Assembly (NCBI GenBank): GCA_024707145.1
Contig: JANQAI010000005.1
Location: 1,240,001 to 1,304,000, forward strand
DNA from: Magnetospirillum sp.
Lineage (GTDB): Bacteria > Pseudomonadota > Alphaproteobacteria > Rhodospirillales > Magnetospirillaceae
Direction of reading: 5' to 3'
DNA length: 64,000 nt
Positions 1-64,000 of this stretch are shown here, one piece after another (the first letter of the stretch is position 1; every line of letters begins with the position of its first letter). The notes under the pieces were generated by a model, which saw only the letters and a program-made list of their open reading frames with translations, was not told the DNA's origin and searched no databases. Both the position numbers and the translations under genes were made by a program.

Positions 1-544
1 GACCGGTGATGTCCTGGAAGGCGCAGGCGGTCATGATCTCGATGCTCCAGGCGTCGATGGCGTCGACCATCTCGGCGATGTCGGGATCGTCGCGCGGGAT
101 GCCCTGGGTGATCTCCTGGATCTTCTCGGTGGCGTTCAGGATGTCGGTGGTCGCCCGCTCGGTCGCCGCGACGATCTCGTCCAGTTCGCCGGTCGCCGCC
201 TCGATGCGGTTCGACCCGGTGTCGGCGGGGCGCAGCGCGGCGATGTCGCTGCGCGTCTCGCGCACCACCTGGGTGATCGACATCAGCTCCTGCTGAAGCT
301 GCAGGCCGTCCCCCATCCCGCCACCCGGCGCCGGGCGGGGCAAGGCGCCGTGCTCCACCCCGCGCAGCCGGTTGATCTGCTGCTCCAGCGCGCCGGTCAG
401 CCGGTGGAACTCGTCCACCGCGACCACGCGGGATCGTCGGTCGCGCATGCGCAGGAACGCGCGACCGCGCGCGGTCTGCGACAGCGCCTCCTCCATCTGG
501 AGGTAATCATGCTCGGTCAGTTCCATCAGAGGAACGTCGCTCAT
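1..544 (-). CDS. cheZ: CheZ-like chemotaxis protein phosphatase (3' part cut by window edge)
   Basis: Reading the minus strand from an ATG at 542-544 gives 181 residues without a stop, running off the window start. The early part is helical and charged (MELTEHDYLQMEEALSQTAR). A long coiled-coil-like helix follows (QQELMSITQVVRETRSDIAAL), and the last visible residues read WSIEIMTACAFQDITG. The final AFQDITG is the hallmark of the CheZ four-helix bundle, where the Gln and neighbouring acidic residues face phospho-CheY. CheZ dephosphorylates CheY-P in the cytoplasm and so ends the chemotaxis signal. The C-terminal CheY-binding helix lies outside the window. The composition matches the neighbouring alphaproteobacterial genes. 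Family assignment is firm; the distance to other che genes cannot be seen. Confidence 0.82.
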   Translation of the reverse strand, partial: MSDVPLMELTEHDYLQMEEALSQTARGRAFLRMRDRRSRVVAVDEFHRLTGALEQQINRLRGVEHGALPRPAPGGGMGDGLQLQQELMSITQVVRETRSDIAALRPADTGSNRIEAATGELDEIVAATERATTDILNATEKIQEITQGIPRDDPDIAEMVDAIDAWSIEIMTACAFQDITG

Positions 545-982
545 CGTCGTCACCGTCGGCGGGCCGCTGTTGAGTATCCGCCATGGAGGAAAGCACGTCT
601 TAGGAAAACTGAGGTTACACCAGACATGGCCTGGATTTCAGGCAAATCCCTTGCATTACGTCCTCGCAGATCCCGCTGAACAAAGTCTTAATGAAGTCAT
701 GGGCGATGCCGCGATGGCGCTCCCGTCGTCACGCAACCAGGCATGGAGGACACGCGTGGAGGCCAATCACAAGATGAGGGCGGAAACGCGGGCCATGCCG
801 CGGCTTTGAGGATTCTCCCGTCACCGCCGCTGCCCTATACTCCGCAGCCCCGGGCGCGGCGCGCGGTGGGGCAAAGGGTGCGCAGGCTTGATCCGCCGGC
901 GCCGTTCGCCCACATCAGCCCCGCCAGGCCCGGACGGGGCTGCCGCGGAAACGCGGATCGGAACAACAGGAACAGGGACAAG
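545..982. other. Intergenic region between cheZ and the DegQ-like protease
   Basis: The divergent upstream regions of cheZ (minus) and the protease (plus) share this stretch. Open frames here have no start signal or coding character. The first 150 bases are less GC-rich than the rest, as expected for promoters, but I cannot point to convincing -35/-10 boxes. Confidence 0.4.
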
Positions 983-2096
983 ATGCCGATGAGGACGACG
1001 CTTCGGTTCGCGGCGCTTCGATTTGCGGGTGCGGCGTGCGTGGCCGGGCTTTTTGGGGATCGGCGTTCCGGGCGCGGGTCTGGTTCCCGCCCCCGCGGCG
1101 GCGGCCCTGCCGGCCGGGGTCACCGGGGTGACGACCATCGCGCCGATGCTGGAGCAGGTGACCCCCGCCGTCGTCAACATCGCCGTCCTGTCGCGGGCCC
1201 CGCAGGCCGAGAACCCGCTGCTGCGCGACCCCTTCTTCCGCCGCTTCTTCAACGTCCCCGAGCAGCAGGCCCGCCCGCAGGTCAGCGCCGGGTCGGGCGT
1301 CATCGTGGACGCGCGGCGCGGTTACGTCATCACCAACGCCCATGTGGTGGAGAACGCGCAGGAGATCGCCGTCACCCTGAAGGACCGCCGCCGCCTGCGC
1401 GCCAAGCTGGTCGGGCGGGACGCGGCGACCGACATCGCGCTGCTGAAGATCGAGGCGGAGAAGCTGACCGCCCTGTCCTGGGGCGATTCGGACCAGCTGA
1501 AGGTCGGCGATTTCCTGGTCGCCATCGGCAACCCCTTCGGGCTGGGCCAGACGGTGACCTCCGGCATCGTCTCGGCGCTGGGGCGCAGCGGGCTGAAGAT
1601 CGAGGGGTACGAGGACTTCATCCAGACCGACGCCTCCATCAACCCCGGCAACTCCGGCGGCGCGCTGGTGAACTTCAACGGGGAGCTGGTCGGCATCAAC
1701 ACCGCCATCATCGGCCCGGCCGGCGGGTCGGTCGGCATCGGCTTCGCCGTGCCGGTCAGCATCGTCCGCTCGGTGATGGAGCAGCTGGTCGAGTATGGCG
1801 AGGTGCGGCGCGGCCGGCTCGGCGTCGCCATCCAGGACCTGACGCCCGATCTGGCCGACAGCATGAACTTGGCCGGCGACGCCGGGGCGGTCATCGCCCA
1901 GGTGGAGCGCGGGTCGGCCGCCGAGCGCGCCGGCTTCCGCAGCGGCGACGTGGTGACCGCGGTGAACGGGCGCCCGGTGCGCAGCGCCACCGACTTCCGC
2001 AACCGCATGGGTCTGGTGCGGGCCGGCACGCCGCTTCAGGTCACCGTCCTGCGCGGCGGCAGCGAGCGGGTCCTCAACGTCCGCACGGGGAATTAG
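983..2096 (+). CDS. DegP/DegQ (HtrA)-like periplasmic serine protease, one PDZ domain; one-base frameshift in the signal peptide
   Basis: Trypsin-like protease of envelope quality control. The ATG at 983 follows an AGGGA ribosome site at 974-978, but the signal peptide and mature protein lie in different frames. Removing one T from the run of five at 1050-1054 joins them into a clean signal peptide (MRTTLRFAALRFAGAACVAG, then a hydrophobic stretch ending in Ala-rich residues) and a 370-residue protein. The triad is visible: His120 in TNAHVV, Asp150 in ATDIALL, Ser224 in GNSGGA. One PDZ domain follows (about residues 270-360, GRLGVAIQDLTP...RSGDVVTAVNG). DegP and DegQ usually have two PDZ domains, so this is closer in layout to DegS or short HtrA proteins, though it lacks an obvious membrane anchor if the signal peptide is cleaved. 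The frameshift is most likely a sequencing error. Confidence 0.88.
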
Positions 2097-2130
2097 ACCC
2101 GGCGAGCCAGACCATGATAACCAATCGCTG

Positions 2131-2868
2131 ATGATCGGCCGCCCCTCCCCTCCCCGCCGGCAGGCTCCGCCCGCCCCCATGGTCAGCGCGGCCCAGCGCC
2201 AGCGCGAGGTCGCCCGCATGCTGATGCGGCTCGACGACATGCTGAAGAAATGCGCGGATCTGGCGGCGGCGGCGCGGGAGCGCGTGTCGGTCGGCGGGAT
2301 GGGCCGCTACCGCAAATTCTCCCGGAAGGTGCGCGACTTCTTCTCGCTGGCGGCGGTGACCCAGGAACGGCTGGACGCCGCCCCGTCGGAGATGGAGGAG
2401 CTGATCGGCCCGATGACCACCGCGCTGGAGCGCCTGCACGCCCGCATGGTGATCCTGTTCGTGGAGGAGAGCCTCGGCTTCTTCAACACCTTCGCGCGGG
2501 TCAAGGCGCTGCCCATCGGCACGCACGAGACGGTGGGGGTGGAGTTCCGCGCGCTGATGGAGATCCGCAAGTTCCTCGATGACCCGCTCTATGACGGGGA
2601 GCGCGGGCAGGGCCTGCGCAAGCAGACCGACCGCGTCGCCGTCCTGATGCGCGCGGTGATGGACCGCTGCCCGCCCCTGCCCGACTTCGGCGACGAGCCG
2701 AGCATCGGGCCGCGGGGCACGGTGAACAAGCCGCTGCGTCCGCCCCGCGCCGCGCCCCCTGCCGCCGCGGGCCGGGGGGCGGAGCCGCGCCCGCTGCCCC
2801 AGCCCAATTCCCAGCAGCCCGATCCCCGGCTGGAAGTCCGCCAACTGTCGCTGGACGACGAGGACTGA
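2131..2868 (+). CDS. Conserved hypothetical protein, helical with proline-rich C-terminus
   Basis: A 245-residue protein starting 34 bases after the protease stop, so possibly cotranscribed. The start at 2131 could be replaced by ATG 2179 (MVSAAQRQREVARMLMRLDD). Residues 20-190 are mostly helical with regular Leu/Met and charged residues. The last 55 residues are rich in Pro, Ala and Arg and end in an acidic tail (LSLDDED). There is no signal peptide, no membrane segment and no motif I recognise. GC-rich third positions support real coding. Function unknown. Confidence 0.7.
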   Translation: MIGRPSPPRRQAPPAPMVSAAQRQREVARMLMRLDDMLKKCADLAAAARERVSVGGMGRYRKFSRKVRDFFSLAAVTQERLDAAPSEMEELIGPMTTALERLHARMVILFVEESLGFFNTFARVKALPIGTHETVGVEFRALMEIRKFLDDPLYDGERGQGLRKQTDRVAVLMRAVMDRCPPLPDFGDEPSIGPRGTVNKPLRPPRAAPPAAAGRGAEPRPLPQPNSQQPDPRLEVRQLSLDDED

Positions 2869-2902
2869 CGGTCAGCCGTCCGCCCGATCAGCCTCCCCCC
2901 AA

Positions 2903-3172
2903 TCAGCCTTCCGCCGGCGACGACTGGCGCTGGCGGCTGTGCGCGTCCACGCCGCGCAGATGCTCGGCGGCCTCGTGCAGGGCGCGCTCGCTGGCGCTGT
3001 CGGGCGTCTGCAGCCCGGATTCCGGGCCGGGGACGGCGTCCTCCTCGGCGATCTCGCGGGCGGCCTGCTGCCAATGCTCGATGTGGCGCCCCTCGGGACG
3101 GCCCTCCCGTTCCCAGATGGCGTGGGCGCGCTCGCGGACGCGGGGGTCGTCGGGGCCGGTGTGATGCTCCAT
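2903..3172 (-). CDS. DUF2934 domain small protein
   Basis: 89 residues from ATG 3172, preceded on its strand by a strong GGAAGGA site. The central segment (DPRVRERAHAIWEREGRPEG followed by RHIEHWQQAAREI) matches the DUF2934 pattern RIRERAYxLWExxGRPEGxxxxHWxxAExEL seen in many alphaproteobacteria. No biochemical role is established for the family. The protein is soluble and charged with no signal peptide. It sits downstream of the NnrU-like gene on the same strand with a 77-base gap. Confidence 0.78.
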   Translation of the reverse strand: MEHHTGPDDPRVRERAHAIWEREGRPEGRHIEHWQQAAREIAEEDAVPGPESGLQTPDSASERALHEAAEHLRGVDAHSRQRQSSPAEG

Positions 3173-3249
3173 GGCGCTGTCCTTCCTGTGCGGTCTGTCC
3201 TCATGACCGTCAACAGGCGGACCGGCACGGCGTGCCGCACACCTTCCCG

Positions 3250-3915
3250 CTACAGCCAATAGAGCGGGCTGACCCCGAACAGCCAGGGATGCACCGCGAT
3301 CATCGCGGCGTAGGCGGCGAGCGCGCCCAGGACACGCCCCCAGCCGATCTCTCCGGGACGGAAACTCTGGCGCCCGGTCAGGATGGCGGCGAAGGGCAGC
3401 GCGGAGGTCTCCGCCCGGTAGGACCGCCCGGCCGCACCATGGCGCAGCAGCCAGTCGTTCTTGACCATGGCGAACAGGGCGATGGCCGCCATCGCGACGA
3501 ACAGCACGACCCGCCGCCCGTCCCCGGTGGCTTGCAGATGCAGCAGCGCCCACAGCAGCAGCCCCATGGAGCCGGGGAAGCGGGTGATCCGGAAGATGCC
3601 CCGCGGCGGGTTGGGGGCGTCGGGCTCGCCGGCCTTGCTGGTGACGCGGGCGGCGATCAGCAGGAAGGACAGCGGCATCAGCGCGACGACCAGCGGCGCC
3701 GCCCAGCCGGCGGGAACGAACAGCGGCTCCCCGCCCCCGGCCTCGCGGTAGGCCCAGACGAACAGGCCGAGCGCCAGCAGCGAGCCCAGCGAATGCAGGG
3801 CGACGAACCCGCCCCGCCCCAGCCGGGCGATCAGCCATGGCCGCACCCCCGGCCAGGACGGCACGGCGTGGGTGGCGAACAGGAACAGGGCAGCGAGGAG
3901 AAGGTCGGTGGTCAT
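3250..3915 (-). CDS. NnrU-family integral membrane protein
   Basis: 221 residues from ATG 3915 (MTTDLLLAALFLFATHAVPS). About five to six hydrophobic spans are visible: residues 3-20, 40-55, 68-90, 115-150 and 195-215. The motif FRITRFPGSMGLLLWALLHL, together with the N-terminal FLFATH and SLGSLLALGLFVWAYREA, fits the NnrU family. NnrU is linked to nitric oxide and nitrite reduction in denitrifiers and is related to the membrane protein MAPEG/NnrU group. No denitrification genes are in view, so a nitrogen-oxide role here is inferred from the family only. An upstream in-frame ATG (3969) would add 18 polar residues before the first span and is less likely. Confidence 0.78.
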   Translation of the reverse strand: MTTDLLLAALFLFATHAVPSWPGVRPWLIARLGRGGFVALHSLGSLLALGLFVWAYREAGGGEPLFVPAGWAAPLVVALMPLSFLLIAARVTSKAGEPDAPNPPRGIFRITRFPGSMGLLLWALLHLQATGDGRRVVLFVAMAAIALFAMVKNDWLLRHGAAGRSYRAETSALPFAAILTGRQSFRPGEIGWGRVLGALAAYAAMIAVHPWLFGVSPLYWL

Positions 3916-4135
3916 GGGGGCAGAGAAGACACCGCTTTGCCCGCCAGAGTCTTGATGAACGTCAAACATGAAGCGCCGACAGCAAACCGCGTCCGGGTGT
4001 GGCGCAGGCCACAGCGGGGATGGGCGGCGGGGCGTAGTGTCTGGTCATCGGACAGGCCGGGGCCAGACGCAGACGGAACCGGCAGCCAACTCCCTCAGAC
4101 ACCAACTCCCCCCAGACACCGGAAGGAACCACACC

Positions 4136-4675
4136 ATGCGCCGCACCACCCTGATCGCCGCCGCCGCCGTCCTGCTCTGCTCCACCGCCTCCTTTGGCCC
4201 GGCCTTCGCCGGCGACCTGATGACCGGCGGCATCCCGCTCGGCAACGCCAGCAACCTGGGGGTCATCTCCAACACCGCCGCGGGCATCCAGAACAAGGCG
4301 CAGCAGCAGGTGATGGGTGTGCAGGCGGGCGGCGGGCTGGCCGGTCCCTTCGGCACCGCCTCCAACCTGGGCAACGTCTCCAACCTCGCCGCCGGCGTCG
4401 GCAACAAGGCCAAGCAGCAGGTCTTCGGCCTGCAGACCGGTGGCGGGATGGGCGGCGGGGTGAAGGCGCCCTTCGCCCTGGGCGGCTTCAACAGCAACGC
4501 CGGCACCGTCAGCAACAGCGCGGTCGGCATCGGCAACACCGCCCAGCAGCAGGTCAAGGCCATGCAGTTCGGCGCGCCGGGCGCCCTGTTCAACCAGAAC
4601 CTCGGCACCGTCTCCAACCTCTCCGCCGGCATCGGCAACAAGGCCCAGCAGCAGGTCATCGGCATCCAGAAGTAA
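4136..4675 (+). CDS. Secreted four-repeat protein of unknown function (curlin-like spacing)
   Basis: 179 residues with a clear signal peptide (residues 1-25, ending PAFA). The mature part is almost entirely four imperfect repeats at about residues 37-63, 74-100, 119-144 and 153-179. Their consensus is N.GxVSNxAxGIGNKAQQQVxGxQ, joined by Gly-rich linkers. Regular Gly-Asn and Gln positions recall curlin and other solenoid beta proteins, but the repeat is longer than the curlin repeat (about 22 residues) and the order of residues differs. The ATG is preceded by GGAAGGAA at 4121-4128. A strong terminator follows. It stands alone as a monocistronic unit. Extracellular or periplasmic structural role is inference. 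Confidence 0.75.
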   Translation: MRRTTLIAAAAVLLCSTASFGPAFAGDLMTGGIPLGNASNLGVISNTAAGIQNKAQQQVMGVQAGGGLAGPFGTASNLGNVSNLAAGVGNKAKQQVFGLQTGGGMGGGVKAPFALGGFNSNAGTVSNSAVGIGNTAQQQVKAMQFGAPGALFNQNLGTVSNLSAGIGNKAQQQVIGIQK

Positions 4676-4710
4676 ACCCCTCCCCTTCCCCTCCCATCCA
4701 GGCAGACCTT

Positions 4711-4741
4711 GCGGCCGGGGCACTCCCCCGGCCGTCTTTTT
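4711..4741 (+). terminator. Rho-independent terminator of the repeat-protein gene
   Basis: Stem CGGCCGGGG (4712-4720), loop CACTC-like, and CCCCGGCCG (4726-4734), followed by a T-rich run at 4735-4741. It lies 36 bases after the stop of the repeat protein. Confidence 0.85.
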
Positions 4742-4863
4742 GCGCGCAAGCGGAGCGTTTCCCGGTGCGGATGTGCTGACAAGGAACCTTCCACCCGGCG
4801 GCGCGTTGGAGCGGCGATCACTCTCCCGCGGCCGTGCGCCGCGGTCATTCGGGAAGCCGCAGC

Positions 4864-5364
4864 ATGAACCGCAACAGCATTTCGACCCTGGGATGGCCCA
4901 AGCTGAATTGGAGGGGCGCGGCCATCCTGTCGGCGTCGCTCGGGCTGGCCGCCTGCGCCGGCAGCGTGCCGCCGCCGACCGCCCAGCTCGGCGCGTCGGC
5001 ACAGGCCATCCAGCAGGCCGAACGGGCCGGCGCCCTCCAGCACGCCCCCGCGGAGTTCCAGTCCGCCCGCGAGAAGCTGGCCGCCGCCGACGCCGCCATG
5101 CGCGAGGACGAGCGGACCAGCGCCCGCCGCCTCGCCGAGCAGGCGCAGGCCGACGCCGAACTCGCCACCGTGCGCTCGCAGCGGGCGACGGCGCAGCAGG
5201 CCGCCAGCGCGGTCCGCACGCTCGCCAACCCCAACGCTGGTATTCCCGGCGCTTCGGTTCCGGGCCGGGCGCCCGCCACCTCCGCCGCCGCTCCCCTGGC
5301 CCCGCCAGCCATGAGCGGAACCTCGACCTGGAGCGCCCCGCGCACGCTGGAGGGCACGCCGTGA
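4864..5364 (+). CDS. DUF4398-type outer-envelope lipoprotein
   Basis: 166 residues from ATG 4864. The N-terminal hydrophobic stretch ends in a lipobox (SLGLAAC), so it should be lipidated at Cys31. Residues 40-115 form a long Ala/Glu/Arg helix (FQSARE..LAAADAAMREDERTSARRLAEQAQ) typical of DUF4398. The tail is Pro/Ala-rich. Its stop overlaps the start of the OmpA-like gene by one base (TGATG at 5362-5366), so the two are translationally coupled and probably act together in the envelope. DUF4398 lipoproteins commonly neighbour OmpA-family genes; no enzymatic role is known. Confidence 0.8.
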   Translation: MNRNSISTLGWPKLNWRGAAILSASLGLAACAGSVPPPTAQLGASAQAIQQAERAGALQHAPAEFQSAREKLAAADAAMREDERTSARRLAEQAQADAELATVRSQRATAQQAASAVRTLANPNAGIPGASVPGRAPATSAAAPLAPPAMSGTSTWSAPRTLEGTP

Positions 5365-6134
5365 TGCACACCACACACAAGAAGACCCGCAAGATGGGGA
5401 AAAGCCTGGCCCTGGCGTCGCTGGGCGTCGTCGCCCTGTCGCTCGGCGCCTGCGCCACCCCGGACGACACGCCGGCCCTGGCCCAGGCGCGCCAGTCCTA
5501 CTCCAGCGCCGCCGCCAACCCGCAGCTGGCCAGCAACGCCACGCTGGAGCTGCGCCGCGCCGAAGAGGCGCTGCAGCGCGGCGAGCGGGCGCGCAGCGAC
5601 GGCAACACCGCGGAGATGGACCATCAGGCCTATCTCGCCAACCGGCAGCTCCAGATCGCCCAGGACGTGGCGGCGATGAAGGGCGCGCAGCAGGTCGTCG
5701 CCAACGCCGAGACCTACCGCCTCCAGGACCAGATCCGCGCCCTCCAGGCGGAGCGGACGGAGCGCGGGCTGGTGATGTCGCTGGGCGACGTGCTGTTCGC
5801 CACCGGCAGCGCCCGGCTGACCTCCGGCGCCGACGCGCGGCTGGGGGAACTCGCCAACTTCCTCCAGCGCAACCCGGAACGGACCGTGCGGATCGAGGGC
5901 TACACCGACACCACCGGCTCGTCGGCCACGAACCTGCGCCTGTCCGAGGAGCGGGCCATGGCGGTGCGCGACGCGCTGACCGCGCGCGGCGTCAACCCCA
6001 GCCGCATCGCCGCCCAGGGCCTGGGGTCGGCCCAACCGGTCGCCTCCAACAGCACGGAGTCGGGGCGCCAGCAGAACCGGCGGGTGGACATCGTGATCTC
6101 CGAGCCAGGCTCGGTGGCGGAGACGCGCTCCTGA
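5364..6134 (+). CDS. OmpA-family peptidoglycan-binding lipoprotein with N-terminal DUF4398-like helix
   Basis: 256 residues. A lipobox (SLGACA) lies near residue 30. A helical region follows (about 35-130) that resembles the DUF4398 helix of the preceding gene. The OmpA C-terminal domain runs from about 135 to 250, with the signatures [40 protein letters not shown] and [11 protein letters not shown]. This domain binds diaminopimelate in peptidoglycan. GTG 5361 is an alternative start, but ATG 5364 overlapping the upstream stop is the classical coupled arrangement. The expected role is tethering the outer membrane to the cell wall. Confidence 0.88.
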
Positions 6135-6438
6135 CGAGCCGTGCTGCGATTTGACGCAGAGCGCGCGTGACCAAGAACGGGCGGGCCGGAAACGGCTCGC
6201 CCGCTTCGATTCCGGCCCGATTTCCGGCCTGTTTTCCCGCTCCGACTTGCCCGTGCCGCACCGTCATTGCGCCCGGATCGCGCCTCTCCGGAAAAATTGT
6301 CGCGAATGCACGGCAAACTCGATGTTTCTTTACCTTGCACGGTGTGTGGTTTTACCATGCGCGAACAGGAAGGGCCGATGCGTCCTTTTGATTGCGTGGG
6401 GATTTTGCATGACCACTGAACAAGGTGAAGAGGGAGCG

Positions 6439-7716
6439 ATGCTCAGCAGGGGTTTCTTGAAGGCGCAGGCTCTGCTTCTCCTCATCATCGGCCTTCCGGT
6501 GATCGTGGTGGTGGTTCTCCTCAACCCGCTGTGGAACGCCACGCTGCACCGGTTCGGCGTGCCGGAGGGGCCGGCGGCGGCGCTCGGCATGATCGTCACC
6601 ATCATGGTGGTGATGGTCGTCCAGTATTGGGTTCTGGAAACACGGCGGACCATGGTCACGTCGCTGTTCAACTTCATCCCGCACGAACATCTGACCTTCG
6701 ACGGCGAGACGCTGACGACGGACGAGGCCAACCGCCTGTTCGTCACCCTGCACCGGGATTCGGAAGAGTGGCGGCGCCTGCTGCGCGACAACGGCATGGA
6801 CGGCCCGCTGGACGAGTTCGGCAGCCTGTGCGCCGCCCGGCTGGCCTTCGCGCGCCGCCCCCAGGGCATCCCGCCGGAGGCGGAGCGGGCCATCGCCGAG
6901 GTGCCGCAGGCGGTCGAGCTGGCCAAGGCCCGCGTCGGCGCGGCGCTCGACCAGGCGGAGCGGGAGGTGCAGGCCCTGCGCGCCCGCCTGTCCGACACGC
7001 AGGACGCGGTGGCCGCCCTGGTCGGCTTCATCCGCGACAGCGGGGTGCAGATCGCCGGCCGCCACGACGACGCCCAGCGCCGCGCGACGGAGAACCGGGA
7101 GCTTCTCGCCAGCCTTCAGGAGCATCTGGACCGCCGCCGGGCGGAGGCGACCTCCGACCTGACGCGGTTTGAGCAGATCGTCGCGGAATCCCGCGCGCTG
7201 GAGGACTCGGTCAACGCCATCACCCGCATCATGTCCGCCACCAACATGCTGGCGCTGAACGCCGCCATCGAGGCGACGCGGGCCGGGGAGTACGGCCATG
7301 GCTTCCGCGTGGTGGCGAACGAGGTGCGCGATCTGGCCCGCCAATCGAACGAGGCCATCCAGGTGATCCAGAAGGGGATCGACCGCATGCAGCAGGCGAT
7401 CGCCCAGCAGATCGCCGGGCAGGACGCCCAGGCGAAGGTGGCGGCCGAGCACGCGCTGCTGTCCGATCTGGCCGACCGCCTGCAAAGCCTCAGCGCCGGC
7501 CAGCAGGACGTCGCCGGGCACGAGCGGCGGCTGATGGGCGAGTTGGACCGGCTGGGCGACACCCTGGCCGACACCTTGTCCGGTTTCGCCGGCGACCTGC
7601 ACGTCCCCGAGGGACTGCGGCGGGAACTGGACGCGATCAGCGGCGGGCTGGCGCGGCTGAACGGACTGGAGGAGGATCTGCGCGGCCTCTCCACCGTCCG
7701 CAGGCGCGCCGCCTGA
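6439..7716 (+). CDS. Methyl-accepting chemotaxis-like protein, membrane-anchored, short sensor
   Basis: 425 residues from ATG 6439, behind an AGGGAG site; ATG 6409 in frame would add ten residues. Two adjacent membrane spans are visible (residues 10-30 and 40-60) with almost no periplasmic domain. A cytoplasmic helix and the receptor signalling domain follow. The hairpin tip is recognisable as [29 protein letters not shown] plus [20 protein letters not shown]. The hairpin is shorter than in classical receptors, and there are no obvious C-terminal methylation or CheR pentapeptide sites. Likely senses a membrane or cytoplasmic cue and feeds CheA. No HAMP domain is evident. It ends 21 bases before the convergent phospholipase gene. 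Confidence 0.85.
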
Positions 7717-7737
7717 GCGGACTGTGCGGCGCTCCGC

Positions 7738-9315
7738 TCAGCGGTCGCCGCGCTCGGCCTCGACCATCGCCCGGGCGACGGCGTAGACGCCGGCGATCGC
7801 CCCGGCGGTGAACAGGGCCGCCCCCACCGCGCGGGTGAGGGAGCGGGCCGGCGCCGGCGCCGGGGGCATGCGCTTCCACACGGCCCAGGCCTCCTCCGGA
7901 CGGTCGGGATCGGCAATGCGCAGGGCGGCGAAGGCCTGCTCGGTCAGGCCGGGATCGGTGTCGGGCAGCGGCGCCAGGCGGCGCCCGGACGGCTTGTTCA
8001 ACCGGTCGATGGCGGCCACCAGACGGCCGGTGGCGCGGACGGCGGCGGTCAGCTCCGACGGGTCGACGCCCATATGCTCGGCCAGCAGGCGGTTGCGCAC
8101 CGCGCCGATGGCGTTGGCGGTGCTGCGGTCGCCCGGCGGGGCCTCCACCGCCAGATCGCATTCCGTGTCGTAGCCCATGGAGCGGTTGTTCAGGTTGCTG
8201 GAGCCGATGCGCAGCAGCCGGTCGTCCACCACCATCAGCTTGGAATGCACGACGATGCCGTTGCCGCCCTCGGTCAGCGGGGTCATGGCGCGCAGGCGTC
8301 CGTGGCGGTCGGCGGCGCGCAACTCCTGAAGCACCACGCCGCGCGGCGTGTCCATGGCCATGCGGTCGAACCAGCTCGGGCTTTCCATGGGGACGACGAC
8401 GACCACCTCCGGCCCGTCCGGCTCGCGCAGCCGCCGGGCCAGCGCCTCGGCCACCCGGAAGGAGGCGAAATACTGGTTCTCCAGATAGATGCTGCGCCGC
8501 GCCCCGGCGATGGCGGCGAAGGTCAGCGCCTCGTTCTCGCGGACCGGACGGCCGACCAGACAGTCGGGAAGCGTGCGGGCGATGCCCACCGCCGCGTCGG
8601 TGATCAGCGGGTGCAGCCCCTCCGGCCAGGGGTCGCCACCCGAAGCGCCGTCAGGGGGCGGAGGCGGCAGCGACTGTCCCGTGGCGTGGCCCCAACGCTC
8701 GCGCGCCATCATCCCCAGCGCGCGGGCGGCGGGTCCGTCCACCGCCATCATCACGTCGTGGCGCGGCGCGTGCAGCTCCCCGGTCGGCCAGCGGCGGCGC
8801 GGGTCGTTGTCCAGATGCTCCGGCGTGTCCCAGCGGTCGCCGGCCAGATCGATGCCACCGCAGAAGGCCAGCGCGTCGTCGACCACCACCAGCTTCTGGT
8901 GCTGCGCCGCCCCCACCGGCAGGGCGTCGTCCAGCTCCAGCGTCAGCCGCGGGCCGGTGCGCCGGTTCAGCCGCTCCAGCGGCCCGTGCGGGTGCTCCAG
9001 CGAGATGGGGAACGGCATGTCCCACTTCAGCGCGTGGATCTGCAGCGACGGGCGGTGGTGGATCAGGCGGGCGAGGAAGTCGCCCAGCGTTTCCGGATCG
9101 TGAGGGTCGAGGCGCATCCGCGGATCGATGTCCCAGCCGAGCAGGATCACCGACCGCCGCGCCCGCAGCAGGGCGGCGCGCACCGCCGCGAAGAAGGCGG
9201 CGCCGTCGACCAGCACGGCCACCCGGTCCGCCCGCTCGGTGCGCCAGCAGGTGGCGCCGGGGCGCAGGATGGGCCTCGTCCCGGCAAGGTCCGCCGCATC
9301 CCGATGATCGCTCAT
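7738..9315 (-). CDS. Phospholipase D-family protein (two HKD motifs)
   Basis: 525 residues from ATG 9315 with AGGCAGGA upstream. Both catalytic HxKxxxxD motifs are intact: His139/Lys141/Asp146 (HQKLVVVDD) and His357/Lys359/Asp364 (HSKLMVVDD followed by IGSSNLNNRS). This is the double-HKD layout of bacterial PLD and cardiolipin synthases. There is no N-terminal membrane pair, so PLD is more likely than cardiolipin synthase. A single hydrophobic segment near residue 500 could anchor the C-terminus. Expected reaction: hydrolysis or transfer of a phosphatidyl headgroup. It converges with the chemoreceptor-like gene. Confidence 0.87.
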   Translation of the reverse strand: MSDHRDAADLAGTRPILRPGATCWRTERADRVAVLVDGAAFFAAVRAALLRARRSVILLGWDIDPRMRLDPHDPETLGDFLARLIHHRPSLQIHALKWDMPFPISLEHPHGPLERLNRRTGPRLTLELDDALPVGAAQHQKLVVVDDALAFCGGIDLAGDRWDTPEHLDNDPRRRWPTGELHAPRHDVMMAVDGPAARALGMMARERWGHATGQSLPPPPPDGASGGDPWPEGLHPLITDAAVGIARTLPDCLVGRPVRENEALTFAAIAGARRSIYLENQYFASFRVAEALARRLREPDGPEVVVVVPMESPSWFDRMAMDTPRGVVLQELRAADRHGRLRAMTPLTEGGNGIVVHSKLMVVDDRLLRIGSSNLNNRSMGYDTECDLAVEAPPGDRSTANAIGAVRNRLLAEHMGVDPSELTAAVRATGRLVAAIDRLNKPSGRRLAPLPDTDPGLTEQAFAALRIADPDRPEEAWAVWKRMPPAPAPARSLTRAVGAALFTAGAIAGVYAVARAMVEAERGDR

Positions 9316-9637
9316 TCCTGCCTCGACGTGCCGTAACGGTGCTTGCGTCAACTCTTCTGGCGGCGGGCTGTTCCGCGGGGCGCCGGACTGCTCCGGAATC
9401 GCCCGGCATCCGCATCTGGATGGGGGCGGACGGAAAGCCCGGACGGTGGGCGGCTCGCCAAAAGATCGAAATGATCCATCCGGTTTTGTCGCAACGATGC
9501 GCCGGGCCTTCTGTTGGGGATGGACGAATGGGGGACGGGCGCGCCGCAGGGCGCCAGACAGAGCGCCAGACTGAATCCCCGCCCGAACCCCCGCCAGGAG
9601 GGCGCCCGGCCAAAGGGCGCCACCACCAGATGGAGAG
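9316..9637. other. Intergenic region upstream of PLD and the secreted low-complexity protein
   Basis: Shared upstream region of the divergent genes at 9315 (minus) and 9638 (plus). It presumably holds two promoters. No gene, hairpin or convincing promoter box is visible; the part near 9,450-9,490 is the least GC-rich. Confidence 0.35.
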
Positions 9638-10081
9638 ATGAGGATGCGTACCCTTTTGATCGCCGCCGCGTCGGCCCTCGCCCTGATGGCCGGCTCCGCC
9701 GTCGCCCAGTCGGGCGGCACCGCCGTGAGCCCGACCGTTCCCAGCACCACCACGTCGCCGTCCACCGGCCTGAGCACCTCCGGTCCGGGCTCCACGCCGG
9801 GCAGCGTCACCTCGCCGGGCACCGCCGGCTCGTCCGGCACCATGAACACCATGCCGGGGACCCCCATGCCGGGCAGCGGCATGCCCGGCTCGTCGGGCAG
9901 CACCATGGGCAACGGAACCATGGGCAGCGGCTCGTCGGGTGGAACTTGGCAGGGCCAGACCACCGCGCCGTCGGGCCTGGGCAGCGCCACCAGCAGCAAC
10001 CCGGCCCGCGACAACCAGACCGCGACCGGCACCCACTGCCCGCCGGGCACCCCGAACTGCGGCCCGGACGGCAGCCAGTAA
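9638..10081 (+). CDS. Secreted Ser/Thr/Gly/Pro/Met-rich low-complexity protein
   Basis: 147 residues with a clean signal peptide (LLIAASALALMAGSAVAQ, cleaved after AVA). The mature chain is low complexity: S/T/P/G-rich to residue 65, then repeats of the type MPGxxMPGSG and MGNGTMGSGS. A short C-terminus carries two Cys residues (HCPPGTPNCGPDG). This looks like a disordered exported or surface protein. The two Cys could form a disulfide. No function can be assigned. A terminator follows directly. Confidence 0.65.
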   Translation: MRMRTLLIAAASALALMAGSAVAQSGGTAVSPTVPSTTTSPSTGLSTSGPGSTPGSVTSPGTAGSSGTMNTMPGTPMPGSGMPGSSGSTMGNGTMGSGSSGGTWQGQTTAPSGLGSATSSNPARDNQTATGTHCPPGTPNCGPDGSQ

Positions 10082-10104
10082 GGACGGGCGGACTTGACGG
10101 GAAG

Positions 10105-10139
10105 GGGCGCGCCGGAACCTCCGGCGCGCCCGTTTCCGT
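10105..10139 (+). terminator. Strong GC hairpin between convergent genes
   Basis: A perfect 12-bp stem (10105-10116 with 10120-10131), loop ACC, followed by a T-rich stretch. It lies between the secreted protein stop (10081) and the stop of the convergent histidine kinase (10155), so it may serve mainly the plus strand. Confidence 0.8.
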
Positions 10140-10154
10140 TTCAAATCGGCCGTT

Positions 10155-12471
10155 TCAGGCGACCGGCTCCGGCCGGACCGCCGCCGGCCCGCCGGAGTCC
10201 ACCGCGGGCGGGGCCTCGACGGGGAAGCGCAGGACGAAGCAGGTGCCCCCGGTCCCCTGGCCGCCCTCCCGGCTGTCCACCCGGATGCTGCCGCGCAGGC
10301 GGGTGGTCACGATGTTGTAGACGATGTGCAGGCCGAGCCCGCTGCCCCCTCGCCGCGCCGCGTCGTGAAGAAGGGGTCGAAGACGCGTCCGAGATGAGCG
10401 GCGGGAATGCCGCAGCCGTCGTCGGAGAAGCGCAGCTCGACCTCCTGCGGGCCGGGACGGGTCACGGCGACGGTCAGCGTGCCGGCCCGCCCGTCCGGAT
10501 AGGCGTGGATCACCGCGTTCATCGTCAGGTTGGTCAGGACCTGGAACAGCGCGCCGGGATAGCTGTCCACCCACAGGCCCGCCGGGCAGTCCACCACCAC
10601 CCGGTGGGGGGTCTGCTTCAGCCGCGGGCGCAGGCTGGTCAGCACGTCGTCCAGATAGGCGGCCAGATCGACGCGGCGCCGCTCCTCGCTGGTCTGGTCC
10701 ACGGCGGTCTGCTTGAAGCTCTGGATCAGTTCGGCGGCGCGGTTCAGGTTGCTCTCGATCAGCCGGCAGGCCTCCCCCGCGGTGGCGAGATAGCCGGTGA
10801 AGTCGGCGCGGCGCAGCGTGTTGGCCTCGACTCCGCGGGCCACCTTGCGGGTCTGGTCGGCGAGGTGGGTGATGCCGGTCAGGGCGATGCCCACCGGCGT
10901 GTTCACCTCGTGCGCCACCCCCGCCACCATCCCGCCGAGCGAGGCCATCTTCTCCGCCTGGATCAGATGGGCCTGGGTGTCGCGCAGGTCGGCCAGGGCG
11001 CCCTCGGCGCGCTGCTTGGCGGCCTCCGTCTCCTCCTCCGACCGCTTGCGCAGGGTGATGTCGTTGACGGCGATGAGGATGGCCGGCTCGTCCACGTCGT
11101 GGATCCCCACCGCGGAGATCATCGCCCAGAAGGGCCGCCCCCGGCGGTGCGCATCTCCATCTCCAGGTCGCTCGCCGCCCCCTGGTCGGCCACCAGACGG
11201 GACAGCCGGGCGGCGTCGGACGGGTGGACGAAGAAGCGCGCGTTGCGCGTCAGCGCCAGCCGCGACCCCTCGGTCCCGAACAGCGCCTCGGCCTGCGGGT
11301 TGGCGAACAGGACGGCGTCGTCCGACCGCCGCGCGATCACGATGGGAAAGGGCGAGGCCGCCAGGATCGCCCGCATCCGCTCCTCCCCAGCCTTCAGCGC
11401 CTCGGCGTAGGCGTGGGTCTCCACCAGCGCCGTGCCGAACCGCTCCACGCTGGTGGAGATGGCCTGAAGCTCCGCGAACAGGGCGGGCGGCAGGCGGACG
11501 GTCCGGCGCTCCCGCTGCACCATGGCCAGCGCCTGCGAGGCCCGGCGGATCGGGCGGACCACATGGACGCGCAGCAGCACGTAGAGCAGCGTCTGCACCG
11601 CCGAGGCGACGCCCAGCCCGACCAGCACGATCCACAGGCCGCTGCGCGCCTGATCGGTCAGGGTGTCGGCGATGCGCCGCGTGTTGGTCGCGGCGGCGTC
11701 GGTCAGGCTGCCGCTGAGGTCGTTGAGCACGCCGTGGGCGATCTCCGTCTCCAGCCCCATCAGCCCCGCTTCCGACAGGATGGTCCGGCGCAGGGTGAAC
11801 AGCTCGCCCAGCCCGTCCAGGTCGCGCGCGGTGCGGGCCAGGGGCGCCCTCTCCCCCGGCTCCAGCGGGATCAGCGCGTTCACCACCTCGGCGGCGTGTT
11901 CGTGGAAGCGGGCGACCTCGCCGGCAAGCTGCACCGTGTCCGTCGCGATCAGGCCCGCGGCCAGCGCCTCCAGCGCGCGGTGGTAGGGCTCCTGCACGTC
12001 CAGGGGCGCGCCGGAGCGCAGCAGCCTCAGGAACGCCTCGTCCGCCTTGCGCTGCAGGGCGACCGCCTGGGCCGCCAGGGCGTCGATGGCGTCGGCCCGC
12101 TCCGCGGTGCGGCGCACCGCCTGGATCGCCGTTTCGAGCCGTTGCAGCAGCTCCGGCGCCGCCGCGTCCGCCGCGAAGCGCTGCGACACGCCCTCCACCT
12201 CGGCCAGGGCGCCGGCGCGCTCCTCCGGCGAGCGGGAGCGCAGGACGGCCTCGGCGAGCTGGCCCATGCGGGCGGCGAAGACGGCGTACTGGTGCTGGCG
12301 GGCGATCTGGGGAACGATGGCGCGGTCCGCCTCCTCCGCGAGGTCGAGCACCCGGACGAAGGCCCCGCCCACCCCGAGGGTCAGCCCGGCCATCAGAAAC
12401 GCCGTGGCCAGCGCGGTGAGCATCGTCACCGTGTGCAGCCGAAGCCGCCGGCCCGCCTGTTTCTCCGTCAC
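10155..12471 (-). CDS. Membrane sensor histidine kinase (PAS, HisKA, HATPase), broken by two one-base deletions
   Basis: Three overlapping frames make one 772-residue protein once a G is restored at two homopolymers (plus-strand C runs at 11138-11142 and 10345-10349). Start is GTG 12471 behind GGAGGAGCAG. Order: membrane span (about 15-38), periplasmic helical sensor, second span (about 285-310), HAMP-like linker, PAS (about 370-490), HisKA with phospho-His in MVAGVAHEVNTPVG, and HATPase with N box, DDGCGIP and GSGLGLHIV. The HEVNTP variant of the H box is common in large alphaproteobacterial kinases. No response regulator is adjacent. Each repair restores family motifs exactly at the joint, so sequencing error is more likely than a true pseudogene. 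Confidence 0.85.
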
Positions 12472-12604
12472 CCGCTGCTCCTCCGCCGTTGCGGCGGCCC
12501 GATCGCCAAGCCCGATCTTTTGGCCCGATCGTTAGGATAGCCGCTTCCGCCCGCGAGGGAAATGGTGGCACACCGAACAGTTAAGGAGGCCGCCCAAGGG
12601 ACGG

Positions 12605-13318
12605 CTACAGGGTGGCGGCGTCCTCCAGGCTGGCGGTTCCCGCGGCGGTGGCGGCCAGGGTGCGGAACAGCGCCTGCTGGCGTTGGTCGGCGACCAGATA
12701 TTCGGGGTGCCACTGCACGCCGATCAGGAAGGGGTGGTGGACGGCCTCGATCCCCTGGACGATCCCCACGGTCTCGCGCGCCACCACGCGCAGGCCGTCG
12801 CCCAGCCGGTCCACCGCCTGATGGTGCAGCGCGTTGACCCGGCATTCGGCGATGCCGAGGATGCGGTAGAGATGGCTGCGCGGGTCGATGCGGATGCGCT
12901 TGCGCGGCAGCACGGTGCGCAGCCGCGGCGCCTCCTCGTACATCTCGTGGATGTCGGTGAGCAGCGAGCCGCCGCGGTGCACGTTGATCATCTGCGAGCC
13001 CCGGCAGATGCCCAGCACGGGAAGCCGCCGGGCCGCCGCGCCGTCCAGCGCGCACAGCTCCAGCCGGTCGCGCTCCGGGTCGATGCGCATCTTCGGGCGG
13101 GCCGTCTCGCCGTAGAGGGCGGCGTCGATGTCGTCGCCGCCGCCGACCACCAGCCCGTCCAGCCGCTCGATGGGAAAGGGGTCGCGCGCCGTGATGCGCA
13201 CCGCCCGCGCCCCGGCGCGGCGCAGCGCCAGACGGTTCGCCCACCAGGCGATGCGGCTGCCATGCACCGACGCGGTGACTCCGATCAGGGGGCGACCCCG
13301 TGCGATGAAGGCGGCCAT
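12605..13318 (-). CDS. Class I glutamine amidotransferase-like hydrolase (peptidase C26, PuuD-like)
   Basis: 237 residues from ATG 13318. The nucleophile elbow reads LGICRGSQMINV (Cys in GICRG) and the catalytic His lies in GVQWHPEY. Together with DGLVVGGGDDIDAALYGE this is the gamma-glutamyl-GABA hydrolase (PuuD) type, which cleaves gamma-glutamyl amides. The gene follows the amidoligase by 10 bases. Amidoligases paired with a glutaminase-like hydrolase have been described as systems for making and trimming peptide-like amide bonds. The substrate cannot be told from sequence. Confidence 0.85.
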   Translation of the reverse strand: MAAFIARGRPLIGVTASVHGSRIAWWANRLALRRAGARAVRITARDPFPIERLDGLVVGGGDDIDAALYGETARPKMRIDPERDRLELCALDGAAARRLPVLGICRGSQMINVHRGGSLLTDIHEMYEEAPRLRTVLPRKRIRIDPRSHLYRILGIAECRVNALHHQAVDRLGDGLRVVARETVGIVQGIEAVHHPFLIGVQWHPEYLVADQRQQALFRTLAATAAGTASLEDAATL

Positions 13319-13328
13319 GTCGCCCCCG

Positions 13329-14377
13329 TCAGACGGCGAGCCGCCGGCCCGCCTCGGCGGCCCAGCCGTCCAGCGCCTGGCGCGCGGCGAAGGCGCGGAA
13401 GTCCGCCCCCAGCGCGTCGAGCCGGTCGCGGTCCGCCGCCAGCTCCTCCACCGCCACCCAGCGGTTCCAGTCCTGGGCCAGGCACCAGTCCGGATCGCCC
13501 AGCCGGGCGTTCGGCAGGCGGTAATGGAAGGTCGGGCGGGGCCGCACATGCGGGTCGCTCAGCTTGGCCGCCATCGTCTCCGGGGCGAGATGGGCGAACA
13601 GCGGGAAGAGGTCCAGTTCGCGGTTGCGGGTCGGGTTGGCCTCCAGATAGTCGCCGATCAGCCCGTCGAGGTCCGGACGGTAGGCGGGATCGACGACCTT
13701 CACCGCGTACTCCACCGGGAAGGCGGCGATGAAGCCGGTCAGGCGCCGGGTCGGGTCCACGCGGATCTCGCGGCGCAGCCAGGGGCGAGCAGGAGGAAGG
13801 CCTTCAGATGGTCCAGCACATACTCCCCGTCGGTGCGCGCCACCTGCGGGTTCAGGTGCAGGCCGAAGGCGAACAGCGGGCTGGCGCCCGTGCCGGCGGC
13901 CCCCTGGGCGCTCAGGGCGGCGAACAGGGGCTCCAGCTCGGCCAGCCGGGCGATGGGAATGGGCGGGGCGGCGATCTCGAAGGGCATGACGAGGCTGCCG
14001 ATGTTGCCCCACCAGGGCCGCAGCGCCTCCACCATGCCGTCAACCGCCTTGGCCACCGCCTTGCCGACCGTCTTGTCGACCGACATGTCCACGGCTCCGG
14101 GCTCGCCGTCCTGCGCCTTGTCGGGATGGGCGGAGCGCATGTCCAGCTCCACCGAGAAGTCGCCAAGCCGCGTGCCGGTCACCCGGCAGCGGTGCGGGTC
14201 CTCCGGTTCCAGCGCGCCGCCGTACAGGCGGTGCACCACCGCCGCCGCGGAGGGGGCGTCGAGGTTGGCGAACTCGACCTCCACGCCGACCGTGCGCGGG
14301 GCGCCGTCCGTCGTGGTGGAATGGGGGGCGTGCGGAATGTGGTGTCCATGGCGCCCGTTCAACACGGCGCCCGGCAT
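13329..14377 (-). CDS. Putative amidoligase (amidoligase_2 family), one-base frameshift
   Basis: The first frame begins TVGVEVEFANLDAPSAAAVV, the GxExEF motif of the glutamine-synthetase-like amidoligase fold. It carries on to HLNPQVARTDGEYVLDHLKAFLLLAP, where the reading shifts. Adding one C at the run 13782-13785 (G run on the plus strand) continues the protein as WLRREIRVDPTRRLTGFI...FPVEYAVKVVDP, giving 349 residues. The family forms amide bonds from a carboxylate and an amine using ATP. It lies directly upstream of the PuuD-like hydrolase with which it probably forms an operon. The frameshift is judged a sequencing error because both halves keep family motifs. Confidence 0.8.
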
Positions 14378-14409
14378 GGCGGTTCCACCACCATGATCGC
14401 CGCCGGCTC

Positions 14410-16115
14410 TCAGCCGGGATCCCGACCCGTCGCCGCCCGCGGCAGATAGAGCGTCATGGTGGTGCCGGCGCCGACGGTGCTGGTCACCGTGACCGTCCCG
14501 CCCGATTGCCGGGCAAAGCCGAAGACCTGGCTGAGCCCCAGCCCGGTCCCCTTCCCGTCCGGCTTGGTCGTGAAGAAGGGCTCGAAGATTCGGCGCAGAT
14601 GCTCCGGCGGGATGCCGGTTCCGGTGTCGCGGACGGCCAGCGCGACGAATTCGCCGGTCAGCCCGGTGTCGTCGCCCCGCCGGCCCGGCAGGCTCGGTTT
14701 TCCGCCATGACGGTCAGCGTGCCGCCGTCCGGCATGGCGTCGCGCGCGTTCACCGCCAGATTGAGCAGCGCCACCTCCATGGCGTCCGGATCGGCGATGA
14801 TCGGCCAGAGGCTGTCCGGAACGATCAGGGCGGTGTCCACCGCGCTGCCGGCGGAGCGCGCCAGCAGGGCCTCCAGCGACGCCTTGCGGTCCTGCAGGCG
14901 GAAGGGCACCGGCTCGTAGACGCTGCGGCGGCCGAAGGCGGCCATCTGCCGCATCAGCGCCTGCCCGCGCGTCACCGCCCCCTCGATCTCGGGCAGCACG
15001 CGGGTGATGCGGTCCGGGTCGTTGGGGCGGCTGCGGATGACGGCGATGCCGCTCATCACGACGGTCAGCAGATTGGCGATGTCGTGGGCGACGCCGCCGG
15101 TCATGCGGCCCAGGGCCTCCAGCCGCAGGCTTTCCTCCCGCGCCGCCTCCTGGCGGCGGCGCAGCCGCAATTCGCGGACGAGGAGCCAGAGGAAGGCGCC
15201 CGCCATCAGCAGGCTGGCCAGCGCCCCCGCCCCGGCCAGCCACAGCGCGTTGGAGACCGGCGCCCGATAGGCGTCCCGCGGCATCGCGAAATGGACCGAC
15301 CATCCATAGTCGTGCAGCTTGCGGAAGGCGACCACGGTCGGCGTGCCCTCCAGGCTCACCCCGTCGTAAACGCCGCTTCCGGCGGTGCGGCGGGCGTGGA
15401 GCGCGGTTTCGCTGGCGTGGCGTCCGATCAGGTTCGGGTCGCCGCCGGCCCGCGCCACCAGACGCCCTTCGGCGTCGATGACGGCGGCGATCCAGCCCGG
15501 CGGCAGGCTGTTGCCGAACAGCAGGCTCTGGAATCCCTCCGGCATCACCACCGCCGACAGGACGGCGACCGTCACGCCGTTGCGCGTCACCGGAACGCGG
15601 ATGGGGAAGGCGTGGACGCTGCGCGGGCCGCGCAGGATCGTGCCGACCACCGGCTTGCCCGTCTCCACCACGCGCCGGTGGCTGTCCATGTCCAGCACCC
15701 TGCCCCGGACGCCGCCCACCAGGAAGGGGGCGTCGACCAGCCGGTTCCCCTCGACATCGCTGAGGACGATGGTCGACCACAGGGGAAGCGCGCCCTGCAC
15801 CCGTTCGGCGTATTCGAAGAAGGCCACGGCATCGACCTCGCGGCCCGCGGCCAGACTGTCCAGCAGGGGCGACGCCGCCACCGCCTTCAGCGCGTCCATC
15901 TGCGCGGACAGCTCGCGGTCCACCAGGGCCGACATGCGGTCCACCAGGGAGACGGCGTTGGACTCCATCGCGCTTTGCTGCCCCCGCAGCCAGGCGCCGC
16001 CGAAAGCCGCCGACAGGGCAACCAGCGGCAGCAACGCGGCCAGCACCAGAAGGACCAGCGGACGATGGTGGGACTTCGACGGCAAGTGGATCTTCCGGAT
16101 CGGCGGGGCGTGCAC
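14410..16115 (-). CDS. Sensor histidine kinase with extracellular Cache-like sensor, one-base frameshift
   Basis: Repaired length about 568 residues. Order: short N-terminus, membrane span ([19 protein letters not shown]), about 240-residue periplasmic region with a Cache/PAS-like pattern ([18 protein letters not shown] and [15 protein letters not shown]), second span ([16 protein letters not shown]), HisKA with [11 protein letters not shown], then HATPase ([36 protein letters not shown]). One base is missing near 14698-14706; adding it changes the joint to [16 protein letters not shown] in one frame. GTG 16115, behind GGAGGACG, is the preferred start; GTG 16172 is also open. No partner regulator is next to it. 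Confidence 0.83.
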
Positions 16116-16370
16116 TGTAGCACGCCCGTCCTCCGCTGAAAGCGGGTGATCCGGCCCGGGAGCGCCACACACCCCAATTTACCACAGGTTGCGCAACCAG
16201 CGACGACGATCCCAGGGAAATTCCCCACGGAACGGCCGCGCGGAATTATTTGCAGGACGCCGCGCAGGAGTCGCCACCGGCGCGCGTCGAATCCGGCATC
16301 CGCAACCCATCCCGTCAAGGCCGAACTCCGTCCGCGCAGGGGAGAACGGCACAGGACGAAGGAGACCGCC

Positions 16371-17027
16371 ATGTCCATCTCAAGCGTGACGTCATCGGCC
16401 GCGTCCGGCATCGCCCAGCAGCGGGCCGCCGGACCGGGCAAGGACATCCGCGACGGCATGCATCAGTTGAAGGACGCCGTCAAATCCGGCGACCTCGATT
16501 CGATCCAGAGCGCCTATGACTCGCTGTCCAAGCTGCAAAGCCGGAGCGGTTCGGCGTCCGACGCCAACTCTCCCCTCAACAAGATGCTGACCGCCGTGGG
16601 CGAGGCGCTGGAGACGGGCGACGTCTCGCAGGTCCAGCAGGCCTTCGCGGCGAACGGTCCGAAGGGAGCCCAGGGACCGGGCGGCCCCGGCGGCGCGGGT
16701 GGCCCGCCTCCCGGTCCGCCGCCGGGCGGCGCCGGCGGTCCGCCGGACGAGATGAAGGACGCCATGGGCAGCCTGTCGCAGGCGCTGCAATCCGGCGACC
16801 TGTCGGGCGCGCAGGAGTCCGTCTCGTCCCTGCTCTCCTTCCTGCAGGAGAATGCGGACGACAGCGCCACGTCGTCCACATCCTCGTCCTCGTCGGTGGC
16901 CGACCTGTTCAAGACGGCCCTGCAAAGCATGAGCGGCGCGCTTCAGTCGGGCGACCTGTCGGGCGCGCAGAAGGCCTTCTCCTCGCTGGCTCCCCGCGGT
17001 TCGCAAGGCGTGGACACGCTGGTCTGA
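16371..17027 (+). CDS. Cytoplasmic protein with four helical repeats and a Gly/Pro hinge, unknown function
   Basis: 218 residues from ATG 16371 with AAGGAG upstream. Four related helical units are visible around residues 33-55, 75-92, 135-160 and 187-208. They share the core L..AL.SGDLSGAQ..FSSL. Two sit before and two after a Gly/Pro linker (residues 96-126). There is no signal peptide and no membrane span. The start MSISSVTSSAASGIAQQ resembles proteins exported by flagellar or type III routes, but that is speculation. It is divergent from the histidine kinase at 16115. Confidence 0.7.
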   Translation: MSISSVTSSAASGIAQQRAAGPGKDIRDGMHQLKDAVKSGDLDSIQSAYDSLSKLQSRSGSASDANSPLNKMLTAVGEALETGDVSQVQQAFAANGPKGAQGPGGPGGAGGPPPGPPPGGAGGPPDEMKDAMGSLSQALQSGDLSGAQESVSSLLSFLQENADDSATSSTSSSSSVADLFKTALQSMSGALQSGDLSGAQKAFSSLAPRGSQGVDTLV

Positions 17028-17353
17028 TCCGCGGCGACGCAACCGGGTGCCTTTCCCCCGAAGGCATCCGGCGCCGCCCCCACCCGCCCGCCGATCGAAA
17101 GAGGTGGTGATTAACCCGTTCGATGAAGTGAAATCCTAAAATTTTAGGAGAAATACATAAGTAAATCCCAACTTCATCACTCCACCTACCCCTTTATTTC
17201 CAGCAAAAATCCCGCAGGTTGCCGATCTCAAAGAAAATAAATCCCGCCCATTAACTGCGATTTAACCATGCAAAGGTTATTCGGAACACAGGCGAAACGA
17301 TAGCGGACTTTTGGTTCCGGCCGCTTTCCCGCCCGATGGGAGCCTGTGACACG
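17028..17353. other. AT-rich intergenic region before the hybrid kinase
   Basis: A clear drop in GC from 17,100 to 17,290 with A/T runs, in contrast to the surrounding GC-rich genes. It probably holds the promoter of the kinase gene at 17354. I see no open frame with coding character and no strong hairpin. Confidence 0.45.
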
Positions 17354-20324
17354 ATGACCTTGCTGGCCCGCCTTTTCCTGCTGGTGCTTCTGGCCGTCCT
17401 GCCGGCCCTGGGCATCCAGGCCTACAGCGTGTTCCAGTTCCGTGCGGAGCGCGCCGAGGAAGTCGCGGCCCAGGCCGAGCGGCTGCTGCATCTGGTCGAG
17501 GGGAGCAGGCGCGGATCGTCGACGGCGCGCGGCTGATGGTCACCTCCATCGCGGAATCCGCCACCCTGCGGTTCGGCGACTTCGCCCAGTGCCAGGCCCA
17601 TCTGATCCGGCTCGCCCAACGCGCCCCCGAATACCGCAACCTGTCCGTCCTCGACCGCGACGGCGCCGTCCTGTGCAGCGCCACGCCCGACGGCGCGCCC
17701 GCCGCCGCCGGCCTTCCCAATGCCCAGCGCCCCTATGTCCGCCGCGCGCTGGAGGAGGGGCGGTTCATCGTCGGCGAATGGACGACTCCCGGTCCGGCGG
17801 CGGAACCCGGCACCGCCATGCTGCCCTTCGCGGTGCCCTTCCGCGACGAGGCCGGCGCCGTCGCCGGGGTGGTGACGCTCGGCCTCGACCTGCCCTGGCT
17901 GGCCACCAACTTCGCGGCGCGCCCCTGCCCGAGAACGCCAGCCTGCTGGTCACCGACCGCAACGGCACCATCCTGGTCAAGCTGCCCAACGGCATCGCCC
18001 AGCGCGGCGAGCGCGTGCCGCAACCCTATCTGAACCTGCTGGGCGAAACGCGCGGCGGAGTCACCACCCTGCCCGGGATGGACGGGGTGGCGCGGGTGCT
18101 GGCCTATTCGCCGTCCCGCCAGGGCACGCGCGACCTGTTCATCAGCGTCGGGCTCGACCACACCGCCGTGGCCGGCACCATCGACCGCGCCACCCGCCAG
18201 GGCCTGCTGATGACGCTGACCGGGCTGCTGGTCGCCATCCTGGCCGCCTGGATCGGCGGCACCCTGTTCATCCGCCGCCCGGTCGAGGCGCTGATCCGCG
18301 CCACCCAGGGGTGGAGCGCCGGCAACTCCAGCGCGCGGGCCGGTCTGGTGGACCGCAAGTCGGAGATCGGCCAGCTCGGCCGCGCCTTCGACGCCATGGC
18401 CGAGACCCTGGAGGCCCGCGAGCGCGCGCTGCGCGGCTCGGAGGAGCATCTGCGCGCCGTGCTGGACGCGCTGCCCACCTTCGTCGGCGTGCTGAGCCCG
18501 GCGGGCGACGTGCTCCAGGTCAACCAGACCGCCGTCCAGGCGTCCGGCCTGCCGGTGGAGCAGATCGTCGGCCACCCCTTCCACGAGGCCTGCCGGCGCG
18601 CCTTCGCCGGCGCCGCGGGCGAGCGCCTGCGCGACGCGGTGGAACGCGCCGCCCACGGCGACTCCGCACGCTTCGACGCGCCGGTGCGCATCGCCGGGGA
18701 TCGCGCGGCGATCATGGAGATGCGGGTCACCCCGATGCACGGAAGCGACGGGCGGATCACCCACCTGATCGTCTCGGGCATCGACATCACCGAGCGCAAG
18801 TCCACCGAGGAGGCGCTGCGCGTCGCCAACGAGCGCTTCCGCACGGCGCTGCGCAACTCCGGCGTCGTGGTGTTCAACCAGGATTGCGCCCTGCGCTACA
18901 CCTGGATGCACAACCCGGCCCTCGGCTTCACGGCGGAGCGCGTCGTCGGCAAGACCGACATCGAAGTGTTCGAGGACGCCGCCGACGCCGAAGCCCTGAC
19001 CGCCATCAAGCGCCGGGCGCTGGAGACCGGCGAGGGCGTCCGCGAGGAGGTCCGCATCCGCCTCGCCGGGCAGGACCATTTCTACGACATGACCATCGAC
19101 CCGCTGCGCGGCCCGGACGGCACGCTGGCCGGCATCACCTGCGCCGCCGTGGATGTGACCGGCCGCAAGCAGGCCGAGGCCGACCTGCGCCGCGCGCGGG
19201 AGGAGGCGGAGCACGCCGCCGTCGGCAAGTCCAAGTTCCTGGCCGTCGCCAGCCACGACCTGCGCCAGCCCGTGCAGTCGCTCTACCTCTTCGCCGCCGC
19301 CCTGGGCGACCGTCTGCAGGGCCACCCCAGCCTGCCGCTGCTCGACAACATGCGTCAGGCGCTGGACACGCTGAAGGGTCTGCTGGACGGTCTGCTCGAC
19401 ATGTCGCGGCTCGAATCCGGCAAGATCGCCGCCAACCCGGTGGAGGTCCGGCTGGGGCAGGTCCTGGGCCGTCTGGTTGCCGAATACGCGCCGCGCGCCG
19501 CCCAGAAGGGGCTGGAACTGCGCGCCGTCCCGACGCGGGCCTGGGTGCGCACCGATCCGTCGCATCTGGAGCGCATCCTGCGCAACCTGATCGAGAACGC
19601 GCTGCGCTACACCCGCCAGGGCCGCATCCTGATCGGCTGCCGCCGCAGCGGTCCCGACCGGCTGCGCGTCGAGGTGTGGGACAGCGGCGTCGGCATCCCC
19701 GCCGACCGGCTGGAGGACATTTTCGAGGAGTTCACCCAGATCCAGGGCAGCGGCGACCGCGGGCTGGGCCTCGGCCTCGCCATCGTCAAGCGCCTGTCGA
19801 AACTGCTCGACCACCGCGTGCGCGTGCGCTCGAAGGAGGGGATCGGCTCCGTCTTCTCGGTGGAGATGCCGCGCGTCGTCGTGGAGAAGCCCCGTGCCGC
19901 CGCCGCCCCGCCCGCCATGGACCTCTTCCGGCAGGCCGCCAACGACTGCGCGACCAAGGGCATGGTGCTGGTCATCGACGACGAGGCGATCATCCTGCTC
20001 GGCCTGAAGGCGATGCTGGAGGGCTGGGGCTACAGCGTGCTGACCGCGCGCTCGGGGGATCAGGCGCTGGAACGGCTGCGCGCCGACGGGCGCCGCCCGC
20101 AGATCGTGCTGGCCGACTACCAGCTCCAGCAGGGGCGGACCGGTCCGGAAGCGCTGGCCGCGGTGCAGGGGCTGGTCGGCAAGGACGTGCCGGGCATCAT
20201 CCTGACCGGCGACACCGCCCCGGAACGGCTGGACGAGGCCCGCCGCAAGGGCTTCAGCATCCTGCACAAGCCGGTCTTCCCCAACGACCTGCGCAAGATG
20301 ATGGCGAACGCCGGGGCCGCGTGA
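17354..20324 (+). CDS. Hybrid sensor histidine kinase: membrane sensor, HAMP, two PAS, HisKA, HATPase, receiver; two one-base deletions
   Basis: Three frames join into about 990 residues after adding one base at the G run 17500-17503 and one at the C run 17922-17925. The N-terminus is a membrane span (LLARLFLLVLLAVLPALGI) and a periplasmic Cache-like sensor. A second span (LLMTLTGLLVAILAAWIGG) and HAMP follow. Two PAS domains (HLRAVLDALPTFVGVLSP and RFRTALRNSGVVVFNQD) come next. HisKA has SHDLRQPVQSL; HATPase has NALRYT, DSGVGIP and GLGLGLAIV. The C-terminal receiver carries VLVIDDE and the phospho-Asp in VLADYQL, with Lys in LHKPV. It resembles orphan hybrid kinases whose receiver acts as an internal phosphate sink. 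It converges with the small gene at 20568. Confidence 0.87.
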
Positions 20325-20346
20325 ACGGAAGGAAAGCGCGGCGGCG

Positions 20347-20568
20347 TCAGCGCCGACGGACGATCCGCCGCCACAGCGGCAGCGGGCGCTCCTCGGCGGC
20401 CTTCTCGTCCAGCCACTGGTCGGCCAGCTCGCGCACCTGCCAGCCGCCCAGGTAACGATCGCAGTCGATGGCGCTGTACAGACGCACCTTGTCCCGGCCG
20501 AGTCGTTCGAAATAGTCCAGCGTCCGCTGGCGGTCCGTCGCGTTCATCGGCGGGTTCATCGGGTCCAT
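20347..20568 (-). CDS. Small hypothetical protein
   Basis: 73 residues from ATG 20568, with AGGA eight bases upstream (ATG 20577 is alternative). The chain reads MDPMNPPMNATDRQRTLDYF, then a charged helix and a Trp-containing segment (GGWQVRELADQWL), ending in Arg-rich residues. GC-rich third positions suggest coding. No known family recognised. It ends 22 bases from the stop of the convergent kinase. Confidence 0.5.
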   Translation of the reverse strand: MDPMNPPMNATDRQRTLDYFERLGRDKVRLYSAIDCDRYLGGWQVRELADQWLDEKAAEERPLPLWRRIVRRR

Positions 20569-20857
20569 GGAGCGCATCCTGTCCGGCCTCCCCTCTGTGG
20601 TGCCCAAAAGAACGGCATACACCCGTCGCGGTTTGTTCAGTTGGTATATGGATTGGGCACGCAAGCATCCCAATAAGCCTTTGGTTGCAATGGCTTCCAT
20701 TCGCACCATCCGACGAAGGTCAGGTCTGCGGCCAAGGCGGTGCCCATCCCTTCCCACCCACCCCGCCGGCGTGCACAATGCGGCACACGGATGCGTGGGC
20801 GGCGGGCTGCCGCCCGGCGCGATCAAAAGACACCTTCAGAACCGGGAGCGGGGGATC

Positions 20858-21808
20858 ATGAGGAAGACGTCGTGGATGGCCGGAGCCCTGGCGGCGGCCG
20901 TCGCCGGGCTGTGCGCGGTTTCGGCCTCGGCGCAGACCAAGGTGACCGTGGCGATGAGCGGCTGGACCGGCTTCGCGCCGATCACGCTGGCCAAGGAAAC
21001 CGGCATCTTCAAGAAGAACGGCATCGAGGTCGAGATCAAGAAGATGCCGACCTCCAACCGCCACCAGGCGATGGCGGCGGGCGAGGTGCAGGCGATCACC
21101 ACCACGGTGGACACGCACCTGCTCTACGCCTCCTCCGGCGTGGACGTGACGCAGGTGCTGGTGCTCGACAGCTCGCACGGCGGCGACGGCATCGTCGTGC
21201 GCGACGCGGTCAACAGCCTCGCCGACCTGAAGGGCAAGCAGGTGGCCGTGCAGTATGGCGGCGTGCCGCAGTTCTGGCTGGCCTATGTGCTGAAGAAGAA
21301 CGGGTTGTCGATCGGCGAGGTGCAGACCGTCAACCTCCAGCCGTCCGACGCCGCCAACGCCTTCGTCGCCGGCCAGTTCGACGCCGCCGTGACCTATGAG
21401 CCGTACCTGTCCAAGGTGCGCGAGGCCAACGGCAAGATCATCGTCACGTCGGACCAGACGCCGGGCGTCATCATCGACACGCTGGCTTTCCAGCCCGACT
21501 ACATCCAGAAGAACCCGAAGGTCGTGAAGGCCTTCGTCGACAGCTGGTTCGAGGCGCTGGACGCGATCAAGCAGGACGAGAAGAAGGCCTTCGAGATCAT
21601 GGCCCGCGACGTCAACCAGACGCCGGAACAGTTCGCCAGCTCCGCCAAGACCGTGCTCTGGTACGACAAGGCCGGCAACGTCGAGTATCTGACCAAGACG
21701 ATGCCGACCTTCATCAAGGAGGTCCAGGACGTGATGCTGGAGGCCAAGCTGATCCGCAAGGCCCCGCCGAGCCTGGACAGCATGACCGACACGTCCTTCG
21801 TGAAGTAA
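20858..21808 (+). CDS. NitT/TauT-type ABC transporter substrate-binding protein
   Basis: 316 residues; signal peptide 1-26 (ending SASA). The mature chain begins KVTVAMSGWTGFAPITLAKETGIFKKNGI, the pattern of the SsuA/TauA/ThiY/NrtA group (periplasmic binding protein-like II). Later GGVPQFWLAYVLKKNGL and AFVAGQFDAAVTYEPYL fit the ligand lobes. The ligand may be an alkanesulfonate, a nitrate-like anion or a pyrimidine precursor; sequence alone does not decide. First gene of a three-gene importer with permease and ATPase. No monooxygenase or sulfur genes are in view to narrow it. Confidence 0.85.
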   Translation: MRKTSWMAGALAAAVAGLCAVSASAQTKVTVAMSGWTGFAPITLAKETGIFKKNGIEVEIKKMPTSNRHQAMAAGEVQAITTTVDTHLLYASSGVDVTQVLVLDSSHGGDGIVVRDAVNSLADLKGKQVAVQYGGVPQFWLAYVLKKNGLSIGEVQTVNLQPSDAANAFVAGQFDAAVTYEPYLSKVREANGKIIVTSDQTPGVIIDTLAFQPDYIQKNPKVVKAFVDSWFEALDAIKQDEKKAFEIMARDVNQTPEQFASSAKTVLWYDKAGNVEYLTKTMPTFIKEVQDVMLEAKLIRKAPPSLDSMTDTSFVK

Positions 21809-21830
21809 GACGGTACGTTTCTGCTGCCGT

Positions 21831-21919
21831 TGCCCCCACCCCTAACCCTCCCCCGCTGGGCGGGGAGGGGACAAAACTCCCTCCCCTGCGACAGCGGGGG
21901 AGGGCCGGGGGTGGGGGCA
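21831..21919. repeat. GC-rich palindromic intergenic repeat within the ABC operon
   Basis: The arms begin TGCCCCCACCC (21831) and end GGGTGGGGGCA (21919). Inside are two further complementary blocks (CCCTCCCCCGC and GCGGGGGAGGG). The unit folds into one long hairpin. Such REP-like elements are common between proteobacterial genes. Lying between the binding-protein and permease genes, it could lower expression of the downstream genes relative to the binding protein. Confidence 0.8.
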
Positions 21920-21956
21920 AGCGCCTCCAACACACCGACAACGGTCCACCAATCCC

Positions 21957-22745
21957 ATGTCCCCCCTCTTCACTCCGCTGAAGCCGGTCGCTCCGGCGCT
22001 GCGCACGGTGCTGGGCATCGCCTGTTTCGTGCTGTTCTTCCTGGGCTGGGGCATCGCCACCTACGGCGGCTTCGTGAAGCCGCTGTTCCTGGCCTCGCCC
22101 GGCGACACGCTGACGGCGGGCATCGCGCTGTTCCGGGAGTTCGGCTTCGCCGAGGACATCGCCGTCACGGTCTGGCGCGTCTTCGCCGGCTTCGTCATGG
22201 CCACCGCGCTGGCGGTGCCGCTGGGCATCCTGATGGGGGCCTTCAAGCCGGTGGAGGCCTTCTTCGAGGCCTTCGTGTCCTTCGCCCGCTACCTGCCGGC
22301 CTCGGCCTTCATCCCGCTGCTGATCCTGTGGGCGGGCGTGGGCGAGCTGCAGAAGATCCTGGTCATCTTCATCGGCTCGGTCTTCCAGCTCGTCATCATG
22401 GTGACGGTCATCGTGTCGGGCATCCGCACCGATCTGGTGGAGGCCGCCTACACGCTGGGCGCCAAGCGCGACGGCGTGGTGCTGCGCGTCCTGCTGCCCG
22501 CCGCCTCACCACAGATCTTCGAGGCGCTGCGCCTCGTGCTCGGCTGGGCCTGGACCTACGTGATCGTCGCGGAGCTGGTGGGCGCGTCGCGCGGCATCGG
22601 CCACATGATCATCGACGCCCAGCGCTTCCTCGACACCGGCCAGATGATCTTCGGCATCTTCGTCATCGGCGTGATCGGCCTGATCACCGACCTGCTGTTC
22701 CGGGCGCTCAACGCCCGTCTCTTCCCGTGGGCCAAAGGACGATAA
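21957..22745 (+). CDS. ABC transporter permease (NitT/TauT family)
   Basis: 262 residues from ATG 21957, with about six membrane spans. The EAA loop is visible as EAAYTLGAKRDGVVLRVLLPAASPQIFEAL, the contact for the ATPase. N-terminal spans start at LGIACFVLFFLGWGI. It works with the binding protein upstream and the ATPase that begins ten bases downstream. Typical size and layout of SsuC/TauC-type permeases. Confidence 0.88.
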   Translation: MSPLFTPLKPVAPALRTVLGIACFVLFFLGWGIATYGGFVKPLFLASPGDTLTAGIALFREFGFAEDIAVTVWRVFAGFVMATALAVPLGILMGAFKPVEAFFEAFVSFARYLPASAFIPLLILWAGVGELQKILVIFIGSVFQLVIMVTVIVSGIRTDLVEAAYTLGAKRDGVVLRVLLPAASPQIFEALRLVLGWAWTYVIVAELVGASRGIGHMIIDAQRFLDTGQMIFGIFVIGVIGLITDLLFRALNARLFPWAKGR

Positions 22746-22754
22746 GCGCCGGCC

Positions 22755-23543
22755 ATGAGCAAGCTGTCCATCCGCAACGTCGAGAAGACCTTCCCCAGCC
22801 GCAACAACACGGCGCCCACCCGCGCGCTGGTGCCGACGAGCCTGGAGGTCGCCGACAACGACTTCATCACCATCCTGGGACCGTCGGGCTGCGGCAAGTC
22901 CACGCTGCTGCGCATCGTCGCCGGGCTGGAGACGCCGAGCGCCGGCGAGGTGCTGCTGGAGGGCAAGGCGGTGTCCGGCCCCGGCCCCGACCGCGGCATG
23001 GTGTTCCAGTCCTACACGCTGTTCCCCTGGCTGACCGTGCGCGACAACGTCTGCTTCGGCCTGCGCGAGCGCGGCCTGCCGCGGGTGGAGCAGTTGGCGA
23101 TCGCCGACCGCTTCCTGGCCCAGGTCGGGCTGAAGGGCTTCGAGAACCATCACCCCGCCCAGCTGTCCGGCGGCATGCAGCAGCGCACCGCGCTGGCCCG
23201 GGCGCTGGCCAACGACCCGAAGATGCTGCTGCTCGACGAGCCGTTCGGCGCGCTGGACCACCAGACGCGCGAGCTGATGCAGGAACTGCTGCTGGGCATC
23301 TGGGAGGCCGACCGCAAGACGGTGATGTTCGTCACCCACGACATCGACGAGGCCATCTTCATGGCCAGCCGCGTGGTGGTGATGTCGGCCCGCCCCGGCC
23401 GCATCAAGTGCGACATCCCCATCGATCTGCCGCACCCCCGCTCCTACAAGGTCAAGACCACCCCGGAGTTCGCCGCCTACAAGGAGCGGTTGACCGAGGA
23501 GATTCGCGTCGAGACCATCAAGGCCGTGACCATGGAGCGCTGA
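22755..23543 (+). CDS. ABC transporter ATP-binding protein (NitT/TauT family)
   Basis: 262 residues. Walker A GPSGCGKST, Q-loop VFQSYTLFPW, signature LSGGMQQR, Walker B MLLLDEPFGALD and H-loop FVTHDIDEA are all present. The D-loop and the C-terminal tail with RPGRIKCDIPIDLPHPR are typical of SsuB/TauB-like ATPases. It closes the importer operon and is followed by a strong terminator. Confidence 0.92.
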   Translation: MSKLSIRNVEKTFPSRNNTAPTRALVPTSLEVADNDFITILGPSGCGKSTLLRIVAGLETPSAGEVLLEGKAVSGPGPDRGMVFQSYTLFPWLTVRDNVCFGLRERGLPRVEQLAIADRFLAQVGLKGFENHHPAQLSGGMQQRTALARALANDPKMLLLDEPFGALDHQTRELMQELLLGIWEADRKTVMFVTHDIDEAIFMASRVVVMSARPGRIKCDIPIDLPHPRSYKVKTTPEFAAYKERLTEEIRVETIKAVTMER

Positions 23544-23570
23544 CGCGGCTCCCTTCCGGACCGGAACATG

Positions 23571-23609
23571 GGAAAGAGCGGCGCTTGCGGGCGCCGCTCT
23601 TTCCTTTTT
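23571..23609 (+). terminator. Rho-independent terminator of the ABC operon
   Basis: A 13-bp perfect stem (23572-23584 with 23591-23603), six-base loop, then a C plus five T. Confidence 0.9.
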
Positions 23610-23649
23610 CGCACCGCTTTTCCTTTTTACCGCTCCTTTTACGGCCGGA

Positions 23650-24042
23650 TCAGGACTGGCGGCCTGTGTTCATGACCAGATCGGACAGGGCGACCCCGGC
23701 GCGCTCGGCATCCGACGCGAGCGAGCGCGGGCAACTCCAGTGCAGCCGTCCCTCGATTTCAAGCATCCGGCCCTGGCGCTTCACCACCCATACGCCGGTC
23801 GTCGCCATGTGGATGACACGGGCCAGCGGCTCTTCATCGAAAGCCGGACGGGTCCGGGCCGTGGATTGGGCAACCGCCGGCACCGCTGCCGGAACAGCGG
23901 GATGAATCGCCGCATCCGAACGCTCAAAGGCCGGCGCGCAAGGATGGACACGGACCGGCTGCAGCGGGTGCCGTTCGCGGCGATCACTCGGACGGCTCGC
24001 CGGGAGGACGGCAAGGGCCTGCGGCCTGGAAAGATGCAGCAT
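23650..24042 (-). CDS. Hypothetical protein with C-terminal conserved-looking segment
   Basis: 130 residues from ATG 24042 (ATG 24051 adds three). The first 70 residues are Pro/Arg/Ala-rich and probably disordered. The last 60 look structured (LARVIHMATTGVWVVKRQGRMLEIEG, RLHWSCPRSLASDAERAGV). No known family. It could be a real gene with GC-rich coding bias, but an alternative is a chance open frame. It converges with the ABC operon terminator. Confidence 0.45.
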   Translation of the reverse strand: MLHLSRPQALAVLPASRPSDRRERHPLQPVRVHPCAPAFERSDAAIHPAVPAAVPAVAQSTARTRPAFDEEPLARVIHMATTGVWVVKRQGRMLEIEGRLHWSCPRSLASDAERAGVALSDLVMNTGRQS

Positions 24043-24461
24043 GGTGGGCATCCTGGGACGTTTCCGATGAGCCTGCGCCTACCGTGCGGCGCAGGTCGTT
24101 AGGACACTGAACCTTCCATGCAACCTTGATGATGTAAAGGGGAAACGCTCCCAATTCAGTGCAACGTTTCGACGCGGCATGATGGTAAACAAACAATAAC
24201 CAGAATTTCATTATAGTTTTCCCTTGGTGCCGCCGCGCCGTTTCCATCGGCTTTGCTGAGCGGCCCTGAGCGCCCATCTTAGGGAGAGGGACGGGAAAGC
24301 CATCTCACCCTCTTAGGGATGAGCAGAATGGCTTTCTGCCCCGGAATAGTCACACGCAGACGCGTGTTCATTCCGTAAGCATGCGTCGCAAGCGCAGGCT
24401 TGGCCGCCGGCCTCTCGGGCTGGTGGTGCCCAAGAATGCAGGGAAGAAAACGGGTAGGATC
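24043..24461. other. Intergenic region upstream of the glycine-zipper lipoprotein
   Basis: About 420 bases without a supported gene. The part from 24,110 to 24,230 is relatively AT-rich and could hold promoters for both divergent neighbours. A long stem-loop at 24295-24336 is listed separately. Confidence 0.4.
24295..24336 (+). promoter_or_regulatory. Long stem-loop in the leader of the glycine-zipper lipoprotein
   Basis: Outer stem GAAAGCCAT (24295-24303) with ATGGCTTTC (24328-24336). Inner stem CTCA.CCCT with AGGG.TGAG, closed by a short CTT loop. It lies about 125 bases upstream of the ATG at 24462, so it may be a 5' UTR structure or a terminator-like element lacking a T run. Confidence 0.4.
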
Positions 24462-24689
24462 ATGGTGAAGAAACTGGCAGTGATCGTGGTTGGCGGCCTT
24501 GTCCTGGCGGGCTGCTCGAACCTCAGCCACCGCGAACAGCGCACGCTGTCGGGTGGCGCCATCGGTGCCGCGGGCGGTGCCGCGGTCGGCGCCCTCACGG
24601 GGGGCAGCGCCGTGATGGGCGGCGTGATTGGTGGCGCCGCCGGTGCCGCGGTGGGCGCCCTGACCTCCAACAACGGCAAGCACCGGTAA
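24462..24689 (+). CDS. Glycine-zipper lipoprotein (YMGG/Rick_17kDa-like)
   Basis: 75 residues. Signal peptide with lipobox LVLAGC (Cys near residue 17). The mature chain is mainly Gly/Ala repeats of the glycine-zipper type (GGAIGAAGGAAVGALTGGSAVMGGVIGG), which pack as membrane hairpins. The family includes stress-induced outer-membrane lipoproteins. The upstream ATG at 24381 in frame would place about 27 charged residues before the signal, so the internal start is preferred. Confidence 0.8.
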   Translation: MVKKLAVIVVGGLVLAGCSNLSHREQRTLSGGAIGAAGGAAVGALTGGSAVMGGVIGGAAGAAVGALTSNNGKHR

Positions 24690-24805
24690 ACACCGGCTTC
24701 AGAAAAGGGAAACAAGGCCGCCGGACCAGTGTCCGCGGCCATCCCGAACGCCTGTGCGCCCTGAACGTCAGGGCTTCAGCAGGTTCCTAATTTTCAGGGA
24801 GATGT

Positions 24806-24849
24806 TGGAGCGGGTGAAGGGAATCGAACCCTCGTCGTAAGCTTGGGAA
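24806..24849 (-). tRNA. 3' half of tRNA-Gly(CCC), probable integration (att) site
   Basis: Read on the minus strand, this ends with a 7-nt acceptor strand CACCCGC, discriminator T and CCA (24806-24809 region). A normal T arm precedes it (TTCGATT loop), then GCTTACGACG. It starts at the anticodon loop TTCCCAA. Sequence to the right no longer fits the tRNA: the 5' strand of the anticodon stem and the D arm are missing. A tRNA truncated at the anticodon loop, with the 3' end kept, is the duplicated att core left by tyrosine-integrase elements. The orientation puts the element on the right. Confidence 0.75.
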
Positions 24850-24996
24850 CGGCGGAACAAGACAGGAACGGACGTTGGCGGACGCTGGCGGACTCAGCAA
24901 TTTCAATGGCTTAGCGAAACGCCGTCTGCTATCATCCGGGCTCGACCGCCGACGCTTTTCCGTACCGATTCCGTACGAGGAGACCCGTTCATGGCC
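24850..24996 (+). other. Left end of a truncated integrative element, with possible integrase start
   Basis: After the tRNA fragment come direct-repeat-like words (GGACG.TGGCGGACGCTGGCGGACT, 24870-24893) that could be arm-type integrase sites. Near the end is GAGGAGA (24977-24983) followed by ATGGCC at 24991, placed like a ribosome site and start codon of an integrase gene. The adapter begins at about 24997, so at most two codons remain. That this was an integrase is inference from position. Confidence 0.4.
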
Positions 24997-25123
24997 AGTG
25001 CTGTTGGATTCTATCGTGTTTCCCTATTAACCTTAGCAATACGTAGCCTTTTTTCAATGTACTTCGTTCAGTTACGTATTGCTAAGGTTAATAGGGAAAC
25101 ACGATAGAATCCGAACAGCACCT
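24997..25123. other. Oxford Nanopore adapter plus native barcode, read out and in (assembly artefact)
   Basis: Order: barcode flank AGTGCTG (24997-25003), reverse complement of a 24-nt barcode with one base lost (25004-25026), flank TTAACCTT (25027-25034), start of the reverse adapter AGCAATACGTA (25035-25045), then a T-rich patch. The forward adapter follows (25056-25083, beginning AATGTACTTCG and ending TACGTATTGCT), then flank AAGGTTAA (25084-25091), the same barcode in forward sense (25092-25115) and flank CAGCACCT (25116-25123). From memory, the adapter is the ligation adapter top strand and the barcode is native barcode 04. This is synthetic DNA, not biology. Confidence 0.96.
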
Positions 25124-25678
25124 GTATGAGCACATCGTGTTCGGTGATCATCGTCATCACTACATGTCGGCGATCCCCGGCATGGCCGAGCGCACGGTGA
25201 TGTGCAGTTCGCTTTCGAAAACCTTCGCGATCACCGGGTGGCGGTTGGGCTATGTTTACGCGTCACCGGAATTCGTTGCGCAGGGCCGCAAGGTGCACGA
25301 TTTCCTGACGGTCGGTGCGGCGGCGCCGCTGCGGCGCGCGCTTGGGGCTGGTTTGCTTTTGCCTGCCGGCTATTACCCGGGCTGGCCTGGGGTGTGGAAA
25401 GCGTGGCGGGATATAGTTCTGGTATCTGAATATGAGGGGGGCTGCGTTATTCCGAGCCGCAGGGAGCCTATTTCGTCATGGTGGACATTTCGCCGTTTGG
25501 ATACGCCAACGACGTGGAGTTTGCCCATTGGCTGGCGAAGGACATCGGGGTCGCCGGCGTGCCGGGCTCCGTGTTTTTCCACACACCGGAGCACCGTTAC
25601 ATCCGCCTTAATTTCGCGAAGAAAGACGCGACGCTCCATGCTGCGGGTGAGCGATTACTGAATTTGAAACACGGGTAG
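25124..25678 (+). pseudogene. Class I/II aminotransferase, 3' fragment with several frame changes
   Basis: The first frame reads HHYMSAIPGMAERTVMCSSLSKTFAITGWRLGYVYA. This holds the PLP lysine motif SLSKTFAITGWRLG of methionine/kynurenine-type aminotransferases. The last frame (MVDISPFGYANDVEFAHWLA through RLNFAKKDATLHAA) holds the C-terminal domain with the substrate Arg in YIRLNFA. Between 25,330 and 25,470 the frame changes more than once and no single base repairs it. The N-terminal half is lost at the adapter join. The many errors fit a stretch covered by one or few reads next to the join. Stop TAG is at 25676-25678. Confidence 0.75.
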
Positions 25679-25747
25679 GGCCCGACCTCCGGGCGGGCCG
25701 TCGTTCCATTTATCATTTCCTCGGCCCGCTCGGAGGGCGGGCCTACC
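25674..25747. repeat. Imperfect palindrome over the aminotransferase stop
   Basis: Left arm 25674-25699 (starts GGTAGGGCCCG) pairs with right arm 25723-25747 (ends GGGCGGGCCTACC), with a loop of about 23 AT-rich bases. It overlaps the stop codon and lies between convergent genes, so it may act as a bidirectional terminator. Confidence 0.7.
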
Positions 25748-25765
25748 GAAACTAACAAGGGTGGG

Positions 25766-25787
25766 GGGCGGTTATCCCTAACCGCCC
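25766..25787. repeat. Palindromic repeat unit A
   Basis: Perfect 9-bp stem GGGCGGTTA (25766-25774) and TAACCGCCC (25779-25787) with loop TCCC. It belongs to the same repeat family as 25828-25849, but in the opposite sense. Confidence 0.75.
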
Positions 25788-25827
25788 TTGGATAGCCCGT
25801 TGCTTGTCTGCGCGCGTGCATCGTGAA

Positions 25828-25849
25828 GGTCGGTTGGGGATAACCGACC
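25828..25849. repeat. Palindromic repeat unit B
   Basis: 8-bp stem GGTCGGTT (25828-25835) and AACCGACC (25842-25849). Its reverse complement matches unit A at most positions (core CGGTTATCCC.AACCG). Both lie in the gap between two convergent genes. Confidence 0.7.
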
Positions 25850-25866
25850 CTACCGTTGAGTCACGA

Positions 25867-27210
25867 TCAGTCGCGCACTGCGCCGATTGCCTCGTCCAAA
25901 ACCGCCAGCGCAAAATCGGCGTCGGCTTTCGTGATGTTCATCGGCGGAGCGAAGCGGATGGTGTGGCCCCAAAGGCCGCCTTTGCCAAGAAGGAGTCCGA
26001 GCTCGCGCGCGTTTTCGACGGCGGCGGCGCACTCTTCGCGTCCGGGCGTTTTGGTGGCGCGGTCTTTCACAAACTCGATGCCGAGCATCAGGCCTTTGCC
26101 GCGCACGTCGCCGATGATCTTGTGTTTTTCCTTCAGCTTGTTGAGACCGGCGAGCAAATGACGGCCGAGTTCGAGGCAGTTTTGCTGGGTCTTTTCGTTG
26201 TCGATAACTTCGAGCACGGCTTTGCCGATGGCGCTGACGACGGGGTTGCCGCCGAAGGTGTTGAAATGGGTCTTCTGTGTCATGACGGCGGCGATTTCCG
26301 GCGTGGTGACGACGGCGGCCAGGGGCGCGCCGTTGCCGATACCCTTGGCCATCGTGACGATGTCGGGTATGACGCCCTGGGTTTCAAATCCCCAGTAATG
26401 CGTGCCGGTGCGGCCGAAGCCTGTTTGCACTTCGTCGGCGATGCAGACGCCGCCGGCGGCGCGCACGTGTGCGTAAACTTGTTTTAAGTAACCCTGCGGA
26501 AATTCGACAAATCCGCCGACACCCTGGATCGACTCGGCGATGAAGCCCGCGACTTTTCCCGAGGTAGTGTAGTCGATGACTTGTTTGACGTCGTCGGCGT
26601 ATTTGCGGCCGGCGTCGGGATCGTCGTAACCGAAGTTGCCGCGGTAGGGATAAGGCGAGACGGCGTGATGCACGCCAAAGGAGTGGGGGACGTTGAATTT
26701 CCAACCGCTATGTGCGGTGACGCCCATGCCGCTGGCGTTGCCGCCGTGATACGCGTTGCGCAGGGCGATGACGTCGTAGTTGCCCGTGTAGAGCCGCGCC
26801 ATGAGCAGGGCCAGATCGTTGGCTTCGGAGCCGGAGTTGACGAAATAACAGACCTTCAGATCGCCGGGGAATTTAGACGCGAGCTTTTCCGCGAACTCTC
26901 CGATGTTGGGGTTGAGGTAGATTGTCGTCGAGTGCTGCAGCAACTGGTTTTGGCGATTGGCGGCCGCGACGACATGGGGATGACAGTGGCCGACGCTGAC
27001 GGTCACGATGCCGCCGAGTCCGTCCAGGTAGCGTTTGCCGGTGCTGTCCCACCACTGCATCTTGCCCTCCACAATCATGATCGGCTGCTTGTAGTAGAGG
27101 AAGAGTCCGGGATTGAGGAACTGTTTGCGCTGCGCGAGCACCTGTTCGAGCGACGGGCCGGTGTAGGCGGCAGGGGTGTGCGAAGTTGTGGGGAGAGGAA
27201 TGGGGTTCAT
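25867..27210 (-). CDS. Class III aminotransferase (beta-alanine:pyruvate or AGXT2 type)
   Basis: 447 residues from ATG 27210. PLP-binding features: [13 protein letters not shown] (phosphate loop), [35 protein letters not shown] (Asp to pyridine N) and the Schiff-base lysine in [15 protein letters not shown]. The class III fold with this spacing matches eukaryotic-type AGXT2 and plant alanine:glyoxylate aminotransferase 2. In the context of dihydropyrimidinase, PreA and MmsA the likely step is beta-alanine (or 3-aminoisobutyrate) to malonate (or methylmalonate) semialdehyde. It is the last gene of the minus-strand pyrimidine cluster. Confidence 0.88.
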
Positions 27211-27283
27211 GGGAGAAGCAGGTCGAATGATGAATGACGAATATCGAATGACGAATGGCGTCGGAAAATAACGAGGGTGTGAG

Positions 27284-28772
27284 TTACGTGCCGGGAGCGA
27301 GTTTGCGAAGGATGAGATAAACAAAGAAGGCCAGCGTGAAGCCGACGAACCAGGCGTAGTTGTAGGGAGCGAGCAGCCAGGCTGACGTGGTCGCGGGGTC
27401 GAGGGCTCCGACCTGTGCGAGAAATCCCGGCAACGAAGGCAGCACGGCGAGGACAAAGGTGGTGAGCGAGACTATGCTGAAGCCGTTACGGTAGCGGTAT
27501 GCGCCGTGCGTTTCGTAGAGTTCGGCGACGTTCAGGTGTTTTTGGCGGACGATAAAATAGTCGGCGATCATGATGCCGGCGATTGGCCCGAGGAGCGCGC
27601 TATAGCCGATCAGCCACGTGAAGATATACCCCGAGGGATCAGCCATGAGTTTCCACGGCATCATGATGAGTCCGAGAATCGCCGCGATGATTCCACCGGT
27701 GCGGAAGCTGATATGCCTGGGCGCGAGTGCAGAAAAATCGTTCGCCGGGGAAACGATGTTGGCGGCGATGTTGGTGGACAAGGTGGCGACCGCGAGTGTC
27801 ACGAGCGCTGCGGCGGAGAGCGTTTTACTGCCGAACTTCGCGATGACCGCGACCGGATCCCAGATGGCTTCACCAAATACGACGATGGTTGCGCTCGTGA
27901 CCACGATGCCGATGAACGAATAAAGTGCCATCGTGGGCGGGAGTCCGATGGCTTGGCCGATGACTTGATCGCGCTGGGTGCGGGCGAAGCGGGAAAAGTC
28001 AGGGATGTTGAGTGAGAGCGTGGCCCAGAAGCCCACCATCGCGGTGAGCCCCGCGCCGAACACCGGCCAGAATTTTCCGGAGGCGAGCAGGGTTTCCGGT
28101 TGGGAGAAAATAGGCCCGAAACCGTCGGCCGCCTGATAGGCCCAGAACATCAACACGCCACCGATCAGCAGGAGGAATGGCGCGCTCAGCACCTCGAGCC
28201 ATTTGATCGATTCCATGCCTTTCACGATGAAGTAAACATTGATGGCCCAAAAAATCAGGAAGCACCCAAACTCGCCGGGGGACAGGCCAAGCACGGGCAG
28301 GATGGTTTTGGTGGAGGGATCGAAACCGAAAATAATCGCGGCCGTGCCGTAGATCGCGGCGCCACCCACCCAAGCCTGAATGCCGAACCAACCGCACGCG
28401 ACCAATCCGCGCATCACGGCGGGAATATTTGCGCCGAAGGTGCCGAAACTTGCGCGCAATAAAACCGGAAAAGGGATGCCGTAGGCCGTGCCGGGGTGCG
28501 CGTTGAGGGTCATCGGAATCAACACGATTACGTTGCCCAGAAAAAACGCAGAGCAACGCCTGCCACCACGTCATGCCTTGTGAGATGAGTCCGCTCGCCA
28601 TGGTATAGGTGGGGATGCAGACCGCCATGCCGACCCAGAGCGCGGCGATATGCCACTGCGTCCACGTGCGCTTCGACGGCGGCACTGGCGCGAGATCGGG
28701 ATTGGACAGGGTGGAGGTTGGGCTGGCGCTCGCGGCGGAGTGTGGGATGGGGGCGGACGTGGGCGTGTGCAT
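27284..28772 (-). CDS. NCS1-family permease (uracil/cytosine/hydantoin type), one-base insertion
   Basis: The N-terminal frame ([28 protein letters not shown]) and the main frame join when one base is removed from the A run 28541-28546 (T run on the coding strand). The joint then reads [15 protein letters not shown], giving 495 residues with about 12 spans. The motifs [34 protein letters not shown] and [12 protein letters not shown] are typical of NCS1 nucleobase:cation symporters. It lies between the aminotransferase and dihydropyrimidinase genes, so it probably imports uracil, thymine or dihydropyrimidines across the inner membrane. Confidence 0.88.
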
Positions 28773-28973
28773 CGGATTGCGCGGGACGACGGGAGGGGAT
28801 GATGAATTAAAATGACGTGGCGAATGACGGGGGGACGTGAAACGAATGCCGGCGAAGTGAGGCGGGTGGGCATTGATTGCGGGAGGCGGTTAGCTCGTTT
28901 GGTAAACGTCATTCGCCGTTTGAGCATTCAGCATTCGTCATTTTGGCATCCGGTATTCGCGCAGCGTTTGCGT

Positions 28974-30356
28974 TCAAAAATGACTTGGCGTGCGGCGGAG
29001 AAATTTTCCGCGTCCGAAGGTGCCGCAGAAACGGCCGTGTTGAGCTGCGATTTGTCCTCGGATAGTGACGACGCTGGCGCGGCCTTCGATGGGCCAGCCT
29101 TCGAACGCGCTGTAATCGACGTTCATGGATTGGGTTTTCGCGGAGATGGTGCCGCGGTGGTTGGGATCGAAGATTACGAGGTCGGCGTCGGCGCCCGGCT
29201 GGATGGTGCCTTTGCGTGGGAAGAGTCCGAAGAGTTTCGCGGCCTGCGTGCTCGCAATGTTCACGAAGGTGTGCAGATCGATTTTGCCGGTTTTGACGCC
29301 GTGCGTGTAGAGCAAGTTGACGCGTTCTTCGAGCGAGGGGATGCCGTTGGGGATTTTGGTAAAATCGTCTTTTCCCATCGGTTTCTGGTTTTCGAAATCA
29401 AACGGTGCGTGGTCGGTCGCGACGGTTTGGATAAGACCGTCGCGCAGGCCGTTCCAGAGCATCGATTGATTCCGCGCGTCGCGCAGCGGCGGCGACATGA
29501 TGTATTTCGCGCCTTCGAAATCTGGTTTTTCGGCGTAGGTTTTATCGAGCGTGAGGTATTGAATGAGCGTTTCGATGCCGACGCGCACGCCGCGCCGACG
29601 GGCGGCGATGGCTTCGTCGAGCGCTTCCTGGCAGCTCAGATGGACGATGTAGGTCGCGGTGCCGGTGAGTTCGGCGAAAGTCATCAAGTGGTGCACGCCT
29701 TCCGCTTCGACCCGAGGCGGGCGACTTTCGTGGTGCTGCGCGGGATCGGTTTTTCCAGCGGCGAGCAGTTCCTTGCACCGCTCGCTGACGAGGGTCTCGT
29801 TTTCGCAATGCGCGGTGACGATGACGCCGAGTTCCCTGGCGAGTTTGAGCGTGCGGTAGAGTTCGGTGTCGTCGATTCCGAACGCGCCTTTGTAAGCGAG
29901 GAATATTTTGAAGGAGCTGATGCCGCGTGCGACGATTTCGCGCAGTTGTTGTTCGGTGGTGTCGTCGAATTTGGTCACGCCCATGTGAAACGTGAAATCA
30001 CACGCGGATTTTCCGACGGCCTGCTTCATCCAGAGATCGAAGCTCGCGAGCGCGTCGTCGCTGCGCGCGGGACAACACATTTCGATCAGCGTGGTCGTTC
30101 CTCCGACGATCGCGGCTTTCGAACCGGTCTCGTAGGTGTCCTTCGAAAACGTTCCCATGAACGGCAGGTAAATGTGCACGTGCGGATCGATGAATCCGGG
30201 GAAAACGTAATGGCCGCGTGCGTCGATCACTTCACAACCGGCAGGGGCGGCGAGATTGCGGTCGATCCGGGTGATGGTCTCGTCCTCGCAAAAGATGTCG
30301 GCGAAGTAGCGGGAGTCGGCGGTGATGATTTCGCCGTTTTTAATAAGAAGTGACAT
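28974..30356 (-). CDS. Dihydropyrimidinase / hydantoinase
   Basis: 460 residues from ATG 30356. Binuclear metal site: His59 and His61 (FIDPHVHIYLPF), the carbamylated lysine Lys150 in SSFKIFLAYK, His in IVTAHCEN, His in YIVHLSC, and Asp in VATDHAPF. The enzyme opens the dihydropyrimidine ring to N-carbamoyl-beta-amino acid. Phenylhydantoinases share the fold, but the neighbours point to dihydropyrimidinase. The C-terminus is typical in length and ends in basic residues. It is 16 bases downstream of the four-helix-bundle gene's stop. Confidence 0.92.
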   Translation of the reverse strand: MSLLIKNGEIITADSRYFADIFCEDETITRIDRNLAAPAGCEVIDARGHYVFPGFIDPHVHIYLPFMGTFSKDTYETGSKAAIVGGTTTLIEMCCPARSDDALASFDLWMKQAVGKSACDFTFHMGVTKFDDTTEQQLREIVARGISSFKIFLAYKGAFGIDDTELYRTLKLARELGVIVTAHCENETLVSERCKELLAAGKTDPAQHHESRPPRVEAEGVHHLMTFAELTGTATYIVHLSCQEALDEAIAARRRGVRVGIETLIQYLTLDKTYAEKPDFEGAKYIMSPPLRDARNQSMLWNGLRDGLIQTVATDHAPFDFENQKPMGKDDFTKIPNGIPSLEERVNLLYTHGVKTGKIDLHTFVNIASTQAAKLFGLFPRKGTIQPGADADLVIFDPNHRGTISAKTQSMNVDYSAFEGWPIEGRASVVTIRGQIAAQHGRFCGTFGRGKFLRRTPSHF

Positions 30357-30378
30357 GGGGAATGTGATGTGTGACGAG

Positions 30379-30772
30379 TTATTGGCGTGATGTTTCGAGT
30401 TTGCGGCGCAAACCGTTCAACATGCGGCGAAGCTCTCCTAAAAAGTTGGGTGATGGGTGCCGCCTGTTGCACTGAGATGAAACTCAGTTCGGTCGAAAGG
30501 TGTATTTGCGTGTCCAACTCGGCGACTGAGCCTTCGGCATGAGAAATGAATTGGATAAATTCACCGGTTGTGTGGCGCGCTTGACCCTCGGCAATGTTCG
30601 ATGAGATGGAAACGGCGGCACGCCTCATCTGAGATATCAGCCCGAACTTTTCATCAGCCGGAAATGTTTTGGTGAGGGTGTATATTAACTTGGCGACAGA
30701 TATACCTTTTTGCCAAACCACGAGATCGCGGTATCCTTCAGCTTTAGGATTCTCGAAGGTAGGCTGTTTCAT
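30379..30772 (-). CDS. Four-helix-bundle (S23/IVS-type) protein, one-base insertion
   Basis: From ATG 30772 the chain reads MKQPTFENPKAEGYRDLVVW, then QMRRAAVSISSNIAEGQARHTTGEFIQFI. This is the signature of the S23 / four-helix-bundle family, best known from intervening sequences in 23S rRNA genes but frequent as free genes in environmental bacteria. Removing one base from the A run 30440-30444 continues it as QLLGELRRMLNGLRRKLETSRQ and a stop, giving 130 residues. Function unknown; S23 is thought to bind RNA. Its place inside a catabolic cluster is unexpected. Confidence 0.83.
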
Positions 30773-30815
30773 CTCGTCACATTCCACTCGTCACTTGTCA
30801 CACAGGCGCTTCGCC

Positions 30816-32301
30816 TCACTTTTTCCACACGTCGCCCACGTCGCCGCCGAACCAGCGGGAGCTGACGACTTTTTGCCGGGTGTAGAATTGGATGCTTTCT
30901 TTTCCTTGGATGTGCAGGTCGCCGTAGAACGAATCGTCCCAGCCGGTGAACGGAAACATCGCCATTGTCGCGGGCACGCCGACGTTGACGCCGACCATGC
31001 CGGCTTTGACACGCATCGTGAATTCGCGCGCGGTCCGACCGTTGTTTGTGAAAATTGCGGCACCATTTCCGAAGGAGGATTTGCCGGCTTGTTCGATAGC
31101 CGCATCGAGATCGTCCATACGCATGACATTCAGCACGGGGCCGAAGACTTCTTCCTTCGCGAGCGTCATGTGATTTTCCACGCCGTCGATGACGGTTGCA
31201 CCGACGTAAAAAACCTTTCGGGGCATCGGCGATTTTCACGCCGCGTCCGTCAGCGATGACTTTGGCTCCTTCTTTCTCACCGCTGGCGACCAGACTAAGC
31301 ACGCGGTCGCGATGGGCGGCGGTGATGACCGGGCCCATATCAGGCTGCGCAGCGCGGTCGGTCGGGCCGACTTTGATGGCGCTGGCGGCTTTGATGAGTT
31401 CGGGCAACACGAGATCTGCCGCTTTGCCGACTGCGATGGCGGTTGAGCCGGCCATACACCGTTCGCCCGCGCAGCCGAAGGCGGCGGTGGAGAGGTTTTC
31501 GACCGTCTTCGAAATATCTGCGTCCGGCATGACGACGATGTAGTTCTTTGCGCCGCCGTTGGCTTGGACGCGTTTGCCGTGCTTCGTGCCGGTTTCCCAA
31601 ATGTATTTCGCAATCGGCGTGGAGCCGACAAAGGAAATCGCTTTGACCTTCGGGTGCATGAGCAATGCATCGACGGCTTCGCGGCCGCCGTGGACGATGT
31701 TGAACACGCCTTTGGGCAGGCCGGCTTGTTCGAGGAGCTCGCCAAGGAGGATCGCGCTCAGCGGGACTTTCTCACTTGGTTTGAGAACGAAGGTGTTTCC
31801 GCAGGCGATCGCGGTGGGAAACATCCAGAGTGGCACCATCGCGGGAAAATTAAACGGAGTGATGCCGACGCACACGCCGAGCGGCATGTTGATCGTGTCG
31901 CAATCGACGCCACGCGCGATGTTGCGCAGCGAATCGCCGAAGAGCAGAGTGGGAATGCCGCAGGCGTATTCGACATTTTCGAGCCCGCGGAAAATCGACC
32001 CGCGCGCCTCGATGTGAGTTTTGCCGTGCTCGCGTGAGACCGTTTGGCAGAGCTTGTCGAAGTTATGTTCGATGAGCTGTCGGTATTTGAAAAACACGCG
32101 CGCCCGCTCGACCGGCGGCGTCTCGCTCCACGCCGGAAACGCGGCGTGCGCGGCTTCGACGGCGGCGTTCACTTCGGCACTACCGCCGGCGGGACATTCT
32201 GCGATGATATCGCCCGTGGAAGGATTAAAGACCGGAGTCGCGGCGATTTTGGGAGTGAACCACTCGCCGTTCACGTAATTGGGGCAGGGTGAGAGAGGCA
32301 T
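30816..32301 (-). CDS. mmsA: Methylmalonate-semialdehyde dehydrogenase (CoA-acylating), one-base insertion
   Basis: Aldehyde dehydrogenase fold. The catalytic Cys lies in FGCAGERCMAGSTAIA, the MmsA form of the active-site loop. The cofactor region reads GITPFNFPAMVPLWMFPTAIACGNTFVLKPSE. The frame breaks at the A run 31208-31213; with one base removed it continues as GFYVGATVIDGV... to DVGDVWKK, 494 residues in all. The enzyme converts malonate or methylmalonate semialdehyde to acetyl-CoA or propionyl-CoA, which completes uracil or thymine breakdown. No good ribosome site is seen before ATG 32301, where the flanking repeat of the GxxExxY cassette ends. Confidence 0.88.
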
Positions 32302-32307
32302 GTTTTG

Positions 32308-32340
32308 TTTTGAACCACAGAGGCACGGAGGCACAGAGAG
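32308..32340. repeat. Left inverted repeat of the GxxExxY cassette
   Basis: 33 bases beginning TTTTGAACCAC, with internal GAGGCAC and CACAGAG words. It matches the reverse complement of 32866-32898 at all but about four positions, all purine transitions. It lies between the stop of the GxxExxY gene (32342) and the start of mmsA (32301). Confidence 0.85.
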
Positions 32341-32341
32341 G

Positions 32342-32773
32342 CTAGTTAGGGGAAGGTGGTGTGTTGAAGGTGTCGCCGGTTACGATGCGTCGCACGCCAT
32401 CCATTAGACGGGGCACATTGAAGTTGATGAGTAATCCCAGCGGACGGTTTTCCAGCTTCAGATAGGTGAGCAACTGGGCGTGGTGAATCGGATGTAGCTC
32501 GTTCACTGCTTTGAGCTCGAGCAGCAGTTCGTTCTCCACCGCGAAGTCGATGCGGTAGCCGCAATCGAGTTTCACGCCTTTGTAAAGAAGTGGGCGGTCT
32601 TGTTGGCGCTTAAACGACAGACTCGCGAGAGTGAGTTCGTGGGCGAGCGCCTCTTCGTAGGCAGATTCTAGTAAACCGGGGCCGAGCTCTCTGTGGACTT
32701 CGATACAAAGTCCGAGAACGCGGTGGGTGAGTTCATTGAAGTATTTCTTTCGATCGATATTCTCAGGATTCAT
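32342..32773 (-). CDS. GxxExxY protein
   Basis: 143 residues from ATG 32773. Diagnostic segment HRELGPGLLESAYEEAL (G-L-L-E-S-A-Y gives the GxxExxY name). Then come YRIDFAVENELLLELKAV and HHAQLLTYLKLENRPLGLLINF, which resemble the PD-(D/E)xK nuclease-like pattern often noted in this family. Function is unknown. The family is widespread in Verrucomicrobiota, Planctomycetota and Bacteroidota. Here it is bracketed by inverted repeats that end just outside the coding region. Confidence 0.9.
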   Translation of the reverse strand: MNPENIDRKKYFNELTHRVLGLCIEVHRELGPGLLESAYEEALAHELTLASLSFKRQQDRPLLYKGVKLDCGYRIDFAVENELLLELKAVNELHPIHHAQLLTYLKLENRPLGLLINFNVPRLMDGVRRIVTGDTFNTPPSPN

Positions 32774-32865
32774 CGACGGGTCATTTGCGTGGTGATTGGC
32801 CCGTTGGAGAAAAATAAATCGAGGAACCGACAAGCGAAGTGATGAAGAACAGATCCGAACATCTG

Positions 32866-32898
32866 CTCTCCGTGTCTCTGTGCCTCCGTGGTTCAAAA
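32866..32898. repeat. Right inverted repeat of the GxxExxY cassette
   Basis: Mirror copy of 32308-32340, ending in GTGGTTCAAAA. It lies between the GxxExxY start and the stop of preA (32908), about 10 bases from the latter. Confidence 0.85.
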
Positions 32899-32907
32899 TC
32901 AAAAGGC

Positions 32908-34053
32908 TCATCCTTTCGAGAGCGCGTCGGATTGTTTCACGAAGTCGTCGCCGGTCCATTCGGCGTCGTTTTTCACGACTTTGCTCGGAGTCGCGGTGGC
33001 GGCAGCAGCGGCGGCCGCTTTCTGGGCGGCTTTGCGATCAGTCTGACGTTTCACGAGGTCGGCGTGCGTCGTGAAGTAGTCGAGGCTCCTGCCTTTGAAA
33101 TCGGCGAGGGTTTCGAATTTATGTTTCTCCATGAAGGCGAGGAGCTGTTCCTGCATGGGCTTTACGCATTCGTATCCGAATTTCATGACGCCGGTGCAGA
33201 CTTGCACGGTGTCGGCGCCGAGGAGGATGAATTGCGCGGCGTCTTCGCCCGTCTCGATGCCGCCGAGGCCGGAGAGCGAGCGGCCGGGAAATTCCTTCCG
33301 GATCATCGTGGCCAACTCCATCACCATGCGGAGCGCGATGGGTTTCACAGCTTTCGAGGAGTAACCGCCGGGCGTCGTGTAGCCTTCGACGTTGGGCTCG
33401 GGGCGGAGCGTATCGAGGTTAACGCTCATGACGCTGCGGATCGTGTTGATCGCGGCGAGGCCGGTGGCGCCTCCGCGCAAAGCAGCGCGGCCGGGTTCTT
33501 CGATGTGCGTGATGTTGGGCGTCATCTTTGCCCAGAAGGGTTTGGTCGCGGCGGATTTTACCCAGCCGCAGACTTCTTCGAGGATTTCGGGATTCTGGCC
33601 CATCGCGGCGCCCATCTTGCGTTCGGGCAGGCCGTGCGGGCAGGAGAAGTTGAGTTCGAAGGCGTCGACGCCGGCGGCTTCGCAGCGTTGGACAAGTTCG
33701 ATCCATGCGTCCTTATTGTATTCCTCCATGATGGAGGCGATGAGCGCACCGGGTGGTTGGGCGTCTTTGCATTTCTTAAACTCGTCTTCCCAGAGTTTGA
33801 AGGGGCGGTCGGAGATGAGTTCGATGTTTTCCCAGCCGATGACTTCGCCGCTTTCGGCGTGCAGTTTCGCGTAGCGCGGGGAGACGTTGGTGATTTTCGA
33901 GGCATCGAGCGAAACGGTTTTCGCGATGACGGCGCCCCAACCTTCGCGGAAGGCGCGGTTGATTACGCTGAGATTCGTGCCGGGAGGGCCGGAGCCGATG
34001 ACGAAAGGATTGGGGAGTTTCAGACCGTCAACGACCGTCGCGAGTGTGGGCAT
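32908..34053 (-). CDS. preA: NAD-dependent dihydropyrimidine dehydrogenase subunit PreA
   Basis: 381 residues from ATG 34053. Dihydroorotate-dehydrogenase-like FMN barrel: NPFVIGSGPPGTN, FELNFSCPHGLPERKMGAAMGQNP (active-site Cys in SCPHG), WAKMTPNITH and SGLGGIETGEDAAQFILLGAD. It reduces uracil or thymine to the dihydro form. Unlike E. coli PreA, no C-terminal CxxCxxC iron-sulfur motifs are visible; the tail is Ala-rich and ends DDFVKQSDALSKG. The partner flavoprotein PreT is not in the window. An in-frame ATG at 34092 would add 13 residues. Confidence 0.9.
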   Translation of the reverse strand: MPTLATVVDGLKLPNPFVIGSGPPGTNLSVINRAFREGWGAVIAKTVSLDASKITNVSPRYAKLHAESGEVIGWENIELISDRPFKLWEDEFKKCKDAQPPGALIASIMEEYNKDAWIELVQRCEAAGVDAFELNFSCPHGLPERKMGAAMGQNPEILEEVCGWVKSAATKPFWAKMTPNITHIEEPGRAALRGGATGLAAINTIRSVMSVNLDTLRPEPNVEGYTTPGGYSSKAVKPIALRMVMELATMIRKEFPGRSLSGLGGIETGEDAAQFILLGADTVQVCTGVMKFGYECVKPMQEQLLAFMEKHKFETLADFKGRSLDYFTTHADLVKRQTDRKAAQKAAAAAAATATPSKVVKNDAEWTGDDFVKQSDALSKG

Positions 34054-34430
34054 AGGGATAACACGAGTTGCATTCGGGAGACGAATCGCCACTCGGCACG
34101 AGGGAAGTCAGTCAATACTTGGCCGGCTATTCCCAGGACCGCTACGCGGACGCCTGCAGGAATTGGGTTATGTTTGGGTGGAGGAAATACAGCGAAACGC
34201 TGAGGTGTTTCCAAGCAGCAAATGTGCCACGGCGCGAGTCGCATGGGGTGAATGCGTCGAACGGTGGGGCGGAAAAAATGCAGCGAAAGTGATAAGTCGG
34301 GAGCGTGGCGAGTGGTGAATGCCTAAGCCGGCGTGAGTGTGTGCAATGAACTGAACGCATGGCGCAAGATGTCCGTGTTACCGGAGGCGCGGGCTTGAGC
34401 TACGGGCGCGTCGCGTGCAACGTCGCGCGC
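34054..34430. other. Divergent promoter region of the pyrimidine locus
   Basis: It separates preA (minus) and the amidohydrolase (plus). It presumably holds both promoters. I see no strong operator palindrome and no coding frame with family support. Confidence 0.45.
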
Positions 34431-35676
34431 ATGCCACTCGATCCGAAACGCGTTGTCGCTAAGTTGAAGGAATTGCGGACACTGACGGGAGACGAGCACG
34501 GCGCGCAACGCGTGGCGTTCACGCCGACGTGGGTGAAGGCGCGCAGTTGGCTGAAGGAAAAACTCGCAGGCTTGCCGGTGGAGACGCACGTCGACGCGGC
34601 GGGGAATTTCTGGGCTACGTTGCGCGGCGAGAGTGAATGCGCGTTGTTGATAGGCGGGCATATCGACTCTGTGCCGAATGGCGGCTGGCTGGATGGTTGC
34701 CTGAACGTGATGGCTGGCGTGGAGATTTTGCGGCGCATCAACGAGCAGTATGCGGGCCGGCCGCCAGTGACGGTGCGACTGGTGGATTGGGCGGATGAGG
34801 AAGGCGCGCGATTTGGAAAAAGTTTGTTCGGCTCCTCTGCGTGTTCGGGTGCGCTCGATATGAACGAAGCGCGCGGTTTGAGGGACAAACATGGCGTGAC
34901 GTTGCCTGACGCGTTGAAAGCGGTCGGCGTGGATTTCGAGCGAGTGAAAGACAGCGGCGCTGAACTGAAAAAATGCCGCGGCTTACATCGAACTACACAT
35001 CGAGCAGGGGCCGGTGTTGCTCGATCTGGATTTGCCGCTCGGAGCGGTGCTCGGGACGTTCGGCGTGGAGCGGCATGCGATCACGTTTTGCGGACAAGCC
35101 GCGCACTCAGGGAGCACACCGATGATTCGTCGGAAAGATGCATTTCTCGCGGCGGCGAAGATGGGCGAGGAAGTTTATCGCATCGCGGAACGCAGCGGCA
35201 ACGGCGTGTGCACAATTGGTTCGTGCACGACGAAGCCAGGCATCGTGACAAGTGTGGTGGAGGAGTGTCGTATCACGCTCGATCAGCGTCACCTTGATGC
35301 GGCGAAACTCGCGGCGATGCTCCAGGAGGCGAAGGCGGCGAGCGAGCGATTCGCGACGGAGGGGAATGTGCAGGTGAGTTGGGAAAGACTGTGGCAGATC
35401 GAACCGCGTCCCTTTCACGCCGAGCTCATTGGTCTGTGCGACGAGGCGATCCGTGAGACGGTTGGGGCTTCGCATCGGTTGCCCTCGGGACCGCTGCACG
35501 ATGCGGCGGAGATGTGCGGGGTCGGTGTGCCGACGGTGATGATGTTCGTGCAGAGTTTGCAGGGGATCAGCCACAACAAGATCGAGGACACTCGAGAAGA
35601 GCATCTGGAACTTTGCGTGGAAGCGTTCGACCGCCTCGCGACGAAAGTGATGGCGTGGGTGGGCGGTAAGGGCTGA
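34431..35676 (+). CDS. M20-family amidohydrolase (N-carbamoyl-beta-alanine amidohydrolase candidate), one-base insertion
   Basis: The two frames join when one A is removed from the run 34968-34973; the joint reads LKNAAAYIELHIEQGPVL, giving 414 residues. Metal ligands and motifs: GGHIDSVPNGGWLDGCLNVMAG, VDWADEEGARFG, HIEQGPVL and PSGPLHDAAEM. These fit the allantoate/N-carbamoyl-amino-acid amidohydrolase (HyuC/AmaB) group, and the pathway context selects beta-ureidopropionase (N-carbamoyl-beta-alanine to beta-alanine, CO2 and ammonia). ATG 34359 in frame is an alternative start. Confidence 0.85.
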
Positions 35677-35686
35677 TCCTGCTGAC

Positions 35687-36382
35687 ATGGGTGAAACGCT
35701 GGAGGGGGTATTCTCGATTCGTGGGCTGATGGGGTTGTGTCATCTGTTGGTGGATGAGAGACGCGAAGCGGTCCTTATCGATACCGGCCTGGTAGGTGAG
35801 CGGTATCAGATTCAGCGAATCTTTCGGCGGTTGAGGCTGGCGCCAAGTGCGCTCAAGGCGGTTTTGCTGACTCATGGACACTTAGACCATGTAGGAAACC
35901 TGCATTGGGTTAAGCAGTGGAGCGGGGCTAAACTGCTCGCGCATCAAAGCGAGCAAGCACACATCGACGGCACATTTGCTTACGAGGGGTCGGCCAAGTG
36001 GTGTGGCCGACTTGAGAAGCTCGGCTACCGGATGCTGAGCTATCGGCCGGTTCAGATCGACCACTTCATCGCGGAGGGTGACGAACTTCCTTGTTGGGGA
36101 GGATTGCGGGTGATGCATCTCCCAGGACACACGCGCGGACACTGCGGTTTCTACAGTTCGCGTCACGATCTGCTGTTTAGCGGCGATCTTTTCGCGAGCT
36201 ACTTCTTTAATGTGCACCAGCCACCCGCCGTCTTGAATGCGGCTCCGGAGTTGATTCCTGACAGTATGCGGCGAGTGAGAGCGTTGGCCCCGCGTCTTAT
36301 CGTGCCGCAGCACTACGATGTGTTCGATGCGCGACTGCATGCAAAGCGCTTCGAGCAACTTTGCCGCCGTGTGCTCGATTAG
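35687..36382 (+). CDS. MBL-fold metallo-hydrolase
   Basis: 231 residues starting 10 bases after the amidohydrolase. Metal motif THGHLDHVGN (HxHxDH), then LPGHTRGHCGFY and FSGDLFASYF (Asp ligand), and a C-terminal His in VPQHYDVF. The beta-lactamase fold is clear, but the substrate is not. Possible roles include thioesterase, glyoxalase II-like or lactonase. Cotranscription with the amidohydrolase is likely from the short gap. Confidence 0.85.
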   Translation: MGETLEGVFSIRGLMGLCHLLVDERREAVLIDTGLVGERYQIQRIFRRLRLAPSALKAVLLTHGHLDHVGNLHWVKQWSGAKLLAHQSEQAHIDGTFAYEGSAKWCGRLEKLGYRMLSYRPVQIDHFIAEGDELPCWGGLRVMHLPGHTRGHCGFYSSRHDLLFSGDLFASYFFNVHQPPAVLNAAPELIPDSMRRVRALAPRLIVPQHYDVFDARLHAKRFEQLCRRVLD

Positions 36383-36397
36383 AAATTTCGAATGCGC

Positions 36398-37806
36398 TCA
36401 CACCGTCTTCGAAAACCGTTGGTTCACTTTGTTCAGGTATGCGTCGAAACGCATGGCGATGATGCGGCGGAATAGTTCGCCCACGGGAGTGATATCGAAT
36501 CCGTCGCGGTCGCGCTGAAGAAGGCCGTCGGCTTCCAAGTCGTCGAGCGACGCGATTTCCGCGGCGTAGTAGCTTGCAATGTCGATGCCGAGTTCTTCCG
36601 TGATGTCGCGATAGCTGACGCGTGACCGACACATGATAGCCATGATGAGCGTGCGCCGACGGCGGTCTTCATCGGTGAGCAGGCAGCCGCGTTCGATGGG
36701 CAGGGTCCCCGCAGTCACGGCCTGACGGTAGGCGTCGATATCCTTGTGATTTTGGCGGAAGGAGCCGTCGGTTTGGGAAATCGAAGACAGGCCGAATCCG
36801 TAGAGCGAAGCGCCGGCGCGGGTGGTGTAACCCTGGAAGTTGCGTGTGAGCGTGCCTTCGCGGTGCGCGACGGCGAGTTCGTCGTCAGGACGCGCAAAGT
36901 GGTCCATGCCGATATGTTCGTAGCTGGCATCAGACAGCGCGCGGGTCGCCTCCGCGAGCATGTTGAGCTTTGCCGCGGTGGTCGGGAGTTGGTCGCGCGT
37001 GTCGAAGATTTTTTGCGCGGGTTTCAGCCAGGGCACGTGCGCGTAACTAAAGACCGCGAGACGATCGGGATTCAGCGTGATGACATCGGCGATGGTTTGC
37101 GCGAACGAGGCTTCGGTTTGCAGCGGCAGGCCGTAGATGAGATCGACGCTGACGGATTGGTAGCCGGCGGCGCGGAGCCACGTGATGGCTTGGGGAGGTT
37201 TTTTCAAGAGGTTGCCAGCGGTGGATGGCGAGTTGCACGCGCGGATCCGTGTCCTGCACGCCAAGCGAGGCGCGATTGCAACCGAGGCGACGGTAGGCGA
37301 GCACGTGTTCCTCGGTGAGGTGGCGGGGATCGATTTCGACGGAAATTTCCGCTTCCGGGGCCAAGTTGAATGTGCGGCGGATAATCTCGTCGAGTCGGTC
37401 GATTTCCGCGGGCGGAAGAAACGTGGGCGTGCCGCCGCCGAAATGGAGTTGCGTGACGGGCCGGAGTGAGATCGAGGTGCGGAGCGGTGAGCTCGATTTC
37501 ACGGATTAACAAATCGACGTATTCCCCGGCGACGCTGTGTTGGCGCGTGATGATGTTATTGCAGCCGCAATACCAGCAGAGGCTTTCGCAGAACGGGATG
37601 TGGAAATAGAGGGAAAGCGGACGTGGGTTCGCGCGGATTTGGTTGTCGTGGGCGATTTCCTTGAGGAGCGCCTCGCGACAGATTTTGTCGGAGAACTGCG
37701 GTGCCGTGGGATACGATGTGTAGCGCGGGCCGGGAATGTTGTATTTCCGGACCAGCTCAAGCTTCGGCAGTGAAGCCGTGGGAATGGACTGACTCAACGA
37801 CACCAT
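36398..37806 (-). CDS. hemN: Oxygen-independent coproporphyrinogen III oxidase HemN, two frameshifts
   Basis: Radical-SAM enzyme of anaerobic heme synthesis. The cluster motif is HIPFCESLCWYCGCNN (Cys73, 77, 80 plus the Cys that HemN has next), preceded by the HemN-type YNIPGPRYTSYPTAPQF. Later segments (LHFGGGTPTFL, SVEIDPRHLTEEHV, GVQDTDPRVQ, IYGLPLQTEASF, GMDHFARPDDEL, RNFQGYTT) fall in three frames. One break is the T run 37199-37204 (one base too many); the other lies near 37458-37465. Repaired length is about 469 residues, close to the family norm. Confidence 0.9.
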
Positions 37807-38046
37807 AATGCGTGGAGCTTAGCGCGCGCGCCGCATCCGGGCTGCGCGTTTATTGCGCTTCTTTTGGCAATCGTTGCCGCGCAGGGCGAAGTCTCCGTGA
37901 GGTCTTCTTGCTGCGCGCACTGCTGAAAGGAGGATTCCCTTAACCACACGCCAGTGACCCGTGACCCGTGGGAGTGCCACGGACGCGCCGGCTCCTCATC
38001 ACTGATCACTCGTCACTCGTATCTCTCGCCGCCTTCCCACGCGTCC

Positions 38047-39285
38047 TCAACCGGCGAAGAATTTCTGGATCTTCCGCAACGACGCGACGAGGCGATCGAT
38101 TTCCTCGGGGGTGTTGTAAAAATAAAAACTCGCGCGCGTGGTGCTTGTCAGGCCGAGTTTGCGCATGAGCGGCTGGTTGCAGTGGTGACCACCGCGGAGC
38201 GCAATGCCATCCTGATCGGCGAAGGTGACGATGTCGTGGGCGTGCACGCCTTCGAATGCAAAGCTCACGAGGCCGCCGCGCGGTTGACCGACCTGCGGAC
38301 CGATGATGCGAATGCCTTCGAGCGTGGAGAGCTTTTCCATCGCGAGCTGGGCGAGTTGAGCGTCGTGTTCGAAAATTTTATCGCGGCCAAGCGCGTCGAG
38401 GTAGTCGCAGGCGACTCCAAGTGCGATCGCATCGGCGACGTTGGGCGTGCCGGCTTCGAAACGTTCAGGCGCGGGTTTCCAGCTGGCGCCTTCGTAGGTG
38501 ACGCTGACGACCATGCCGCCGCCGGTTTCGTCGGGGGCGAGTGTGTCGAGCAGTTCGCGGCGACCGTAGAGCACACCGATGCCGGTCGGGCCGCACATTT
38601 TGTGTCCGGAAAACGCGACAAAGTCGGCGCCGATTTCGCGCACGTCGAAAGGCAGGTGGCCGATGGATTGAGCGGCGTCGATCACAGTGATGGCGCCCAC
38701 GGCCTTTGCGCGCCGGCAGAGCTCGGCGGCGGGATTAATCGTGCCGAGCGTGTTCGACATGTGCGTGAACGCAAAAAGCTTCACTTGCGGCGTGAGCAGG
38801 GTGTCGAGCGCGGCGAGATCGAGACCGTCTTCGCCGTCGTTGCCGAGCAGCGGGACATACTTGAGTGTCGCGCCGGTGGCTTTGGCGGCTTGTTGCCATG
38901 GCACGAGATTGGAATGGTGTTCCATCTCGGTCGTGAGCACGACATCGCCCGGCTTCAAGTGTGCGTGGGCCCAGGAACGGGCGACGATGTTGATGCTCTC
39001 CGTGGTGCCGCGGGTGAAAATGATTTCGGCGGGGCCGGCCGCATTGATGAATTTCGCAACGCGGGCGCGGGCGCCTTCGTAGGCGTCCGTGGCGCGCATC
39101 GAGAGTGCGTGGAGGCCTCGGTGGACGTTGGCGTTGTCGCGTTCGTAATAGTTGATGAGCGACTGGATGACCGCGCGCGGTTTTTGCGACGTGGCGCCGT
39201 TGTCGAAATAGACGAGCGGATTTTTGCCGACGTTTTGATGAAGAATCGGGAAATCAGCGCGGAGGTTGGACCAGTCGGGAGACAT
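38047..39285 (-). CDS. sufS: Cysteine desulfurase SufS
   Basis: 412 residues, intact. N-terminus LRADFPILHQNVGKNPLVYFDNGATSQKP. PLP lysine in FSGHKMCGPTGIGVLYG, His in DAAQSIGHLP. The catalytic Cys is in the loop ALRGGHHCNQPLM, as in group II desulfurases. It moves sulfur from cysteine to a persulfide for Fe-S cluster assembly. It lies downstream of the sufU gene with a 106-base gap that holds a 16-bp inverted repeat. Confidence 0.94.
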   Translation of the reverse strand: MSPDWSNLRADFPILHQNVGKNPLVYFDNGATSQKPRAVIQSLINYYERDNANVHRGLHALSMRATDAYEGARARVAKFINAAGPAEIIFTRGTTESINIVARSWAHAHLKPGDVVLTTEMEHHSNLVPWQQAAKATGATLKYVPLLGNDGEDGLDLAALDTLLTPQVKLFAFTHMSNTLGTINPAAELCRRAKAVGAITVIDAAQSIGHLPFDVREIGADFVAFSGHKMCGPTGIGVLYGRRELLDTLAPDETGGGMVVSVTYEGASWKPAPERFEAGTPNVADAIALGVACDYLDALGRDKIFEHDAQLAQLAMEKLSTLEGIRIIGPQVGQPRGGLVSFAFEGVHAHDIVTFADQDGIALRGGHHCNQPLMRKLGLTSTTRASFYFYNTPEEIDRLVASLRKIQKFFAG

Positions 39286-39305
39286 TGGGAGAGGAGCCTT
39301 TCTTT

Positions 39306-39375
39306 TTTATCTTAATCTTTCGCTTTCTCGTTTTGAAAACGCGTAACGGGCTGGGCGGAGAAAGATTAAGATAAA
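39306..39375. repeat. 16-bp perfect inverted repeat between sufU and sufS
   Basis: TTTATCTTAATCTTTC (39306-39321) pairs exactly with GAAAGATTAAGATAAA (39360-39375), with a 38-base spacer. A third related word (AAAGATTTAATCTTT) follows at 39386-39400, near the sufU stop. AT-rich arms in a GC-rich gap stand out. Could be a regulator site, an RNA structure that tunes sufS, or a mobile repeat remnant. Confidence 0.75.
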
Positions 39376-39391
39376 GTGGAAGGAGAAAGAT

Positions 39392-39844
39392 TTAATCTTT
39401 GTGCGTTTCGGTGGTGGCGGGCAGCGGGTCGCCTTTGACGGCGTTGAGGGCGGCGTGCCAGCCGAGGGTTGCGCATTTGATACGCGCAGGGAAATCGTGC
39501 ACACCGGCGAAGGCGGCGACGTCGTTGATTTCCTCGGGTGTTTCACCGGTCGTCACGATGTGATGGAAATTCGTGTAAAGATCTTCGATTTCGGCGGCGG
39601 TTTTCCCCTTGATCTGCGTGGTCATGAGGGAAGCGCTGGCTTGGGAAATCGCGCAGCCGGAACCGTCAAAGCTGACTTCGGCGACGCGCTCGCCGTCCAT
39701 GCGCAGGTAGACGCTGCATTGGTCGCCGCACGTGGGATTGTCGCCGTGGGCGACCCGGTTGGCCGTGGGCAATTTGCCGCGGTTGCGAGGGCGGCGGTTG
39801 TGGTCGAGAATGACGGATTGGTAAAGGTCGGTGAGATCGTGCAT
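39392..39844 (-). CDS. sufU: SufU/IscU-like Fe-S scaffold or sulfurtransferase
   Basis: 150 residues from ATG 39844 (MHDLTDLYQSVILDHNRRPRN). Conserved Cys motifs GDNPTCGDQC, GSGCAISQAS and RIKCATLGWHA, with SufU-type spacing. In Gram-positive-type SUF systems SufU takes the persulfide from SufS. The gene order sufU-sufS on one strand supports this. A longer start at 39895 lacks support. Confidence 0.92.
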   Translation of the reverse strand: MHDLTDLYQSVILDHNRRPRNRGKLPTANRVAHGDNPTCGDQCSVYLRMDGERVAEVSFDGSGCAISQASASLMTTQIKGKTAAEIEDLYTNFHHIVTTGETPEEINDVAAFAGVHDFPARIKCATLGWHAALNAVKGDPLPATTETHKD

Positions 39845-40082
39845 CAGCCGGAAAATCGTGAAGGCTGAAGCTACGTGCAGCGTGGGCTTTGGCAAATAGA
39901 CTTTAGGTCTTAGCGAAGTTGGCCCGTAGGCACAAAATTGGATAAATCCCTTCGCCGCGGCTGACCGGTGGAGGTTAGTCCCAAGAAGGGCGGTGCCGGG
40001 TGAGGCCTACGCCGGCATGATTGCCGCCGGCCGCGGGCGGCGGTGACACAGGCGTCGGTCCGAAAGGGAAGTGGATGGACTG

Positions 40083-42120
40083 TTACGGCGTTTTTTCCGC
40101 GGCGCTGAGTGTTTCGATCACCTTGGCCATGAGCCGCCGGGCGCTCACAAAACCGATGATACGCCGGCTTTGCGCGTCGGCGATGACCGGAAGGGTTTTA
40201 TAGGCGTGTTCGCGGAAGGATTCGGCGGCCACCACGCTGCTGTCCGTCGCGAGCAACGTCGCGGGCGCTTTGGTCATGAAGGTGGTGACGGGCGCGGTGG
40301 GGAGGTGTTCGCCGGATTGTGCGCGGATGATGTCGGTAAGGGTGATGATGCCTTCGAGACGATTTTCGCCGGAAATCACGTAGAAAAAGTCAGCTTTGTT
40401 TTCCGTGAAGGTGCGTGTGACTTCGGCGAGCGTGGCGGTGAGCGGAACGAAGGGGAGGGGCGGGGGCTCGATGAAATCGGCGAGGGCCAATCCGCGCAGG
40501 GTTTGCATCGCTTCCGGGCGTTGTGACCAGAAGTTGGCGGAGCGGCGCGTCATGGATTTGGTGAGCGCGAGTTTCAGCGGGGCGAGCGATTGCGAGACCG
40601 TCGTAAAAACATTGCGGCCCATGACGACGACTTCGACGGGCGTGCGTGCGCGGACCGAGGCGGTGCGGGGCTGATTATTAAGAAGCGCCTGTTCGCCGAA
40701 GAAATTGCCCGCCCCGATCACGGCGATGACTTCGCCTTCGGGTTTTTCGGGCGAACTGCGGACTACCTCCACTTCACCGTGTTCGATGACGTAGAAGCTC
40801 GAGGGCTGTTCGCCCTGGCGGATGATGTAGTCGCCGGGCTCGAAATGCGCGTGCGCGACGCGGTTGGTGACATCGGTTTTGAGGTGACTGAGATCGCGCG
40901 GGAAAATCAGGAGAAATGCCCAATCGAACCCGACTTGGAAGCGGCGCGACCATGATGGGAGTTTGAAAAGATAAACCCCGCGCCAGGCAAACCAGGCGAA
41001 GAATCCCGAGAGGCGCAGGCCGAACATCTCGGCCACGGCGTTGTGTCCGCCGATGGAACAGAGTTGGCCGAGCACTTTGAATGAGAACGGGCGCGTGGGC
41101 TCGCCGTTGATCGCGCGGATGATGTTTTGGGCGCACTGGCGGCCCTGACGTTCGGCAAATTGCCCGGTGGGCGGGGACGGCTCGCCGTCGTGAGCGTTGA
41201 TGATGTTGGCGCAGTCGCCGATCGCCCACGCGTTGCGGCTGCCTTGAAGACGCATGTCAGGATCGGTGAGGGGCGCGCGCGCGCGCTTCGGGGTCTGCAT
41301 GCGATCGATCATCGGCGCGATGGTGCTGCCGATGGTGCACACGATGGTGCCACCCGGGATAAATTCGGAGCTGAGGCCGACGCCTTCGCCCGTGGCGAGT
41401 TGCACGCGGGAGTTGAGTCGGATCGTGACGCCCGCCTCGGCCATTTTTTTCGCGGGCAAATTCGCGAAGTTTTTCGCCGATTTCCGGGAGAAGTTGGTCG
41501 CGCGAATGGATGAGGGTGACTGTGACGTCCTCGGCGCGGAGATTTTTGAAGAAGCGCAGGCTGCCGCGCACGAGGTCGTTGATTTCGCCGGCGGCCTCGA
41601 CGCCGCTGTAGCCGCCGCCGACGACGATGAAGGAGAGAAACCAGCGACGGCGGGCTTCGTCGCCGCAGACCTCGGCTTTTTCGAGTTGTTGAAGGACGTG
41701 GGTGCGTAGCACGGCCGCGTCGCCGACGGTTTTGAGCGGGAACGCGTGGTCGGCCATTCCGGGCACGACGTTGAGATTGGAAATGTTTCCGCAGGCGACG
41801 ACGACGTGATCGTAGTGCATGCGCCGCGGATGGCCATCGTAGCTTTCGAATTCGATTTCGTTGTTCGCGAGATCGACGTTGAGGACTTCCTCGGTGCGGC
41901 ATTCGACATCCGGCAGCAACTGCCGCAGCGGGACGATGACGTCCATGATGTTGAGGGAGGAGCCGACGGCGTCGGCGAGCAACGGGCTTAAAACGAGATG
42001 GTTTTCCTTGTTGAAGAGGATGACTTCGGCGTCGCCGCTGCGCAGGTGTTTGCGCAAGGTGCCCGCGCATTTTACTCCGCCGAAACCGCCGCCGATGATA
42101 ATGATTCGTTTTTTGGCCAT
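40083..42120 (-). CDS. NDH-2-like NADH dehydrogenase fused to a cyclic-nucleotide-binding domain and a CBS pair; one-base insertion
   Basis: One 678-residue protein after removing one base at the T run 41444-41450 (joint CPREKMAEAGVTIR-like). Residues 5-20 (IIIIGGGFGGVKCAG) bind FAD, and a second Rossmann motif lies near 165 (IVVGGGYSGVEAAGEI). Then GDCANIINAHDG and a C-terminal amphipathic membrane segment (GVYLFKLPSWSRRFQVG) complete a type II NADH:quinone oxidoreductase. A cNMP-type domain follows (about 425-545: HFEPGDYIIRQGEQPSSFYVIEHGEVEVV, AGNFFGEQALLNNQPRTASVRA). Two CBS motifs end the chain (about 570-675). Regulation of respiration by a nucleotide is inferred, not shown. Confidence 0.85.
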
Positions 42121-42823
42121 GCGCTGAAGAAGGGGTTAAACCTGCTCTCGTCCGAAAGATGCGGAAACGGTCGTGGAATGATAGACCGTAGGAATTTCGT
42201 TGGTGCGCAAAATCAAAATCTTTTTGCGCAAAGTGCGATAGCGATGTGCGACTGGGGCGGTGAGGCCGCGAGTTTGGTTTCGCGAGTCTTGATCGAGACT
42301 GTGGATTGAGGCGCAGTGCTGGTGCGGGATCCGTGAGGTGAACGTGAGGAGTGCTTCCGATGTGTTGATGGGCGGCTTGGTGGTCTCCGGAAAACGACGC
42401 GGAAGTATGAAGGACGGGTGAAACGTGCGGAGAGGGGTGTGGGGTGAGCGCCGATTTTCTGAGCGCAGGTGACGCGGTGAAATGTGCTGCGCGAGTGCTT
42501 TGAGCTGCGAATAGCTGATGGTGATAAGGGAGATGGAGATGAAAATCTTGGCTTAGTCGGTTGGTGAACGAGGCGCGTGTTGAACGAGATGTTGCGAGTG
42601 AGAGGTGAAGATCGAGGCTTGTTTTACGTAGGAAGCCGAAGACTGACGGCGGCGCTCTGAAGATAGTTGGCTGGTTAAGCGAGAAGAGGGTGTAGGGAAG
42701 GATTGCCCTGAGGTTTTAAAACGTAGGCATTTACGCGTTTTCTGATGCGGTGTTGAATCAGTGAGTAATTTCCGTTGACCGAGGGAGGAAGAGTCGCATT
42801 TATTCGACCCCTTCTGGAAACAA
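42121..42823. other. Long intergenic stretch with no recognised gene
   Basis: About 700 bases between the NDH-2 fusion and the tRNA. No open frame has family support or a start signal. I compared it with common RNA genes by eye (RNase P, tmRNA, SRP RNA) and recognise none. G-rich composition on the plus strand is noticeable. Confidence 0.4.
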
Positions 42824-42915
42824 GGAGAGGTGGCAGAGTGGTCGAATGCGCATGATTGGAAATCATGTGTGGCTGCAAGGTCACCGAGGGTTCGAATCCC
42901 CTCCCCTCTCCGCCA
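42824..42915 (+). tRNA. tRNA-Ser(GGA), CCA encoded
   Basis: 92 nt with all arms. Acceptor GGAGAGG pairs with CCTCTCC, then discriminator G and CCA. Anticodon GGA at 42858-42860 with stem CATGA/TCATG. A long class II variable arm and a T loop TTCGAAT are present. The long variable arm is diagnostic for Ser (not Gly or Pro). Confidence 0.96.
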
Positions 42916-43388
42916 GTTTTCGCCGGGCGAGAGTTAAAACAGGCTAGCCGTCACTAAAAGTGATGAAATCGGGCGCTTATTGCGGATTTGGCAGAGTGAG
43001 ACCGCTCGCGATGTTTGTCGGAAGGACTCGCGATGGATGGAGGCTGAGGAAACCGCTGATCGATGCTGGTGTAAGAGCCCGGCGTTTGGGCGTTTTCGGT
43101 CGATGGGTTGCGGGGCTGGCTGGTCGCGCGTCGCCGTGGGGGTGGTCTCGTGAGTCGTTGGATGAGCTATAAATCAACCGTGCCGCGTTTTACAGAATTA
43201 TAACCGGGTGAAATATATCGGTATAACTGACGGTCGGTTAATATTCTGCGCGATTTATATTAAGGGGAAAGATGCCGCTTTTGCGTGTCGGCGGTTCCGT
43301 CGTTGACTTGAAGCGGGGAAGTTATCGCTAGTGGCCGGGCGCGTTTTTTGCCCAATAGATCCTCCAAAGGTCGCATCATTTTATCCCT
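42916..43388. other. Intergenic region between tRNA-Ser and a LacI-family gene
   Basis: No supported gene. An open frame at 42960-43172 is Arg/Gly-rich without a start signal and is not called. From 43,190 the sequence becomes AT-rich (promoter-like), with TAACCG and CGGTTA words about 30 bases apart that could be an operator. Confidence 0.35.
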
Positions 43389-44444
43389 ATGACTGCCTCT
43401 GTTCGAGTTACCCTGCGGGACATTGCAATAAAGTTTGGTTGTAGCCGTTCCACGGTGTCGCTCGCGATGAGTGATCATCCGCGGATACGTCCGGAAGTGA
43501 GAAGGCGGATCCGTGAGCTCGCGGAGAAGATGGGGTATCGGCCGGATCCGACGCTGACGATGTTGGCGAGCAACCGGTTTGCCGCGCAGACGCCGGCGTA
43601 TCGCGCGACGCTGGCTTACCTTGTGGACACAAGGGAGGCTGTTCCCAGTCGTCTTTATTTGCAGCGGCGTTATCTGGGGCCAGCGAAGCGCCGCGCGGAG
43701 TTGCGGGGATACCAACTGAGCGAATTCGATCTCGCTGATTATCCTTCCGGTCAAATTGCGAGCAATGTGCTCTACAACCGCGGGGTGCAGGGCCTGATTA
43801 TCCCGCAGATGGCGCGTTCGGCTGAGCCGATGTTGCGCGCATCGGGCTGGAATCGGTTTACCGCGGTGAGCTGCATGTTGGGATGGGTCAGCACGCCGTT
43901 TCACGTCATCAGAAAAGATATTTTTAATGACATGCGTCTGCTTTGGCGTGAGGCGGTGGCGCGCGGATACAAGCGGATTGGCGGTGCGCTTTTTCAACAC
44001 GACCCGATCGCCGAGGATGACTATGCGCGCTACGGGGCATCGATTGCGGAGCAGCGGCAATTGATCCCGGAGAGCCAGCGCCTGCCGTTCCTGCTGTGTG
44101 GGCCGGAGGATAAGGAGGCTTTTCTGGAGTGGGTGAGGCGGGTCGAGCCGGATGCCATTATCTCTTTTATCGAGACGCCCCGCGAGTGGCTGAAGAGTGT
44201 GGGTTACCGGATTCCGGAGGACATCGCGTTTGCGTGTGCGCTGGTGGAGCCGACGTTCGCGCATTGCGCCGGGGTAGCGGCATTGAACGACGAGGTGGCG
44301 TATGCCGCCGTGGATTTTTTGGCGACTCAAATTCACCAAAATCAAAGGGGTATTCCCGAGATTCAGCAGACGTTGTTGCTGGAGCCGCAGTGGAATGAGG
44401 GTGTGACGATGCCGCACGTGAACGCATTGGTTGCCGCGAAGTAA
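43389..44444 (+). CDS. LacI-family transcriptional regulator
   Basis: 351 residues. HTH at 8-27 (TLRDIAIKFGCSRSTVSLAMSDHP), hinge helix, then a periplasmic-binding-protein-like effector domain, less conserved than in sugar repressors. Such divergent LacI proteins (GntR-like sensors of the Verrucomicrobiota type, with the RRRYLGPAKRRAE segment) often control polysaccharide genes. It lies upstream of the beta-helix protein on the same strand; regulation of that gene is plausible. Confidence 0.88.
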   Translation: MTASVRVTLRDIAIKFGCSRSTVSLAMSDHPRIRPEVRRRIRELAEKMGYRPDPTLTMLASNRFAAQTPAYRATLAYLVDTREAVPSRLYLQRRYLGPAKRRAELRGYQLSEFDLADYPSGQIASNVLYNRGVQGLIIPQMARSAEPMLRASGWNRFTAVSCMLGWVSTPFHVIRKDIFNDMRLLWREAVARGYKRIGGALFQHDPIAEDDYARYGASIAEQRQLIPESQRLPFLLCGPEDKEAFLEWVRRVEPDAIISFIETPREWLKSVGYRIPEDIAFACALVEPTFAHCAGVAALNDEVAYAAVDFLATQIHQNQRGIPEIQQTLLLEPQWNEGVTMPHVNALVAAK

Positions 44445-45010
44445 ATGTTTCAGTCTTTGGTTTTTCAGGCCAAGCCGCGGGTGGCGGTGCATGCGCGCAT
44501 TGTTCGGTTCGATCTGTCTTGCGGCATAAGGAGGTGCTCCGTTGAGGCCGCTGTGAGCAAGGGCGGGTGGGTGGATCATCGCGGCAGGGCTGATTGCGTC
44601 GACGCGATAGGATTCGGGTGATTGTCGAGTGTTTTTATATTCATCGGCTGTGTTGTTTTTTTTGATGTAATGGTAAGTGCCTCGTGGGTGATGGTTTTTG
44701 ATGTATATTAGGGTGTGGTTTTGTGTGTTTTATAAATGTTTTACGGTTCTTTTTTTTGTGGTGTGATGCACGGTTGGTCAACGAGGTGACGAGGCTGCGA
44801 TTTGCGCGCGGTCATTTTATATAGAAATGGTCTCGCAAGCCTGACGTTTCGCTTCTGCGGACGAACGGTTGAATATAAACCTACCCCTTGGAATGAACGA
44901 TCTGCATCACCGTTGTCGCTGGATGGGCATCGTGTTCATGGAGATTTAAAGCCATTCTGTGACTGTGCTCCCCACTTCACGAGCATGGGGTTAACTAGCC
45001 CTAAACATAC
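44445..45010. other. AT-rich upstream region of the beta-helix protein
   Basis: T-rich from 44,640 to 44,770 (runs such as TTTTTTTGTGG), unlike the rest of the locus. A likely promoter/leader region for the gene at 45011. No open frame with coding character; the frame at 44802-45014 overlaps the start of that gene and has no ribosome site. Confidence 0.4.
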
Positions 45011-46994
45011 ATGAAAACATTCAAACTGCTCCTCTGTGCGGCTGCGCTCGCATGTTCGTGGACGCTGCAAGCTGGCGTCTCTCTCAATGCCAATGGTTGG
45101 ACTCAAATCACGCCCAGTTCAGATTCGCGCATTGTCTACGTGAGCAACGCCGGCAATGACGCGAACAACGGCCTAAGCGCCTCCACGCCCAAAGCCACGA
45201 TCGCCGCGGCCAATTCGTTGATCCGTGACGGTTATCCCGATCATCTTCTGCTCCGACGTGGCGACACTTTCTCCGTGGGAGGTGGCACTGCGCTTGGCCG
45301 GTGGAAAAACGGTCGAAGTGCCACCGAGCCAATGTTGCTTTCCTACTACGGGTCGTCGGGGGCTCGTCCGATCGTAAAGGTCGTTGAAAAGATGCTAGAT
45401 CACGACGGTCACACCCGTAATCACCTGGCGTTTATCGGGGTGGATTTCTACAAATCCAACAGCGATCCGGCGTCGCCTGACTTCAATGGGAGTTCGGGGG
45501 TCGAGGGTTTTTCGGTTGGTGGGTGGTGGTGCGAATATCCTGTTTGAGGACTGCGTCTTTCGTTTCAACAGTGTGGCGGTGCGGAGTTACGGCGGATCGT
45601 CTTATTCCAATTTCAAGTTTCGCCGGAACATCTCGGTGGACAGTTGGGCGAACAACTCGTTTACGACCGATGCGAAGGCCCAGGGTTTGTTCGTCGATGG
45701 GGTGCAGGGCTATCTCATTGAAGAGAATTTCTTCGATCACAACGGTTGGAACGAGACGGTGGCGAACGCGGGTGCCAACATGTATAATCACAATATCTAT
45801 GTGCAAAATACCAACAGCGAAGGCGGTGTGATGGTTGGCAACATCATTGCGCGCGCCTCGGCGCACGGTTTGCAGGCGCGATCTGGCGGCATTGTGTCGC
45901 GAAATCTTTTCATCAACAACGCGATTGGCGTCAATCTGGGGGGCGAGAAGGCGCCCACGGATCCGGATGTTTACACCTACCCAAATTCCCTGGTGGACAA
46001 TGTGGTCCTGAATGGCCGCACGATGCATCCCACGAACATGAGCGCGCCTCGCTCGGCGGCTGTTTACGGGATCGATGCGGTGGTGAGTCTGATTCCCGGA
46101 ATATTTGTGGACGGCAACATCGTCGCAAATCGCGTGGGGAATGGGACCAATCTGGCCTACACGAATACGAACATGGCGAATAACATCTCGTATAAGTGGC
46201 AGGCCTCGCTCGATACGACGAATTCGTCGTGGCCGCATCCGGATGATGACATGGGCGATTACTACGCGTCGATCGGTGGCTCGAACTCCACCACGGCGTA
46301 TCTGCAATTTCTCCGCAATCGCCCAGTCGGCAGCCTGCCTTGGAACATGACCGCGTATGCCGCGATCAACTACATCCGCGCCGGCTTTAATCGCCCGGCG
46401 GTTTCCGGACTCTACACCTATCCGGGCGCTCCGACCGGGCTGCCGAGGAGCCCGTGGGTGGCGGTCGATGTCGGTTCCGTCGGCGTGGCGGGCACAAGTG
46501 TTCATTCGAGCGGGACGTTTACGCTCGAAGGCTCGGGCTCGGATATCCAGGGCACGGCCGATGGTTTTCGTTTCGTTTATCAGACGGCGAGTGGTGATTG
46601 CTCGATCACCGCACGGGTGACGGGGATCGAAAATACCAACAGCTGGGCGAAGGCGGGCGTGATGATTCGCGAGAGCACCGCCGCGGGATCGCCCAACGCG
46701 GCAACCGTCATCAGCCCGAGTCAGAGTTACACGGTGGCACGGCAGCAACGGTTGACGGCGAATGCTTCGACTCAGGTGACGACGCAAACGACTGCGTTAC
46801 CGCGTTGGGTGCGTGTGACGCGGACGGGCAACACCTTCACCAGCTATATCTCTTCGGACGGCACGACGTGGACCAGCATCGGATCGGCAACGATCACCAT
46901 GGGCACCAACGTGCTCATCGGCTTGGTGACATGCTCGCATGCGAACAGCACACTCGCGACGGGCACGTTTACGAACGTGACCGGCGTTCCTTGA
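45011..46994 (+). CDS. Secreted parallel beta-helix protein with C-terminal concanavalin-like domain, one-base insertion
   Basis: Signal peptide 1-21 (LLCAAALACSWTLQAG). Early motif RIVYVSNAGNDANNGLSASTPKATIAAANSLI is the pectate-lyase-superfamily entry (IYVxxxGNDxxxGxSxxxP). The middle (KFRRNISVDSW, GYLIEENFFDHNGW, GGVMVGNIIARASAHGLQAR, NLFINNAIGV) is right-handed beta helix. Residues about 480-660 form a DUF1349/LamG-like beta-sandwich. One T too many at 45508-45512 breaks the frame; repaired length 660. Probably a carbohydrate-binding or polysaccharide-lyase-like protein; catalytic residues cannot be assigned. Confidence 0.8.
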
Positions 46995-47027
46995 ATCGCG
47001 CCTCAGCCATTTGGGGTTGTCAGAAAC

Positions 47028-47060
47028 ACAAGGCCGCGTTGTGCGGCCCCTTGTTGTTTT
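47028..47060 (+). terminator. Terminator after the beta-helix gene
   Basis: GGCCGC (47032-47037) pairs with GCGGCC (47043-47048), with CAAG/CTTG outside, followed by TTGTTGTTTT. It lies about 35 bases after the stop. Confidence 0.7.
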
Positions 47061-47196
47061 GGGAGGGGGGGGAGAGGTGAGATGGATTTCGACGCCGAGA
47101 ATCGAGCGTGAAACTCCGCACCCTTGCGTGCAGCTGGGGCCTTGGGCGTGAAACCGGCGAAAAGTCGACGATGTCACCCGCAGGGCGTGGAATTGT

Positions 47197-48687
47197 TCAG
47201 CTGGCGGCGGTCATGGCGTCGAGATAGTGCCGCAGGGTTGCGTTTGTTCCGTGTTGATGGAAACGCTGCAACGCTTCAGTCACACGGGCTTTGAACGTCT
47301 CGGATTTCGAAAGGTTCGGGCCGAAGAGATCGTGGCCGGTGAAGAGCGTGGCGGGATCATGCTGGGCGCGGAGCGCGATTTCACGGAGGGTCGCGGCCAT
47401 GGGATCAGCGATGGAAATCGCACGGCCGTTGTCGTCGACGCCGGTGAGGCAGCGGAACCACGAGGCGATCACGAAGCTGAGGGCGGTGATGTCGCCATGT
47501 TTGAGTTGGTCCTCAATCGAAGGTAGCAGGAACTGAGGGATGCCGGAACTGCCGTAAATGCTGATGCGCAGAAGGGGATCGCGAATGGCGGGATTGGCGA
47601 AGCGCTCGAGCACGCTGCCTAGATACGCGTTGAGCTCCATGCCGGGCATGGCGGTGAGCGAGGGAATCACTTCGCGCTGCACCATCAATTCGACGAGCTT
47701 GCGGATCCGGGATCGAGCGTCGCTTCGTGCACATAGGTATGGCCGCGCAACATGCCAATGTAGGTGAGCGCCTGGTGACTCCCGTTGAGGATGCGAAGTT
47801 TAATTTTTTTCGTAAGCAGCAACGTCGTGCGTGAATTGCACGCCGACTTTTTCCCACTCCGGCCGGCCAGCCACGAAGTGATCTTCCAAGACCCATTGGT
47901 AAAATGTTTCGGTCATTACCGGCCATTGATCGACGAAACCGAATTCGGTGGTGACCATCGCTCGATCCGCCTCGCTGGTGCCGGGCGTGATGCGGTCCAC
48001 CATGCTATTTGGAAACGAACAGTTCTGCGAAATCCAGGCGGCGAGTTGCGCGTTGTGTTGTCCGGCGAAAGCCAGCAGGTGGCGCTTTAGGAGGTCACCG
48101 TTGCCCTGAATGTTGTCGCAGGACATCAGGGTGACCGGGCTGGCGTGCGTGGCTTTGCGCAAAGCGAGGCTGGCGGTGAGATAACCGAAGATGCCTTTGG
48201 GCTGATTGGGATTGGCCAGATCGTAGCGGACGCTGGGATGGTCGAGATCGAAGCCGCCCGTTGTCTGGTTAATGTGGTAGCCGCCTTCGGTGATGGTGAG
48301 GGAAATTATTTTTGTTTCGGCGGAGGCCAGTGTTTCGATCGCGAGGGCAGGGGTTTCAGGCGCGAGGATGTAATCCACCATCGAGCCGATGATGCGTGCG
48401 CGGTTGGCCGTGCCGTTGCGTTCGACCAACGTGTAAAGGTGATCCTGGCTCTTTAATGCGTCGCGCATGCGCGCGTCGGACGCGAGAAGTCCTATACCGC
48501 AATATCCCCAGCGGGGATCGTGGCCGGAGGCGAGGAGATCGTCGGCGTAGACGGCTTGGTGAGCGCGGAAAAAACCGCCGACGCCGATGTGCACGATGCC
48601 GGGGCGCACCGCGGAGCGATCGTAGTGCGGGCGCTGAATCGAGGAGGGAAGTTCAGACAGGGAGGCGGACGAGAGTGAAGTGGGCAT
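47197..48687 (-). CDS. Mannitol dehydrogenase-family oxidoreductase (fructuronate reductase / mannonate oxidoreductase type), two frameshifts
   Basis: N-terminus (RPGIVHIGVGGFFRAHQAVYADDLL) is the NAD motif of the long-chain mannitol dehydrogenase family. FSLTITEGGYHIN-like and MSCDNIQGNGDLLKRHLLAFA are family motifs. The catalytic Lys region KLRILNGSHQALTYIGMLRGH lies after the break at the T run 47804-47810 (one base too many). A second break near 47706-47712 (one missing base) leads into KLVELMVQREVIPSLTAMPGM. Repaired length 496. UxuB (D-mannonate oxidoreductase), mannitol 2-dehydrogenase and tagaturonate reductase are all possible. It starts divergently from the LacI gene at 48935. Confidence 0.82.
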
Positions 48688-48934
48688 GAAAGGGGTGGAG
48701 CGGAGAAAAAACTCGATTGGAGAGAAAACAAAGCAAAGAAACCGTCGTCACAGATGGTCGCAATAGAGGAGGTATTCATTGAGAACGATTCATCATGAAT
48801 GAGGACGAAGGGAGCCTCGATTACGATGCCGGAACTCCACCGGATGAGGAAATTAGGGAGCGCGGGGAATCTTCATAGTGGGTTGTAGTTTGCGCGTGAA
48901 GCTTGACGGGGAATGGCTCAACGTGACGGAAAGA

Positions 48935-49939
48935 ATGAATAGCAAACCCAGTCTCGTTGATGTCGCGAAGCGTGCGAATGTGTCCATTTCCACCGTGTCG
49001 CGCACGATCACCGGGACCGGAAAAATCAGCGAGGAAACGCAGGAACACGTGCGGCAAGTGATGCGCGAACTCGGCTATAAGCCGAACCGCGTGGCGCGTC
49101 GTTTGCGTGCGCGGGAAGGGAAGCGGCATCTCATCGGGCTCATCATTCCGAATATTCAGAATCCGTTTTTTGCGGATCTCGCGCGTGGGGTGGAGGACGT
49201 GGCCTACAAAAATAATTTCGCGGTGATGCTCTGCAATTACGACGAGGATCCGAAGAAGGAATTATTCTACCTCGATGTGATGCAGGCCGAGCAGGTCGAC
49301 GGGATTATCCTGCCGCCGGCGCACGAAGAGGACGCCGATGTGCAGCGTGTGCGGCAGAGTGGAATTCCCGTGGTGTGTGTGGATCGCAGTTTGAGTGATC
49401 CGACGATCGACAAAGTTGAAGTGGATAACGAGCAAGGGTCTTTCGAAGCCGTGGCGCATCTGATTAAGAAAGGGCACAAACGCATCGGTTTGATTTCTGG
49501 CCCCGGCGACACCTCGACCGGTCGCGAACGCCTCGAAGGTTATCGTCGCGCGCATCGCGAAGCGGGCATCGCGGTGGACGAAACGCTCATTCGTTACGGT
49601 GATTACAAGCAACCGAGCGGTCGCGACATCGCGGCGGAGTTGCTCTCGTTGGCGAAGCCGCCGACGGCGTTGTTTGCGTGTAATAACCTCATGTTGATCG
49701 GCGCGATCGAGACGATTTTTGCCCGGAAATTAAAGATCCCGCAGCAGGTCGCGCTCATCGGTTACGACGACCTGCCGCTGGCCGCCGTTTTCGATCCACC
49801 GCTGACCGTGGTGCAACAGCCCGCGTATGAAGTGGGCCAGCGTGCAGCAGAACTGCTCTTTAAGCGACTGGAAGATCCCGGTGCTCCCGCGGGTTCGCTG
49901 CAGCTCGCACCAAAATTAATCGCAAGAGGTTCGTGTTAA
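48935..49939 (+). CDS. LacI-family repressor of the downstream TonB/ABC locus
   Basis: 334 residues from ATG 48935 with GGAAAGA upstream. Canonical HTH (SLVDVAKRANVSISTVSRTI) and hinge (YKPNRVARRLRARE). The effector domain of the ribose/PurR type reads LIGLIIPNIQNPFFADLARGVED, RIGLISGPGDTSTGRERLEG, FACNNLMLIGAIE and IGYDDLPLAAVFDPPLTVVQQP. Its likely operators, three copies of GCAAACGTTTGC, lie just downstream and before the ABC genes. The ligand is likely a sugar or nucleoside taken up by the locus. Confidence 0.92.
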   Translation: MNSKPSLVDVAKRANVSISTVSRTITGTGKISEETQEHVRQVMRELGYKPNRVARRLRAREGKRHLIGLIIPNIQNPFFADLARGVEDVAYKNNFAVMLCNYDEDPKKELFYLDVMQAEQVDGIILPPAHEEDADVQRVRQSGIPVVCVDRSLSDPTIDKVEVDNEQGSFEAVAHLIKKGHKRIGLISGPGDTSTGRERLEGYRRAHREAGIAVDETLIRYGDYKQPSGRDIAAELLSLAKPPTALFACNNLMLIGAIETIFARKLKIPQQVALIGYDDLPLAAVFDPPLTVVQQPAYEVGQRAAELLFKRLEDPGAPAGSLQLAPKLIARGSC

Positions 49940-49941
49940 GT

Positions 49942-49965
49942 AGAATAAGGTTTTTCGCTTATTCT
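49942..49965 (+). terminator. Short hairpin directly after the LacI gene
   Basis: AGAATAAG (49942-49949) pairs with CTTATTCT (49958-49965), with a T-rich loop, two bases after the stop. It lacks a following T run, so it may be a weak terminator or RNA stabiliser. Confidence 0.45.
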
Positions 49966-49967
49966 GT

Positions 49968-50014
49968 GCAAACGTTTGCCTTGACGTAGCTCAACCGATT
50001 AAGCAAACGTTTGC
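49968..50014 (+). promoter_or_regulatory. Promoter of the TonB receptor operon with two LacI-type operators
   Basis: The perfect palindrome GCAAACGTTTGC occurs at 49968-49979 and 50003-50014, 35 bases apart centre to centre. TTGACG at 49981-49986 is a good -35 box immediately after the first site. The expected -10 position falls inside the second site, so a bound repressor would block polymerase. The half-site AAACG.TTT and central CG are typical of LacI/GalR-type operators. Confidence 0.85.
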
Positions 50015-50238
50015 GCAGCCCCGTGGAATGCAGTGGAAAATCTCCCTGCTAAACCGTTTTACCCAGATGACCTCTTCCCCCGTATCACAGGCAAGCATTT
50101 CATTCGTTCGTTTGACGATCCCATGTGGATCGAATCTGACCGCGATTTATGTGACCTGTAGGAAAGGTGCTGTTTTTGAGTCGCTCGCGATCTGGTGAAC
50201 ACCAGGCGATCGAAATCTCCTTAACCCCAGTAAACTGT

Positions 50239-53136
50239 ATGAAAAACACCCCCCGATGGCTGCTTCTTGGCGGCTTCATGAGCGCGCTTGGCGCAGGGCT
50301 TGCGCAAGCGGCCTTTATCAACGGCTCCGTGCGCAATCTCAACACCGGCGCCTACCTCGAAGGTGCGCGAATCACGATCGTGGAAACCGGAACCACGGTG
50401 ACGACCTCGCGCGACGGCACGTTTTCCCTGAAGGATGTTGCGGCAGGCACGCACACGCTGCGGATATCCTACTCCGGTCTCGATACTCGGGAGCTGGAAG
50501 TGCGCACATCGGAAACGGCAACAGACGGCTCGGTGAACGTCGAGCTGACCTCGGACGTGTATCAACTCGATTCGTTCGTCGTGACGACCGAACGCGAAGG
50601 CAACGCGGCCGCCATCACCGCTCAGCGGAATGCGCCGACCATGCAGAATGTCATTTCGACGGATGCGTTTGGTAATCTCGCGGACGGCAACATCGGCAAC
50701 TTGATCCAGCGCCTGCCGGGTGTGGATCAATCCCGCAGCAACGGCGACGTGATCGGCGTCGGTGTGCGTGGTATTCCTCAAAATTTGAGCACGGTTTCCT
50801 TGGATGGCGCCAATCTCTCCGCGGCGAATGGCGGTTCCGGATCGATCGGCGATCGCGCGTATCCGATCGATAATCTCCCTGCGGAGATGATCGCTTCCGT
50901 TGAACTGTCGAAGGCGCTCCGCCCAGACATGCCGGCGGATTCGCTTGGTGGTAACATCAACCTGAAGACCAAGTCTGCTTTGGATATTCGTGGCCGCCGC
51001 ATTAATTACCGCGTCGGTATGAACACGAATCTCAACCGAAGCGGCACAGAGTGGACGCCGACGGCAGCGGTGACTTACATGGACACGATTGGCGAAAAGC
51101 GTCCGACGGGCATCACGGTGACCGGTAGCTACTCGAAAGCGACGAACACGCGGGATCGTTTGCAAAATAGTTTGGGCTACGCGCCCGACACGCAAACGGT
51201 GATCAACACCCGCCTGCGCCTTCTGGATGATATCGTCGAGCGGGTGCGCATTGGTGGCGGTATTAAATTAGAGCGCGATTTCTCCGATCGTCTGCGTGTG
51301 GGCGTCGATTTTCTAGCCACCGATACGAAGTATGAACTGGATCGCAGCGATCACCGGCTTTCGGGCGTGAATCGGATCATCGATTACGCGCGCGTTTCCC
51401 GTGCGAACATTTTTAACGGCACCCAAGGGCGCAACACCGCGAATCAAACCGCTTCGATCGCGCCTGGGTTCACGGACACGTTCCAGGAAGTGCTGCATGC
51501 GACGAATCAATACTACATCGCGGACGAATCCCGTCACAACAAGATGTATAAATTGGGCGCGTATGCGGATTATAAACTCGATGACGGTTGGGTGAAATTG
51601 CGCGCGTCGTTCAATCCCTCGAAATCGAATTATTTTCTGCATCAGATGATGGCTCAGAAAGCCGGCGGGTTTGGTTATTCCCTCGATACTTCCAAGGAAG
51701 CGGAGTTTCCCGTCTACACGCACCTCTATGGTGTGTCGGTCTATTCAGATGCGAATCTCAACGGGTTCGATTTCGGGCGCTACATGTTCAACCCGGTGGT
51801 CGTGCGCGACGAAGTGCTCGAGACCCAAATCGATTGGCGGAAGGAATTCAACCGCGGCGCGGTGCCGATTGCCATCCAAGCGGGCGCGTTTTTCCGCGAC
51901 AAGATTTACGACAAATCCGAATTCACGGTGACCTACAATTATCTGGGCGCCGATGGTGTGCAGGGACGCAATACGGTTACGGGAATCAACGACGATAATC
52001 TCGCGCAGTTCTACCGCGGTCCGACGAATGAGATCTTCGGAATCTATCCGAGCTTCTATTCGCTCGATGTGCAGAAAGCGGCGAAACTTTTCCAGGACAG
52101 CCCGTCACAATTCAGTGTGCTGAATCCTGCCGCGATCGCTCCGCTGGCGACGTTCGAGGAAACCATCACAGGCATCTACGCGATGGGGCAGGTGCAGCTT
52201 AACAAGCTCTCGATTCTCGCGGGCGTTCGCGGCGAGCGCACCGATGTGGATGCGCGCGGCAGCGTGTTGCGCGCGGGCGCGACCGATTATGAAATCGTGC
52301 GACGTGACTCGGTGAGAGACGACGCCTATCCGAGCGTTCACCTGCGTTACGAGATTCTCCCGAACCTGTTTGCCCGCGCGAGCTGGTCCACGGGCATTGG
52401 CCGTGCGCCGATCAACCAGCAGTTGCCGGTCGTGCAGATCAACTCGCTCCAGAATGGTTCGAGCGTGCTGCCGAATCCCGACCTGCGTCCGATGTTTAGC
52501 AACAACTTCGATCTCAGCTTGCAGTATTATTTCAAGGGCGTCGGCGTGGTTTCAGTCGGTGCGTTCGACAAGCAGATCGATGACTTCATTTCCCGCCGTT
52601 TGATTCCTGGCAGCGAGTTGGGCGAAGAATTCGGCGAACTCTCCGGCTACGGTATCTATCGCTACGAAAATCTTTCGGCGGCTCGTATCCGCGGATTCGA
52701 AGCGGATTACACGCAAGTCATTCCGTTTCTTCCGGCGAAGATGCAGGGCAGCACGCTGTTCGCCAACGTCACGTTGATGGACACGTCGGGCGAGTTCAGC
52801 GACGGTGCTTCGAAGCTCAACGGTTTCAGTCCGATTCTGGTGAACACCGGTTTCTCGGTGAAGTATGGCCGCGCGTTGTTCCGCGCTTCCTACAAGTATC
52901 AAGCGGGCGGTATGAGCAGCTACAACGCGGACCCGTTGCAGCGGATTTACAGCACGCAAGACGTCGCGCTCGACCTGAATGCGAGCTATCAAATCAGCCG
53001 TCGTTACACGCTCTATTGCGATGTGATCAACGTGTTCGATGACGCCCCGATGACCTACATCATCAGCAAGCGCCACATCCTCACGAAGGAAAATAACGGC
53101 ACCCGCATCAGCCTCGGCATCAGCGGCCGCTTCTAA
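50239..53136 (+). CDS. TonB-dependent outer-membrane receptor
   Basis: 965 residues. Signal peptide about 1-24 (ending AQA). CarboxypepD_reg-like domain (30-105: GSVRNLNTGAYLEGARITIVETG), plug (130-250: NLIQRLPGVDQSRSNGDVIGVGVRGIPQNLSTVSLDGANL), beta barrel to the C-terminal aromatic (GISGRF). It lacks the SusC-type hallmark partner (no susD here). It imports a substrate across the outer membrane with TonB energy; the operators upstream tie it to the LacI regulator. The next gene starts two bases after its stop. Confidence 0.93.
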   Translation: MKNTPRWLLLGGFMSALGAGLAQAAFINGSVRNLNTGAYLEGARITIVETGTTVTTSRDGTFSLKDVAAGTHTLRISYSGLDTRELEVRTSETATDGSVNVELTSDVYQLDSFVVTTEREGNAAAITAQRNAPTMQNVISTDAFGNLADGNIGNLIQRLPGVDQSRSNGDVIGVGVRGIPQNLSTVSLDGANLSAANGGSGSIGDRAYPIDNLPAEMIASVELSKALRPDMPADSLGGNINLKTKSALDIRGRRINYRVGMNTNLNRSGTEWTPTAAVTYMDTIGEKRPTGITVTGSYSKATNTRDRLQNSLGYAPDTQTVINTRLRLLDDIVERVRIGGGIKLERDFSDRLRVGVDFLATDTKYELDRSDHRLSGVNRIIDYARVSRANIFNGTQGRNTANQTASIAPGFTDTFQEVLHATNQYYIADESRHNKMYKLGAYADYKLDDGWVKLRASFNPSKSNYFLHQMMAQKAGGFGYSLDTSKEAEFPVYTHLYGVSVYSDANLNGFDFGRYMFNPVVVRDEVLETQIDWRKEFNRGAVPIAIQAGAFFRDKIYDKSEFTVTYNYLGADGVQGRNTVTGINDDNLAQFYRGPTNEIFGIYPSFYSLDVQKAAKLFQDSPSQFSVLNPAAIAPLATFEETITGIYAMGQVQLNKLSILAGVRGERTDVDARGSVLRAGATDYEIVRRDSVRDDAYPSVHLRYEILPNLFARASWSTGIGRAPINQQLPVVQINSLQNGSSVLPNPDLRPMFSNNFDLSLQYYFKGVGVVSVGAFDKQIDDFISRRLIPGSELGEEFGELSGYGIYRYENLSAARIRGFEADYTQVIPFLPAKMQGSTLFANVTLMDTSGEFSDGASKLNGFSPILVNTGFSVKYGRALFRASYKYQAGGMSSYNADPLQRIYSTQDVALDLNASYQISRRYTLYCDVINVFDDAPMTYIISKRHILTKENNGTRISLGISGRF

Positions 53137-53138
53137 CC

Positions 53139-55523
53139 ATGATTCGGCGACTCTTGGCTCTGTGGTCAGTCGGCATGGTGCTGGCGTTTGCAGTAAAAAC
53201 GTTAGCCCAGGAGTCGCCTGTTTCTCTGGTTGATTTCAGTATTTCGACACCCGCGACGCCCAGTGTGGCGACGGCGCGGGCGATCGAATTTTTCCAAGCC
53301 GAACTGGTTCATCGCGGACTGCGTGAGCTCGATGCTTCCGGTGCGCGCGCGAATCGGGTTTTGGTCGGAACGGTTAAAGAATTCCGCGATGCGGGGATCG
53401 CCACGGACGACCTTCCGGTGGAAGGCTATCGATTGAAATCGGTGCGCGAAAGCGGCGGTCTGGTTGTGCAGGTCGTCGGCGCAGATGCGCGGGGAGTGCT
53501 TTTCGGCATGGGGCGGCTCGTGCGTGAACTGCGCGTTGCCGATGGCCAGGCGTTACTGCCTGCGACACTGGATGTGCGCAGTGCTCCGCAGTATCCTTTG
53601 CGCGGCGTGCAACTCGGGTTTCGCGCGATGTCCAATTCCTACGGGAGTTGGACGGTCGAGCAGTTCGATCGGCAAATCCGCGACCTGATTTTGTATGGAG
53701 TGAATGCGATCGAATTGGTCGCGGGCTTTAGCAACGAAAGAACCGAACTGCTCTCGCGGCCGGCGCCGGAAATGATGCGCGAAGTTGCGAAGCTGGCCGC
53801 GTATTGGGATCTTGATGTGTGGTTGTGGACGCCAGCGCGCGAACATGATTATTCCGATCCTGCAGCGGTCGCAAAAACGCTCCGCGAGTGGGAAGAGCTG
53901 TTTCGTCTGTTGCCGCGACTCGATGGGATTTTTGTTCCGGGCGGCGATCCGGGCGAGGCGCCGCCGTCGCTTTTGATTCCGTTGGTGGAAAAGCAGGCGC
54001 AACTGGTGAAACAATATCACCCTAACACGAAAGTGTGGATGTCTGCGCAGAGTTTCGGCCGCGATGCGTTGAAGACGTTTTTAGACTACCTCACGAATGA
54101 GCGTCCGAAGTGGCTCACCGGAGTAATTTCCGCGCCATGGACTGAGCTCAGCACGGAAGCGCTGCGCAAAGCTGTGCCGCCGGAATATCCGGTGCGGCTG
54201 TGTGCTGACATTGGTCACGTGATTCACTGCCAGTATCCGGTTCCGAATTTCGATATCGCTTTTGCCATCGCGCAAGGACGCGAACCTATTTGCCCGCGTC
54301 CGGAAGGAATGCAGCAGATATTGGCACACGAACTTCCCGCGACAATCGGTGGCATCGCTTATTCCGACGGAGTCACCGACGACGTGAACAAAATTTTGTG
54401 GCTGGCGTTGGCGTGGGATCCGTCCGCGAAGCCGGCGGAAATTATGGCTGATTACGGTCGCACTTACCTAGGGGCGAAATTAGGCGATCGTTTCGGCGCT
54501 GGCTTGGTGGGGCTGGAGCAAAACTGGCGTGGTCCGGTCGCGACCAATCGCTCCATTGAAAAAGTGTTTGCTGAGTTCGTGGCGATGGAAGCGCAGGCGT
54601 CTCCGGAATTGCGCAACAACTGGCGTTTTCTGTCCGGTTTATATCGAGCCTACTACGACCATTATGTTTACCAGCGCGTTCGTTCGGAAGGCGCGGCTGA
54701 AACGCAGGTCAATGCGTGGCTGCGAACGGTCACGTCCGAAAACATGCAATCGATGGTGAAGCATTCGGATCGATTGCTCGATGAGACGGCGCAAAAATCG
54801 AAGCAGTTGCCGGAACGTGCACGCATTCTTGAAATCGGCGATGCGCTCAATCGTTTGATCGGAATGAAACTGAGCACGGCGCGACACGGCGCGGTTTCGA
54901 CGACGCGCGGCGCGAATCTCGATTCGCTGGATTGGCCGCTCAATAATCGGCGCTGGCTCAAGCAACGATTTGAAGAAATTGCGCAGACTTCGCCGAAGGA
55001 CGAGCAAGTGCGTTTGCTACGCGAGATCGGTTCATGGAATGAAGCGGGCGAGGGCGGTGTGCTGTTGACGTTTGCGGCGGGCGACGAGCGCGGCGCGAAA
55101 ATGATCGGCGATTTCGCGAAAGATCCGTCCGGCCATGGCTCGACGTATGTGCTGACGAATTGGATTCGCGACCGTGAGTTCAACACGCATCGCATCGAGT
55201 GGATGAATCACTTGTCGCGGCTGGGTCCGGCACCCGTGGAGATTCGTTTAACCGGCCTCGATAAATCCGCAGAATACGAACTGCGCGTGGTGTATGGAGA
55301 GCCTCGCTTGCGGACAGAATTTAGTCTGACCGCGAACGGCGCGCACCAAATTCACGGCGCGCTCAAGCCCGATGAGCGTCCGGTCCCGGCGACGTATGTT
55401 CTTCCGCGCGAGCAAACCGCTTCCGGCGAACTACTCTTGCGTTGGGAACGCGATCCCGTTGCCGCGAGCATCAAGGGCGTGCCGCATATCAGCGAATTGC
55501 GTTTGAAGAAACGGGCGCAATGA
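53139..55523 (+). CDS. Secreted protein with GH20/GH67-type N-terminal domain, family unresolved (paralog 1)
   Basis: 794 residues. Signal peptide about 1-23. The region RVLVGTVKEFRDAG...VEGYRLKSVRESGGLVVQVVGADARGVLFGMGRLVREL is the zincin-like beta domain that precedes the catalytic barrel in GH20, GH67 and GH84. Then SAPQYPLRGVQLGFRAMSNSYGSWTVEQFDRQI, YGVNAIELVAGF, DGIFVPGGDPGE and LCADIGHVIHCQYPVPNF form a barrel-like stretch that I cannot place in a known GH family. The C-terminal 350 residues are helical, then beta-sandwich-like. It shares layout and many motifs with the next gene. Confidence 0.72.
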   Translation: MIRRLLALWSVGMVLAFAVKTLAQESPVSLVDFSISTPATPSVATARAIEFFQAELVHRGLRELDASGARANRVLVGTVKEFRDAGIATDDLPVEGYRLKSVRESGGLVVQVVGADARGVLFGMGRLVRELRVADGQALLPATLDVRSAPQYPLRGVQLGFRAMSNSYGSWTVEQFDRQIRDLILYGVNAIELVAGFSNERTELLSRPAPEMMREVAKLAAYWDLDVWLWTPAREHDYSDPAAVAKTLREWEELFRLLPRLDGIFVPGGDPGEAPPSLLIPLVEKQAQLVKQYHPNTKVWMSAQSFGRDALKTFLDYLTNERPKWLTGVISAPWTELSTEALRKAVPPEYPVRLCADIGHVIHCQYPVPNFDIAFAIAQGREPICPRPEGMQQILAHELPATIGGIAYSDGVTDDVNKILWLALAWDPSAKPAEIMADYGRTYLGAKLGDRFGAGLVGLEQNWRGPVATNRSIEKVFAEFVAMEAQASPELRNNWRFLSGLYRAYYDHYVYQRVRSEGAAETQVNAWLRTVTSENMQSMVKHSDRLLDETAQKSKQLPERARILEIGDALNRLIGMKLSTARHGAVSTTRGANLDSLDWPLNNRRWLKQRFEEIAQTSPKDEQVRLLREIGSWNEAGEGGVLLTFAAGDERGAKMIGDFAKDPSGHGSTYVLTNWIRDREFNTHRIEWMNHLSRLGPAPVEIRLTGLDKSAEYELRVVYGEPRLRTEFSLTANGAHQIHGALKPDERPVPATYVLPREQTASGELLLRWERDPVAASIKGVPHISELRLKKRAQ

Positions 55524-58010
55524 GGCGATTGCTCAACACGTTTTTCGTTGGGATTGCGGCGTTGTCTTGCGCCGTGAGCTTGCTCGCAGACACAGGCACG
55601 AGCGCGTTTGCCAAGCAACGCAATCAAGGGCTTGAACCACTGGCGCTGAACTTTGCCGAAGGAGAATTGCTGGTCGTTGGCGAGGTCGGTCCGGTGGCCG
55701 AGCGGGCGGTTTCACTTTTTTATCGAAACCGTGGAGGCGCGTTCGGGCGTGACGCTCGCGCGAAGAAATGTGGCAACGATTCCGGAAATGCGGACACAGG
55801 GAAAAACGCCGTTGATCGTGGGACGCTCAACCACGTTGCGGTCGGTGTTGGACAAATTGCCGCGCGCTCAACAGGCCGGGGATTTTTCTCCGAAGGCGGA
55901 AGGATTTTGGGTTGGTGCTTTTGGGTCCGATAACGCGCGCGCGCTGGTCGTCGCGGGCGATGATGACGCGGGTGTTTTGTATGGGCTCGGATTTTTACTG
56001 AGACAGTTGAGCCTTGGTCCGGAGCGCGTAGGCCTGTTTGCGGAGCGCGCGGAAATTTTTGAGCGCTCCGCTCCGCGTTGGCCCGTGCGCGGAGTGACTT
56101 TTAGTTATGGTGAGTTATCGAACACTTACGGCACGTGGACGCGGGCGCAGTTTAAGCGGCAGTTGGAAGAGCTCGCGTGGTTCGGATTGAATCACGTGCA
56201 AATCGCGGCTTCGTCGAAGCCATCTTCGAGTAATCCGGAGGATTTCGAACGCGTAATCGCGCAACTCGCAGAAGAGGCGCAGCGCCTCGGAATGAAGGTG
56301 ACGATGTTCGCGCCGATGCCCGATGCGGACTACTCGAAGCCGGAGGGAACCGCAGTCATCACGGCGAGATGGGATCGCCTCATGAGCGCCGCATCGCGGG
56401 TGGATGGCATGCTGGTTCCCGGCGGTGATCCAGGACACACGCCCGCGCAATGGATTATTCCCGCGGTCTCGACGCAGGCGCGTCTCCTTGCGAAGCGTCA
56501 TCCCGGAGCGGAAATTTGGATCACGTTTCAAGGTTTCTCCCGTCAGGAATGTGAGCGCGAGCTTGAGCGAATTCGCACCGAACAACCGGCGTGGTTGACC
56601 GGCGTGGCGATGGCGCCGTGGACGGATATGACCGTGCAGGAGTTGCGCGAAAAACTTCCGGCGCGTTACGCGGTGCGTTCGTATATCGATCTCACGCATG
56701 TGCTGCATTCCGAGCATCCGGTGGAAGGATTGGATCAAGCTGCGGCCATTCTTCACGGGCGTGAACCGATTTGTCCGCGTCCGGGTGGCATCGCTGAAAT
56801 CGTGCGGAGAGATGCACCCTCGACGATCGGAGGTGTGCTCTACTCCGAAGGCGTGCACGACGATATCAACAAAGTGCTTTGGACTCAGCTTCTGTGGGAC
56901 CCGGAAAAACAGCCCGAGTAAATCCTGCGCGAATACGGACGCTTTTTTCTGGGTGAACGTTGGGCGGATCGAGCGACGCAGGTTTGGCTGCAACAGGAGA
57001 AAAATTGGCTTACGCCGATTGAGGAGAATCGAAAAATCGAACGCGCTTTCGAGGAAATCACTCGTTTGGAAAAAGAGGTTGAGCTGAGCCTGCTGCAAAA
57101 CTGGCGGTTTCAACTCACGCTCTCTCGGTCCTATTTGGACATGTATATGCTCAAGCGAAAGCAGTTCGATGAGCGAATTCAGCAAGATGCGTTGAAGATT
57201 TTGAAATCGGCTAAGCCTGATTGGGTGATGCGTTCCGTGACGGAGGCGCGTGCTGTGTTCGGACGCTGGCGGGCCTACGCTTACGGTTTACCCGAGCGAG
57301 CGCGGGTGTTGCAACTGGGTGAAGCGCTCTTCCAGTCGATTGGCATGCGGCTGAGCGTAGCGCCTCATCGCGCGATGTCGCAGTCGCGCGGAGCCACGCT
57401 CGATTCGCTGGACTGGGCGCTCAACGATCGCGGTTGGTGGGAGCAACAGTTCGCCTCGATTGAAAAGTTGCGCAGATCGAAAGAGCAGATGAATGCGCTG
57501 CAGGCTGCGTTGCGTTGGGAGGATGTCCAGACAGGGGAGGTTTACATCGATTTCGGAAAAGAGATTTCCCTTACGCGCAAGACTTGGCCCAGTGGAGTGA
57601 GCATGGAGGTTTTGAACGCAGAAGATTCCGTGCGCATGCAGAGTTGGATTCGTGGCCGTGATATCGCGCGCATGCGGCTTTCGTGGCTGGATCATTTGGG
57701 CAGCGCGCACGGTAGCCCGTTAACCATTCGGTTCTCGGGTTTGGCGCCCAAGGTCTCTTATGAGCTGATGATCGTTTATGGAAACTTGCGCTTGAACGGG
57801 GCGTCGCGACTCAGCGTCAACGGCGTGCACGAAATCCATCCACACCAACGCGGACCGGAGCCAGCAGAGCCGCTTTATTTCACGCTGCCTGCGAGAGTAA
57901 ATGATTCAGGCGTGCTCGAATTCAAGTGGGAGCATCTCGTGGAAAAAGGCAGTTTGGATGGCCTCACGCATGTCAGTGAATTACGTCTGCGAAAGAAACT
58001 GAACCGATGA
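55520..58010 (+). CDS. Secreted protein, paralog 2 of the preceding gene; frameshift and one in-frame stop
   Basis: It starts at 55520 overlapping the previous stop. Removing one T at 55716-55721 restores AERAVSLFIETVEARSGVTL. It then follows paralog 1: PRWPVRGVTFSYGELSNTYGTWTRAQFKRQ, DGMLVPGGDPGHTP, YIDLTHVLHSEHPVEG. At 56919-56921 an in-frame TAA interrupts QPE-ILREYGR; paralog 1 has an Ala and Glu there (PAEIMADYGR), so a GAA to TAA change is likely. Downstream the frame continues to 58010 with full similarity. Repaired length 829. Whether the stop is real or an error cannot be told. Confidence 0.7.
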
Positions 58011-58069
58011 CTCAATTAATTGGAATGTCGTGTGTTAGCGTCGTTTAAAATTAAGGAAATGAAATTCAT

Positions 58070-58088
58070 GCAAACGTTTGCCTTGACG
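58070..58088 (+). promoter_or_regulatory. Third LacI-type operator and -35 box, upstream of the ABC importer
   Basis: The same perfect palindrome GCAAACGTTTGC (58070-58081), followed by TTGACG (58083-58088), exactly as at 49968-49986. It lies 150 bases before the binding-protein gene. The shared arrangement of operator and -35 makes coordinated repression very likely. Confidence 0.85.
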
Positions 58089-58231
58089 GTGTTCCGCTCA
58101 TTGCGAGAGCGTTGCGCGAATCCCCTTACTTGGTGCTGCCTCGCACATTTCCATCCTCATCGCGACCCAGTGCGCTTAGTTGTGAGAAGCGATCTTCCCG
58201 CCTCATCAATCCACGTCATTCGTTCCAGATT

Positions 58232-59186
58232 ATGAAAACTACCCTTAAATTTGTATCACTCGCTGTGGCTGCAACGGCCGCTTTGCTCACGACCAGTTGC
58301 TCCAAACAGAACTCGTCCGATTCCGCCTCAGGTGCGGCCGCCAAACCGCGTGTGGCGCTGGTGATGAAATCGCTTGCGAACGAGTTTTTCGGCACGATGG
58401 CCGCGGGCGCGAAAGCGCACCAAGCAGCGAAAGCGTCGACGTATGATCTGATTTCCAACGGCATCAAAAACGAAACCGATCTCGCGGAGCAGGGTCGGGC
58501 TCGTGGAGCAAATGGTCGCGATGCGCGTCGCCGCGATCGTGATCGCGCCGGCTGATTCGAAGGCCCTCGTGCCGGTGCTCAAGCGAGCGCTCGATGCCGG
58601 TGTCGTGGTGATCAACATCGACAATCGTCTCGATGCGGCGGCGATGAAGGATGCGGGCATCTCGATCCCGTTCGTCGGCCCGGATAATCGCGCGGGTGCG
58701 AAAGCGGTCGGCACGGTCGTCGCCGCCAAGCTTTCTCGCGGTGACGAAGTCGCTATTATCGAAGGCATTCCGACAGCGGACAACGGCCGTCAGCGTCGAC
58801 TTGGTTTCGAAGATGCGGTCAACGAAGCGGGCTTGAAGCTTGTGTCCGTGCAAAGCGGTCAATGGGAAATGGAGAAAGCCAACACGATCGCGAATGCGTT
58901 GCTCACCGCTCATCCGAACCTGAAGGCGATTTTCTGCGGCAACGATAACATGGCGCTCGGTGCGGTCGCGGCGATTCGCTCCGCCGGTCGCGAAGGCAAG
59001 GTGCTCGTGGCGGGTTTCGATAATATCAAAGCCGTGCAACCGCTGATCCAATCCGGCGCGATTGTCGCGACGGCCAATCAACATGGCGATCAACTGGCCG
59101 TGTTCGGCATCGAGGCGGCGCTCTCAGCTTTACAGACAAAGCAAGCCGCGGATCGCGCTACGCCGGTGGATGTAGTGACTCGTTAA
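58232..59186 (+). CDS. Ribose-type ABC transporter substrate-binding lipoprotein, one-base insertion
   Basis: Lipobox in ALLTTSCSKQ. Periplasmic binding fold: PRVALVMKSLANEFFGTMAAGAKAH, then GNDNMALGAVAAIRSAGREGKVLVAGFDNI and ANQHGDQLAVFGIEAAL, which match RbsB/sugar-binding 1 proteins. One G too many at 58492-58494 breaks the frame; repaired, LAEQVGLVEQMVAMRVAAIVIAPAD runs through, 317 residues. The FDNI and NIDNRLD loops are ligand contacts in the RbsB family. It delivers substrate to the ATPase and permease that follow. Confidence 0.88.
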
Positions 59187-59189
59187 ATC

Positions 59190-60710
59190 ATGCCCCGCGT
59201 CCGCCTCCAAGTCAGCGCGCTGCACAAGGCGTTTGGGACCAATCTCGTCTTGCGCGGATTGGACCTCGAGCTTGCGGCTGGAGAAATCCATGCACTCGTG
59301 GGCGGCAACGGCGCCGGCAAATCCACGCTCTCGAAAATCATCGCGGGGTTGGAAACGCGCAGCAGCGGTGAATTGGTTTTTGATGGCGTCGCTTACGCAC
59401 CGACGTCGCGGCGGGAAGCCCAGGCGGCGGGCGTCGTGATGGTGCTGCAAGAGCTGAGCGTATTGCCGACGCTTTCTGTCGCGGAGAATCTGCTCCTCGG
59501 CGAATTGCCGTCGCGCGCCGGTATGCTTGATCGGAAGCGTTTGTTCGCGGACGCGAAAGCTGCGTTGGTTAAAGTCGGTCTCGGTTCGCTTGATCCGGAA
59601 ACGCTGGCGGGCTCGCTCGGCGTGGGGCATCAACAGTTGGTCGAGATTGCCGCAGGGCTTACGAAGGAATGTCGTTTGCTGGTTCTCGACGAGCCCACCG
59701 CCGCGCTATCCGGCGCGGAAACGAAAACGTTGTTTGAGTTGCTGCGCACGTTGCGCGCGGCGGGCACGACGATTCTCTACATCAGCCACCGACTCGAAGA
59801 ATTGGAAGTGATCGCTGATCGCGTGAGTGTGTTGCGCGACGGACAAATGATCGCGACCAAAGCGATTCGCGAAACCACCCGGGCGGAGTTGATCCAGTTG
59901 ATGGCGGGACAAGCCATCGCGATGGTCTCAAGAAAATCTACGCGCACAAAAGGTGAGGCGATGTTGCGCGTGCGCGATTTGCACGCCGGTCGCGCAGTGC
60001 GCGGCGTGAGTTTTGAAGTGGGCGCGGGCGAGATCGTCGGACTTGGTGGTTTGGTCGGTGCGGGTCGCACGGAGTTATTGCGCGCGCTCTTTGGCGCGGA
60101 TGTTCGCGATCGCGGTGAAGTTTTTTTTGGCGATTCAATGCAATCGTTTTCCCCGGCGACGACGCACGAATCGGTCGAACGCGGCATTGCGTTTGTGCCC
60201 GAAGATCGGAAGCACCACGGCATTCTGGCGCCGCTGGCAGTGCGCACGAATGCGAGCCTCACCCGTTTGCCGACGCGGGCGGGCATTCCGGGATGGATCA
60301 ATGGTGCCGCGGAACGCAGTGGCGTGCTGGGGCTGTTGGAAAAATTGCGTGTTCGTTTTGCCGATCAGGAACAGCCGATTGCGCAGCTCAGCGGCGGCAA
60401 TCAGCAAAAAGTGGTGATCGGGCGCTGGCTGCAGCGCGACGTTCGTCTGTGGCTGTTGGATGAGCCGACGCGTGGCGTCGACGCAGCCGCGCGGCAGGGG
60501 ATCTATGATTTGTTGCACACGCTCGCGGAGGCAGGTCCGGCGATGCTGGTGGCGTCGAGCGATTACGAGGAACTCGCGATGTTGTGCGATCGCGTGCTGG
60601 TGATGTCGAACGGACGCATCACCGCGGAGTTTACGCGCGAGACGCTGACACCCGATGCCTTCATGGCCGCAGCCTTTGCGGGGTTTTCCACGGAAACCCG
60701 AACCAATTAA
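59190..60710 (+). CDS. Sugar ABC transporter ATP-binding protein with two nucleotide-binding domains (RbsA-like)
   Basis: 506 residues, intact. NBD1: Walker A GGNGAGKST, Q-loop, signature LGVGHQQLVEIAAG, Walker B LLVLDEPTAAL, H-loop ISHRLEE. NBD2: degenerate Walker A region GLGGLVGAGRTELLR, signature LSGGNQQKVVIG, Walker B LWLLDEPTRGVD. This is the standard layout of RbsA/XylG/MglA, where NBD2 is catalytically weaker. It starts three bases after the binding-protein stop. Confidence 0.94.
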   Translation: MPRVRLQVSALHKAFGTNLVLRGLDLELAAGEIHALVGGNGAGKSTLSKIIAGLETRSSGELVFDGVAYAPTSRREAQAAGVVMVLQELSVLPTLSVAENLLLGELPSRAGMLDRKRLFADAKAALVKVGLGSLDPETLAGSLGVGHQQLVEIAAGLTKECRLLVLDEPTAALSGAETKTLFELLRTLRAAGTTILYISHRLEELEVIADRVSVLRDGQMIATKAIRETTRAELIQLMAGQAIAMVSRKSTRTKGEAMLRVRDLHAGRAVRGVSFEVGAGEIVGLGGLVGAGRTELLRALFGADVRDRGEVFFGDSMQSFSPATTHESVERGIAFVPEDRKHHGILAPLAVRTNASLTRLPTRAGIPGWINGAAERSGVLGLLEKLRVRFADQEQPIAQLSGGNQQKVVIGRWLQRDVRLWLLDEPTRGVDAAARQGIYDLLHTLAEAGPAMLVASSDYEELAMLCDRVLVMSNGRITAEFTRETLTPDAFMAAAFAGFSTETRTN

Positions 60711-60716
60711 TTTTCG

Positions 60717-61680
60717 ATGAACCTCCTTCGCCGCTCTGCGGATTTTCTCTTTCTCGCGGTTTTGCTCGTGCTGCTGATCGGTTTGTTCAGCGCGTTGAGC
60801 GATCATTTCTGGTCGTTGCAGACCTTCAATACGGTGGCGAACCGCATCCCGCCGCTGGCGCTTGCGGCGCTCGGCATGACGTTTGTGCTGATCGCCGGCG
60901 GCATTGATCTTTCCGTGGGCTCGGTCTCCGCGCTCGCCGGGGCGGTGTTTGGCTGGCTGGTAGTTGATCAGGGCGCGCCGATTTTCGTGGGATTTGTCGC
61001 CGCGTTGGCGGGCGGACTCGCGTGTGGCGCGTTCAACGGAATGCTGGTGAACTTGCTGCGCATGCCGTCGTTCATTGTGACGCTTGGTTTGCTGGAAGGC
61101 GCGCGCGGCCTCGCGTATCTCGCGACGGATTCACAGACCAAATACCTCGGCGATAAACTCGGCGCGCTGCAGTTTTCAATGCCGGTCGTGGGCGTATCGT
61201 TCTCGTTTGTGCTGGCGGTGGGCCTGACGCTCGTCGCGCATTTTGTGATGACGCGCACGGTGTTTGGCCGGCATATCGTGGCAGTCGGCACCAACGAAGA
61301 AGCGTCGCGCCTTGCCGGTCTGTCGCCTTCGCGGGTGCGGGCGGCCGTGTTTATGCTGGCGGGCACACTCGCGGCACTCGCAGGGCTCTGTCACATTTCC
61401 CGACTTGGGGCCGCCGATCCGAATGCGGGGGTCTGGTTTGGAGTTGTCCGCCATCGCGGCTGCCGTGATCGGCGGCACGAGTTTGATGGGCGGACGTGGC
61501 TCGATGCTCGCGACTTTTGTGGGCGTGTTGATCATCGCGACACTTGAAGCGGGCCTCGCCCACCTCGGCGTATCTGAGCCGATGAAACGTGTGATCACGG
61601 GCGCCGTGATTGTCGGCGCCGTCGGTGCCGAAGCGGTGCGCACGCGTTGGATGAACAAGCGGCTGACCCGCGCTAATTAA
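60717..61680 (+). CDS. Ribose-type ABC transporter permease, one-base insertion
   Basis: About 8-10 spans. The family motif GIDLSVGSVSALAG and the later MPSFIVTLGLLEGARGLAYL, HIVAVGTNEEASRLAGLSPSRVRAAVF (cytoplasmic loop to the ATPase) are present. One G too many at 61427-61431; repaired, ADPNAGSGLELSAIAAAVIGGTSLMGGRGSM follows, the classical RbsC segment. 320 residues after repair. It works with the genes on either side. Confidence 0.9.
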
Positions 61681-61685
61681 ATTTT

Positions 61686-62716
61686 ATGAAGATGAAAATT
61701 ATACTCTGTGTCGCCCTTGCGGCATCCCTCTTCGGTTTTGTTCATGCGTCAGAGTTTCCTGAGCCTAAGCGCGTCGCGCCGGTAAAAATTATCTTCGATA
61801 CGGACATCGGAAACGACTGCGACGATGCGATGGCATTGGCCGTAATCCATGCGTTGCAGAATCGTGGCGCCACGGAGTTGCTCGCGGTGACGCTCACGAA
61901 TCCTGACCCGCTGGCGGGCAAATTGATTGACGCGATCAACACGTTTTATGGCCGCCCGGATATTCCGATCGGCATCAATCCGTCATCGCCCGTGGTGCAC
62001 AAGGTCAGTCGCTTTCTGAAGGTCGCGAACAATCACCCGCACGATTTCGATCCGGATAAAGCGATGCACGCGGTCGCGCTTTTGCGCAAAACGCTCGCGG
62101 CGGCGAAAGACGGCGAAGTGACATTGGTGCAGGTTGGCTTCTTCAATAATCTCGCCGCGCTACTCGATACGAAGGGCGATGAATTTAGCCCGCTTAGTGG
62201 CGTCGAGTTGATCAAAAGAAGGTGAAGGAACTGCAACTGATGGCGGGTTCGTTCGCGCTCACGCGGGACACCAACTACTTCCTCGAATTCAACGTGAAAT
62301 TCGACATCCCCGCGGCGCAGAAAGTGGCGAAAGAATGGCCGACGCCGATGATTTGGAGCGGAGCGGAAATCGGCGACGCCGTGTTGTTTCCCGCGTTGGT
62401 AGTGGAGCGTGACTTTGGCTACGTGAAGCACCACCCGATCTACGAATGCTACCAACTGTTTCGCGCGACGCCGCACGAGCGTCCGTGCTTCGATCTGACG
62501 AGCGTGCTGCAAGCCGTCTGGCCTGACCGTGGCTACTTCGATCTCTCCGTTACTGGAAAAGTCGAAATCATGCCTGATAGTTTTTCCAAATTCATTCCCG
62601 AGAAACAATCGAAGGCAAAACGCGATCGCTTCCTGATCGTGGATAAAGACCAAGCGAAACGCGTGCGCGAATTGTTTGCCGCGCTGATTACGGAAGCGCC
62701 AGCTGCGCGCCCGTAA
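61686..62716 (+). CDS. Secreted nucleoside hydrolase (inosine/uridine-preferring type), one-base deletion
   Basis: A signal peptide (IILCVALAASLFGFVHAS) precedes KIIFDTDIGNDCDDAMALAV, the DxDxxxDD calcium/ribose site of nucleoside N-ribohydrolases. NPDPLAGKLIDAINTFYGRPDIPIG and TLVQVGFFNNLAALL fit the family. One A is missing at 62214-62217; repaired, the chain reads VELIKKKVKELQLMAG and runs to 62716, 343 residues. FDVP-type His and Asp ligands in the second half (NVKFDIPAAQKV) are consistent. It releases ribose and nucleobase from nucleosides outside or in the periplasm. Confidence 0.87.
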
Positions 62717-62733
62717 GAGTGTTTTCACAACCA

Positions 62734-63711
62734 ATGACTATGTCGGCTGAAAAGCTATCTGCTCAGAAACCAAACGTCGTCGTCTTCGGCACGTTGAATA
62801 TCGACCACGTGTGGTCAGTGGCGCGATTGCCTGCGCCCGGCCAGACGGTGCTCGCGAAGGAAACGCGACGGGCGTTTGGCGGGAAGGGGGCCAATCAAGC
62901 TGTCGCAGCCGCGCGGCAAGGGGCGTGTGTCGCGATCGTGGGCGCAGTGGGAGGAGATGCGGACGGGCAGCGTTACCGCGAACACCTTGAGCGCGAAAAA
63001 GTGGATACCTCGACGATGCTCGTGCACGCAAATGCGGTGACGGGTGCGGCGCATGTTTACGTCGATGATGCTGGCGAAAATCAGATCATCGTCGATGGCG
63101 GCGCGAATCGGTTGTGGGATTTGGCGGGGCTCGATGGCGTGCTCGAACCGGTTTTGGCGGGAGGCGGGGTGTTGCTCGCGCAATTGGAAGCGCCGATCGC
63201 GGCGGTGAAAAAAGCGCTGGCGGTTGCGGCGACACGTGGGGCGCGCACTATCTTGAACGCGTCGCCTTTCACGGCGGAATTTCGTTGGGACCAGCCGATT
63301 GATACGGTGGTCGTCAACGAGCACGAATGCCGCGATTTTTTTGGAGTTACGGCGCGTGCGGCCCGGGAGTTGTCTCGCGACACCCGCGGGCAGTTTCTGC
63401 GGGAACACCATATAAATCATTTGGTAGTGACCCAGGGCGCCGCGAGCACGGTGCATATTTCGGAGGAGTCGATCGACGATGTGCCGGCGTATCCGGTGAC
63501 ACCGTTGGACACGGTTGGCGCGGGCGACACGTTTGCGGGCGTTTTGGCGACTCGTCTTGGCAGTGGTTGGAAATGGGCGGACGCCCTGTGGCACGCCAAC
63601 GTCGCGGCGGCGCTTTCCACGCTTTCGCTCGGGGCACAAGCGGCGATGCCCACGCGGGAGCAGGTGATAGCCGCTGCCGATGAACGGGACGCGGTGGGGA
63701 AGGGCGATTGA
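62734..63711 (+). CDS. rbsK: Ribokinase
   Basis: 325 residues from ATG 62734 (GTG 62719 adds five). PfkB signatures: VVVFGTLNIDHVWSVARLPAPGQTV, GGKGANQAVAAARQGA (substrate loop), and the catalytic DTVGAGDTFAGVLATRLG (Asp base in GAGDTF). It phosphorylates ribose released by the nucleoside hydrolase and imported by the ABC system. It begins 17 bases after the hydrolase stop. Confidence 0.93.
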   Translation: MTMSAEKLSAQKPNVVVFGTLNIDHVWSVARLPAPGQTVLAKETRRAFGGKGANQAVAAARQGACVAIVGAVGGDADGQRYREHLEREKVDTSTMLVHANAVTGAAHVYVDDAGENQIIVDGGANRLWDLAGLDGVLEPVLAGGGVLLAQLEAPIAAVKKALAVAATRGARTILNASPFTAEFRWDQPIDTVVVNEHECRDFFGVTARAARELSRDTRGQFLREHHINHLVVTQGAASTVHISEESIDDVPAYPVTPLDTVGAGDTFAGVLATRLGSGWKWADALWHANVAAALSTLSLGAQAAMPTREQVIAAADERDAVGKGD

Positions 63712-63787
63712 TGCTCGAAGCGTATATATATACCGTCTGAGAAAAATTTCCCTCGAAACCCCTGTCGTCTTGAATCAAAGCAATGGC

Positions 63788-64000
63788 GTGCCTCTCAAGT
63801 CTGGTAGTTCGCCCGCAGTCACCATTTACGAAATAGCCGAACATGTCGGCGTATCGCCGGCGGCTGTTTCATCCGTGTTGGCGAACCGCGGCGTGGAGCG
63901 TCGTTTGTCGGAGGAGACCATCCGCAAGGTGCGCGAGGCGGCGCGGGAATTGGGTTATGTGCCCAACATGGCGGGACGGCGTTTGCGGGCGCATAAATCC
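63788..64000 (+). CDS. LacI-family regulator, N-terminal part (cut by window edge)
   Basis: From GTG 63788 the open frame reaches the window end (71 codons). HTH VTIYEIAEHVGVSPAAVSSVLANRG, and RKVREAARELGYVPNMAGRRLRAHKS is the hinge region. A preceding TATA-rich palindrome (GTATATATATAC, 63722-63733) lies in its upstream region. It probably controls the next locus. TTG at 63773 in frame is an alternative start. Confidence 0.88.
   Translation, partial: MPLKSGSSPAVTIYEIAEHVGVSPAAVSSVLANRGVERRLSEETIRKVREAARELGYVPNMAGRRLRAHKS

Follow-up and report, generated by a model that had tools for sequence, protein, structure and literature searches.

Nanopore adapter and barcode DNA, most likely from one unsplit read, at the boundary of two organisms inside a bacterial contig

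Passages of White et al. (2017; PMC5600009) put chimeric Nanopore reads at a frequency of at least 1.7% and describe in-silico chimeras, in which two molecules are separated by a brief open-pore signal. In passages of Xu et al. (2018; PMC6156371), chimeras arise during sequencing, and an adapter in the middle of a read is the signature by which they are detected. Here we are confident that bases 24997-25123 of a 64,000-base stretch of genomic DNA (the whole stretch is hereafter called the window) are leftover Oxford Nanopore library DNA, most likely from two molecules that passed back to back in one unsplit read. As in the chimeras of those two studies, there are two molecules per read with a barcode or adapter between them. 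Unlike those passages, which deal with reads and not with finished contigs, the product in the window survived assembly and binning, and it sits in a genome that stands as the sole one of its species. The type of artefact is already known and published and is of little biological interest.

The window covers positions 1240001-1304000 of contig 2 in a bin of 5,144,195 bases and 15 contigs (91.57% complete, 6.31% contaminated). Both reading of the letters and alignment of the library constructs placed the 127 bases of library DNA exactly at the boundary of two organisms (Table 1). The DNA to the right of the join amounts to 160,392 bases in all, up to the end of contig 2.

Table 1. Parts of the join and the DNA on its two sides (window coordinates).
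Feature	Position	Strand	Basis or remark
Left genomic DNA	1..24996	.	Main bin organism, an Azospirillum-like alphaproteobacterium
Native-barcode inner flank, reversed (AGGTGCTG, one G missing)	24997..25003	-	Flank printed in PMC10593777
Native barcode 04 in reverse, lacking one C	25004..25026	-	Construct alignment, published barcode
Native-barcode outer flank, reversed (TTAACCTT)	25027..25034	-	Construct alignment, published flank
Start of reversed ligation adapter: A and first 10 bottom-strand bases	25035..25045	-	Published adapter
T-rich patch GCCTTTTTTC (GCC, six T, C)	25046..25055	+	Y-adapter top-strand 5' leader, by resemblance only
Ligation adapter top strand, exact 28/28	25056..25083	+	Published adapter
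Native-barcode outer flank AAGGTTAA	25084..25091	+	Published flank
Native barcode 04, exact 24/24	25092..25115	+	Published barcode
Native-barcode inner flank CAGCACCT	25116..25123	+	Published flank
Right genomic DNA	25124..64000	.	Opitutaceae-like (Verrucomicrobiota), runs on to the end of contig 2
Cut-off aminotransferase	25125..25680	+	Two pieces in two frames, same NCBIfam model NF006569

A construct consisting of the adapter top strand and the flanked barcode 04 matched 25056-25123 at 68 of 68 bases and so reached the highest possible score (136). Over 48 bases (24998-25045), the reverse construct aligned with a single gap (score 92). The best score of either construct on both strands of the sampled rest of the window was 24, and 200 shuffles of each construct scored no higher than 25 on the junction region. 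A read-end construct (24997-25045) is thus followed by a read-start construct (25056-25123), and the two carry the same barcode. The reversed adapter is cut short and lacks the final 12 bases of the bottom strand as printed, and the first A of the reversed inner flank may be a dA-tail. An earlier note made from the letters had proposed that an adapter and barcode lie inside the contig, in the order flank, reversed barcode, flank, reversed adapter, T-rich patch and then the forward mirror image. The published letters bear out the first proposal, and reading and alignment together recovered the same order. The barcode number given in that note, 04, was right.

The letters of the construct appear in several publications. 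A passage of PMC10593777 prints AAGGTTAA-barcode-CAGCACCT with exactly the barcode of the window and names it NB04, PMC8643650 prints its reverse complement as BC04, and PMC8142563 lists it as a flow-cell barcode. Both strands of the ligation adapter are printed in PMC7490894. Excerpts of PMC9965538 and PMC9848274 give the Y-adapter top strand with a leader of AACC and ten T running into AATGTACTTCG, and an excerpt of PMC12886913 gives the SQK-LSK114 form, with CCTG at the position where the window has AATG. The patch in the window reads CC, six T, C and then AATG, as against the ten T without an extra C of the published leader, and is best read, by resemblance only, as the Y-adapter leader. 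The patch and the AATG resemble the form printed in PMC9965538 and PMC9848274, and an older ligation chemistry is therefore likely, judging from the letters. PMC9965538 itself used the older sequence to screen an LSK114 assembly.

The composition of the DNA changes at the join. The GC content was high in the two left pieces of the window (0.69-0.72) and lower in the three right ones (0.58-0.59); across the join itself, it fell from 0.694 at 13-24.9 kb to 0.591 at 25.2-38 kb. Between these same two pieces, both of which helped to build the references, the tetranucleotide correlation fell from 0.959 to 0.609 with the left reference and rose from 0.618 to 0.973 with the right one. Six right-hand pieces outside the references (window 38-51 kb, and contig 2 at 1305k, 1345k, 1365k, 1385k and 1405k) correlated at 0.956-0.971 with the right reference and at 0.587-0.626 with the left. 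Once switched at the join, the tetranucleotide profile stayed constant to the end of contig 2. The composition of the left DNA correlated with that of pieces of contigs 3, 7, 9, 13 and 14 of the bin.

Homologues change at the same point. Among the best 120 matches for each protein, the left permease (21957-22745) had 83% identity to Azospirillum halopraeferens and 90-91% to other relatives. The right dihydropyrimidinase (28974-30356) had 88% identity to Oleiharenicola lentus, 90% to another relative and 85-87% to further named entries of Opitutaceae or Verrucomicrobiota. The organisms at this join are named from one protein per side together with composition.

The right-hand DNA also brings duplicate genes into the bin. 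Two RNase P RNAs in the bin exceed the cut-off; one lies on contig 13, the other in the DNA to the right of the join. In 30 relatives, a single RNase P RNA over the cut-off was found in 28, one genome had only fragments below it and one had none. A DNA gyrase subunit B is likewise encoded on the right; it passes the cut-offs of two subfamily models but not that of the gyrB equivalog model, and a piece of gyrase/topoisomerase A lies beside it. This subunit B is the third long match of its type in the bin, the others being on contigs 11 (55%) and 14 (41%). Three matches to the gyrase B query also occurred in the relatives G001, G003 and G038, where each set included partial pieces, whereas all three in the bin are long.

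DNA searches with both sides against 60 relatives and the bin were a poor test: the left query matched 59 of 61 genomes, with nearly all listed matches coming from one ABC-transporter ATPase gene, and the right query matched 36 of 61, where the matches were short and weak. The first 205 right-hand bases had no match in a DNA search of plasmids. In place of these searches, we relied on composition, homologues and duplicated genes, which support an origin of the two sides in different phyla and uphold the claim that the window is a chimera of two organisms.

On its right, the library DNA borders a cut gene. The first piece of this aminotransferase matched PF00155 at 188-250, PDB entry 1u08 (YbdL) at 205-269 and NF006569 at 205-272. 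The second piece, in another frame, matched 1u08 at 317-385 and NF006569 at 314-385 and had no Pfam match at 0.001. All these scores were far below the whole-protein cut-offs, as those of pieces must be. The gene starts at about residue 205 of its relatives, so that about 204 residues are missing, and the cut coincides with the end of the adapter DNA. Its frame shows a net change between 25328 and 25451, and an uncorrected indel this close to the join would fit a thin read cover there. The warning that gene claims crossing this point are invalid is correct for the aminotransferase, given the absent residues and the frame change.

On the left, an open frame begins with an ATG at 24991, and only its first codons remain before the adapter. 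About 150 bases left of the join, 43 bases (24807-24849) are identical to the 3' part of the bin's tRNA-Gly(CCC) gene, which is present in full on contig 1. This 43-base copy and the ATG may represent the attachment site of an integrative element with a putative integrase that was cut off.

When the window junction was compared with the whole bin by DNA similarity, a second junction emerged on contig 8 (15757-15858). The parts follow the same order there: inner flank, reversed barcode 04, adapter remnants, adapter, flank and barcode 04. This junction contains many indels and no recognisable T-rich patch. The GC content changes from 0.545 to 0.748 in the adjoining kilobases. On the low-GC side, a histidine kinase matched an entry from Paenibacillaceae at 84% identity and Paenibacillus sp. 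YN15 at 78%, and about 15.7 kb of Paenibacillaceae-like DNA is thus attached to high-GC DNA. Two barcode-04 junctions therefore join three phyla in one bin.

The whole-bin search returned only these two junctions. Local alignment over 338,532 bases of the bin (19,000 of them counted twice) likewise returned the two known junctions only, although copies in a more degraded state may have escaped both. A scan for 22 adapter bases with up to 3 mismatches found the window site alone and was insensitive, as it missed the junction on contig 8. Within the Paenibacillaceae-like stretch of about 0.55 GC, we also observed, at around 3500-5300 of contig 8, a repetitive open frame and one kilobase with a GC content of 0.75; local alignment detected no adapter there.

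An inverted duplication, in which both strands of one molecule are read, was considered and rejected for both junctions. No DNA similarity at 1e-5 was found between the 20 kb left and the 20 kb right of the window join, or between the 15.7 kb and 8.1 kb flanks of the contig 8 junction. Two different molecules were therefore joined at each junction.

The order of the parts bears on how the window join arose. A read-end adapter, a leader-like patch and a read-start adapter between two barcodes fit an unsplit read better than ligation at the bench. The earlier note had likewise proposed two library molecules read back to back and left unsplit, and that proposal is favoured by this order and by the T-rich patch if it is read as the leader. 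Two molecules would have passed the pore in immediate succession and been recorded as one raw read, which was not split; the fusion would thus date from read segmentation, after the bench work. The assembler would then have linked two unrelated contigs through this fused read. The join is probably covered by few reads, because the reverse half of the library DNA and the aminotransferase carry uncorrected indels. The forward half is free of errors over 68 bases, which is cleaner than expected of one raw R9-type read; it may reflect accurate basecalling or more than one read. Two back-to-back library molecules were most likely stored as one read, and the join would then be a technical artefact with no biological meaning. 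The further conclusion of the note, that the reads were untrimmed, holds to the extent that one internal adapter was left unsplit.

It is improbable that ligase joined two barcoded molecules during library preparation and that the product was sequenced as one. Ligation chimeras in Nanopore libraries are described in a passage of PMC5600009, and the identity of the barcodes on both sides agrees with such an event. However, a product joined barcode to barcode has no reason to carry a read-end and a read-start adapter between the barcodes, and both are present. The leader of the Y-adapter is a free 5' arm, which one would not expect inside a ligated strand, although the leader of the window is known by resemblance only. 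No T-rich patch is recognisable at the contig 8 junction, which makes us slightly less confident of an unsplit read and raises ligation slightly.

A search of genome_contigs with an exact 30-base sequence of adapter and flank returned eight stretches in four genomes (the window's own genome was possibly left out), all eight within 15 bases of a contig end. Like the window, these stretches have the adapter and outer flank, and two Prescottella plasmid contigs among them carry barcode 04 with one difference each. Unlike them, the window has its copy within the contig, doubled, inverted and linking two phyla. Contig ends with untrimmed adapter therefore do exist, and an assembler or scaffolder might have concatenated two finished contigs with such ends, with no fused read involved. 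We nevertheless consider this very unlikely, as the two ends have no same-strand overlap and no N gap lies between them, and as the indel-rich junction on contig 8 fits a raw read better than polished contig ends. Finally, a genuine gain of Verrucomicrobiota DNA by the left organism at a tRNA-Gly attachment site deserves almost no credence: a mobile element may begin at the 43-base copy, but 127 bases of library DNA, with adapter and barcode, fill the very boundary so that the native DNA is not continuous, the right-hand DNA has an RNase P RNA and a gyrase subunit B of its own and a foreign composition for 160 kb, and the cut in the aminotransferase coincides with the last adapter base.

Adapter sequence also occurs in other public records. 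The 68-base forward construct had at least a partial match in 9 of 50,697 phage records, 8 of 72,556 plasmids and 4 of 5,426 E. coli genomes. Escherichia phage ERS-1 (PP337211), deposited as 'complete' and marked unverified, contains an internal adapter junction at about 58007-58073, the one examined among three places in this record. Like the window, it has a reversed barcode construct, a T-rich patch, a forward adapter, an approximate barcode 04 and an inner flank, all internal. Unlike the window, its left barcode differs and is the sequence printed as BC05 in a passage of PMC8643650. The suggestion that both organisms of the window came from one barcoded sample fits barcode 04 on both sides of both junctions, but the shared barcode is no proof of it, as ERS-1 shows the same anatomy with two barcodes.

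In viral_contigs, the adapter alone had one match, and adapter with flank had none. The match, in IMGVR_UViG_3300049043_000152 (stretch 1685-1712), is an unbarcoded adapter inside a viral contig with GC contents of 0.67 and 0.42 on its two sides. Only short matches (21-40 bases) were found between the sides, and this contig is probably another chimera.

Ten distinct records, plasmids or chromosomes, account for the plasmid and E. coli matches (8 and 4, with two shared). Five of the ten (NZ_CP040290, NZ_CP073657, NZ_CP152297, NZ_CP124743 and NZ_CP182221) have the adapter at 49.2-50.5% of their length. Head-to-head duplication was suspected for these, and stretches of four of the five were aligned. 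The flanks have nothing in common in NZ_CP040290 and NZ_CP182221, two inverted matches (about 79% identity) were found in NZ_CP152297, and a 723-base direct repeat flanks the adapter in NZ_CP073657. Such mid-record positions would fit contigs whose ends were joined by circularisation before the sequence was rotated by half its length.

A gene neighbourhood, operon, island or horizontal transfer inferred across window position 25,000 is a false one. Two segments, the Verrucomicrobiota-like one of 160 kb and the Paenibacillaceae-like one of about 15.7 kb, should be separated from the bin, and their genes should not be credited to the genome. The test for internal adapters is a simple screen that we suggest for other long-read metagenome bins. 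As this bin holds two joins over three phyla and a phage genome holds a cross-barcode one, we tentatively raise the idea, which we regard as rather unlikely, that adapter-sealed joins are a hidden and systematic source of false cross-phylum links in long-read genomes and phage records. If this were true, scanning for read-end/read-start constructs inside contigs would uncover a whole class of spurious horizontal transfers.
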